From Hoeflea sp. BRH_c9 (lineage in GTDB: Bacteria > Pseudomonadota > Alphaproteobacteria > Rhizobiales > Rhizobiaceae): a stretch of DNA of 42,109 nt. Position numbers and translations under genes: made by a program. A model generated the notes under the pieces. The model did not search any database, was not told where the DNA came from, and saw only the letters and a program-made list of their open reading frames with translations. Positions 1 to 42,109 of the stretch are shown one piece after another (position 1 is the stretch's first letter; each line of letters starts with the position of its first letter). The DNA lies in assembly GCA_000961635.1 (NCBI GenBank), contig LADQ01000137.1, forward strand, positions 1 to 42,109, read 5' to 3'.

Positions 1-1283
1 CGCTGCCCGCCCGAGAACTGGTGGGCAAAGCGGTCGGCCGCTTCGGGTTCCAGCCCGACCTTGGCCAACAGCGCACAGGCCAGCTGGCGGCGACCGCCCT
101 GCGTCACCCGGCCATGGATCAATGCAGGTTCGGTGATCAGGTCCAGCACGGGCAGACGCGGGTTCAGGCTGGCATAGGGGTCTTGAAAGATGATCTGGGC
201 GTGCTGGCGTTCACGGCGCAGCTGCACGGGGGAAAGGCCGGTGATCTCGCGATCTGCGATCGTGATGTGGCCCCGATCGGGATCGATCAGGCGCAGCACG
301 GCACGCGCGAGGGTGGACTTGCCACAACCGGATTCGCCCACCAAACCCAAGGTTTCGCCGCGCCCTATGGACAGCGAAACCCGGCTGACCGCGTGGTAGT
401 CCAAAGCGCCACCGGACATCACACTGCGCCGCACCGGGAAGCGCACGCTGATGTTTTCGGCCCGCAGGATCGGGGCCGGTGCCCGCAGAGGCTTTGGCGC
501 ACCGCTGCCCAGCTTTGGCGTGGCGGACATCAACAGGCGGGTATAATCGGCGCCGGGTTGCGCAAAGATTTGGGTAACCGGGCCCTGTTCTTCGCAGGCG
601 CCCAGACGCAGCACGATCACCCGGTCGGCAATCTCGGCGACCACGCCCATATCGTGGGTGATGAACAGCACCCCCATCCCCAGTTCAGCCTGCAACGACC
701 GGATCAGCACCAGAATCTCGGCCTGGGTCGTCACATCGAGCGCGGTCGTCGGCTCGTCGCAGATCAAGAGATCGGGCTGGCAGGCCAGCGCCATCGCGAT
801 CATCACGCGCTGCCGCAAACCTCCCGACAATTCATGCGGGAACTGGCGCAGACGCCGGACGGGATCGGGGATCCTGACCCGTTCAAAGGCCAGAATGGCG
901 GCGGCATGCGCGTCGGCGTTCGACAGGTTCTGATGCTGGCGCAGCACCTCCATCACCTGTTCGCCAAGTCTGATGACCGGGTTCAGCGCCGTCATCGGTT
1001 CCTGAAACACCATGGCGATGCGATTGCCCCGGATGGCGCGCAGCGCGGCCTCGTCCAGTGTCACCAGATCGGTCCCGTTCAGGCGGATCTGTCCTGCGGT
1101 GATCGCCCCACCTTCGCGTTCGATCAGCCGCAGGATCGCTAGCGCCGTTGCCGATTTCCCTGATCCGCTTTCGCCCACCAGCGCCACCGTTTCGCCACGG
1201 CCCACGGTGAACGACAGGTCATGCACCGCCCGGTGCGTACCAAAGGACAAATGCAGGTTCTGGACGCAAAGTAGATCGGTCAT
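1..1283 (-). CDS. Peptide-type ABC importer, fused double ATPase (3' end outside window)
   Basis: Powers import through the two permeases encoded upstream; both nucleotide-binding domains (DppD-like then DppF-like) are fused in one chain. The first domain has Walker A GESGSGKS at residues 37-44, signature LSGGLRQRV and Walker B LLICDEPT. The second has Walker [10 protein letters not shown] and runs off the window just after its signature FSGGQ, so the last part of domain two is missing from view, not from the gene. The start ATG at 1283 lies 5 nt after the stop of the metallophosphoesterase gene, so it is the last visible gene of the operon. Fused DppDF-type ATPases are common in alphaproteobacterial peptide, opine and glycoside importers; the substrate cannot be read from the ATPase. 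Confidence 0.93.
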
Positions 1284-1288
1284 CGGCC

Positions 1289-2158
1289 CTATTCCACAGC
1301 CGGGCGACGCAGCCGCTGTTCGGGGTGCGCCGTGAAGTCGGGCAAGGGCGGGGTCCACCGGGTTGCGGTCGGTCGGAAGCTGAAGGCGAAAGGATCGGCC
1401 CCCTCGACACGCCAGGACAGCGTGTCGCTCAGCTCGATGATCCCCATCGCCCCGCAAGGCGCGCCCTGGGTGGTGAAGCTTTCGGTCAGCGATTGCTGTG
1501 TGAGGTGGGTGATGCCATCGACCGTGGTGACGGTATTCCAATGCACATGCCCCGACAGGCACACCACCGGCACGCGGGCTTGCGCCAGGGCGGCGCGGGC
1601 CCGGTCTGCCATCGGATAGACCGACGAGGCCGGGTTGTTCTGGAAATAGTAGTTGCCGGTCTGGGCATGGCCCGAGATCGGCACATGGCTAAGGATCAGC
1701 AGCGGCCGGTCGGCATTCTGGGCCACCCGCGACAGCCACAAAAGATCCGTCTCGCGCAGGATGAAGCTGGAACGCTCGGGGGTGCGGTGGATCTTGGCAT
1801 CGGCTCGCCAGATCACCAGCCGCCAGCCCTCGATGTCATGGGTTTCATGCCCCAGACTCTGGCCCAGGATCGCCTCGTTCTCGGCGACGCTCAGGTGATC
1901 GCGGTCGTGGTTGCCGCAGATGTGCCAGATCGGCGCGACCACAGCGCGAAAGGCATCGGCTACCTCTGCCTCCAGTCGCAGATCGGTCGCGTGATCGACG
2001 TCGGAAATTCGGTCGCCAAGGTCGATCACATGCGACGCCCCGGCATCGGTGGCAAAGCGGGCAAACTCGTCCATCAAGCTCAGGGCGGCGTCACCGCGTT
2101 TGGTGGTCGAGGGGGTGCCGTGGTGGATGTCGGCGATGATCGCAAGGCGCAGGGTCAT
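1289..2158 (-). CDS. Calcineurin-like metallophosphoesterase
   Basis: Predicted cytoplasmic two-metal phosphoesterase of 289 residues. The metal-binding motifs occur in order: DIHH near the N-terminus (D-x-H), LGDRISD, CGNHDRDH, LSHVP and SGHVHWN. No signal peptide or membrane segment is visible. An upstream in-frame start at 2209 would add 17 residues that partly cover a strong hairpin (2183-2207), so I chose the ATG at 2158, whose product begins directly with the first beta strand, MTLRLAIIADIHH. It sits between the binding-protein and ATPase genes of an importer operon that also encodes a HAD phosphatase. This suggests that it hydrolyses a phosphodiester or phosphomonoester in the imported substrate, but the substrate is unknown. 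Confidence 0.85.
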   Translation of the reverse strand: MTLRLAIIADIHHGTPSTTKRGDAALSLMDEFARFATDAGASHVIDLGDRISDVDHATDLRLEAEVADAFRAVVAPIWHICGNHDRDHLSVAENEAILGQSLGHETHDIEGWRLVIWRADAKIHRTPERSSFILRETDLLWLSRVAQNADRPLLILSHVPISGHAQTGNYYFQNNPASSVYPMADRARAALAQARVPVVCLSGHVHWNTVTTVDGITHLTQQSLTESFTTQGAPCGAMGIIELSDTLSWRVEGADPFAFSFRPTATRWTPPLPDFTAHPEQRLRRPAVE

Positions 2159-2182
2159 GTCGTGGGCTCCGGAAAAGGGGGG

Positions 2183-2207
2183 GCCCGCCGGGGTGATCCC
2201 GGCGGGC
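2183..2207 (-). terminator. Perfect 10-bp stem-loop between binding-protein and phosphoesterase genes
   Basis: The arms GCCCGCCGGG and CCCGGCGGGC pair perfectly around a 5-nt loop. In the direction of transcription the stem is followed by a C-rich run and only four T, so it is a weak intrinsic terminator at best. Its place just after the solute-binding-protein gene fits the stem-loops that protect binding-protein mRNA from 3' decay and reduce expression of downstream importer genes. Confidence 0.65.
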
Positions 2208-2218
2208 AAAGCGGCTGA

Positions 2219-3766
2219 TCACTCGACGGTGATCGAGCCCGCACGGAAATCGAGGACGTAGGGAATGTGGCCGGCCTGCGGGACCCAGGTCACGCCGGTG
2301 CGCATCGCCCAGGATTCGTAAGGGCGATACAGCGGCAGAACCGGCGGATCCTTCTGGATCCGGTCCATCAGCTCGGCATAGGCGGCACGGCGGGTTTCGA
2401 CATCCGAAGAATAGCGGAATCGGTCCCACGACGCCTTGTAAGCCTCGTCGGTGTTGAACCGACCTTCGGATTCAGACGGTCCACCCGGTGCCCACATCAC
2501 CCCAAAGCTGCCGAAGGGGTCGGCGAAATACATCGGGTTCGACCAGTTCCGCGCCATCATGTCGGGGCTGTTGCCGGACCATTTCTCGTCCACGTTGATC
2601 CGGCCCTTGATACCGACGGCGGCCCACATTTCCTGAATCGCCTGCGCGGCCAGCAGGCCATTGGTATAATAGCCCGGCGCGGTGTCGAAGGTGATCTCGA
2701 AGCCATCATAGCCTGCCTCGGCCAGCAGGGCTTTGGCTTGTTCGGGATCGTAGCCGAAAGTCTGGAGCTCGGGCATGTAGAGCGCGCCGAACTCTTCCAT
2801 CGTGTGGGTCGAGGGCACCACGGCCTTGCCCAGCCACAAAGCCTCGTTCAGGGCGTCGCGGTCGATGGCCAGCGACATCGCCTGACGGATGCGGGCGTCC
2901 TTCAGCTTGGGGTGGTTCATGTTCATGATCATCACGTGGAACAGCGCGGTGGCACTACCGGCGGCGTGCATAGCAGGCTCGGACTCGATCAGCGCCAGTT
3001 GGTCGGGGGCGACGTTGGTGATCATGTCCACTTCGCCGGTCTTCAGCGCGGTCAAGCGGCTGGCGATTTCCGGCACGCGGGTGACGGTCACGGTGTCCAG
3101 CGGGGCCTTGTCGCCCCAGAAGCCGTCAAAACGGGTCCAGACGATTTTCTGCCCCGGCACGAATTCCGACACCGCGTAAGGGCCGGTGCCGACGGGGGCC
3201 AACGAGAACGCCTCGTAGTCGCTGTCCTCGGCCACCTTCGGATCGCCGGTCAGGCCCTTGGTATAGTCTTCGGGGATGATGAAGACCTGTTGCAGGTTCA
3301 GCAGGGTTTCCCACAGCGGTTCTGCCCGTTTGGCCTTGATACGGACGGTGTACTCATCAACCTTTTCGGCCTCGGCAAAGTTTTCCAGACGGTCGCGCGA
3401 GCGGACCTGATAGGGGGCGAAGGTCGCCTGATACATCCGGTTCAGTGAGAACACGACGTCGTCCGCCGTCATCGCATCGCCGTTCTGGAAGGTCACGCCC
3501 TGGCGTAGCGTCAGCTCCATCGTGGTGTCGTCGATCAGCTTCCATTCGGTCGCAAGGCCGGGCATCCATTTCGCCTCGGCGGTGGAATAATCCTTGTGGA
3601 TCAAGGGATCGAAAGTGTTGAAATAGAATTGCGATCCGACGTTGGAATGGTCGCGGCCGGGGTCCAGGTAGCTGGATACGTTGGCGGCCGCGACGTTCAG
3701 GTCGGTGGCAAAGGCCGGGGCGACCAGCAGTGCCGTCAGGGCGGTGGTAGTCAGCAAGCGGTTCAT
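2219..3766 (-). CDS. ABC transporter solute-binding protein, peptide/opine type (SBP_bac_5)
   Basis: Periplasmic ligand-binding component, 515 residues. The product begins MNRLLTTTALTALLVAPAFA, a Sec signal peptide with a cleavage-like AFA. The mature part has typical family-5 features, including ATEWKLIDDTTMELTLRQG, FQNGDAMTADDVVFSLNRM and a GTGPYAV segment. The reading frame is open further upstream, but the ATG at 3766 has a GGAG ribosome site and leads straight into the signal peptide, so I chose it. It lies 70 bp downstream of the second permease gene, a gap that holds a 6-bp hairpin. Family members bind peptides, opines, glycosides or nickel, and the ligand here cannot be named. The neighbouring phosphoesterase and HAD phosphatase suggest a phosphorylated ligand. 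Confidence 0.93.
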   Translation of the reverse strand: MNRLLTTTALTALLVAPAFATDLNVAAANVSSYLDPGRDHSNVGSQFYFNTFDPLIHKDYSTAEAKWMPGLATEWKLIDDTTMELTLRQGVTFQNGDAMTADDVVFSLNRMYQATFAPYQVRSRDRLENFAEAEKVDEYTVRIKAKRAEPLWETLLNLQQVFIIPEDYTKGLTGDPKVAEDSDYEAFSLAPVGTGPYAVSEFVPGQKIVWTRFDGFWGDKAPLDTVTVTRVPEIASRLTALKTGEVDMITNVAPDQLALIESEPAMHAAGSATALFHVMIMNMNHPKLKDARIRQAMSLAIDRDALNEALWLGKAVVPSTHTMEEFGALYMPELQTFGYDPEQAKALLAEAGYDGFEITFDTAPGYYTNGLLAAQAIQEMWAAVGIKGRINVDEKWSGNSPDMMARNWSNPMYFADPFGSFGVMWAPGGPSESEGRFNTDEAYKASWDRFRYSSDVETRRAAYAELMDRIQKDPPVLPLYRPYESWAMRTGVTWVPQAGHIPYVLDFRAGSITVE

Positions 3767-3804
3767 GTGGCAATCTCCATGGGTTTTCAAGGGACGAGAT
3801 GATG

Positions 3805-3821
3805 CGGGCCTTGCCGGCCCG
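3805..3821 (-). promoter_or_regulatory. Small perfect hairpin between permease and binding-protein genes
   Basis: CGGGCC and GGCCCG form a perfect 6-bp stem with a 5-nt loop in the 70-bp gap. No T-run follows. Intercistronic hairpins at this place can set processing and relative expression of the binding protein, but that role is inferred here. Confidence 0.4.
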
Positions 3822-3836
3822 TCTGGTTGTTCGGGC

Positions 3837-4727
3837 TCAGCGGGGGCGCAAGCGCACATCGGCGCGGTCGCGCAGCCAGTCGCCAAGGGTCTGGACGGCA
3901 AAGGTGACAATCAGGATCAGCACCGCGGGGGCGAGCACGATCCACGGTTGAGTGGGCATGTAGTCGCGCCCCGCCCCCACCATCGCGCCAAGGGTCGCAG
4001 TCGGAGGCTGCACGCCAAGGCCAAGGAAGGACAGCGTGCTTTCCAGAAGGATGATGCTGGAAAACGACAGGGTAAACTGCACGACGATTGGTGATGCCAG
4101 GTTCGGCAGCAGGTGGTGCCGCGCGATGCGCAACGGCGTGGCCCCTGCGGCACGTGCAGCCTCGATGAACGGCATCTGCATCAGGCGGCGTGTCTCGCCG
4201 CGCAGAATGCGGGCGTATTTTTCCCATCCATCAAGCGAGAGAACAAAGACCATCACCTCGATCGAGTTGCCAAGAATGGTCAGCAGAAACAACGCGATCA
4301 GGGTAAAGGGCACCGCGATCTGTGTGTCAACCGCAGCCATGATCGCGGTCTCTGTCCGCCCACCGGCCACCCCTGCCAACACGCCCAGAGTGCCGCCTAT
4401 GCAAAGCCCGATCACCGACCCCAGCGCCGCCAGCGTCAGCGTCAGCCGCAGACCGTATAGGCAGCGCGACAGCAGATCTCGCCCCAACTCGTCGGTGCCC
4501 AGGAGATACTCGGCCTTTGACCGCTCGAACCCCAGCGGCGGGCGCAGACGCGACAGCAGGCTTTGGCCGTTGGGATCAAACGGGGCGAGCAGCGGAGTTG
4601 CCACGGCCAGCAGCACCAGCACCAGCCCAAGGATCAGCGCAAACCGCTGGACCGGGGTTGCATCGGCCCACAAGTGGCGCAACGCCATGATCCATTCAGG
4701 ATCGCGCGGGGTTTCGATCACGGCCAT
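3837..4727 (-). CDS. Peptide-type ABC transporter permease (DppC/OppC-like)
   Basis: Inner-membrane permease of 296 residues, partner of the preceding DppB-like protein. It has the short cytosolic N-terminus and first membrane helix (FALILGLVLVLLAVATPLLAP) of the OppC family, then LLGTDELGRDLLSR, the family hallmark before the transport domain, and a C-terminal EAA-type loop (EAARAAGATPLRIARHHLLPN). The ATG at 4727 lies 2 nt after the stop of the previous gene. A longer in-frame start exists at 4769 but would overlap that gene by about 40 nt and adds a charged leader atypical of the family. Confidence 0.92.
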   Translation of the reverse strand: MAVIETPRDPEWIMALRHLWADATPVQRFALILGLVLVLLAVATPLLAPFDPNGQSLLSRLRPPLGFERSKAEYLLGTDELGRDLLSRCLYGLRLTLTLAALGSVIGLCIGGTLGVLAGVAGGRTETAIMAAVDTQIAVPFTLIALFLLTILGNSIEVMVFVLSLDGWEKYARILRGETRRLMQMPFIEAARAAGATPLRIARHHLLPNLASPIVVQFTLSFSSIILLESTLSFLGLGVQPPTATLGAMVGAGRDYMPTQPWIVLAPAVLILIVTFAVQTLGDWLRDRADVRLRPR

Positions 4728-4729
4728 AT

Positions 4730-5659
4730 CTATGTCCGCCCGGTCTGGCGCAACCGCGGGTCGGCCCAAGCATAGGCCAGATCCACGGCGGTGTTGATCG
4801 TGATCACCGCGATCGCCACTGTCAGCACGCCGAATTGCAGCACCGGGTAGTCACGCGTCAGCGCCGCGCGCACCAGCATGTCACCGATGCCCGGCCAAGC
4901 GAAGATCGACTCCACCACCACCGACCCCGCCGCCGCCAGCGCAGCAACCTGCAACCCCAGCACCGACAGCACGGTGATCGAGGCATTTCGCAGCCCGTGT
5001 TTCAGGATCACCAACCGTTCTGGCAGACCCTTGGCCCGCGCAGTGCGCATGTAGTCCTGCTCCAGCACATCGAGCATGGCGTTGCGGGTAAACCGGGTCA
5101 GCGCCGCAATCAGCCCAGCCGACAGCGCCAGCGTTGGCATGACGAAATGCCTCGCCGTGCCATTGCCCACCACAGGCAGCCAGTTCAGCACATAGGAAAA
5201 GATCAGCACCATGAACGTCGCGAGCACGAAGTTGGGCACCGCATAGCCCAGAAATGCCACGGTCATGACCGCAGACCCCACCCAACCCTTGCGATAGATC
5301 GCGGCCAGAATACCCGCCGGGATCGACACGACCATGGTCAGCGCAATCGAGGTCAGCAGCAGTTGCGCCGAGGGCCAGATCCGCTCTGCCACAATCTCGG
5401 CCACCGGGCGGCGTTCCAGAAACGACAGGCCGAACTGCCCGTCGGTAAAGGCGCGCAGGTAGGACAGGTATTGCGTCCAGACCGACCCATCGAGTCCGTA
5501 ATACCGGGTCAGCAGAACCCGGTCTTCCTCGGTGATCCCCTGACCGATCACAAAATCGATCGGGTTGCCTGAAAGACGGGTGGCAAAGAACACCAGCGTC
5601 ACGATCACGAAGAACGTAACAACCATACGCAACAGGGTCATCGCGGTGTATCGCAGCAT
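4730..5659 (-). CDS. Peptide-type ABC transporter permease (DppB/OppB-like)
   Basis: Inner-membrane permease of 309 residues. MLRYTAMTLLRMVVTFFVIV is the N-terminal helix, followed by the large periplasmic loop typical of OppB (LTRYYGLDGSVWTQYLSYL, GLSFLERRPVAEIV) and an EAA-type loop (DYMRTARAKGLPERLVILKHGLRN). Its ATG overlaps the stop of the HAD gene as TGATG, so the two are translationally coupled. The next permease starts 2 nt downstream. The frame stays open upstream, but the earlier start would lie deep inside the HAD gene. Confidence 0.92.
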   Translation of the reverse strand: MLRYTAMTLLRMVVTFFVIVTLVFFATRLSGNPIDFVIGQGITEEDRVLLTRYYGLDGSVWTQYLSYLRAFTDGQFGLSFLERRPVAEIVAERIWPSAQLLLTSIALTMVVSIPAGILAAIYRKGWVGSAVMTVAFLGYAVPNFVLATFMVLIFSYVLNWLPVVGNGTARHFVMPTLALSAGLIAALTRFTRNAMLDVLEQDYMRTARAKGLPERLVILKHGLRNASITVLSVLGLQVAALAAAGSVVVESIFAWPGIGDMLVRAALTRDYPVLQFGVLTVAIAVITINTAVDLAYAWADPRLRQTGRT

Positions 5660-6432
5660 CACGCCATCCCCTGCGATAAGGACTGCAATGCGTGTCGCAA
5701 CACAGGCTGCGGCCGGGCGATCAGCACAAAGGGCATCCCCGAGGCATCCGCCGCCCCGCCATCGGTTCCTTCCGTGTCTCCCAGGAAAATCGCCTGATCC
5801 GGGCGCACACCGGCCGCGGTCAGCGCAAGGTCCAGCAGATAGGGCTCGGGCTTGCCCAACTGGCGGCACACGATGCCGGGCACCGCAGCGGTCAGTGCGG
5901 CAAGCAGCGCGCCCGTCTCGGGCTCGGGTGTGCCATCTGGGCCAGGGTGGCTGGCGTCGCCGTTGGTCACCCAAATCGGCAGGCCGCGATGCAGATGCGC
6001 TGTCAGTTCGCGCAGATCACGGAAGGCAAAATCCGGATCGCGGGCAAGGACGGCCACCTCGGGGTGCTTGCGGTCCGCGATGAGGCCAAGTTCGCGCGCC
6101 AGATTCTGCAACGGTGGCGCTGCATAAAGCGCAATCCGCGCGCCCGGTTGCTCTGCTGCAATCCGGCGCAGGGTCTGTTCGCCGGCCAGGAAAATACGCC
6201 CCGGTGCGATGGTCAGACCCATGCCGGCCAGACGCGCAGACAGGCTGATCGCGGTATCGGTCGAATTATTGGACACGATCCACAGCACGTTCCCGAACCG
6301 TTCAAACAGTTCTGGCACAGCGCCCAGAACGGTCTCGCCCGAGACAAGGCACCCGTCAAGATCAGACAGGACAGCGGCGCAACCCGCCAGGCGCGTCGAG
6401 ATAACATCATTGATTCCAATGGCTTGCGACAT
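5659..6432 (-). CDS. HAD superfamily phosphatase, NagD/class IIA-like
   Basis: Predicted cytosolic phosphatase of 257 residues and first gene of the importer operon. HAD motif I is DLDGCL (Asp24 nucleophile, Asp26), motif II is VSNNSTDT, motif III is LGKPEP, and motif IV FLGDTEGTDGGAA holds the metal-binding acid. A class II cap of about 110 residues lies between motifs II and III, as in NagD-like sugar-phosphate and nucleotide phosphatases. The ATG at 6432 has a GGGGGAAG ribosome site 5 nt upstream. It is coupled to the permease gene by a TGATG overlap. Together with the downstream metallophosphoesterase it suggests two-step dephosphorylation of the imported compound; the true substrate is unknown. 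Confidence 0.88.
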   Translation of the reverse strand: MSQAIGINDVISTRLAGCAAVLSDLDGCLVSGETVLGAVPELFERFGNVLWIVSNNSTDTAISLSARLAGMGLTIAPGRIFLAGEQTLRRIAAEQPGARIALYAAPPLQNLARELGLIADRKHPEVAVLARDPDFAFRDLRELTAHLHRGLPIWVTNGDASHPGPDGTPEPETGALLAALTAAVPGIVCRQLGKPEPYLLDLALTAAGVRPDQAIFLGDTEGTDGGAADASGMPFVLIARPQPVLRHALQSLSQGMA

Positions 6433-6559
6433 TTACTTCCCCCAACGGCACGGCTACATCCTTCCCGAAAGCGTGTGCCCCGGGTCTGGAAACGATGCAG
6501 CGTCTTGTTGTTTGGCGGCGCAGATGCTGCGACGCGATGGAGGCACAAAGCACCTGAAC

Positions 6560-6577
6560 TGTGACACGCCTGTTACA
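6560..6577. promoter_or_regulatory. Candidate LysR operator in divergent promoter region
   Basis: TGTGACACGCCTGTTACA is an imperfect dyad (TGTGACA against TGTAACA on the other strand, six of seven matching) with T-N11-A spacing. It ends 23 nt before the LysR gene in the 168-bp gap between that gene and the divergent HAD-led operon. LysR-type regulators normally bind such dyads upstream of a divergent target operon. Confidence 0.5.
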
Positions 6578-6600
6578 AATGCAAGCTAAGCCTTCGCCCT

Positions 6601-7551
6601 ATGAAACCTATACCTGCACGCACGACCCAGAACCTGTCCCTGTCCCGCCTGCGCGCCCTGAACGCCGTGGCCGATGAGGGCACCTTTGCCGCGGCAGCGC
6701 GGCGCCTCGGGATTTCGCATTCGGCGGTGGCCCAGCAGATCCGCGAAATCGAGGCGACGTATGCTGTGTCCCTTTTCGAGCGGCGCAACGGCGCGCTGTA
6801 TCCGACCCCGATTTGCGCGGAACTGTGCGACGTCGGCGTCAGAATGCACGAAGCCGAGCGTGATGCGCTGCTCATCCTCGGGCGCCGCGACGAGCATGGA
6901 AACCGTCAGTTGCGGGTTGGCCTCGGCAACTCGAAGCCGGGGATCGCCATCGTCGCCAACCTGATCGCCAATCATTCCAATCTGAATGTCTCAGTGGAAA
7001 GCGGTTCACATCAGGCCATCCTGGCTGCGGTTTTGCAGCGCCGCGTTGACGTGGGGGTTCTGCCCGATGTGCCGTCAGACAGCCGCTTTCGGCGGGTTTC
7101 CATTCTGTCGCAAGAGGTCGTGGCGATCGCCTCTGCCGATTTTCCCGAACCGCCGGAAGGGTTTTTTTCGCTGCCCCATTTGATGCGAACACCGTTGATC
7201 TTTCGTCCGCGCGGGTCTTCGACCCAAAAGGTCGTTGACCGTGCCTTCAGGCAGGCAGGGTTCGAGCCGACACCGCGTCTGGTTGCCGATACCCGCGACG
7301 CGGTTTACGAGGCCGTCGCCCTTGGGATCGGCGTCGGCTTCATGTGGCGTTTCGGGACATTCCGGACCGACTCAGTCCGCAGGATCCCAGTCCCGGACAT
7401 GGCGACGCCGGTGGATGAGGTGGTTTTCGTCCTTGCCGGCGAGCGGAATGATCTTCTTGACATGTTTCTTCATGCAGCCACTGAATTTTCCAACAGGCAT
7501 GCCGCGACCGCGACCAGCTCCCGGCGAGGCGGGTTCTATCGCAATCCGTAA
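6601..7551 (+). CDS. LysR-type transcriptional regulator, 3' end replaced by IS DNA
   Basis: DNA-binding regulator of 316 residues, divergent from the importer operon and its likely controller. The N-terminal winged helix-turn-helix covers about residues 14-75 (LSLSRLRALNAVADEGTFAA, ARRLGISHSAVAQQIREIE). The C-terminal part is the LysR substrate-binding domain, with ADTRDAVYEAVALGIGVGFM near its end. The last codons, GFYRNP and the TAA stop, are supplied by the left inverted repeat of the IS6-type element that begins at 7531, so the native C-terminus has been lost or changed. The length is normal for the family, so the protein may still work. Confidence 0.88.
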   Translation: MKPIPARTTQNLSLSRLRALNAVADEGTFAAAARRLGISHSAVAQQIREIEATYAVSLFERRNGALYPTPICAELCDVGVRMHEAERDALLILGRRDEHGNRQLRVGLGNSKPGIAIVANLIANHSNLNVSVESGSHQAILAAVLQRRVDVGVLPDVPSDSRFRRVSILSQEVVAIASADFPEPPEGFFSLPHLMRTPLIFRPRGSSTQKVVDRAFRQAGFEPTPRLVADTRDAVYEAVALGIGVGFMWRFGTFRTDSVRRIPVPDMATPVDEVVFVLAGERNDLLDMFLHAATEFSNRHAATATSSRRGGFYRNP

Positions 7552-8353
7552 TTCTGGTCACGATAGGACGCTTCCGTGCTGGCTATCAAGCGGCCAAGAT
7601 TGCGAATTGCTCGACGATTGAGGGACGCGGATTATAGGCAAACCTCGCCTGTCGCTTGCGCATCATATGGATCATTTCGATGCCGTCGAGCATGACCTGG
7701 GCCCGTGCTGTCGACTTAAAGCCGAGCATGGAGCGGACCCGGCGCTTGATGCGTCGATGGTCCTGCTCTATCCGGTTATTGAGATACTTGCTCCTGCAGA
7801 TGCGAATTGGTTTCTTTGAGCGTCTTGACCTGTTACGTAGGCGGTCTTCAAGATCGCAGCAGGCAATTGCCTCGTGATTTGTCCGGCTGCCGTCGATGAT
7901 GATGCGATCCGGGCGGCCATGGCGCGCAAATGCTTTTCGAAGAAACCGCTTTGCAGCTGCCAGATCACCGTGTTCGCTGAAGAAGAACTCATTCGTGTCA
8001 CCAACACTGTCGATGGCACGGTAAAGATACATCCATCGGCCGCGTACCTTGATGCAGGCTTAGTCAAGGTGCCACCTGCCAGTGACGGCGCGCTTGCGTT
8101 GGTGGAAACACTCCATGAGCTGGGGCGAGAAGTGAATGATCCAGCGGTGCACAGTCGAATGAGCGACACTCAGGCCGCGTTCAGCCATCATCTCTTCGAG
8201 ATCACGCAAGTTGAGATTGTAAGTGAGGTACCAGCGTACGCACAGCAAGATCACCGATCGGTCGAAATGGCGGCCTTTGAACATGGAGAGTTCCCGGAAA
8301 CGCAGTCGCATTTATGTATGATCGACATTGCCATTTCGTTTGCGACAGAGCCC
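7531..8353 (-). mobile_element. IS6 (IS26-like) family insertion sequence, 823 bp
   Basis: The left end GGGTTCTATCGCAA (7531-7544) and the right end, GGGCTCTGTCGCAA on the minus strand (8340-8353), match at 12 of 14 positions and bracket an IS6-type transposase gene. The size of 823 bp is normal for the family. No 8-bp target duplication is present (GGCGAGGC on the left, AAAAATAT on the right), so the element probably arrived or was rearranged by recombination or replicative co-integration. Confidence 0.85.
7586..8311 (-). pseudogene. IS6 family DDE transposase with one in-frame stop
   Basis: 241 codons in one frame from the ATG at 8311. The N-terminal half includes FKGRHFDRSVILLCVRWYL and GLSVAHSTVHRWI. 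The DDE core includes VRGRWMYLYRAIDS, IIIDGSRTNHEAI (second acid) and NNRIEQDHRRIKRRVRSM (third acid). The reading frame is interrupted only by a TAA at 8060-8062, directly after the first catalytic Asp in WHLD, where the family has WxxDE; one base change from GAA explains it. The stop separates the DNA-binding domain from the catalytic core, so the element should not move by itself unless the stop is suppressed. Confidence 0.88.
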
Positions 8354-8535
8354 AAAAATATCAGCTACACTGTTGATTTCCGCATGAATTTGGACGCCTA
8401 TCCGTTTCGTCGCGACCCACAGACGGTGTGTGTATATTTGATGATTTACATGGCATGATCTTGATTGAATTGGGTCATAGCCAGACGGGCATCCGGGTCA
8501 ATCTCTAGTAAAATTCAACACTGAGCGCTCGGAAG

Positions 8536-9333
8536 TCAGATGGATTCCCCGCCATCCACGACCAATGCGTGTCCTGTCATGAATGACGACATATCGGAAG
8601 CGAGGAACAGCACGGAATTGGCAATTTCGTCTGCAGTTCCCCAACGCCCCATGGGAATGTTGCGGGAAATGTAGTTTTCCAGTTCCCCGCGTCCGCCCAT
8701 TTGCTTTTCAAATCCCGCATTGAAAGGCGTGTCGATGAACCCGGGGCAAAGCGCGTTGAAGCGGATGTTGTATCTGGCGTAATCGGCAGCCATTTGGCGC
8801 GTCATTGCCACCACGGCATGTTTGGTCGTGGCATAGGCAATCATCTCTCGGTCATATTGCACGCCTGAGTTTGACGAAGTGATGATGACACTGCCACCGC
8901 CTTGGGCCTTCATGGGGCCGACCACGGCGCGGGCGGCGATGAAGTGGGATCGCACGTTGAGTTTCCAGGAGAGATCCATTCCTTCCAGCGAGACTTCTTC
9001 AAGCCCGCCTTCGGTCTGGTAGCCCGCATGGGAATGCAGGATATCCACACGCCCGAGACGTTTAAAGGTGCCGTCGATCGTGGCTCCGAGGGCATCGTCG
9101 TCGGTCACGTCGAGCGCCTGCGATGTTGCGCTGTGGCCTTCCCGGGCCAGATCGCCCGCGACCCTGGCGGCCTTGTCTCCGTCGAGATCGGTGACGATCA
9201 CATGTGCGCCGTGCCGCGCCATGGCCGTCGCGCTGGCCCGGCCGATGCCGGATCCGGCACCGGTGACAAAGGCGATTTTGCCTTGCAGCAATGGACCGGA
9301 TTTCAAGGCGGCAACCATATTGACGTTGCTCAT
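8536..9333 (-). CDS. SDR family NAD(P)-dependent oxidoreductase (Pot-type operon)
   Basis: Short-chain dehydrogenase of 265 residues, Rossmann fold. The cofactor loop TGAGSGIG is at residues 24-31, Asp49 and Asp51 in VTDLDGD are in the place that usually selects NAD, and the catalytic pair is Tyr167/Lys171 in YATTK with Ser154 nearby. The C-terminus VVDGGESI is typical. The usual NNAG motif reads HSHAG here, an oddity that may affect the active-site Asn relay. Its ATG overlaps the stop of the preceding permease as ATGA, so it is co-translated with the importer and probably oxidises or reduces the imported compound or a breakdown product. A second in-frame ATG at residue 6 is possible. Confidence 0.9.
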   Translation of the reverse strand: MSNVNMVAALKSGPLLQGKIAFVTGAGSGIGRASATAMARHGAHVIVTDLDGDKAARVAGDLAREGHSATSQALDVTDDDALGATIDGTFKRLGRVDILHSHAGYQTEGGLEEVSLEGMDLSWKLNVRSHFIAARAVVGPMKAQGGGSVIITSSNSGVQYDREMIAYATTKHAVVAMTRQMAADYARYNIRFNALCPGFIDTPFNAGFEKQMGGRGELENYISRNIPMGRWGTADEIANSVLFLASDMSSFMTGHALVVDGGESI

Positions 9334-10148
9334 CGGGCAGACCTAGCCCCTCTTCGCAGCAGGATCTGCGCCGCCACGAGCAGGACCAGCGACACCGCGA
9401 GAACCATCGTGCCAATCGCATTGATCTCGGGGGTAACTCCCCGGCGAATCGACGAGAACACATAGATCGGCAGGGTGGTCTCGGAGCCGGCGACAAAAAA
9501 GGCGATGATGAAGTCATCGAAACTAAAGGTGAAGCTGAGCAGAAAGCCCGCCAGGACGGCTGGGAAGATCAAGGGCAGCGTCACCTGCCGGAAGGTGCCG
9601 AAGGGCGTGGCGTAGAGGTCCGATGACGCCTCCGTGAGCGAGCGGTCCATGCCGGCAAGCCGCGCCCGCACAATGATGATGACAAGCGCCATCAGGAACA
9701 TTGTATGCGCCGCGATCAACGACCCCATGCCCATGTTGAGTTTCGGCGGCGTGGCGCCATCGGGCCAAACCGCGGCAATGAGCGGGTTGAGCTGGTCGAA
9801 CACAGTGATAAGGCCGATCAATGTGGCAATGCCGATCACAATGCCGGGGATCATCACGGCGACATAGATCAACAGATCGAACATCTTGCGCACAGGCCCG
9901 CTGATGCCTTGCAGCGCCACGGCGGCCATCGTGCCGAAAACCGTTGCCAGAAAGGCTGCCGTCAGGGCTACGGTGAGGCTGGTCATCAGCGCGTCCATGA
10001 CAAATGGATTGGACAACGCCACTCCGTACCACTTTGTGGATAACCCCTGAAGCTGGCTGGCGTTGCGTCCGGCGTTGAAACTGAACAGGGCAATCACGCC
10101 GATGGGGATATAGAGGAAGAGATAAACCGATAGTGCGTAAATCCTCAT
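9330..10148 (-). CDS. Pot-type ABC transporter permease (PotC-like)
   Basis: Inner-membrane permease of 272 residues in the spermidine/putrescine (PotC) family. MRIYALSVYLFLYIPIGVIA is the first helix, and the EAA loop reads LTEASSDLYATPFGTFRQVTLP. The ATG at 10148 is preceded by AGGGG at 6-nt spacing, which decides the start; an ATG two codons upstream sits too close to that ribosome site. It overlaps the SDR start (ATGA) and follows the PotB-like stop by about 10 nt. The family carries polyamines and other small cations or organic acids; the ligand is not determined. Confidence 0.92.
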   Translation of the reverse strand: MRIYALSVYLFLYIPIGVIALFSFNAGRNASQLQGLSTKWYGVALSNPFVMDALMTSLTVALTAAFLATVFGTMAAVALQGISGPVRKMFDLLIYVAVMIPGIVIGIATLIGLITVFDQLNPLIAAVWPDGATPPKLNMGMGSLIAAHTMFLMALVIIIVRARLAGMDRSLTEASSDLYATPFGTFRQVTLPLIFPAVLAGFLLSFTFSFDDFIIAFFVAGSETTLPIYVFSSIRRGVTPEINAIGTMVLAVSLVLLVAAQILLRRGARSAR

Positions 10149-10158
10149 GATCATCCCC

Positions 10159-11010
10159 TCACATGATCGCAACATCATCGCGGCTTGCGCCGAGGCGATT
10201 GAGAAGCCGCATGTAGACTGTGACCGTGATCAGCATGATCACCACCAGAGCGACCGCGACCGCGGAGCCGTATGCCCAGTTGCGCGATTGCAGGAACAGA
10301 TCGACCAGGGCATTGCCGACAAAGAACACCTTGCCCCCGCCCAGCATGGCCGGGATCAGGAACTCGCCCATCAGTAGAATAAAGACCAACATGCAGCCTG
10401 TAGCGATACCGGGGACCGACAAGGGCAATGTAACCTGCAAAAACGTCCGCCACGGCGGGGCACCAAGATCGGACGATGCCTCCAGCAGGCGCTTGTCAAG
10501 CCGTTCCAGGCTGACATAGATCGGAAAGACCATCAGCGGCAGATATCCATAGACGATGCCGACAAGAACCGCGAACGGTGTGTTGATCAGACGTACTCCG
10601 TCGATCCCAATCCATTCCAGCAGCGCCGGCAGGCCGCGCCCGCCCAGGAGGAATATCCAAGCGTAGCTTCGGATCAGGATTGATGTCCAGAACGGCACAA
10701 TCACCAAAATCAGCAGAATGGTTTTCCATCTTGGATCGGCCCTGACGGCCAGAAAATAAGCCAGAGGATAGGCAATCAACAGCGCTGCCAGCGTGCCGAT
10801 CGGGGCAAGCGTCAAGGTGTTCTTGAAAGCCGTCCATCGCGCTGGCAAGTTGGCATATTGTTCAAGGGTAAAAGCGGGCACGACGCCGCCGGCGGGCGCC
10901 CGCTCTCCGAAACTGAAGACAAGAACAACCGTCAACGGCACGATCAGCAAAGCCAGAAACAACGTCCCGGCGGGGGCCAACAGCAACCAGTTGCGTGTGC
11001 GGATCGACAT
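10159..11010 (-). CDS. Pot-type ABC transporter permease (PotB-like)
   Basis: Inner-membrane permease of 283 residues, pairing with the PotC-like protein. The first helix (WLLLAPAGTLFLALLIVPLTV), a short periplasmic stretch with FTLEQYANL, and the EAA loop LLEASSDLGAPPWRTFLQVTLP are typical of PotB. I chose ATG 11010 (MSIRTRNW). A TTG seven codons earlier (11031), almost touching the binding-protein stop, is also possible; neither has a strong ribosome site, so coupling to the upstream gene is likely. Confidence 0.9.
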   Translation of the reverse strand: MSIRTRNWLLLAPAGTLFLALLIVPLTVVLVFSFGERAPAGGVVPAFTLEQYANLPARWTAFKNTLTLAPIGTLAALLIAYPLAYFLAVRADPRWKTILLILVIVPFWTSILIRSYAWIFLLGGRGLPALLEWIGIDGVRLINTPFAVLVGIVYGYLPLMVFPIYVSLERLDKRLLEASSDLGAPPWRTFLQVTLPLSVPGIATGCMLVFILLMGEFLIPAMLGGGKVFFVGNALVDLFLQSRNWAYGSAVAVALVVIMLITVTVYMRLLNRLGASRDDVAIM

Positions 11011-11031
11011 GTTGTTCTTGTCCGTTTTCAA

Positions 11032-12192
11032 TCAGGCCGATTTGAAGCGCGCCATGAGCTCGGCACGGTTCGGGTCGGTCAAGGTGACGGCCGCGCCGAA
11101 TTCCAGCGCGGTCAACAACTCTTTCGCAGGATACAGGATCGGATCGTTCAGAAGCGATTCCGGCAGCAGCTTGTTGGTGTGCGCATCGGCGGTCGGGTAC
11201 CCGTGGGCCAGCACTTCCCTGGCGTTAACCTGTGGATCCAGAAGGAAGTTGATCAGCGCATAGGCAGCGTCACGGTGCGGCGCACCTTTCGGAACGGCAT
11301 AATAGTCGCTCCAGATCTCGCCGCCCTCGACACCCAGGACATACTCGATTTCCGGCATATCGGCGTTGAGCTGCTTTCCGTCACCCGTCCATGCCATGGA
11401 CATCCATGCGTCACCATTGCGGATGGAAGGCTGATAATCCGACGAGATCGCGAACAGGTGCGGCTTCGCATCGATCAACAGTTTCTCGGCGTCAGCGAGC
11501 TCTTTTTCGTCAATCGAGTTGAACGAATAACCGAAGTATTTCAGCGCATTGCCGATCGTTGTCAGCTGATAGTCATGCACCATGGTCCGCCCCGAGAAGC
11601 TGTCCATGGTCATATCCCAGAATTCTTTCCATGAGGTCAGTTTTTTGCCGCCGGTGTGGTTGTTGTTCACCACATAGCCCGTGGTTCCCCAATCCTTCGG
11701 CACGGCGTAAAGCTTGCCATCCACCGAACCTGCGTCGGAAAAGCGTGGATCATAGGCAGCCGGATCATAATTGGGCAGCATCGAGGTATCGAGCGGCTCG
11801 ATCAGGTCCTCGCCGACATAGGTCGTAATCGTGTAGTTGGTGGGTACGAACACGTCCCAGCCGGTGCCGCCAGCCTGCAGCTTGGCCAGCATTTCCTCGT
11901 TGGAGCCGAACACATTCATCTGCACATGCGCGCCGGTAGCTTCAGTAAAGGCCTCGAAATTGGCCGGATCGTGGTAATTGGGCCACGTCGCCAGGATCAC
12001 GCGGTCTCCGATGTCACCGGCGGCGAATGCCGGCCGGGTGAGCAGACCTGGAATGGCCGCGCCCATGACAGCGGTGGCGGCGCCAAGGCCGGTAACATTG
12101 AGAAAATGACGACGCGTGATCGAGCCCTTCCTGAAGCGATTGAGCTCCTCCATGAACTTCTGCTTTGAGATGTGGTCAGTGACTTTGGTCAT
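11032..12192 (-). CDS. Pot-type solute-binding protein with Tat signal (PotD/PotF-like)
   Basis: Periplasmic polyamine-type binding protein, 386 residues. The N-terminus is long (about 25 residues) and then shows a twin-arginine export motif, SITRRHFLNV, followed by a hydrophobic stretch ending RPAFA, so it is predicted to be folded before export by the Tat system. The mature protein has family-1/PotD features such as WPNYHDPANFEAFTEATG and GTGWDVFVPTNY. The start ATG at 12192 has the ribosome site AAAGGGAA; a longer open frame to 12264 would overlap the ATPase gene. It lies 32 bp after the ATPase gene. Confidence 0.92.
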   Translation of the reverse strand: MTKVTDHISKQKFMEELNRFRKGSITRRHFLNVTGLGAATAVMGAAIPGLLTRPAFAAGDIGDRVILATWPNYHDPANFEAFTEATGAHVQMNVFGSNEEMLAKLQAGGTGWDVFVPTNYTITTYVGEDLIEPLDTSMLPNYDPAAYDPRFSDAGSVDGKLYAVPKDWGTTGYVVNNNHTGGKKLTSWKEFWDMTMDSFSGRTMVHDYQLTTIGNALKYFGYSFNSIDEKELADAEKLLIDAKPHLFAISSDYQPSIRNGDAWMSMAWTGDGKQLNADMPEIEYVLGVEGGEIWSDYYAVPKGAPHRDAAYALINFLLDPQVNAREVLAHGYPTADAHTNKLLPESLLNDPILYPAKELLTALEFGAAVTLTDPNRAELMARFKSA

Positions 12193-12224
12193 AGCTTTGT
12201 TCCCTTTGGTTGAATGCCACCCGG

Positions 12225-13346
12225 TCAGTTGCTGTCTAGGACGAGAGCGGCGCTGGCCTCCCATGAGGCGAACAGCACGTCGCCTGTATTGAACGGGCCA
12301 TCGTTCAATTCCGATTGTCTGGGCGAAAGCACAAAAAATTCGCCCAATGTCTCATGTTTCACGAGATATTCTGTGTGTTCACCCAGAAAAATCCTGTTTA
12401 GGACTTTCACGTTCGCGCCTTCACCTTTGCGGTGCAGTTTGATTTGCTCCGGCCGCACACTGATGCAAACGCTCTGCGCAACGGACACCTGCGAAACGGA
12501 TGAACCTTCGACCTCGACCCCGTTTTCCAACAAAACACTTGCCCGGGTCCCTGCGATCCTGGTCACTTTGCCGTCAAAGAAATTCGAAGTGCCGACAAAT
12601 CCGGCCACATACCGGTTGCTGGGTCGGTCGTAGAGCTCCTGGGGGCTGCCGACCTGAACGATCTTGCCGTCCTTCATGACGCAGATGCGGTCACTCATCG
12701 ACAGCGCTTCTTCTTGGTCGTGGGTGACAAGAACAAAGGTGATGCCGAGCTGTCTTTGCAGGTTTTGCAGCTCGATCTGCATTTCCTTGCGCAGCTTGCG
12801 ATCCAGCGCCGCCATGGGCTCGTCAAGCAACAGCAATTTGGGTTCATTAATGATCGCACGCGCCAGGGCAACCCGCTGCTGCTGTCCGCCTGACATTTCC
12901 CAGATCCGGCGGTTTTCATACCCGCCGAGCCGCACCACATCCAACGCCTTGCCGACTTTTTCAGTGATCAGGCTCTTCGGTAGTCGAGGCCGCCGCTGCT
13001 TCAGCCCGTAGCCGATGTTCTGCGCCACGGTCATATGCGGAAACAGGGCGTAGTGCTGAAACACCATGTTGACCGGACGATGGTGGGCATCAAGGCCGTT
13101 GACCACCTCTCCATCCAACAACACGTCGCCCTCGCTGGCCGCCTCGAACCCGGCCAGCATGCGCAATGCAGTGGTCTTGCCGCAGCCTGAAGGACCCAGA
13201 AAGGAAAGGAATTCTCCTTTGGTGATCTTCAGGTTGAGACCGCTCGCCGCCAAAACGCTACCGAACCGCTTCGAAACATTCCTGAACTCGGCAATGGGCT
13301 TCTGACTGTCAGCAAGCGTCGATGCGTCAATTTCCTCGTTGATCAT
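12225..13346 (-). CDS. Pot-type ABC transporter ATPase (PotA-like)
   Basis: ATP-binding subunit of 373 residues and first gene of the importer operon. Walker A GPSGCGKTT is at residues 51-59, the Q-loop lies in VFQHYALFPHMTV, the signature is MSGGQQQRVALARAI, Walker B is LLLLDEPMAALD, and the switch His is in VTHDQEEAL. The last 100 residues form the TOBE domain usual in PotA and MalK relatives. The operon order ATPase - binding protein - permease - permease - SDR has small gaps or overlaps throughout. Confidence 0.93.
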   Translation of the reverse strand: MINEEIDASTLADSQKPIAEFRNVSKRFGSVLAASGLNLKITKGEFLSFLGPSGCGKTTALRMLAGFEAASEGDVLLDGEVVNGLDAHHRPVNMVFQHYALFPHMTVAQNIGYGLKQRRPRLPKSLITEKVGKALDVVRLGGYENRRIWEMSGGQQQRVALARAIINEPKLLLLDEPMAALDRKLRKEMQIELQNLQRQLGITFVLVTHDQEEALSMSDRICVMKDGKIVQVGSPQELYDRPSNRYVAGFVGTSNFFDGKVTRIAGTRASVLLENGVEVEGSSVSQVSVAQSVCISVRPEQIKLHRKGEGANVKVLNRIFLGEHTEYLVKHETLGEFFVLSPRQSELNDGPFNTGDVLFASWEASAALVLDSN

Positions 13347-13464
13347 TTACCGCAAACTTTTCCGTAGGGGTGAGTACCATTCCGATCGTCAAAAGCTTAG
13401 GAAAAGTCCGTGATGCTGTATATATCATATTTTGGGTAGATCGTTCTTCAGCGAGGTTGTCGAA
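13347..13464. promoter_or_regulatory. Divergent promoter region between Pot-type operon and LuxR gene
   Basis: This 118-bp gap must hold the start signals of both the PotA-led operon (leftward) and the LuxR-type gene (rightward). It includes an AT-rich block around 13417-13434. No clear dyad or lux-box could be picked out. Confidence 0.4.
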
Positions 13465-14256
13465 ATGGGAAGCTGGATCGAAGCAACCGGCGCAATGATC
13501 AGCGAATTGGGATCCGCTAATTTTGCAAGGGAACTTTCCGGCATTCTCAAATCCATAGTGCCCTTCGACTACACCGTGGTGTTCGGATATCGAGGGGCCG
13601 CCCGCCCGATGGACCTGTTCGACGATTTTCCCGACCGGAAGCGCAAGGTTTTTGTCGAGGATTATCAGGAAGGCCCCTACCTCCTGGATCCTTTCTTTCT
13701 GGCGTGCGGAAACAAGATAGAGGCAGGGTTGTATCGCATTCGCGATCTGGCGCCTGATCGGTTTTTTCAAGGCGAATACTACCGTAATTATTATGCGCGC
13801 ACGGGGCTGGCCGAGGAAGTCGGATTTGTCATCGAAATCCCGGAGAACGTCTATGTCGTGGTGTCCATGATGCGTGCCGAAAAACCGTTCTCTGCCAGGG
13901 AGTTTCGCCAGGTATCGGAGATATGGCCCATTGTCCGGGCCGCCTCGCAACGGCACTGGCACGATCTTGCCGCGACAATCGGCAACCTGAATCCGGCGTC
14001 GTCAGACTCCGGTCTGCTCCAAAGCGTCGAACAAGCTTTCCAAAATTTTGGCGCCGGTGTTTTGACACCAAGGGAACGTCAGGTGGTCGAATTCACACTC
14101 AAGGGCCATTCGGCCGATGCAGTCGGCAAGATACTGGGGATTTCACCCGGAACCGTTAGCATCCATCGGCGTAATATCTACTCGAAGCTGAGAATTCGAT
14201 CGCAAGGAGAGTTGTTCTCTGGTTTTATCGAAACATTGGTTGAAAACCCGCGTTGA
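13465..14256 (+). CDS. LuxR-type transcriptional regulator
   Basis: DNA-binding regulator of 263 residues. The C-terminal LuxR/GerE helix-turn-helix is clear: LTPRERQVVEFTLKGHSADA, then VGKILGISPGTVSIHRRNIY. The N-terminal 190 residues are a single unrecognised globular domain, possibly a diverged ligand-binding domain; the Trp/Tyr/Asp set of acyl-homoserine-lactone receptors was not identified with certainty. The ATG at 13465 has GAGG 8 nt upstream; a TTG 11 codons earlier is less likely. It diverges from the Pot-type operon, so it probably controls that operon in response to its substrate or another small molecule. Confidence 0.85.
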   Translation: MGSWIEATGAMISELGSANFARELSGILKSIVPFDYTVVFGYRGAARPMDLFDDFPDRKRKVFVEDYQEGPYLLDPFFLACGNKIEAGLYRIRDLAPDRFFQGEYYRNYYARTGLAEEVGFVIEIPENVYVVVSMMRAEKPFSAREFRQVSEIWPIVRAASQRHWHDLAATIGNLNPASSDSGLLQSVEQAFQNFGAGVLTPRERQVVEFTLKGHSADAVGKILGISPGTVSIHRRNIYSKLRIRSQGELFSGFIETLVENPR

Positions 14257-14352
14257 CGGGATGGCCAATTCAACGACCAAGGCAGGACAAAGCTTTGGCC
14301 GGCTGTCTTTCCATGAAATGTCCTCATTGCTCAGGCAGCGTGCTCAGCGCAG

Positions 14353-14545
14353 TTCACTATCCGGTAAATCCGGGGCGGTTCACTCTGCTACGAACGCGTA
14401 CTTCATTTTGCATCTCGCGCGAGGTGCGCCGTTGCCTTGCTAAGATGTCGCGCTCCTCCGTCGCACCCACCAGTTCAAGCTTCAGCGTCCGGACTTCGCC
14501 AGCCTTTTCGTCTACTATGATCCTGTTTCATAACACTCATTTGTC
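14353..14545 (-). mobile_element. IS3 family remnant: frameshifted OrfA tail, OrfB start and terminal repeat
   Basis: On the minus strand the sequence encodes an OrfA-like tail (LKLELVGATEERDILA). It then needs a one-base shift to continue as KATAHLARDAK and stop, overlapping an OrfB-like start MKYAFVAE at 14405. The OrfB frame ends at once in TGAACCGCCCCGG, which resembles an IS3-type terminal repeat. The A-run in the frameshift zone (AAAGG reduced to AAGG) looks like a one-base loss. This is a decayed scrap; the exact ends are uncertain. Confidence 0.45.
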
Positions 14546-14829
14546 TATGTCGTTGAAGTGAACAGGGTTTGCTGATCGGGATGCAATCCCGCGGCGTATT
14601 TTGGGTTCTGTCGCGCGCGAAGAATGGCCTGCTGGGCTTTCGGCTTTCTCAGTTCTGATCGACTGAAGACCCGGAAACCATCAGGCAGAGGATGAACGCC
14701 CTCGATCTCACCGGTTTCGGCTGCGAGCCTGAGGGTTTTCGGTGCAACGCCGTGGAAGCGCGCTGCCGGAAAGACGGCGCTGCACAGGGTCGGCGTGAGC
14801 GGATGCTCTCCGGGCGCTAATCGTCGCAC
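14545..14829 (-). pseudogene. C-terminal remnant of a large recombinase
   Basis: 94 residues read FHGVAPKTLRLAAETGEIEG, then HPLPDGFRVFSRSEL and RARQNPKYAAGLHPDQQ. From memory this resembles the C-terminal end of recombinase-family (large serine recombinase) proteins on rhizobial mobile DNA; I cannot verify this by search. No catalytic domain is present nearby, so it is a remnant. It abuts the IS3 scrap. Confidence 0.45.
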
Positions 14830-15022
14830 TGGAGGCCCCCATTTGATAGGCGTTCCCCATCCTCGCTATGGGCAAGCGAGGATGGAAAAGGCACCATTCA
14901 TTCGAGACGTTAATCTTCGGTTCATTTGGGACCATTAGCTTTGGCGACTCCGATGTCGCGGCGGGGCATGTTGCGTCTGGCCTTCGGAAGGCTGGGCACC
15001 TACCATATGAACGGATTGCCTC

Positions 15023-16418
15023 ATGGTTTCCACTGTTCGACTTCATTTGCGACTTCTCGCGGTCTTCACCACATGTCTCCTCATACTCTCCACGCTGGGC
15101 GGACTTGCCTATGTGGTGTCGGGGGCATTCGGATCGATGGCATCGACCGCGAACCAATTGGACGACTCCCGTGCGGTTGATGCAGCAATTGGCGCGCTCG
15201 CTGCCTTAAAGAAGCAACTCGGGGCAACCACGCGTGACAACGCCTACTGGGACGACGCCTACCGAAACGTCGAGTCGGTTGATGGCGCAGAATGGTCCGT
15301 CGAGACCTGGGGAAGCATCACCGCGGATTACCCTCTCTACGACACGGCCTTGGTGATTGAGGGAAACGGCAAGTCGCTGATGGCATATCATAAAGGAGAG
15401 GCCCTTACCGATGCGAGCCTCAGCAACCTGTTTGCGGATTCGCTTGCCGACATTGTAACGGCGGCCCGGCGCGCAGATTTTGGTGCGGAAAGTCTTCCAT
15501 TGGCATTCGTAAGGACCCGCGAGGGTGTCGCCGTCATTGGTGCAGCTGCGATCCAGCCGTCTTCAGAGAATGAGACGTTCGACATCGACGAGGCGAAAGT
15601 CCTCGTCTTCTCCAAACAGCTCACCTCCGATGTGGTGGCCGAGATTGGCGATACATTTAACATAGAAGGTCTCTTGTTAACCGAGAGCTCTGACGAGAGT
15701 TCCATGCTCCATGCTGCAGTCCACGACATCAATGGAAAGGAGATCGCGCGGTTCATGTGGCCGCCAATTCAGCCCGGGACAGCGAGCTACCTTCGCATAA
15801 AGCAACAGTCACAGGCGCCGGATTCGTTCTGACTTTTCTGCTCGGAGCTGTAGCGGTGACCGGCCTGGTGGTTTTCCGAGGTTTGCGCAACGGCGAGCGA
15901 GCTGCGAACTACAAGGCCAAGCACGACGCTCTAACCGGACTCTGGAACCGGGCCGGTTGCTTGGAGATCCTGGAGGTCAGTCTAAATTCAGACACAGGCC
16001 GGCTGACGGCTTTGGACATCCTTGATCTCGATGGCTTTAAGCCTGTTAACGACGCTTGGGGCCACCCGGTCGGCGATGAACTTTTAAGGCAGTGGGTGCA
16101 AGTCTTCTCGCAAATCTGCCACCCACGGCTATCGTGGCACGTCTGGGCGGGGACGAATTCGCTGTTATCCACGAATCCGCCGCTTCAGAAGCCAATCTAA
16201 GGCCGCTTGCAGACAGGATCCTAACGGCCTTGGCGACGCCATTCGTGATCAATGGCAGGACGATCGAGATAAGCGGCAGTGTCGGCGGGGCCGAGGCATC
16301 GCCGGGAGAGGTCAGCAGCGCCGAACTTCTCCGGCGGGCGGACCTTGCGCTCTATCGGGCCAAGGATCTCGGTCGCGGAAGAGCGGTTGTATACGATACT
16401 TCATTAGAATTGAGCGCG
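15023..16418 (+). pseudogene. CHASE4-GGDEF diguanylate cyclase, broken by two frameshifts and truncated
   Basis: It begins with a membrane helix (LAVFTTCLLILSTLGGLAYV), a CHASE4-like periplasmic domain (residues about 40-250, with TRDNAYWDDAYRNV) and a second helix read in another frame (FVLTFLLGAVAVTGLVVF). The cyclase domain (KHDALTGLWNRAG, DLDGFKPVNDAWGHPVGDELL) and RLGGDEFAVI are intact as residues but lie in a third frame. Frameshifts are needed near 15800-15830 and near 16092. The 3' end then passes into an IS3 transposase fragment near 16420. It would have made cyclic di-GMP in response to a periplasmic signal; it cannot make a full protein now. Confidence 0.85.
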
Positions 16419-16419
16419 G

Positions 16420-16661
16420 GCACCAGACGCTCAAGAGCCGCATTCTCCTCGAAAACTGCTTCTTCCAGGAAGACCTCGAAGCCCAGATCGCGGCTTTCGT
16501 CGAGCAATCACAACCATCGCCGATACCACGAGAGCCTCGACAATCTCACCCCGGCCGACGTCTACTTCGGGCGCGCCCAGACCATCCTCATCGCGCGCGA
16601 AAGGATCAAAGGAGACACCATCCGACAGCGCCGCTTGAACCACCATAAGAAAGCGGCTTAA
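16420..16661 (+). mobile_element. IS3 family transposase C-terminal fragment fused to the cyclase gene
   Basis: From 16422 one frame encodes HQTLKSRILLENCFFQEDLE, then AQIAAFVEQ. After a frameshift near 16507 it continues NHRRYHESLDNLTPADVYF and GRAQTILIARERIK to a stop at 16661. This is the C-terminal third of an IS3-type OrfB with the last catalytic Glu region disrupted. The upstream two thirds are missing, so the fragment marks an insertion followed by deletion into the cyclase gene. The element's right end may extend to about 16733. Confidence 0.75.
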
Positions 16662-16751
16662 ATCAATACGCAAACCGAGCCGGAAACTCCGTTCTTCCAA
16701 GGCCTGAAAAGTCTCAAATCATTCGACGACGGACAATTCGCTACTTTAGCG

Positions 16752-17489
16752 TCAATCCTGTGCGGTCGGGCGCACCACGATGCTGCCGATCTCGACGTCG
16801 TGGGGTTGTTCGATTGCGAAAGCTATCGCCCGTGCGATCGCGTCCGGCGAAATGGCAAGCTCTTCCTTGCGCTTTTGCATATTTGCCTTGATATCCGGAT
16901 CGGTGACAGCAGTATCCCCGAAGGTCGTGTCAATGAATCCCGGCGAGATTTCAGTTACGCGCAGGTTTGGACCCGATTCCTGACGCAGGGCTTCGGTGGC
17001 GGTGCGCAGTGCGTTCTTGGTCGCAGCGTAGACGCCCATTGTCGGCACGATCTTGATGCCGGCTGTCGAGATAACGTTGACAACGTGTCCGCTGCCCTGG
17101 AGACCAAACACCGGTAGCGCCGCGGCGATGCCGTAAAGCGCGCCCTTTAGGTTTACGTCGATCATGGCATCCCAGTCATCAACTTGCAGAGCGTCGAACC
17201 GTGAAATTGGACCGATGCCCGCATTGTTGACGATGACGTCGACTCGCCCAAAACGCTCGTAGCCGAGACTGACCAACGCCTCCAAATCCGCGCGTCTGGT
17301 GACGTCGATTGCCAGATAGATGGCTTCGCCGCCCGCCGCTTCGATCTCTCCTGCCACTGCGGCAATCTCAGCTTCGCTGCGCGCACCCAGCACAAGACGC
17401 GCGCCGCGCGCAGCAAGATGAATAGCGGTCGCCCGGCCGATGCCGCGTCCTGCTCCGGTGATGGCGACGATCTTGTTCTCTATGGTCAT
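16752..17489 (-). CDS. SDR family oxidoreductase
   Basis: Classical short-chain dehydrogenase of 245 residues. Cofactor loop TGAGRGIG is at residues 11-18, NNAG at about 88-91, Ser141 in VISTAG, and Tyr154/Lys158 in YAATK. The Arg in GARSE after strand two suggests NADP(H). The ATG at 17489 gives the standard N-terminus MTIENKIVAITGAG; the open frame further upstream runs into the divergent AraC gene. It is divergent from the AraC-type gene at 17543 with only 53 bp between them, so the two are likely co-regulated. The substrate is unknown. Confidence 0.92.
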   Translation of the reverse strand: MTIENKIVAITGAGRGIGRATAIHLAARGARLVLGARSEAEIAAVAGEIEAAGGEAIYLAIDVTRRADLEALVSLGYERFGRVDVIVNNAGIGPISRFDALQVDDWDAMIDVNLKGALYGIAAALPVFGLQGSGHVVNVISTAGIKIVPTMGVYAATKNALRTATEALRQESGPNLRVTEISPGFIDTTFGDTAVTDPDIKANMQKRKEELAISPDAIARAIAFAIEQPHDVEIGSIVVRPTAQD

Positions 17490-17542
17490 GGTATGGGCTC
17501 CGTCTTCTGAGTGAGAAGCTAGACCTATGCGTTGCCAGTCGG

Positions 17543-18481
17543 ATGATCTATGCTCGTATGGCCATGTCTTTATCGAGATCCTCCGAAATCCCCCCCGATC
17601 CATTCTCCGAGGTTCTTGCGGCACTCGGCGCGCAGAGCGTTCGCGGAACCGGCCTCGAAGCGGCGGGAGAGTGGGCGCTCGCCTTCGATGGGCGAACACG
17701 GTTGAAGTTCGTCGCCGTCACGCGAGGCCGATGCTGGCTCCTGCTTCCGGATCATTCGCCGGAAGCACTTTTGGAAGGCGATGTCGTTCTCCTCAGCAAC
17801 ACGCGCTACACAGTGGCGAGTGACCCGGCGGTCGAACCGATCGACGGTATGCCGCTCTACGCTTTGCCAGGGCACGACATGGTACACCTCGGCGCTGGAG
17901 ACGAGACGGCCTTGATGGGCGGTGGCAGCAGCTTTGCGGATGGCAGCGCCGCGTTCGTTCTGGATGCGCTTCCTAGGTTTCTGCGCGTCGACCGGACTTC
18001 TTCCACTGCCGAGGCTGTAGCAAAGACGCTGAAATTCCTGAGGACAGAGGTCGGTAGCGCGGAACTAGGTGGTTCCCTCGTCGCCGAGCGGTTGGCAGAA
18101 ATCCTCGTCATCGCAGCAGTCCGCGCTTTCGTGGCCACTAGTCCGACGACCAGTGTCGGCTGGATAACCGCGCTGGCGGACCCGCGGATCGGCAAGGCCC
18201 TCAGACTGTTGCACGGCGATGTCGCGCGCCGGTGGACAGTGCCAATGCTGGCGTCGGAGGTCGGCATGTCGCGCTCGGCCTTCACACAGCGCTTCGCCGA
18301 GCGTGTCGGCCGCCCACCTCTCGACTACCTCACCCGCTGGCGCATGGTTCTGGCGCAGAGAAAGCTGAATGCGGGCCAGACCGTCGCGGCAGTTGCCGCC
18401 GCAGTGGGCTACAGCTCGCAAAGCGCCTTTTCTCATGCCTTCAAGCGAACCCTTGGCCATACACCACGGTCTGGTGGCTGA
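17543..18481 (+). CDS. AraC family transcriptional regulator with cupin-type sensor
   Basis: 312 residues. The N-terminal half is a cupin_6-like ligand-binding domain (LKFVAVTRGRCWLLLPDH, LLEGDVVLLSN). The C-terminal 100 residues carry the two AraC helix-turn-helix motifs: VPMLASEVGMSRSAFTQRFA, and VAAVAAAVGYSSQSAFSHAF followed by KRTLGHTP. It diverges from the SDR gene at 17489 and most likely controls it. The same arrangement recurs at 19603-21406. Confidence 0.9.
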   Translation: MIYARMAMSLSRSSEIPPDPFSEVLAALGAQSVRGTGLEAAGEWALAFDGRTRLKFVAVTRGRCWLLLPDHSPEALLEGDVVLLSNTRYTVASDPAVEPIDGMPLYALPGHDMVHLGAGDETALMGGGSSFADGSAAFVLDALPRFLRVDRTSSTAEAVAKTLKFLRTEVGSAELGGSLVAERLAEILVIAAVRAFVATSPTTSVGWITALADPRIGKALRLLHGDVARRWTVPMLASEVGMSRSAFTQRFAERVGRPPLDYLTRWRMVLAQRKLNAGQTVAAVAAAVGYSSQSAFSHAFKRTLGHTPRSGG

Positions 18482-18498
18482 TACCTGTCGTCTGGCGG

Positions 18499-19272
18499 TC
18501 AGATCTCGCCCAGCAACGCACGGTCCACAAAGTCGTCGGGATCGATGGTGAAGTCCCTGTAGAACTTGAAATGACCCGTATCGCGCAATCGGATTTCCGC
18601 AAGTCCTGCACGGGTAATCTCCAGCAGCCGAGCGCCAGGAACGGCCATAAGGATGGGCGAATGCGTGGCCATGATGATCTGAGCATTCGCTGATTCTTGA
18701 ACAGCATGAAGAATGCGAAGAAGTTCCAGTTGGCGCTTCGGAGAAAGAGCGCTTTCCGGTTCGTCCAGAAGGTACATTCCCTGTCTGGACATGCGTTCCT
18801 TGAAAAAACGCACGAAGCCTTCGCCATGGCTCCAGGACAAGAAGTCCGGCGGTGCTGCATTGGCGTCCCGGGCGGCTTCATCGAGGAAGCGGGCGACCGA
18901 GAAGAAGGATTCGGCGCGAAAGAACCAGCCCCCAGTGACCTTGGGCAGCCAACCCGCTCGCAACGCGCTGGCGAGCAGGGCGCCGCTGCGATCGACGGCA
19001 CGGGAATGATCGACCGGCATGTAGCCCTTGCCACCCCCGGCCTCGTCAAAGCCGCACAAAGCTGCCACAGCCTCAATCAGGGTAGATTTCCCAGTGCCGT
19101 TCTCACCCACAATGATCGTCACCGGTGTTGTCAATTCGAGAGAGAAATCCATATCAAGCCACGGCAGGTTGAACGGATATTGCTCGCCCAAGCCTGAATC
19201 TTCCCGAACCCAAAGGCGCTTCAGATAGGGGGCAGGCAGGTTAGTCGATCTGGTCTTTCGCATCGCGGCCAT
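18499..19272 (-). CDS. AAA-family (ABC-like) predicted ATPase
   Basis: 257 residues. Walker A GENGTGKST is at residues 56-64, Walker B is MYLLDEPESALSP, and the switch His lies in MATHSPILMA. It resembles the COG3910-type stand-alone ABC-like ATPases related to RecF/OLD domains. There is no coiled-coil arm or nuclease domain, and no partner gene lies beside it, so its role is unclear. The ATG at 19272 has GGAGG only 3 nt before it, while an ATG three codons later has it 12 nt before; either start is possible. Confidence 0.85.
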   Translation of the reverse strand: MAAMRKTRSTNLPAPYLKRLWVREDSGLGEQYPFNLPWLDMDFSLELTTPVTIIVGENGTGKSTLIEAVAALCGFDEAGGGKGYMPVDHSRAVDRSGALLASALRAGWLPKVTGGWFFRAESFFSVARFLDEAARDANAAPPDFLSWSHGEGFVRFFKERMSRQGMYLLDEPESALSPKRQLELLRILHAVQESANAQIIMATHSPILMAVPGARLLEITRAGLAEIRLRDTGHFKFYRDFTIDPDDFVDRALLGEI

Positions 19273-19602
19273 TGGCCTCCGGGCAATCTATGCTCTGTTC
19301 ATGACATGAGCGGGCGCGGCTGGGTCGGCTCCTCGTCAGAAGTTTCTGTCGTCGGCGCCAATCGTTCCGCGGACAGGCGACATATAGTCCCGCCCTTCGC
19401 TTCTGGGTAGAGCACACCAAAAGGCAATCATGAGTTTTCCTGGAGAGTTCAGGTCGTTCGAGGTTACCAATCGCAGAAGATGCCCGTCACGCTTCGGCCC
19501 CGGAATCGAGCGAGTTGGGTGGCTCGACCACGTGTGTGGGCCTTGACCGACTGTAGCAGTGCAGGCGGCCCGCCGACGTAACAACGGCGAGCCTTTTGTC
19601 GG
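19273..19602. other. 330-bp gap with no gene seen
   Basis: Short open frames here have no recognisable motif and no ribosome site. No repeat, tRNA or clear terminator was found. Confidence 0.6.
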
Positions 19603-20361
19603 CTACCAGGGCTGGGTTTGGTTGATGGACGCCGTGAAAGTGCCCGTTGGACCGTCGCTGCCAAGCAGAGCAACTCGCACGGCTTCGGCGGCGCCCTGTT
19701 GGACGGTTTCGGTGCCTTGGTAATTGTTGAGCGCGGTGGCGGTGAAGCCTGGCGTTACGGCATTAACCTTGATCCCTTCGGCTTCAAGGTCGATGGCAAA
19801 AGCCACAGTAATGGCATTGAGCGCGGTCTTGGAGGCACCATAGCCCGGGTTGAACGTCGCCCGGTAGGGGTTGGGCGTGGAGAGCATTGTGAGCGAGCCG
19901 AGACCGCTCGATACGTTGACGATACGTGCAGCGTCCGACTTGCGCAGCAGGGGCACGAAAGCCTGGGTGACGGCGAGGACACCGAAGACATTGGTCTCCC
20001 AAATGGTTCGGACCTCGCCGACCGAGATCAGCGTTGCCCGCGAACGCTGGATGTAGTCCTGCATGGACTCGGCTTCTTTGCCGTTGGCGCGGGAGATGGC
20101 GGCATTGTTAATCAGAATGTCGAGGCGCCCGAACTTTTGTTCGACCTGCGCGACAGCGGCATGAATCGAAGCTTCGTCTGTGACGTCGAGCTGGATGGGA
20201 TGCACGTCGCCGGCGACGTTTTGAGCTGCCGCCTTGCCGCGGTCGAGGTTACGCGAGGCGAGCAGCGCCGTGAGACCGCTGGCGGCAAGGTCTGTGGCGA
20301 TCTGAAGCCCGATGCCCTGGTTGGCGCCGGTGACGAGTGCGATGCGTTTGGTTCCAGTCAT
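19603..20361 (-). CDS. SDR family oxidoreductase
   Basis: Short-chain dehydrogenase of 252 residues. Cofactor loop TGANQGIG is at residues 11-18, ASRNLDRG suggests NADP(H), NNAA stands where NNAG is usual, and the catalytic pair is Tyr174/Lys178 in YGASK. The ATG at 20361 gives the normal N-terminus MTGTKRIALVTGA. An insertion of about 20 residues after the NNAA motif (ANGKEAESMQDYIQRSRATL) is longer than in most SDRs. It is divergent from the AraC-type gene that follows. Confidence 0.9.
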   Translation of the reverse strand: MTGTKRIALVTGANQGIGLQIATDLAASGLTALLASRNLDRGKAAAQNVAGDVHPIQLDVTDEASIHAAVAQVEQKFGRLDILINNAAISRANGKEAESMQDYIQRSRATLISVGEVRTIWETNVFGVLAVTQAFVPLLRKSDAARIVNVSSGLGSLTMLSTPNPYRATFNPGYGASKTALNAITVAFAIDLEAEGIKVNAVTPGFTATALNNYQGTETVQQGAAEAVRVALLGSDGPTGTFTASINQTQPW

Positions 20362-20458
20362 TACGTGATCCTTTGCTTGGTTGGACAAACAAGAGATGGT
20401 CATGCGGCCCTGGACGTTCTATGTTCAATCGTCCAAGACAATTTCGAATGAGTCCAAA

Positions 20459-21406
20459 ATGGACGATCCCCTCGCGCAGATCGTTGGTATGCTTCAGCCG
20501 GGCGCGCCGTTTTCCAAATGCGTGACGGGCTCGGGCCCTTGGCGGGTGCGGCGCACCCAGTCGCCCAATCCCTATTACGTCGCCGTGCTCAAAGGGAGCC
20601 TGCGTTACCGGGATCACAAAAGCGGCGAGGTCAACGTCAATGCGGGCGACTTCATTCTCATTCCCTCGGCGCAGGACTTTATGATGTTGAGCGAGGCGCC
20701 AAGCGCTGACAACGACATGGTGATCGATCCAGTCATCTTGCCTGGAGGCGGATATCGCGTCGGCAGTGTGGATGGTCCTGTGGAGATGCGGGCATTGGTC
20801 GGCTACTGCGTTTTCCAGTCCGATGATGCGACCCTGCTGTCATCGCTGCTGCCTGAACTGGTGGTGGTGCGGGGCGAGCACCGGCTGGCCATGTTGATGC
20901 ATTTGCTGGGCGACGAGGCAATGGGCAGCAAGCCGGGGCGAAAGGTGGTGTTGCAACATCTGCTTGAAGTGCTCCTGATCGAGGCACTGCGCTCGTCCGG
21001 CGAGGTAGGCCACAAACCTGGATTGCTGCGGGGCATGTCTGACGAACGGCTGGCCATGGCAATCCGCGGAATGCACACAAGGCCCGAGCGCAGTTGGACG
21101 GTGGCCGAACTGGCCCGGGAGGCCGCCTTGTCTCGGTCGGGGTTTCATGAACGGTTTCAGACCGCAGTGGGTATGGCGCCGATGGAGTATCTGACGGCAT
21201 GGCGGCTGGCTTTGGCCAAGTCCCTGCTGCGCAAGCGGGAGGCGAGCGTGGGGGAAATCGCACGCCGGGTTGGATACCGCTCCGCAAGCGCCTTCAGCGT
21301 TGCGTTTACCCGTGACGTCGGCGTGACGCCGGCACGGTATGCACGGGAAACGATTGCGCCGTTGCACGGCATGGCGGCAGAAGAATTTGAAGGTGCCATC
21401 GCTTGA
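20459..21406 (+). CDS. AraC family transcriptional regulator with cupin-type sensor
   Basis: 315 residues from ATG 20459 (MDDPLAQIVGMLQPGAPF), the usual N-terminus of cupin_6 AraC proteins. Earlier ATGs at 20396 and 20402 would leave little promoter space before the divergent SDR gene. A cupin-like domain (NPYYVAVLKGSLRYRDHK, NAGDFILIPS) precedes two helix-turn-helix motifs: VAELAREAALSRSGFHERF, and VGEIARRVGYRSASAFSVAF. It probably senses a small molecule and controls the divergent SDR gene. Confidence 0.9.
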   Translation: MDDPLAQIVGMLQPGAPFSKCVTGSGPWRVRRTQSPNPYYVAVLKGSLRYRDHKSGEVNVNAGDFILIPSAQDFMMLSEAPSADNDMVIDPVILPGGGYRVGSVDGPVEMRALVGYCVFQSDDATLLSSLLPELVVVRGEHRLAMLMHLLGDEAMGSKPGRKVVLQHLLEVLLIEALRSSGEVGHKPGLLRGMSDERLAMAIRGMHTRPERSWTVAELAREAALSRSGFHERFQTAVGMAPMEYLTAWRLALAKSLLRKREASVGEIARRVGYRSASAFSVAFTRDVGVTPARYARETIAPLHGMAAEEFEGAIA

Positions 21407-21519
21407 TCAGGTTGCCGCTTATTGCGTTGCGAGTGTTCAGTGCCCCTTACAGATAGAGGGGGCTCGTCGGACGACCGGAAGCGATGGCGTTGTGCTGCCT
21501 CTGCTGCAGTTGTCAGACA

Positions 21520-21733
21520 CTCTGCGCCCCCATAACAATCACATACAATGGCTAGTCGATCTGCCTTGGCAACGACCGGTTGTCGAGTTCCAGATTCATG
21601 CTAGGCGGTTCCATTGCACCGATCCGCAATGCCGCCGGCGGATCTTCATCGAACAGTTGCCGGAAACGGCGATACGGCAGTCACATGAGGAAGTTGTCAC
21701 TAGAGGATACCCATCAAATCAATATCCTTTTTG
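21520..21733 (+). mobile_element. ISL3 family transposase N-terminal remnant
   Basis: One frame encodes DLPWQRPVVEFQIHARRFHC, then TDPQCRRRIFIEQLPETA, the zinc-binding and linker region at the start of ISL3-type transposases. The CxxCG half of the zinc motif upstream is degraded and nothing follows. No inverted repeat was found. The rest of the 367-bp gap between 21407 and 21773 shows no gene. Confidence 0.65.
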
Positions 21734-21773
21734 AACGCTTGCGGTTCAATGCTCACGCCCCCAACCTTCACAT

Positions 21774-23028
21774 TCAGCTGTCACCCTTCGCCGCATGTTC
21801 AAACATCATGGCGGCGACAGTTCCGGAAACACGGTCGGTCGCGGCGACCAGCACTTCATCAAGGTGGTGAATGTAGCGGCTCGTGACTGAGCCTGCGGCA
21901 TGGCCGAGAATTGCGCCGATCGTAGGTTCGGAGTAGCCGAGATCTCCAGCCACGGACGCGAACGAATGCCTAAGCGTGTGCGAAGTGACACCGACAAGGC
22001 CGGCGCGCTTGACGATCCTCTGCCATGCCCTTGGCAAGCCCCCAAACGACTCGGCTTTGCGTGCGCCTGCCAAGACGAACGCCGCATCACTCGACGGTTC
22101 GCCGAGAACTTCCAGAACGACCTTTCCAACGGGGCGGACCGAAGCGCCTTCCTTGCTGTCCGCAAGGCGCAAACACTGCGCCGCGCTATCCATTTCGTTC
22201 CAGCGTAGCCGGGCAATCTCTCCCAACCGGCACCCCGTCAGTGCCAACAGCTTCACCGCAAGGATCGCTTGATCGGTCTCGTCTCCAGCAAACTCCTCGA
22301 TCGCCTGGCCCAGGCGGCAATACTCTTCACGATTGAGCCGCCGCGTCCGGCGCTGATCGGCCGGGCGCCGGACGCCGGACGCCTTGCGCAGGATTTCTCT
22401 CGATTACTCCTTCGGATACCGCAAACGACAGAATGCCGCCGAGGAGACCCGCCGTGCGCGCCGCTGTGCCCAGCCCTCCTTTCACGATGGACTTTCCGCG
22501 CTACTTTGCGGTTTTGGCGGTGATCGCCGTTTTTCCCGCCGCTACGTCGCGGATAAACTTGCTCACGTCAGCCGCCTTGATGTCTTTGACCAGCTTGGAG
22601 CCAAGCAATGGTACGATGTGCCGATTAACCCGGCCCTTGTCGGTGTAAAGCGTGCTCCCCTTCTTCGGTCGATCGCCTTTTCCTAGAATGAGCCCCATAT
22701 CAGCCGCCTCCAATTATCGCTCGCACAGTTCCTTCTTTGTAATCGATCCTCTGCGCGACCTCCGCTCGGCGGCAGGATCGACGCCCCGAACCGCCTCTCC
22801 AAGTGTGGCAATCGCAAGCTTGCGCGCTTGCTCAGCTGTTACAGTGCCGTGCCGTCCGATGGTAATACGACGCCGGACGCCCGACGAATTTCGATAGTCG
22901 ACAAAGTAAGTCCGCACGCCGCTCGCCTGCACGAACAGGCCGAAGCCCTTAAGATCGCTACACCAGACTGTGTATTGCTTTTCGCGCGGCGTGGCGGCAT
23001 CGACGACGGATTTTGTTAGCTTCACCAT
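21774..23028 (-). pseudogene. Tyrosine recombinase/integrase, two stops and one frameshift
   Basis: The ATG at 23028 starts an Arm-type N-terminal domain (MVKLTKSVVDAATPREKQ, GVRRRITIGRHG). A TAA at 22714-22716 interrupts the frame (CER-stop-LEAAD), followed by the core-binding part (DKGRVNRHIVPLLGSKLV). A TAG at 22501-22503 replaces a codon that in relatives is usually Leu. A frameshift near 22360 precedes the catalytic part, which keeps the Arg box TGCRLGEIARL, HTLRHSF, GHAAGSVTSRYIH and the Tyr. The gene lies beside a tRNA-Arg 3' half, the expected attachment site, so it is a dead genomic-island or prophage integrase. Confidence 0.88.
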
Positions 23029-23205
23029 CCACGGTCCCTCCAGTGACGATCAGAATAGACTCACCATAAACTCACCAAAAAAATCCGGACGGTGGCGAGA
23101 TGTAGCGAACGAAAGCGTTCGCATTCCAAGCTAGAAATATCAACATATTCATTATGTTATAGGGCTTTTGATTGTCGTGGCGAACAATTGTCGGAAGACC
23201 CATTT

Positions 23206-23255
23206 TTGCCCTCCGAAGGCAGAGGTCACAGGTTCAGATCCTGTCGGGTGCGCCA
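23206..23255 (+). other. 3' half of tRNA-Arg(CCG): probable attachment site, not a functional tRNA
   Basis: The sequence holds an anticodon arm (TTGCC, loop CTCCGAA, GGCAG), a variable loop, a T-arm (ACAGG, loop TTCAGAT, CCTGT) and the acceptor 3' strand CGGGTGC plus GCCA. All these stems pair. There is no D-arm or 5' acceptor strand in the sequence before it. Position 58 in the T-loop is G instead of the conserved A. It lies 178 bp from the start of the dead integrase, so I read it as the att copy left at one end of an island. Confidence 0.75.
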
Positions 23256-23342
23256 ATAATTTCACCTGGTTACGATTTTTTGAATTTTGCGCTTTTGTAC
23301 AAGTAACCACATATTCTTCGGTTTGTTTCGGCATGCAAAATT

Positions 23343-24342
23343 GGCTCTGATTCACTGTTGATGAAATTCAGGCATCGATTCGCGTTGGTTTTGCAAAAGG
23401 AATCAACGTAATGGTTCATTCGCTTCGACCCTCAGCACTCTTGCATCGTGGTTTTGTAGTAGATCAGACCGCTTCTGACGTCGAGATAATGATGATCACT
23501 GTTCGTCCGTTGAGCAGAGCAAGCCCCTGTCCGGGCTGCGGAACCAAAGCGGAGCGGATACACAGCCGGTATCAGCGACACTTGGCAGATCTTCCCATCG
23601 CGGAAAAATCTGTCCGATTGGTTATCGTGGCGCGCCGCTTCCACTGCGACGCGGTGCTATGTGGCCGAAAATTCTTCACCGAGCGCTTTGACCCTGAAGT
23701 TCTGGCACGTTGGGCGCGGCGAACTGCGTGGCTTGACCATATCGCCCATCATCTCCCGCGACCTCGATCTGTGGGCCTACCAAAAGGGCGTCGTCCTCGA
23801 TTTCTCACGACCTGGAAAGCCGACGGACAACAGCTTCATCGAATCCTTCAATGGCAAGTTCCGGGCCGAGTGCCTGAACACCCACTGGTTCATGAGCCTT
23901 GACGACGCCCGGTCAAAATTGGAGGATTGGCATAGAGACTACAACGAATTCCGGCCACACACAGCGCGATCGGCAACAAGGTTCCGATTTCGTTCATGAA
24001 TGGCTCATCGGCGCCACCGCCGGCATGAGCCCAAACCCCGGATATTTCCAGCTTCCGCTGGCCCAAAATCGGGGTGCACTTCAAGAAACCCACGACTCAC
24101 CCGAATACTGGAGGGAACTCGGGTCTCAGGTCATCGCCTCCTTCGCCAACGGTATCGTCAAAGACCGAATAGCAGTTAGTGCTGCGATCACTTCGTCATG
24201 GTCCAATGGTCAGACAGAGGGGCAGATCACCAAACTCGAGCTTGTGAAACGCCAGATGTATGGCCGAGGGAAGATCGACCTCCTCCAGGCCCCGCGTCAT
24301 CGGTGCGGGATAGGCCGGCACCAGCAAAATCACGTCAGAGCC
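23343..24342 (+). mobile_element. ISL3 family element interrupted by an IS3 fragment
   Basis: Terminal inverted repeats GGCTCTGA (23343-23350) and TCAGAGCC (24335-24342) extend to a perfect 10-bp match if the two flanking TT/AA are counted. Inside, an ISL3 transposase N-terminus (23411-about 23750: CPGCGTKAERIHSRYQRHLA, DLPIAEKSVRLVIVARRFHC, ERFDPEVLARWARRTA) and an ISL3 C-terminus (about 24130-24310: FANGIVKDRIAVSAAITSSW, then NGQTEGQITKLELVKRQMYG) are separated by IS3 DNA. The catalytic middle is missing. No 8-bp target duplication was seen. Confidence 0.75.
23752..24028 (+). mobile_element. IS3 family transposase C-terminal fragment nested in the ISL3 element
   Basis: Encodes ISRDLDLWAYQKGVVLDF, then SRPGKPTDNSFIESFNGKF and RAECLNTHWFMSLDDARSK, the C-terminal part of the IS3 DDE integrase core with the final Glu (FIESFNG). 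Near 23965 a 2-nt insertion shifts the frame; the alternative frame finishes as IGNKVPISFMNGSSAPPPA and stops at 24028. The joint with ISL3 coding sequence is at about 23752, where the two frames meet without an IS3 left end. Confidence 0.75.
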
Positions 24343-24636
24343 AATATTCAATGCCGTTTGAGAACCTGCCCCATAACAATTCCAGGCGCGGGTATCGCAG
24401 GCAAAAGGCGCGTCGCAATATCCCCATCTCTGACCGAATTGCCATAAAGCGCAGGTTTGAATGTGCCCCGGGAGCAAAGAGCCAGATGCAGGTAATTGAA
24501 AGGCTCACCGGGGTCTACGGCGAATGTCAGGACGTATCTGAAGTGCAGAGAATTTGATGGTTGGTATGTCAGCAGCCAAAATCAAGAAGTATGAGAAATT
24601 CCTAAAGTTATCCATTTGTGCAGTTCGCCACGCCTA
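24343..24636. other. 294-bp gap, nothing recognised
   Basis: Lies between the ISL3 remnant and the first glycan-locus gene (GtrA-like, leftward). No gene, repeat or clear terminator was identified. Confidence 0.5.
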
Positions 24637-25065
24637 TCACACGCGATCAGACATATGAATGCTCCCAGACGATGAGAAGACCCAAAAGCTCAGAGAAATG
24701 AAGGTCATGGCGGCCATCAATATCCCAAGCAGGGCTTGCGCGAACCAGTAGCTGACGCCCAGCCAGCCGGGCAACATGGCGGTCGCCGCGACGTTGATAA
24801 CAAAGATGATTGCGACCACAGCCAGATATCTCGCGCCGGCCGAACGGTGGGACCGGTCGGAGCCGTAGGTCCAGCAATAATGTGCCCAATAGTTGAACGA
24901 GACAGCCAGAACATAGGCAAGCGCGGCCCCGGCCGCCGGGGGCAGGGACGCCGACTCCACGGTAAGAACGAGTAGGCCGGCGTAAAGAGCAGCAGTCAAA
25001 AGGCCGATCGCGCCGAATTTAAGCAGCGTTAGGAGGTGCCGGCGTAGCCTTTGAAGGACTTGCAT
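24637..25065 (-). CDS. GtrA-like four-helix membrane protein
   Basis: 142-residue inner-membrane protein with four predicted helices (LLKFGAIGLLTAALYAGLLV; GAALAYVLAVSFNYWAHYCW; YLAVVAIIFVINVAATAML; ALLGILMAAMTFISLSFWVF). The conserved Phe-Asn-Tyr at the end of helix two is typical of GtrA, where the family has FxxNRxWxF; here it reads FNYWAHYCWTY. GtrA proteins are thought to help flip polyprenyl-phosphate-linked sugars. It is the last gene of the operon, starting 70 nt after the third methyltransferase, and would pair functionally with the GT2 enzyme at 29364-30374. Confidence 0.85.
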   Translation of the reverse strand: MQVLQRLRRHLLTLLKFGAIGLLTAALYAGLLVLTVESASLPPAAGAALAYVLAVSFNYWAHYCWTYGSDRSHRSAGARYLAVVAIIFVINVAATAMLPGWLGVSYWFAQALLGILMAAMTFISLSFWVFSSSGSIHMSDRV

Positions 25066-25135
25066 TGTCGCATTGCTCCGGTGCGCTTTATGCACCCTGA
25101 TCGTGGTCTTCAGTCGATTGGGTGACCTTGCGGGA

Positions 25136-25909
25136 TCACACTGGGACGTCCGTGCGCCGCCAATGCGCCAGGAACACGGCAAATGGGCCTTTTCCGGGAA
25201 GAGTGTTGTAGGCGCTTTCGATAGGAAACAGGATCGAGGATAGCGCGGGTTTTGCACCAAGCGGCACGCGTGTGATCAGGCTGTTGAGGATGAGGTAGAA
25301 GGCCGGCCCGCCGATATAGAGGACCCTTTCAGGAACGAAATAGGGCGCACCCAAACCAGCCAGTTCGCCGTGTTTCAGCGCTTCTTCGGTGTCGGCCTCG
25401 AACCACTGGTCCTTCTTGTACCAGATCCTTCGCAAGGAACTGAGAAAGAAATCGTCGTTGGGCTCCATCATCAGGAAATGCCCGCCAGGGCGGACCATGG
25501 CTGCCACGTTCTTCAAGGTCGTGCCGAGGTCGGCCACGCAGTGATGCAGTCCACCGATGATAAGAGCCGCATCATGCACCTCGTCGACCTTGGCGGGCAA
25601 TGTCAGATCGATCTGATGCGCCTGTCCGCGGGTGCGCGCACGATAGTCCCTGCAGGCGGATTCAGAAATGTCGTAGCCTGTTGTCCGGACAGAAGGGAAG
25701 TAACTGCGCAATGCCAGGGAATTGTGCCCGCTGCCGCAGGCAAGGTCAGCTACCGAGGCGTTTTCAAGATTTACGCCTTCAAGCAGCGGCCGATAGATGA
25801 ATCGATGGCGGTAAGCCATCGACGGGCCATCGTAATAGTGCGCTTCATAGGCATCATGAATGGCTTCGTAGTGCGCTTCCTGCGCGTTTGGCGTTCCATG
25901 GGGGCTCAT
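25136..25909 (-). CDS. Class I SAM-dependent methyltransferase
   Basis: 257 residues. The SAM-binding motif I VADLACGSGHNSLAL is at about residues 53-67, acidic motif II is TGYDIS, and LIIGGLHHCVADL plus VRPGGHFLMMEP follow as motifs post-I and III. The C-terminal 90 residues are not conserved with its neighbours and may bind the acceptor. The start overlaps the previous methyltransferase stop as ATGA. The acceptor is likely a sugar of the surface glycan made by this locus, but this rests on context only. Confidence 0.88.
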   Translation of the reverse strand: MSPHGTPNAQEAHYEAIHDAYEAHYYDGPSMAYRHRFIYRPLLEGVNLENASVADLACGSGHNSLALRSYFPSVRTTGYDISESACRDYRARTRGQAHQIDLTLPAKVDEVHDAALIIGGLHHCVADLGTTLKNVAAMVRPGGHFLMMEPNDDFFLSSLRRIWYKKDQWFEADTEEALKHGELAGLGAPYFVPERVLYIGGPAFYLILNSLITRVPLGAKPALSSILFPIESAYNTLPGKGPFAVFLAHWRRTDVPV

Positions 25910-26730
25910 TTTGCATCCTCGGTGTGAAGCGGGCGTTTGCCGACAGCGGTCCAGCTATACCCATGGCGGTGATGCAGCGTTACATCCTCGAATCCGGCCT
26001 CTTCGAGAAGGCGGCGAGCTTCATGCTCCCGGTAATATTTGGCATAGGCCGGCTTGAGCTGGTCGTAAATCACCAAAAAGCGCTTCTCCGGGGAAAACCG
26101 CCCTATCACTTCGGTCATGTAACGGCGCAGAGGAACGGGCATGCGTCGCGCCATCCAGATATAGGCTGCCAGCAGCCCGTTGAGAGCCTTGCATATAGGC
26201 ACCAGGAGCCAGTGCGGCAGCCGGGTCGAAAGTGCCCGAAGCGGTTGAACGAAAGCCAGATAGGCTCCATTGCCTTCATTGCCGTAAAGCCAAACGAGCA
26301 TCTTGCCGCCGGGCACGAGCGCCCTGTAGGCCGCCGCTACCACCGGTTTCGGATCCGGTATGTGATGCAGAACTCCGATGGATACGATGATATCCTGAGC
26401 GGGCGTTGGGGGCAATTGATCGCCGCGACACTCCAGATAGGTTATCTTTTCCTTGTCCTGACGTGTGTTTGCTCGCAGAACGGCCATCGCGCGCGACGGC
26501 TCCAGCGCAGTCACGTGCCCGGCCTTCGCCGCAAGCAGCATCTGCACGATGCGACCGGACCCACTGCCTATCTCCGCGACATTCTTTCCCTCGAGTTCCT
26601 CCACAGGAAGCAGCGGGCCGAAAATATCCGCCAGCAATTCGAACGAGCCGTAGTAACCGTCATTTTCGGTATAGCGGGTCCATTGGTCGCCAAAATCGTT
26701 GATAGTCCGATCTGTCAGTTCTCGGGTCAT
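25906..26730 (-). CDS. Class I SAM-dependent methyltransferase
   Basis: 274 residues. Motif I VAEIGSGSGRIVQML is at about residues 51-65, TALEPS is the acidic loop, followed by VSIGVLHHIPDPKPV and LVPGGKMLVWLYG. It has a long N-terminal segment (DFGDQWTRYTENDGYYGSFE) found in a group of polysaccharide-locus methyltransferases. Its start overlaps the upstream stop as ATGA, and its own stop overlaps the next start in the same way, so the three methyltransferases are translated as a coupled set. Confidence 0.88.
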   Translation of the reverse strand: MTRELTDRTINDFGDQWTRYTENDGYYGSFELLADIFGPLLPVEELEGKNVAEIGSGSGRIVQMLLAAKAGHVTALEPSRAMAVLRANTRQDKEKITYLECRGDQLPPTPAQDIIVSIGVLHHIPDPKPVVAAAYRALVPGGKMLVWLYGNEGNGAYLAFVQPLRALSTRLPHWLLVPICKALNGLLAAYIWMARRMPVPLRRYMTEVIGRFSPEKRFLVIYDQLKPAYAKYYREHEARRLLEEAGFEDVTLHHRHGYSWTAVGKRPLHTEDAK

Positions 26731-27485
26731 GTCGGGTCTCCGTTGCCTGGGCTGTCCGAACGGCGTGCGAGCACCAGAATCGAGACACCGAAGGGTGGTC
26801 TCAAATACGGCGCCGTCATCACATCCAGTCGAAACACCGCGCTGAGAATGCGATTCAGCAGGGGATTGTTCACCTCGTTTTCGCTGTCAAGATCGACTCT
26901 GGCGAGCTTGATGGCCTGACGCGCCATGAAGATCGGCACGAAAAGAAGGAAATTGAAATGAAATTTCCTTTCAGCCTTCAGTCCTGACCGCTCCAGCAGA
27001 CGCAGAAACGGTCCCATGCGGTAACGGCGATAATGATGGGATTTTTCATCCTGCAGACCCCAGAGGCTGGGGAACGCGGGCACGGTAATGAGAGCCACAC
27101 CGCCTGGCCGCAGTATCCGCCTGATCTCCCTGAGCGCGGCCTCATCCTGGTCGACATGCTCCACGACATCTGTCGCAGTTACCAGGTCAACCGAGCCGTC
27201 GGCTACCGGCAAGGCGCGGATGTCGCCGGCCTTTACCGTGCCCAGTCCTTTCTCGGCGCACCACCGTGCTGCCTCGGGGCTTGAATCTATACCGGTGACG
27301 TCGGCAAATCCCATTTCTCGCAGCAAGCGCAGATTGGCGCCCGTGCCGGTGCCTATATCGACAATTGTCGCGTCAGCGGGAATTCCTTCCCGGCGGATCA
27401 AGTTTGAAAAAAGCCGGCGGCGTTCCACGAACCACCAATGCGTGGCTTCTATCTTCGCTTCAGCGGCGTAGGCTGCCTCATCCAT
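26727..27485 (-). CDS. Class I SAM-dependent methyltransferase
   Basis: 252 residues. Motif I IVDIGTGTGANLRLL is at about residues 41-55, TGIDSS is the acidic loop, and TATDVVEHVDQDEAAL and LRPGGVALITVPAFP follow. The YRRYRMGPFLRLLE segment after motif III and a hydrophobic stretch (FNFLLFVPIFMARQAI) are shared with glycan-locus methyltransferases and suggest membrane proximity. It starts 3 nt after the AsnB-like gene, inside the same operon. The acceptor is unknown. Confidence 0.88.
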   Translation of the reverse strand: MDEAAYAAEAKIEATHWWFVERRRLFSNLIRREGIPADATIVDIGTGTGANLRLLREMGFADVTGIDSSPEAARWCAEKGLGTVKAGDIRALPVADGSVDLVTATDVVEHVDQDEAALREIRRILRPGGVALITVPAFPSLWGLQDEKSHHYRRYRMGPFLRLLERSGLKAERKFHFNFLLFVPIFMARQAIKLARVDLDSENEVNNPLLNRILSAVFRLDVMTAPYLRPPFGVSILVLARRSDSPGNGDPT

Positions 27486-27488
27486 ATC

Positions 27489-29360
27489 CTAATTCCCTTT
27501 GGGCGTTGCCGACCGCAGTGTGTGTTGCAAGCCCAACCATGTCCACAGCAGAAGCCGGTTGTCGGCCCGGCCACTGCGATGGTCGCGCCACGCCGTCTCC
27601 ATCCTGCCGGTGTTCATTCCCGGCACAGGGTTGAGGGGCGGAGTTTTCGGAATTTCGCGCATCCAGTCGGCCACCGGAATGCCGAACCCCTTCTTCTTGC
27701 GGTCCAGCGTGGACCGTGGCAGCAGCGGCTCCAGGGCCTTCTTCAAGAGGTATTTGCGCTGTCCATTGCGGAACTTGAACTGATGCGGAAGCCGGCAGCA
27801 GAAGTCGACCAGGTCATTGTCCAGAAAGACCGCACGGGTTTCCAGGGACGACATCATCGATGCGCGGTCGACCTTGGCGAGAATGTCATCCTGGAGATAG
27901 AAGCTGGTGAAGAACTGCAGCAGGCGATCGACCCGATTGCGCGCAGGACCCGTCTCCCAGAGATCGACAGCTTCGCTGAACACGTCCAGCGTCCGCACCG
28001 GCTGGTCGAAGAATTCATTGGCTATTTCCGGATCAATCGGAGCCATCCAGGTGGGCGCCCATGCCGATTCCGGTTGGGACAGCCCCATCAAGGTTCGCCG
28101 GACTTTGAAATCCAGGCTCATGTTCCGCGACGAACGCGGCAGATAGTCGGCGCAAACGCGAAAGATGTCATGCAGCGGCGCAGGAACCAGCGCGGAATAG
28201 AGGGCGGCCGGCTTGAGCGCCTTGAAGGGATCATAGCCCGCGAAAAGTTCATCTCCTCCGTCGCCGGATAAGGCCACGGTCACGTGTTCGCGGGCGAATG
28301 CGCTGAGCACATGGGTAGGTATTATGGATGGATCCGCTGTCGGTTCGTCAACGCGCGACAGGATCGAGGGGATCAGGTTCCGCGCATCGTCGAGACTGAG
28401 AATCCGCTCGTTGTGGTCCGAGCCGATATGGGTCGCAACCTGGCGGGCAAATCCGGATTCATCGTAGGACGGTTCGTTGAAACCGATCGTGAAACTGTGA
28501 AGGTTTCCTGGAGTCACCTTCCTGGCGGCTGCCGCCAGGATCGCACTGGAATCAAGGCCACCGCTGAGAAAAATGCCAATGGGCACATCGCTGACCAGGC
28601 GGCGGCTGGTGGCCTGCAGGAACAATTCGCGTAACTCTTCGGCAAGCGCCTCGGTGCCGCGTTCGGCAAGCGCCTCGTCGGGTGCAAGCGTGAAGCGCCA
28701 GTAGGCGTGGGTGCGGGTCTCCAGCGTGTCGAGGTCCACTGTCATATAATTGCCGCCCGGCAGCTTGGACGTGCCTTCATACAGCGCGTTGGGGGCGGGC
28801 AGATAGCCGTAGGCAAAAAGCTTGCGCAGCGACATGACCGACGGCGTGGCTTCGATCTGGCGGTGCTGGACGAGCGCCGAGAGTTCGCTGGCGAAGGCGA
28901 ACAGGTCCCGCCTTGCACAATAGTAAAGCGGCTTTTCACCAAATCGGTCCCGCGCCAGATACAGGCGCCGCTGCCCGACGTCGAACACGGCAAAGGCGAA
29001 CATGCCATTGAGCCGTTCGGCAAGGCCCACGCCCCATTCGGCATAACCGTAGATCAGAACCTCCGTATCCGAATGGCTGGTGGCAAAAACATGCCCGGCG
29101 GCTTCCAGCTCCGCGCGCAGCGTCTCGTGATTGTAGATCTCGCCGTTGTAGACGATGCAGATCGTGCCGGCGGCATTCCACATGGGCTGGCCGCCGCCGC
29201 TCAAGTCGCGAACCGCCAGGCGCCGGTGCCCCAGGTGAAGCGACAGATCAGCATCTATATGGAATCCCTCGCTGTCGGGCCCGCGGTGCGCAAGCGCCCG
29301 CGTCATCGCCAGGAGGTCGGTTTGGTCGCCCCGTCCGACAAATCCGGCTATTCCGCACAT
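27489..29360 (-). CDS. asnB: Asparagine synthase (glutamine-hydrolysing)-type amidotransferase
   Basis: 623 residues. The N-terminal glutaminase domain starts with the catalytic Cys2 (MCGIAGF) and has RGPDS and YNGEIYNH. The synthase domain has the PP-loop FLSGGLDSSA (Ser/Gly loop at about residues 265-273) and VALSGDGGDELFAGY. Full length for class B enzymes. It is coupled to the GT2 gene (3 nt apart) and to methyltransferases. AsnB-type proteins in polysaccharide loci can convert uronic-acid carboxylates to amides instead of making free asparagine; with two uronic-acid enzymes in this locus I favour that role, but asparagine synthesis is not excluded. Confidence 0.9.
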   Translation of the reverse strand: MCGIAGFVGRGDQTDLLAMTRALAHRGPDSEGFHIDADLSLHLGHRRLAVRDLSGGGQPMWNAAGTICIVYNGEIYNHETLRAELEAAGHVFATSHSDTEVLIYGYAEWGVGLAERLNGMFAFAVFDVGQRRLYLARDRFGEKPLYYCARRDLFAFASELSALVQHRQIEATPSVMSLRKLFAYGYLPAPNALYEGTSKLPGGNYMTVDLDTLETRTHAYWRFTLAPDEALAERGTEALAEELRELFLQATSRRLVSDVPIGIFLSGGLDSSAILAAAARKVTPGNLHSFTIGFNEPSYDESGFARQVATHIGSDHNERILSLDDARNLIPSILSRVDEPTADPSIIPTHVLSAFAREHVTVALSGDGGDELFAGYDPFKALKPAALYSALVPAPLHDIFRVCADYLPRSSRNMSLDFKVRRTLMGLSQPESAWAPTWMAPIDPEIANEFFDQPVRTLDVFSEAVDLWETGPARNRVDRLLQFFTSFYLQDDILAKVDRASMMSSLETRAVFLDNDLVDFCCRLPHQFKFRNGQRKYLLKKALEPLLPRSTLDRKKKGFGIPVADWMREIPKTPPLNPVPGMNTGRMETAWRDHRSGRADNRLLLWTWLGLQHTLRSATPKGN

Positions 29361-29363
29361 GGC

Positions 29364-30374
29364 CTAGTTCTCAGCCATATTGATTGTCTCTCGCACGCTG
29401 TAGGAGCGGCGACCCTGCGATTCGAAATAGGTCCGCACCAGCATTTCGGCGAGCAGACCCATCAGCAAACTCAGGACGCCGACCAGAAACAGGATCGCCG
29501 CGAGGATCGGCAGCGGGGTCTGGACCATCGATGTCCCATAGGCGATTTTCAACCAGATCATCCAAAGCGTTGCGAATCCGGAAACCGCCAGGGACAACAG
29601 CCCGAAGCCGCCGAACACATAGATCGGCTTGACGAAATGTCGATCGAGGAACTTGACCACCATCAGATCGAGGATGACCTTGGCCACCCTTTCGAGACCG
29701 TATTTGGATTTGCCGAATTGCCGTGCGTGATGGCGCACCGGCAATTCACACACCCGCGCGCCCATCCACGACGCATAGATGGGAATGAAGCGGTGCATTT
29801 CGCCATAAAGGCGCACATCTTTTACGACATCATGCCGGTATGCCTTGAGGGTGCAGCCGTAATCATGAAGCTCCACGCCGGATATTCTCGAGATGATGCG
29901 GTTGGCAACGCGGCTGACGAAATTTCGCCGAATCGCCGCGTCCTGCCGGTCCTTGCGCCAGCCGGAAACGACGTCGTAGCCTTCTTCCATCTTGGCCAGC
30001 AGCGCCGGGATATCGCGCGGATCATTCTGCAAATCGGCATCGATGGAGACGATGACTTCACCTGCTGCATGATCGATGCCCGCCATCATGGCCGCGGTCT
30101 GACCGTAATTCCTGCGAAAACTGACGATCTTGAGTTCCGGGCGGACAGACGCTTCCGCGCGAAGGATCTCAAGCGATTTGTCCTTGCTGCCATCGTTTAT
30201 GCAGATGACTTCAAAAGATGTGTCAATTGTCTCGAGAACGTTGAACAGGTCCCGGCAAAGAACCGGAATGCTTTCTTCCTCGTTATAAATGGGAATGATG
30301 ACCGAGAGGAATGGCCGGCCGGCCTTTGAAGCGCCGCTTGCGCGTCCGCGATCAACGATTGATGATTGTGTCAT
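29364..30374 (-). CDS. GT2 glycosyltransferase, polyprenyl-phosphate sugar synthase type
   Basis: 336 residues. The GT-A domain has SVIIPIYNEE (residues 24-33), INDGSKDKS (about 59-67) and the DxD motif IDADLQNDP (Asp112/Asp114). Two C-terminal helices follow (YVFGGFGLLSLAVSGFATLW; LPILAAILFLVGVLSLLMGL), the layout of DPM1/ArnC/GtrB enzymes that move a sugar from a nucleotide donor to a polyprenyl phosphate. In rhizobia the enzyme of this type called RgtE makes dodecaprenyl-phosphate-galacturonic acid. The UDP-uronate genes upstream make the same product plausible here. The gene stands 125 bp after the last GT-C gene and 3 nt before asnB. Confidence 0.88.
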   Translation of the reverse strand: MTQSSIVDRGRASGASKAGRPFLSVIIPIYNEEESIPVLCRDLFNVLETIDTSFEVICINDGSKDKSLEILRAEASVRPELKIVSFRRNYGQTAAMMAGIDHAAGEVIVSIDADLQNDPRDIPALLAKMEEGYDVVSGWRKDRQDAAIRRNFVSRVANRIISRISGVELHDYGCTLKAYRHDVVKDVRLYGEMHRFIPIYASWMGARVCELPVRHHARQFGKSKYGLERVAKVILDLMVVKFLDRHFVKPIYVFGGFGLLSLAVSGFATLWMIWLKIAYGTSMVQTPLPILAAILFLVGVLSLLMGLLAEMLVRTYFESQGRRSYSVRETINMAEN

Positions 30375-30499
30375 TCGAGCTCATCCAGAATGTCCAAGGA
30401 GTACGATCGGCGGAAACAGCCCGCGATGAACAATGTTAAGAGTATCCCGATCGCCCGAACCTCCTAACAAAGGCTGGTGTGTTTATCAATGGCGTGCCT
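30375..30499 (-). promoter_or_regulatory. Spacer upstream of the GT2-led operon with a conserved AGGAGGT block
   Basis: In the direction of transcription it contains TTAGGAGGTTCGGG about 25-40 nt after the GT-C stop. A closely similar block (GTAGGAGGTTTGGG) lies at the same distance after the third GT-C copy (near 34678-34691). It may be a duplicated remnant rather than a working ribosome site, as no start codon follows closely. Confidence 0.35.
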
Positions 30500-32413
30500 T
30501 CACTCAACCTGATTTTCGACCGGATTGTGAACGCATGGCCCCATCGCGGCGAAGTCTTTGTTGAAGAAGAGAAGGAGCGGCTCCGGTGCCCCGCCCTGCG
30601 GGCACGCGATTTTCCATCGGAGGTCTTTGAAAACGGCGCGGTAGCTGCCGTCACTCTTTTCGGATGTAACAACCAAACGGCTTCCGGCTTCGACTTTCTT
30701 GAACACACTGCCTTCCACTACACTCCCCGGAGCCCCGCTCAGGAGCCGGAATGACAACCATCGTTTTTTGTCGCCTGAAAGGATTCCGATACCAAGCGAG
30801 CCTTCTTCCAAGATGAGATTGTACCGGACAAATACAAAATCCCCGGAACCTGTCTTCATTGGCGCGTCGAGCAAATAGGACCCGCTCTTGGCCTTGAAAG
30901 CCAATGTTGAACCACCGGACGATTCTGAAACATCAACGTCCGGAATAGACTTGTGAATTGAAAAATCTTCCAGCGTTCCCGTCCAGGTCAATTCTTCCAT
31001 CGAACGCGATTCCCGCGCATCCAGAAAAGCCGCCTCGAGCGCCAACAATCTTACAATGGGAAAGAGGATAAACGAATAGGCTACCAGCGCACCCGTCGCA
31101 ACAGTTGCGACGACTGCCCTGGATATTCTGGCTTGCAGCGGCCCCCAATTATTGAGGAAAAGCGAGGGCAATTCAGCGACAGCAGCTAGGAAAATCGGGA
31201 ATGCAATCAGGTAGCTCAGGCTCGCATATCGTACATAGCGCTGATCCACGTAGAGCATGCCAAGGCTGCAGACGGCATATCCCGCCGGGAGCGCGACCAG
31301 GAACGCATCGGACCACCGCCTTTTCCACAAGAGCCAGAAAAGCGCGATCGGGGCCGTACACAGCATCGCCCAGAATAGATAATCGGTGAGCTCGACGAGC
31401 TTGGGATTGCCAAACTTGAGATCAACCGATGTCAGGATCAGTTTGACGCGAAAAACAATCGTCTGCAAAACATGGACCGGATGCTCAAGCCAGGCTGAAA
31501 TGTATTCAGCTTTCCAATACGCCTCTGCTTGCACAGATTGGTACGCCATGCCCTTTGAACTCAACAACTTCTGTGCAAGCTGGTCATTGACAAAATATCC
31601 GTAGTCGTTTGGCACCTGACCCAGACCCGCCCAAGCCGCGTACCACTTCACCGGAGGCGTCAGCAGGAACGTTCCATGGACAAGGTAGTTTCGAATGACC
31701 CATGCCACCAGTGGAGTAGCGAAAGCAAGGACAACGCAAACTGCTGATCTGAGGCGCTTCCGGGCTGGCGAGACCAAAGCGGCCCAGACGACCAGGGGAA
31801 TGAACAGCAGAACCATTTCCGAGCGGAAGAAGGGAAGGATCGCGGCGAACAATCCCAGGGCAATCCAGGAATGCATCTGGTTCGGATGTTCGCGAATGGC
31901 GACCAGCGCAGCAAGCAACAAGATGAACAAGGCCGGAAGAAGCGACTCCGCCAGCAGATATGTCGACCCGGCGGCCCACCACGGCGAAACCGCATATATC
32001 CCACACGCGAAAAGGGCGAGAATATTGCTTCTTGCCATATTCTTTGCGACAAAAAACAATGCAAAAATTGCAATCGCGTCAACAATGGAATGAATGATTC
32101 TGACTATAATCAGACTGTCTATTCCGACAATTTTCAATAAAGCCAGGAACGCAGGATATCCTGGAAGGTACCCAAACAACTTAATCTCGAATTCATCTGA
32201 TAATATTATGTCTCTTATATATATGTAATTCCTTGTCATTCCACCATAATAATTATTGATCGCCCACGTAATTTGCTCGTCAATAAATCCGCCACGCCCC
32301 AATAGTGAGTAAAATCGCGCAACTATTGCGACTAAAATAATCAAAATAATCAATAAATTACATAAATGTCTATTTGATATGGAATAGAATAACTTTAAAT
32401 TCATGATGGGCAA
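30500..32413 (-). CDS. GT-C-like membrane glycosyltransferase, tandem copy 1
   Basis: 637 residues with about 11-12 predicted helices and a soluble C-terminal part of about 150 residues. The first periplasmic loop carries RGGFIDEQITW, with acids in the place where GT-C enzymes keep their catalytic Asp/Glu, followed by GYLPGYP; the core has SPWWAAGSTYLLAESLLPAL and LTPPVKWYAAWAGLG. The C-terminus resembles a beta-sandwich (KSGSYLLDAPM, RWLSFRLLSGAPGSV). TTG 32413 has GGAG 9 nt upstream; ATG 32404 is an alternative without one. It is a paralogue of the two genes upstream. GT-C enzymes such as ArnT and rhizobial RgtA-D transfer sugars from polyprenyl phosphate on the periplasmic side; that role is inferred here. 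Confidence 0.8.
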   Translation of the reverse strand: MPIMNLKLFYSISNRHLCNLLIILIILVAIVARFYSLLGRGGFIDEQITWAINNYYGGMTRNYIYIRDIILSDEFEIKLFGYLPGYPAFLALLKIVGIDSLIIVRIIHSIVDAIAIFALFFVAKNMARSNILALFACGIYAVSPWWAAGSTYLLAESLLPALFILLLAALVAIREHPNQMHSWIALGLFAAILPFFRSEMVLLFIPLVVWAALVSPARKRLRSAVCVVLAFATPLVAWVIRNYLVHGTFLLTPPVKWYAAWAGLGQVPNDYGYFVNDQLAQKLLSSKGMAYQSVQAEAYWKAEYISAWLEHPVHVLQTIVFRVKLILTSVDLKFGNPKLVELTDYLFWAMLCTAPIALFWLLWKRRWSDAFLVALPAGYAVCSLGMLYVDQRYVRYASLSYLIAFPIFLAAVAELPSLFLNNWGPLQARISRAVVATVATGALVAYSFILFPIVRLLALEAAFLDARESRSMEELTWTGTLEDFSIHKSIPDVDVSESSGGSTLAFKAKSGSYLLDAPMKTGSGDFVFVRYNLILEEGSLGIGILSGDKKRWLSFRLLSGAPGSVVEGSVFKKVEAGSRLVVTSEKSDGSYRAVFKDLRWKIACPQGGAPEPLLLFFNKDFAAMGPCVHNPVENQVE

Positions 32414-32565
32414 TTGCGTTTACTCCGCAAAAATGCACTTATGGGTTGCATAACTAACTGGTATTTTCTAACTGCTTTCAGGCCCGGGTTTGGCATGCAA
32501 GCGCATCCTCTCATCGTTCGCGAACTACAAAGTGCGTCAATATCGAATATTCCTTTACGTTCGCT

Positions 32566-34497
32566 TCATTCGACCTGGTTTTGAAGGCATGGCCCGGTCA
32601 ACGCAAAGTCTTTGTTAAAGATGAGCAGGAGGGGCTCCGGTGTCCCGCCCTGCGGACAGGCGATTTTCCATCGGAGGTCTTTGAACACGGCGCGGTAGCT
32701 GCCCTCGCTTTTTTCGGATGTAATAATCAAACTACTTTCGTCTTCAGCTTTCATGTAAAAGCTGCCTTCCCGTGCGGTGCCCGGCGCTCCGCTGAGGAGC
32801 CGGAACGACAACCATCGCGCTTTGTCCTTCGACAGAACTCCAATACCAAGTCCTCCTTCTTTCAGAACGATTTTGTATTTAATGTGGACAAAATCGCCGG
32901 GGCCATTGTGCATTGGCGCAGCCAGTAAATAAGACCCACTCTTAGCTGTGAATGATAATTCCAATCCATCAGCCGATTTCGAAACATCAACGTCCGGAAT
33001 CGATTTATGAAGTGTAAAATCGTCCAGTGTCCCCGTCCAGGGCAATATTTCCATTGAATGCGGCTCGCGCATATTTGCATAGGCCGCTTCGACCGCCATC
33101 TGTCTTAACGCTGGAAGGAAATTGATTGAATAGGCTGCTAGCGCGCCAACCGCAAGAGTTGCGACAACCGTCATCGATATTCTGGCTTGGGTAGCACCCC
33201 ACTTATTGAGAACATGCGACGGCACTTCAGTGACGGCAGCTAGGAATATTGGAAAGGCAATCAGGTAGCTCAGGCTCGCATATCGAACATAGCGCTGCTC
33301 CACGTAGAGAAGGCCAAGACTGCAGACAGCATATCCCGCCGGGAGCGCGACCAGGAACGCATCGGACCAACGCCGCTTCGACACAAGCCAGATGAGCGCG
33401 ATCGGGGTCGAACACAGCATCACCCAGAATAGATAGTAGGCCAGATCAACAATCTTGGGATTTGCAATACTGAGATCAATTGCCGTCAAGATCAATTTGA
33501 AGCGGAAGATAATTGTTTCCAAAACATGGGCCGGATGTTCAAGCCAAGCGGACATGTATTCCGCTTTAAAATGCGCCTCTGATTGCGCAGTATGTTGGGT
33601 GATCCCCTTGGACTTTAAGAAGATGCCCGCGAGATAATCACTTGTCTCGTATCCATAGTCGTTGGGGACTTGGCCCAATCCCGACCAGGCAGCATACCAT
33701 TTCACTGGAGGCGTCAGCAGGAACGATCCATGGATAAGGTAATTTCGAATGACCCATGCTGACAAGGGAGCAGCGAAAGCAAGGACAACGCAAGCTGCTG
33801 ACCTGAGGCGTTGCCGGGCTGGCGTAACCAAAATGGCCCATACCGCCAAGGGAATGAACAGCAATACCATTTCCGAACGGAAGAAGGGAAGGACTGCCGC
33901 AAGAAGCCCGAGAACAATCCAGGAAAGCAACTTTTCCGGGTGTTCACGTATGGCGACCAATGCCGCAATGAGTATAATGAAAAGCGCGGGCAAAAGTGAC
34001 TCGGCGAGCAGATAAGTCGACCCGGCCGCCCACCAGGGTGAAGCGGCGTAAATGCCACAAGCAACAAAAGCAAAAACATAACTCCGTGATGTTATATTTG
34101 CTATATAAATCAGTGGTAAAATAGCAATAACGTCTAAAAAAGACTGAATAAATCTGATTGCAATAAGATTTTCTGTTATAGTTGATTTGAAAATTGCTAA
34201 AAATGTAGGATATCCTGGAGGATACGCATAAATATATTTTTCAAAAATTGGCGATAAAATTACATCTCGCATGGAAATATATATTTTTGTGAGCACACCA
34301 AGATAATTATTCGCAACTGCCCATTCTACTTGATCTTCGTAAAACCCCCCTCTTATGAGAATAAGATAGCTCCGCACTAAGACTGCGATGAGCAGAATTG
34401 TTGACAATATGCCATATTTAAGGGCCTTTGTTTTTAGTCTGAACGTTCGGTGGGGTAATTTAGCCGATGAAGTTGACTCCGCAAAGTTTGGATTCAT
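32566..34497 (-). CDS. GT-C-like membrane glycosyltransferase, tandem copy 2
   Basis: 643 residues, paralogue of the genes on both sides. The N-terminal 36 residues are polar and not conserved; then come a membrane helix, loop RGGFYEDQVEWAVANN and AYPPGYPTFLAI. From CGIYAASPWWAAGSTYLLAE onwards it is nearly identical to copy 1, including the C-terminal soluble part (AKSGSYLLAAPM, RWLSFRLLSGAPGTAREG, CPQGGTPEPLLL). The first about 400 bp (34080-34497) are very AT-rich (15 of 60 G+C at 34141-34200), against 36 of 60 at 33661-33720. It is 152 bp from copy 1 and 248 bp from copy 3, so each copy may have its own promoter. The acceptor is unknown. Confidence 0.8.
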   Translation of the reverse strand: MNPNFAESTSSAKLPHRTFRLKTKALKYGILSTILLIAVLVRSYLILIRGGFYEDQVEWAVANNYLGVLTKIYISMRDVILSPIFEKYIYAYPPGYPTFLAIFKSTITENLIAIRFIQSFLDVIAILPLIYIANITSRSYVFAFVACGIYAASPWWAAGSTYLLAESLLPALFIILIAALVAIREHPEKLLSWIVLGLLAAVLPFFRSEMVLLFIPLAVWAILVTPARQRLRSAACVVLAFAAPLSAWVIRNYLIHGSFLLTPPVKWYAAWSGLGQVPNDYGYETSDYLAGIFLKSKGITQHTAQSEAHFKAEYMSAWLEHPAHVLETIIFRFKLILTAIDLSIANPKIVDLAYYLFWVMLCSTPIALIWLVSKRRWSDAFLVALPAGYAVCSLGLLYVEQRYVRYASLSYLIAFPIFLAAVTEVPSHVLNKWGATQARISMTVVATLAVGALAAYSINFLPALRQMAVEAAYANMREPHSMEILPWTGTLDDFTLHKSIPDVDVSKSADGLELSFTAKSGSYLLAAPMHNGPGDFVHIKYKIVLKEGGLGIGVLSKDKARWLSFRLLSGAPGTAREGSFYMKAEDESSLIITSEKSEGSYRAVFKDLRWKIACPQGGTPEPLLLIFNKDFALTGPCLQNQVE

Positions 34498-34745
34498 GTG
34501 ATTTCATCACTACTTGTTGAAGTTCTGTTTGTTGTGTCGAAGTCAAAATATCTCGTTCGATCGCATCAGACCGTATACTCCGGCCGAAGACCTTCTCTAT
34601 CTCTTCCAAGCTATCAAAAATGCGCGACGCCGCGCGTGGAAGCAGCAAGCAATGCGCGGCAAAATGATATCCCTCCCCCAAACCTCCTACCAAAGGTTAA
34701 TCGGTCGCACAATCGGGGGCGCGTGAACTTGCCTTTAAGGGCGAC
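34498..34745 (-). other. 248-bp spacer between GT-C copies 2 and 3
   Basis: Contains a block with GTAGGAGGTTTGGG shortly after the copy 3 stop that matches the spacer after copy 1. A 77-codon open frame crosses into copy 2 but shows no recognisable domain. It may hold the promoter of copy 2. Confidence 0.4.
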
Positions 34746-36644
34746 CTAGTTTGCAGCACATGGTCCCATCGCGATCAGGTCCTTGTTGAACAGGAGCCCA
34801 AGCGGTTCGGGTTTGGCTTCCGACACGCAGCCACCTTTCCACTTGATCCCCTGGATCAGGGCACGGTAACGGCCCTCGCCGTCCTCGGCGGTGATGACCA
34901 GGCTGCTGCCGGGCTCGACCATCGTCGTGAACTCGCCCTCGATGACGCTGCCCGGCGCACCCGTCAGATAGGAGTAGGACAACCATCTTTGGTTGTCTGC
35001 CGAGAGGACGCCCATTCCAAGACCGGCTTCATCCAGCCTGACCCTGTAGCGGACGGTCACGGCTTCACTTTGCCCGCTTTCGAGCGGAGCTGTGGCCAGA
35101 TACAAACCGTCGCGGGCCTCGGCGCTCAGCGCCAAGCCCGTGCCGCTCTTCGAAATCTCCACATCGGGCATGGCCTTGACGAACGACAGCTCGTCCAGGC
35201 CCTGGCTCCAGGGCAGCGCCTGCGTCGTGCCTAGATCGAGCCGCTGGGAATAGACCTCACGCATAGCCTTGGACCTCAGCGCCCCGTATTGAACTGCGGC
35301 ATGGATGATCAGGCCGATCATCGCGGCGACTGCGAGCGTGAGCCTTGCTTGACTCCTGCGTTTTTCACTCCAGTCCCTGGCAAAACGGGAAGGCAAATCT
35401 GCGCTCGCGGCCAGAAGGACCGGAAAGGCCAGAGCATAGGTGAGACTTGCATATCTCACATACCGCTGCTCCACATAAAGGATACCGAGACTGCACAACG
35501 CATAGCCCGCAGGCAGGGCAACAAGCAGTGCGTCAGTCCAACGCCGCCGCCAAAGGAGCCAAAGCAGGGCAAAGGGCGTCGCGTACATAATCGTCAGAAA
35601 AAGAATATCCGTGAGTTCGACAATCTTGAAATCGAATTTCAGCAAAATCCGCTGGACGCGGAAAAATATCGTCTGAAGCACATGCTCCGGATGCTCGAGC
35701 CAAGCCGATATATATTCAGATCTCCAGTAATTCTCGGCTTGCGGACTGCCAAATCTCATACCATTCGAATTTAGAATTTCTGATGCGATTTTGTCGCTAA
35801 CACTATATCCGAAAGTGTTTTCTATTTGCCCCAATCCCGACCAGGCAGCGTACCATTTCACCGGTGGGGTCAGGAGGAAATACCCGTGCACGATATAATT
35901 CCTGATGATCCATGCGAACAGAGGAGAAGCGAACGCAATGAGGACGCCAAATACCGATAACAGGCGGCGCCTTGCGGGAGCAACCATGATCGCCCAGATA
36001 GCCAACGGAATGAAAATCAGAAGCATATCGGAACGGAAGAACGGCAGGACTGCGCCGAACAAACCAAGTGCTATCCAGTGATGCAATTTTCCCGGGCGCT
36101 CACGAATGGCAACCAAGGCGGCAAGCAGGCAGATCACGAGAGCTGGCAGAAGCGATTCGGCGAGAAGATACGTTGACCCCGCCGCCCACCAGGGGGCCGT
36201 CGCGTATAGGCCAGAGGAAATGAGGGCAAGAGGAGCCGATCTGGTTATCTTATGAGCTACATAAAACAGCGGAATAATTACAATGGAATCAATTATAGAT
36301 TGAACAACTCTCACATATATAAGAGTATCTGAAATAAATATATCAATAATAGCCAAAATAGCCGAATAACCCGGTAAATATATAAAAAGTTTCTTTTCTT
36401 GTTCGCCTGAAAGTATAAAATCTCTTATTTGAAGATAATTTCTTGTGAGGCCTCCCAAATAATTATCCATAGCCCAATCAAATTGATCAGCGTATAGTCC
36501 GCCCCTAATTACAATAATATTCAGCCGAAGCGCTACGGCAAAAAACAGAAAAGCAATTAGAATAGAATAAGTGATATACGTCTTTTTGAAAAAACGAATG
36601 TGCGAAAAAACTCGAGAAGCGAAGGAATTATAATAATTCAACAT
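34746..36644 (-). CDS. GT-C-like membrane glycosyltransferase, tandem copy 3
   Basis: 632 residues, most divergent of the three copies but with the same layout: N-terminal helix, loop RGGLYADQFDWAMDNY, YLPGYSAIL, core APWWAAGSTYLLAESLLPAL, LTPPVKWYAAWSGLG, and a C-terminal soluble part (ARDGLYLATAPL, RWLSYSYLTGAPGSVIEG, GIKWKGGC). The ATG at 36644 is preceded by GAGG at 7-nt spacing and lies just after the ugd stop, so this copy is coupled to ugd. The first 400 bp hold 14 of 60 G+C at 36301-36360, against 38 of 60 at 35521-35580. Its C-terminus lacks the NQVE ending of copies 1 and 2. Confidence 0.8.
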   Translation of the reverse strand: MLNYYNSFASRVFSHIRFFKKTYITYSILIAFLFFAVALRLNIIVIRGGLYADQFDWAMDNYLGGLTRNYLQIRDFILSGEQEKKLFIYLPGYSAILAIIDIFISDTLIYVRVVQSIIDSIVIIPLFYVAHKITRSAPLALISSGLYATAPWWAAGSTYLLAESLLPALVICLLAALVAIRERPGKLHHWIALGLFGAVLPFFRSDMLLIFIPLAIWAIMVAPARRRLLSVFGVLIAFASPLFAWIIRNYIVHGYFLLTPPVKWYAAWSGLGQIENTFGYSVSDKIASEILNSNGMRFGSPQAENYWRSEYISAWLEHPEHVLQTIFFRVQRILLKFDFKIVELTDILFLTIMYATPFALLWLLWRRRWTDALLVALPAGYALCSLGILYVEQRYVRYASLTYALAFPVLLAASADLPSRFARDWSEKRRSQARLTLAVAAMIGLIIHAAVQYGALRSKAMREVYSQRLDLGTTQALPWSQGLDELSFVKAMPDVEISKSGTGLALSAEARDGLYLATAPLESGQSEAVTVRYRVRLDEAGLGMGVLSADNQRWLSYSYLTGAPGSVIEGEFTTMVEPGSSLVITAEDGEGRYRALIQGIKWKGGCVSEAKPEPLGLLFNKDLIAMGPCAAN

Positions 36645-36646
36645 TA

Positions 36647-38020
36647 TCAAACCTCACGCAGTATACTAACTAAATTGTGTTTATCATTCATGCGTTTACC
36701 TCGACCAATCGCGTAGTATCGAAGGCCGTAGCGCGAAACGGTTTCCGGATTGAACAGGTTTCTGCCATCGAATATGACCGGATGCTTGAGTTTCGATTTC
36801 ATCAGATCGAAATCGGGAGCGTGAAACTGCTTCCATTCTGTCGCAATCACCAATGCATCGGCGCCGTCGAGAGCGGCTTCGGGACTGTCGACCAGAGCCA
36901 GATCGACGCGCTCGCCATATAGACGCCGGCATTCGCCCATCGCCTCGGGATCAAACGCGCGGACATGGGCGCCGGCCTCCCAGAGCGCCTGCATGATTAC
37001 CCGTGAGGGCGCTTCGCGCATGTCGTCGGTATTGGGCTTGAAGGCCAATCCCCAGAGCGCAAATGTCCTGCCTTTCAGATCATCGCCGAAATGCTGGCGG
37101 ATCTTGTCGAAGAGCACGGTTTTCTGGGTCTTGTTCCGGGCCTCGACTGACTTGAGCACCGCAGGCTCGAAGCCGGCGCTTTCCGCAAGGTGAATGAGCG
37201 CTTGCACATCCTTCGGAAAACAGGAGCCGCCATACCCAATGCCCGGATAGATGAAGTGATAGCCTATGCGCGGATCGCTGCCTATGCCGCGGCGAACTTC
37301 TTCGATATCAGCGCCCAGACGCTCGGCGAGATTGGCCATCTCATTCATGAAACTGATCTTTGTCGCGAGCATGCAATTGGCCGCATACTTGGTGAATTCG
37401 GCGCTCCGCGCATCCATGATAATGATTTTGTCATGGTTGCGGCTGAACGGCGCATAGAGTTCCCGGACAACCTGCTCCGTCTCTTCATTGTCCGTACCGA
37501 GAATGATCCGATCGGGCTTCATGAAATCCGCCACCGCCGAGCCTTCCTTCAGGAACTCGGGGTTGGAGGCAACGTCGAAGGTCAAGTCGGGGCGACCGCG
37601 CGCAACAAGACTGGCCTGGACCACGGATCTGATCCTGTCGGCCGTACCGACCGGCACGGTCGACTTGGTGATGATGATCCTGTGCCCGTCCATGTGGGTA
37701 GCGATCGATTCCGCGACGGCGATCACATGTCTGAGATCGGCGGAGCCGTCCTCGTCCGGCGGCGTTCCGACGGCGACGAACTGGATCTTGCTGTGTTCGA
37801 CGCCCCTTGCGGCATCAGAGGTGAATTGCAGCCGTCCGGCCTCGTGGTTCTCCTTGACGAGCCGGGTAAGGCCAGGCTCGTAGATGGAAACTTCACATCG
37901 GTTCAGGCGCTCTATCTTGTCGGCGTCAACGTCGACGCAGATAACGTCGTGCCCGACATCGGCCAATGCCGCTGCCTGGACAAGTCCGACATAGCCAATT
38001 CCAAAGATCGTGACTTTCAA
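36647..38020 (-). CDS. ugd: UDP-glucose 6-dehydrogenase
   Basis: 457 residues; oxidises UDP-glucose to UDP-glucuronate with two NAD+. The N-terminal dinucleotide motif FGIGYVGLV is at residues 6-14. [13 protein letters not shown], the helix with [11 protein letters not shown], and the catalytic Cys267 in YGGSCFPKD are all present, as is the C-terminal UDP-binding domain ([17 protein letters not shown]). The start codon is TTG at 38020, chosen because [12 protein letters not shown] is the family N-terminus and no in-frame ATG precedes it. It is followed directly by GT-C copy 3 and supplies the uronic-acid precursor for the epimerase. Confidence 0.95.
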
Positions 38021-38269
38021 TGCCAGAGGCCCCCATTGCGAAACACGCCGATTGCCTGAAATGGCAAGGGACAGTGTTCAATCTCGTTTTCCCATGAACG
38101 CCCGAAGTTCAGGTATCGATCCGCCGCGGCGTTGCAGTCCGGTAGGATGTGGGATTGGCACATGCGATACCGGGACGCAACCTTGACAGGGATCCGGGAA
38201 GGAATTTCAATCTGCGTGGCCCCCGATCCGGATTCCGCAGCCCAGGTCCAGGTCGTTCAATCCATCGGT
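38021..38269 (-). promoter_or_regulatory. 249-bp gap upstream of ugd, probable promoter
   Basis: Separates the epimerase stop from the ugd TTG start. Long enough to hold a separate promoter for ugd and the GT-C genes, but no clear -35/-10 pair, terminator or operator was picked out. Confidence 0.35.
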
Positions 38270-39292
38270 TCAGATTTGATAGTATGAACGATACCAATCA
38301 ACGAACTTTTTCACTCCAACCGCTATATTGGTCGATGGCGCATAATTCAATTGCCTGGTCAATTCGCTGGTGTCGGCAAATGTGTCCGGTGCATCTCCGG
38401 CCTGCATTGGCAGCATTTCCATAATCGCCTTCTTGCCCAGGGCGGTTTCGATCGCTTCGATATAGGTGAGAAGCTTCTCCGGTTTGCCATTGCCGATATT
38501 GAACAGCCGAAAGGGCGCCGAACTGGTCGCAGGGTCGGGCCTCTTGCTGTTCCAGTCCGGGTTGGGTCTGGCAATGTCGTCGCTGGCCTTGATGACGCCC
38601 TCAACAATGTCATCCACATAGGTAAAGTCACGGGTGTGGTTGCCGTGATTGAAAACCGGAATGGGCTTTCCTTCCAAGACCAGCTTTGTGAATTTGAACA
38701 GCGCCATGTCGGGCCTGCCCCATGGACCGTAGACGGTAAAGAACCGCAGCCCGGTGGTCGGCAAGCCGAACAGGTGCGAGTAGGAGTGCGCCATCAACTC
38801 GTTGGCCCGTTTTGTCGCGGCATAGAATTGGAGGGGATGATCGGCGCCGGAATGCTCGGAGAATGGCATGCTGGTGTTGGCGCCGTAGACACTTGACGTG
38901 CTGGCATAGGTGAGGTGGGGAACCTCAGTGTGACGGCAGGCCTCGAGCAGGTTGGTAAACGCGACGATATTGCTTTCCACGTAGGATTGCGGCTTCTCGA
39001 GACTGTAGCGTACTCCGGCCTGGGCGGCGAGATGGATAACCCTGTCGTAACGCTGTCCCGCAAACAAGGCGTCGACCGCCGCCTTGTCCTCGAGGCCGGC
39101 CCTGACGAACCGGTAGCTCCCTGCGGAGACAGCTGCTAGCTTCTGGATGGCCGTCAACCGGGCTTCTTTGAGTTCCGGATCGTAATACTCGTTGACGTTG
39201 TCGATGCCAGTGACATCATCCCCGCGTTTGATCAATCGTTGGGCGACATGGAACCCAATGAAGCCGGCATTGCCGGTGACGAGGATTTTCAT
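38270..39292 (-). CDS. NAD-dependent epimerase, UDP-glucuronate 4-epimerase-like
   Basis: 340 residues, extended SDR. Cofactor loop GNAGFIG is at residues 7-13. [20 protein letters not shown] is the signature of bacterial UDP-GlcA 4-epimerases. Ser134 stands in STSSVYG, and the catalytic Tyr157/Lys161 in [25 protein letters not shown] is also typical. The start ATG has AGGAG 7 nt upstream. The expected product UDP-galacturonate is the donor needed by the GT2/GT-C enzymes downstream. The G in GNAG replaces the A or G more often found as GAAG; this is minor. Confidence 0.92.
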
Positions 39293-39583
39293 CGGGGACT
39301 CCTCTGAATTCTTCTTTCGGCCAACAGTTTGTCAGGTTCATTCTTCATTGAAACGCTTCCAGGAACAGAAAAGGACGGACGAGATAGTTTGGCGAAATCG
39401 GTTGGTATCATGAATTTGACGCGGGTAGCTTCACTTTCTCACATGGGCCTCCGACAAGCCCGGTGCGGTTCAATCTCAAGAACAGCGATATCCATAAGAA
39501 TGCTCCTTCTTCTCCACCAATACGTCCAAAAACAGCTGCGTCTCGGGGGGAAGACAGTTCATCCCATTAGCATTCGAATTATG
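39293..39583. other. 291-bp gap between transglutaminase-like and epimerase genes
   Basis: Probably holds the epimerase promoter and the end of the transglutaminase-like transcript. No coding sequence, repeat or clear hairpin was found. Confidence 0.45.
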
Positions 39584-40393
39584 TTAATTGGTTTCTGATT
39601 TTCCACCATCAACAGCGCGGGCGGATTGCAACCATCCATCTTGCGGATAGGATAACGGATAAAACTCATCCGGCCGCGCCATTGCATCGATTGCGAACAA
39701 AAGATCTTCGAGCCGGTAGGGGTATTCTGCCAAAGACCGTCCGGGCCGTGGGCTGGAGAGGTATGTCGGAGTAACCTCCCCGCCTGATCTCGCGCATTCA
39801 AAAATGCCGTTCGCGTCGAGAGCCAAGAGGCTACCGTTGCAGCTATAAGTAGCGTTAAATGTCGGGTCAAAGGCTATGGCCTTCCCATCTAATTTCACTT
39901 CAACGAACGTGTGCGTCGCAGCCGGATCATCCCCGGATAAAAACTCCTGTGCAGCGATACTTACAGGCCGCGCTTCAATCCCGAAGAGATCAAGTGCCCA
40001 TATGAGCGTTGAACTCAGCGTCGCACACATATTCGCAACATCGCCACCTGTCGTCTGGAGGTAGCGCCGGGCATCGTTGGTTGTTGTTGCCCACGGCTTG
40101 CCTGTGAACAAGGTTGCGTCATACAGGTGGGCTGTCAATTTTTTGGTGATCGCCAGCTTGTCTGTTTCATCCTTAGTGATGCCTGCCTTCGCCCGGAAAA
40201 GGTCTCGGAAAGCATCATTCCGGTCCGAATAGACCACTGCTAATTCTTCGCTAAGCTGAGACGCATTTTCCCATCCGCGCAGTGCACTTTCGCGGGCTCG
40301 ATAGGCATAGACCGCCGTAAGCGCGGCCACGGATGAAATGCAGACGAGCGCGCCTATGAAGAGTTTGCGCTCGATGGGATGCCTCTCCGTCAC
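39584..40393 (-). CDS. Membrane-anchored transglutaminase-like protein
   Basis: 269 residues. One N-terminal helix (LFIGALVCISSVAALTAVYA) anchors a periplasmic domain. A Cys-His-Asp set in the transglutaminase-fold order is visible: Cys123 in ANMCATLSSTLIWALDLFGI, His161 in THTFVEV and Asp176 in AFDPTFN. In bacteria this fold includes proteases, amidases and cross-linking enzymes. The start is a GTG at 40393 with GGGGAAGG just upstream, and no ATG precedes the helix. It lies 291 bp upstream of the epimerase with its own spacing, so co-transcription is uncertain. The substrate is unknown; a protein or glycan-amide target at the cell surface is an inference. Confidence 0.7.
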   Translation of the reverse strand: MTERHPIERKLFIGALVCISSVAALTAVYAYRARESALRGWENASQLSEELAVVYSDRNDAFRDLFRAKAGITKDETDKLAITKKLTAHLYDATLFTGKPWATTTNDARRYLQTTGGDVANMCATLSSTLIWALDLFGIEARPVSIAAQEFLSGDDPAATHTFVEVKLDGKAIAFDPTFNATYSCNGSLLALDANGIFECARSGGEVTPTYLSSPRPGRSLAEYPYRLEDLLFAIDAMARPDEFYPLSYPQDGWLQSARAVDGGKSETN

Positions 40394-40694
40394 AGCCTTC
40401 CCCAGCCATCTTGGTTTCCTTGCCTTGCGCCTCTGCTTCCCGACGAGCCGTTAGTTGATTTGGTCGCGGGTAAAGTGTTGGACGGTTCGCTCTTCAATGC
40501 GGGCAAGTACGATAGTCTGTGTGCGGAATTTGATGCGCCATTGCCGCTAACACTGGCCGGCGGAACATTCTCGCCGACATGCGACCCCGCGCAAGCCCCC
40601 GAAAATGCTCCAGCCGGGTGGTTTAAAATCGGAGAGCATCTCATGACTTACTGTTCCTAATGCGCCGAATTTCGAGAATCTTCATCGGTAGGGA
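40394..40694. other. 301-bp gap with two overlapping unrecognised open frames
   Basis: One frame on each strand stays open for about 85-93 codons (plus strand to 40660, minus strand from 40644), but neither has a recognisable motif. The minus frame would overlap the transglutaminase-like start. Most likely an intergenic region. Confidence 0.45.
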
Positions 40695-41519
40695 TTAAGG
40701 GCGTCTCTTGGCATGAGCGATAACGTACCAGCCGAAGGCCCTGCCAATTGTATCAAGCAAACCACGTGGAATGTGCTTGAAGTAGCGGTGGATGAACCAA
40801 ACAGAGGGTAACTCTTCCCAGACGAGCTTGCGCACCTTCGTGGATTGCACCTCGAAGTCCGCATCTTCCAGCATTTTTGTCACTTCAGACCGCGAGTAGA
40901 CATTAACGATCGGGCGCTCTCCCGCCTCGTTGTACTCGATACGGGACAGCCTTTCCTTAAGGGTTTCGTGCCTCCACCCGCCATGAATGATCTGATACCA
41001 AATCGCCAGCGTGACCCGGTAAAACACTGAATTCTTGTGATAGAGGATGACGTAGAAGTCGCCGCCGGGCTTTAATACGCGCGCGGCTTCGGCAAATGCT
41101 GTCTCGATGCTCGGCACATGATGTAGCACGCCATTTGAATAGACTGTGTCGAAGGTGCCGTTTTCGAAGGGCAGCTTTTCAGCATCGCCCTGCTGCACGT
41201 TCGGTGAATATCCAAATAGCGCCATGTGTTTGCGGGCACGTTCAGGGTTCTCAGGGGTAATATCGATGCCAGAATAGTCGGCGCCGACGCGCATGAATGT
41301 ATAGGTGTCGAAGCCAGCGCCGAAACCGATCTCAAGTACGCGCTTGCCGGACATGTCTTGGAACGGGACAACGTCAGCAAGCCACGGTTGCTCATACTCT
41401 GTTCGATATTTTAGCGCGCGTTCGAAGAAGTCCCGAGTGCCTGGTTCGGCCCCTTTAGCCGAAGTGGTTCCGGCCGGAGAACTCCCCCAAGTCTTTTGCG
41501 CTGTCAGCTTCCCGTCCAT
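40695..41519 (-). CDS. Class I SAM-dependent methyltransferase
   Basis: 274 residues. Motif I VLEIGFGAGFDTYTF is at about residues 61-75, SGIDITPEN is the acidic loop, and VYSNGVLHHVPSIETAF, LKPGGDFYVILYHK follow. This sequence family is common in polysaccharide and lipid-linked glycan loci. The C-terminus (WFIHRYFKHIPRGLLDTIGR) is basic and amphipathic and may touch the membrane. It is separated from the transglutaminase-like gene by 301 bp and transcribed in the same direction. Confidence 0.87.
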   Translation of the reverse strand: MDGKLTAQKTWGSSPAGTTSAKGAEPGTRDFFERALKYRTEYEQPWLADVVPFQDMSGKRVLEIGFGAGFDTYTFMRVGADYSGIDITPENPERARKHMALFGYSPNVQQGDAEKLPFENGTFDTVYSNGVLHHVPSIETAFAEAARVLKPGGDFYVILYHKNSVFYRVTLAIWYQIIHGGWRHETLKERLSRIEYNEAGERPIVNVYSRSEVTKMLEDADFEVQSTKVRKLVWEELPSVWFIHRYFKHIPRGLLDTIGRAFGWYVIAHAKRRP

Positions 41520-41973
41520 TTGCTTCCAAGCCGCCTGTTGGTCCTAAAGCCGAAGCCATGACGATAGCGACAAGCTGATGCGGTCGCAAGGCTCACTCGA
41601 CTGGTTCGTCCTGCGATTGTACTTATTGTGGAAAGCCATGGCAGGGAAAACGGTGTGAACGTACTTTAGTAACAACCTGGTTCCCGACTCTCGGCTCCTG
41701 GCTTCGAGCTTTACTCGATCTGTGAACGCCAGCGCTCCGAGGACCGGCCGCACGTCCACGGTTTTCCGGCCCGGCGACATGGGTTACGGTTTATACGGGA
41801 GACAGGGCTAACGCTTTTGACCCGAACGGGGTTTGAAGCGGTTGCAGCCTTGATGTCTCATCATCAAAATATCCTGAGTCGCAGTCATGAAGCTGACCAG
41901 CCAGATTTTGCCGTCGGTCTGCTTGCTGCCGACGGTCTGTCGGCCGCGCCAGGCGCTCCGCCCACATCACCGA
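41520..41973. other. 454-bp gap, nothing recognised
   Basis: A minus-strand frame of 78 codons (41544-41780) has no recognisable domain. The stretch may include decayed mobile DNA, but no IS end could be assigned. Confidence 0.45.
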
Positions 41974-42109
41974 TCACCCGGTCTTGAGCGAGGCCATCTG
42001 GCGGTAGCTGGCCATGAGGTCGTTGAAGCGTTCGCCCTGGATGGCGACGTGCAGGCGCAGCGTGGCGGCGGCGGCCTTGGGATCGGCGCGCTGCAGTGCG
42101 GCGACGACA
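41974..42109 (-). CDS. GntR/FadR-type regulator, C-terminal end only (5' part outside window)
   Basis: Only the last 44 residues are visible, reading AALQRADPKAAAATLRLHVA, then IQGERFNDLMASYRQMASL to a TGA at 41974-41976. The pattern with AL...D...A...L..H...I...R matches the last helices of the FCD ligand-binding domain, including the His used in metal or ligand binding. The DNA-binding domain would lie beyond the right edge. Confidence 0.55.
   Translation of the reverse strand, partial: VVAALQRADPKAAAATLRLHVAIQGERFNDLMASYRQMASLKTG

Follow-up and report, generated by a model that had tools for sequence, protein, structure and literature searches.

A Hoeflea locus with three GT-C-like proteins, an ArnC-like GT2 and an AsnB-like amidotransferase: a candidate system for glycosylation with an amidated uronic acid

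Gene content of the locus

The window analyzed here is a 42,109-nucleotide stretch of Hoeflea sp. BRH_c9 DNA. Positions 24637-39292 carry, all on the minus strand, a UDP-GlcA 4-epimerase, a UDP-Glc dehydrogenase (UGD), three tandem GT-C-like paralogues, an ArnC-like GT2, an AsnB amidotransferase, three methyltransferases and a GtrA-type flippase. Two further genes follow, and the features are:

24637..25065, minus: GtrA/DPMS-TM protein, predicted polyprenyl-phosphate-sugar flippase (called ORF 24637-25260; PF04138)
25136..25909, minus: MT257, class I SAM methyltransferase (Pfam Methyltransf_12)
25906..26730, minus: MT274, class I SAM methyltransferase (Pfam)
26727..27485, minus: MT252, class I SAM methyltransferase (Pfam)
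27489..29360, minus: AsnB-like glutamine-dependent amidotransferase, proposed uronamide former (Asn_synthase and GATase_7; Cys2)
29364..30374, minus: ArnC-like GT2, proposed polyprenyl-phosphate-uronate synthase (PF00535; ArnC structures; tree)
30500..32413, minus: GTC3, GT-C-like paralogue (identity to GTC2; C-terminal domain aligning with the CBM-like domain of GTC2)
32566..34497, minus: GTC2, GT-C-like paralogue with C-terminal CBM-like domain (full-length model and Foldseek)
34746..36650, minus: GTC1, GT-C-like paralogue (core modelled)
36647..38020, minus: UGD (TIGR03026, 459 bits, cut-off 190)
38270..39292, minus: UDP-glucuronate 4-epimerase (PDB matches; tree and motifs)
39584..40393, minus: weak transglutaminase-like protein, cluster membership unsure (PF01841, 16.6 bits, below the cut-off of 23)
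40695..41519, minus: MT274b, fourth methyltransferase, membership likely but uncertain (Pfam)

Every named gene of the locus was an intact open frame. Pfam/NCBIfam matches backed the calls of the epimerase, the UGD, the GT2, the amidotransferase (Asn-synthase) and the three methyltransferases, and a Pfam match that of the GtrA protein (62 bits against a cut-off of 26.1, residues 81-195 of the called ORF), which bears out the single-strand gene set that an earlier note had read from the letters. Five junctions (MT257/MT274, MT274/MT252, MT252/AsnB, AsnB/GT2 and GTC1/UGD) were 4-base overlaps or 3-base gaps, and the remaining ones measured 70 to 249 bases. The GtrA gene probably starts at 25065; with a start at 25260 its frame would run into MT257. 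The same note had described the locus as self-contained; this went too far, since no acceptor-assembly genes were recognised within the cluster.

The comparison of gene order across genomes, which had been put forward as a check, showed the same gene content and order to be kept in two further genomes, L006 and L007, the only others in which full-length relatives of the GT-C proteins turned up. All three genomes have the core GT-C(1-3)-GT2-AsnB-MT252-MT257-GtrA with an epimerase nearby, and the retention of content and order shows that the grouping is not due to chance. Homologues in L006 and L007, respectively, were 62% and 52% identical for GtrA, 86% and 76% for MT257, and 81% and 71% for MT252. 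No homologue of MT274 or of the transglutaminase-like protein was found in the L006 or L007 clusters. A 54% homologue of MT274b adjoins GtrA in L006, and another, of 57%, is in L022, some 14 kb away from the L007 genome's cluster.

The sugar-nucleotide, lipid-transfer and GT-C proteins

The epimerase matched 5u4q best in the PDB (452 bits), followed by the B. cereus enzyme UGAepi, 6zl6 (171 bits). In the tree it grouped in the uronate clade with a Klebsiella enzyme encoded near ugd. The alignment retained the carboxylate-binding Arg and the Thr/Ser contacts, with R193 counted opposite Arg185 of BcUGAepi, and the carboxylate motif was found in 6/6 rows of this clade and in none of the 7 others. 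These features support, at the level of sequence, the UDP-GalA route that had been suggested for the locus. The epimerase was found in 28 of the 32 genomes and, among the 12 unselected ones, in 9; because it is so common, its co-occurrence with the AsnB-GT2 pair is uninformative.

The GT2, described earlier as of the DPM/ArnC/RgtE type, had ArnC structures as its best PDB matches (214 bits), and in the tree it sided with ArnC, away from phage GtrB. Its score against the NCBIfam ArnC equivalog was 235 bits, below the cut-off of 529. Of the 14 AsnB-associated GT2s in the tree, 13 formed one supported set. Another six GT2 relatives of weaker similarity, each of which neighbours a single membrane protein with many helices, grouped with GtrB and were set aside.

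The three GT-C-like proteins are likewise intact minus-strand frames, and GTC3 and GTC1 were 51-67% identical to GTC2. None of these large membrane proteins had a Pfam match at E 0.1, the two that were searched in NCBIfam had no match there, and a sequence-profile search of the PDB gave only one unrelated match (E 0.65). In a low-confidence AF2 model of the GTC1 core (mean pLDDT 53.9, pTM 0.55), the best fold matches were OST, PglB and DPY19 entries, and all six Foldseek matches at E≤0.001 were OST entries. The modelled core resembles GT-C enzymes, which speaks for a GT-C fold but falls short of proof. The C-terminal domain of GTC2, at about residues 481-616, resembled CBMs in a full-length AF2 model compared by Foldseek (low mean pLDDT, 52.6), and the C-terminal domain of GTC3 aligned to it. 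Kinship of the RgtA-D (GT83) type was probed with GT39-type proteins, and four of these from rhizobia gave no profile match. The same was true for a PMT_2 protein, P605, an Azospirillum 659-aa protein and a G018 625-aa protein. Among the proteins compared, only a membrane protein of G581 matched the GT-C profile (E 3.8e-6). No relative of that protein turned up on plasmids, nor one of the GT-C proteins on viral contigs or plasmids.

Pairing of the amidotransferase with the GT2

Both the Asn_synthase and GATase_7 domains were present in the AsnB protein, and Cys2 was present in 25/25 rows. Its best NCBIfam model was TIGR03108, the family given to the uronamide-linked proteins WbpS and WbqG (PMC7468200), at 476 bits and under the curated cut-off of 817. 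Among the partners looked at, the amidotransferase was the most recurrent one of the GT2. AsnB adjoined the GT2, on the same strand, in 14 of the 19 other sampled Pseudomonadota genomes that encode it: 7/8 other genomes of the class and 7/11 other genomes of the phylum, with the remaining 4/11 having no adjacent GT2. The family relative G018 also had the two genes side by side on one strand, and they shared one cluster in four of five Azospirillum plasmids. Some of the bacteria with the pair are cultured, such as Azospirillum lipoferum 4B, where both genes are in one cluster. The GT2-linked AsnBs formed one set in the tree (support 100/100), separate from a Pseudomonas plasmid AsnB of a tviB/tviC cluster in a tree built without WbpS. 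None of nine AsnB-like proteins outside this set neighboured this type of GT2 in the stretches examined. At the set cut-off, AsnB was missing from 8 of the 15 genomes of the class that had the GT2 at E≤1e-85. In G581, GT-C-like genes lay close to the pair; in G936 they followed AsnB immediately. Our literature searches turned up no report of a lipid-linked donor system with an amidotransferase, nor a description of the AsnB-GT2 pair.

A proposed pathway, its alternatives and known systems

We lean towards reading the locus as a three-component extracytoplasmic glycosylation system, in which a uronic-acid donor, probably amidated, is transferred by the GT-C proteins to a surface glycan. We propose that the donor is galacturonamide on polyprenyl phosphate, presumably carrying the amide and presumably derived from GalA. 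UGD and the epimerase would provide UDP-GalA, and the ArnC-like GT2 would place the sugar on polyprenyl phosphate at the cytoplasmic side. AsnB would convert the C6 carboxylate to the amide with nitrogen from glutamine, at either the UDP- or the lipid-linked stage, and methyl groups may come from the methyltransferases. GtrA would flip the lipid-linked sugar, and the three GT-C proteins, with differing specificities, would then transfer it to a surface glycan held by the CBM-like domains. The acceptor is most likely lipopolysaccharide or another envelope polysaccharide. The full donor-to-transfer galacturonate route of the earlier note is retained in its UDP-GalA supply, ArnC-side GT2, flippase and GT-C-like core. 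The main clue is AsnB, one item in that note's list: its frequent pairing with the GT2 points to a donor that is amidated and not simply galacturonate.

The UDP-GalA route and the ArnC-side GT2 would equally suit an Rgt-like system, in which unmodified galacturonate passes from polyprenyl-phosphate-GalA to the LPS core or lipid A and AsnB acts elsewhere, for example on the acceptor's own uronic acids. There is a rhizobial precedent with RgtE and GT-C enzymes (PMC7663294). However, AsnB is the next gene to the GT2 in many families, and the GT-C proteins lacked kinship to the four rhizobial proteins compared, so we regard this as unlikely. Quite improbable, in our estimate, is a three-component system with a non-uronic donor, where UGD and the epimerase serve another polysaccharide and became neighbours by chance of island assembly. 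Among the AsnB-GT2 loci examined, UGD and an epimerase of this type lay close to the pair only in the Hoeflea locus, L006 and L007, and L007 carries a 46% homologue of the UGD on the opposite strand, with the epimerase 5.6 kb off. Against this, an amidotransferase partner implies a carboxylate, and each of the three GT-C genomes has the epimerase close to the cassette. The OST, PglB and DPY19 fold matches could point to decoration of secreted or membrane proteins in a PglB- or Pmt-like manner, but they may just mirror the common GT-C fold. A glycan acceptor is favoured by the CBM-like domain and by rfbF/G/H neighbours on two of the Azospirillum plasmids, and we give protein decoration very little weight.

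Among the known systems, we would class the locus with three-component glycosylation, as a variant of it, and not with the Rgt systems. The GtrA-GtrB-Gtr(X) O-antigen modification of Shigella phages SfV and SfX likewise joins a small flippase, a GT2 polyprenyl-phosphate-sugar synthase and a dedicated final transferase, but the Hoeflea GT2 belongs to another clade, and the locus adds an amidotransferase, methyltransferases, donor-sugar genes and three tandem transferases. Rhizobial galacturonosylation (RgtE with RgtA-D/F) shares the logic of UDP-GalA, GT2 and GT-C but not, for the four proteins compared, GT-C kinship, and we know of no AsnB partner in it. Proteins put forward as RgtE homologues share 33-40% identity with RL1470 (PMC7663294). 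In architecture, the Citrobacter youngae ORF12-15 pentofuranose system (GT136) is similar, with a lipid-linked donor, a flippase, a GT-C protein with C-terminal CBM and a sugar-tailoring enzyme in the cassette; unlike the Hoeflea locus, it uses a ribofuranose donor made by a PPPRS and flipping by a MATE protein, and no amidotransferase is named in the passages on it (PMC11127046). The WbpS/WbqG uronamide amidotransferases of O-antigen loci are also AsnB-like with TIGR03108 as best model, whereas the AsnB here scores below its cut-off and is paired with a polyprenyl-phosphate-sugar GT2. ArnC provides the closest solved structures and shares the GT2's side of the tree, but the locus has no arnA/B/T-like setting.

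More tentatively, and as a possibility we do not favour outright, AsnB and the adjoining ArnC-like GT2 may be a widespread, undescribed Pseudomonadota module that makes uronamide linked to polyprenyl phosphate. Such a molecule would be a lipid-linked donor of a new class, from which swappable flippases and GT-C proteins would place neutral amide sugars on surface glycans; the GT-C proteins here would then constitute a new family of GTs that bear a C-terminal CBM. If true, uronic acid amidation would be tied to a lipid-linked donor pathway, AsnB beside this GT2 clade would be a genomic marker for amidated surface sugars in many bacteria, and a GT-C family outside current Pfam profiles would be defined. 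When a charged sugar is masked in amide form, the charge of the envelope changes, a property of importance for the binding of phages, for contact with plants and for antimicrobial peptides.

Beyond L006 and L007, MT257 had no match on plasmids at E 1e-5. Homologues of MT274 at about 27-31% lay near AsnB or the GT2 in five phylum stretches (L183, L184, L189, L191 and L195), and MT252 recurred near AsnB/GT2 in L114, L116 and L120 at 48.5%, 50.8% and 41.9%.

Organization of the cluster and its counterparts in two genomes

The earlier note had proposed uronic-acid decoration of a glycan, probably via polyprenyl-phosphate-galacturonate, and each gene that it named was recovered as one intact frame on the minus strand. 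The window spans an entire contig of a draft assembly that totals 3.86 Mb (279 contigs, 77% complete). The cluster has five tight junctions, with 4-base overlaps at MT257/MT274 and MT274/MT252 (methyltransferases) and at GTC1/UGD (a GT-C-like protein and the UDP-Glc dehydrogenase), and 3-base gaps at MT252/AsnB and AsnB/GT2 (the amidotransferase and the ArnC-like glycosyltransferase). GtrA probably starts at 25065. From GtrA to the epimerase, GC content was 0.48-0.52 in the GT-C genes compared to 0.56-0.61 in the remaining genes. The integrase fragment and the ISL3-type piece listed below (window 21774-24447) suggest the edge of a genomic island.

Features of the window
17543-18481 and 20381-21406: two AraC-type regulators with Cupin_6 domains, adjoining short-chain dehydrogenases
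21774-22256: phage-integrase fragment, right beside the cluster
23411-23902: ISL3-type transposase zinc-ribbon piece, right beside the cluster
24637-39292, minus strand: the cluster
40695-41519: MT274b, a fourth methyltransferase

The same cluster was found in L006, from an Alphaproteobacteria MAG, and in L007, from Rhizobiales bacterium 62-47.

Cluster genes of the two loci compared with the window
L006: epimerase 84%, UGD 85%, two GT-Cs, GT2 87%, AsnB 86%, MT252 81%, MT257 86%, GtrA 62%, MT274b 54%
L007: GT-C 44%, GT2 76%, AsnB 74%, MT252 71%, MT257 76%, GtrA 52%

GT2, AsnB, MT252 and MT257 were best conserved in both loci, the GT-Cs and GtrA less so, and MT274 had no match among the hits in either. 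In L007 the epimerase (69%) lies 5.6 kb off, the UGD (46%) is on the opposite strand and a MT274b homologue is about 14 kb away; we read the genes between as dTDP-sugar-type. A membrane protein of about 605 aa is common to L006 (5116-6939) and L007 (19236-21053; 47-48%), and is also encoded on C56, another contig of the window's genome (L017:10023-11888; 29-32%); the L006 copy had no Pfam match.

Because the draft genome is fragmented and the GT-Cs were absent from the congeners searched, mis-binning of the window contig was considered. This is argued against by C56, which aligned at 80% over 7.4 kb with L006-genome sequence that lies downstream of the cluster (L019). C56 and the window contig may be neighbours in the genome. 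C56 also bears a second AsnB-like gene.

Pairing of AsnB with an ArnC-like GT2

The GT2 matched ArnC structures best (214 bits). AsnB retains Cys2 and both domains, and its best NCBIfam match was TIGR03108, below the cut-off of that model. PMC7468200 assigns WbpS and WbqG to the TIGR03108 family and reports that deletion of the related PGN_1234 abolished a uronamide.

AsnB was found (E<=1e-130) in 8 of 384 other genomes of the class, and in seven of these eight a GT2 homologue immediately adjoins it in the same orientation; the GT2 of G560 has an in-frame TAG. Across the phylum AsnB was present in 11 of 278 other genomes and the GT2 was adjacent on the same strand in 7/11. In G988 a 39% GT2 lies at a distance of about 0.9 kb, and no GT2 was found within the stretch examined in G895, G918 and G939. 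Taken together, the GT2 adjoins AsnB in 14 of 19 genomes, all distinct, with the two samples overlapping in some matchless genomes.

Viewed from the GT2 (E<=1e-85), an AsnB that reached the cut-off adjoined it in 7 of 15 class genomes, and a 35-36% AsnB is adjacent in G693 (truncated where the contig ends) or 1.6 kb away in G632. No AsnB was seen near the GT2 in 6/15, G726 being at a contig end. In the phylum sample the count covered the 12 genomes with a GT2 of at least 55% identity, 18 others having one at 43-52%. In nine of the 12 an AsnB adjoins the GT2 (one truncated at the end of its contig, one divergent at only 35%); none was beside it in G930 and G1010, and G1030 is cut off. The five Azospirillum plasmids ranked top in both the AsnB and GT2 plasmid searches all carry both genes. 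On four, both belong to a single cluster, separated by at least one gene and accompanied each time by a large protein of no stated function and an LPG_synthase-TM flippase-like gene; two methyltransferases occur in 3/4 stretches and rfbF/G/H genes in 2/4. On the fifth plasmid AsnB is about 50 kb from the GT2. In G018, from the window's family, the adjacent pair is accompanied by a divergent 625-aa membrane protein. As a control, none of nine AsnB-like proteins outside the clade neighboured this GT2 type in the stretches examined; they sit among other glycosyltransferases, and the closest approach was the 1.6 kb in G632. In a polysaccharide cluster on the Pseudomonas aeruginosa plasmid pPALO11 (L160), an AsnB-like gene occurs together with tviB and tviC.

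In the GT2 tree (31 rows), 13 of the rows that have AsnB adjacent or close by grouped together (96/95). A second set (93/98) held five rows lacking AsnB, and the rhizobial flippase-GT2-GT39 rows, three in number, made up another (100/100). ArnC fell on the side of these sets; opposite (100/100) were SfV GtrB, six weaker relatives and the C56 GT2. The G645 GT2, labelled near AsnB, fell outside the AsnB set, so this label needs two changes on the tree. In the AsnB tree (25 rows), 14 GT2-linked rows, G645 and an unlinked copy from Azospirillum TSA2s grouped together (100/100), and nine further AsnB-like proteins fell outside this set. Exact placement is unsure because ArnC and several rows are on long branches, and the rows were picked from hits, without the phylum-sample GT2s and the G560 GT2, which makes the trees an incomplete sample of GT2s. 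The flippase-GT2-GT39 trio (L016, L057, L058; GT2 about 43%) comes from a Sinorhizobium meliloti record and two other Rhizobiaceae genomes and carries no function label. Among the papers listed by literature searches, whose coverage excludes most subscription papers, none was seen to describe a polyprenyl-P-sugar synthase linked to AsnB.

Sugar-nucleotide enzymes and a possible pathway

UGD scored above the TIGR03026 cut-off (459 versus 190 bits). The best solved relatives of the epimerase were 5u4q (452 bits), deposited as a dTDP-glucose 4,6-dehydratase, and 6zl6 (171 bits), which we take to be the B. cereus UDP-GlcA 4-epimerase. By our own count in an alignment with 6zl6, T186 and R193 align with Thr178 and Arg185. 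PMC12338863 describes the UDP-GlcA carboxylate as held by threonine and serine residues and the UDP-GalA carboxylate by Arg185. In a tree of 13 rows, those of the window, L006, L007, Mesorhizobium, Acuticoccus and a Klebsiella gene formed a six-row clade (98/98); TviC, RfbB and other rows, several with long branches, lay outside it. The Klebsiella gene lies near ugd and is presumably uge. The motif FTVYGPxxRP was present in 6/6 clade rows and 0/7 remaining rows. The epimerase thus did not cluster with a non-uronate clade, in keeping with the uronic-acid proposal. An epimerase was found in 28 of 32 genomes; being so common, it makes donor supply possible in most hosts, yet counts as no evidence.

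Judged by family or fold, UGD and then the epimerase would convert UDP-Glc to UDP-GlcA and UDP-GalA, the GT2 would put the sugar onto polyprenyl phosphate, GtrA would flip the lipid-linked sugar and the GT-Cs would make the final transfer. PMC7389260 refers to the GtrA family as putative flippases. From the gene pairing and its kinship with WbpS-type enzymes, AsnB may amidate the sugar, either before or after its transfer to the lipid, and the sugar could also be methylated.

The GT-C-like proteins

GTC2 shares 66-67% identity with one of its paralogues and 51-52% with the other. None of the three had a Pfam match at 0.1, two had none in NCBIfam, and kinship to GT83/GT39 was not found. Homologues were absent from the 60 relatives searched, 296 other genomes of the order, and the viral contigs and plasmids; a pattern-based scan of genome contigs found two loci. 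The window has three copies, L006 two (one frameshifted) and L007 one, and GTC2 and GTC3 group together (97/98). The second L006 gene (12105-14017) runs over two frames, which reflects either a genuine frameshift or a fault in the assembly.

An AlphaFold2 model of GTC2 from six rows had low depth and a mean pLDDT of 52.6; residues 481-610 reached ten-residue means of 65-86. Carbohydrate-binding modules made up 18 of its 19 Foldseek matches to the PDB at E<=0.001. When the core was modelled alone, that of GTC1 (seven rows, low depth, pLDDT 53.9, pTM 0.55), all six matches at E<=0.001 were oligosaccharyltransferase (OST) complexes. Ranks 1-20 were OST, PglB, archaeal OST, DPY19 or translocon entries, and we infer that the chain at rank 7 is an OST subunit; ArnT came at rank 25 (E 0.2). 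Since TM-scores by query length were 0.35-0.49 for ranks 1-20, the modelled core gives support, not proof, for a GT-C fold. An acidic residue, Asp or Glu, comes after the first helix in 6/6 GT-C rows covering the site. The architecture resembles that of the GT136 enzyme ORF12 (PMC11127046). Close to the AsnB-GT2 pair in G581 is a GT-C-like protein distantly related to the core (hhalign E 3.8e-6), and its 34% homologue in G936 directly follows AsnB.
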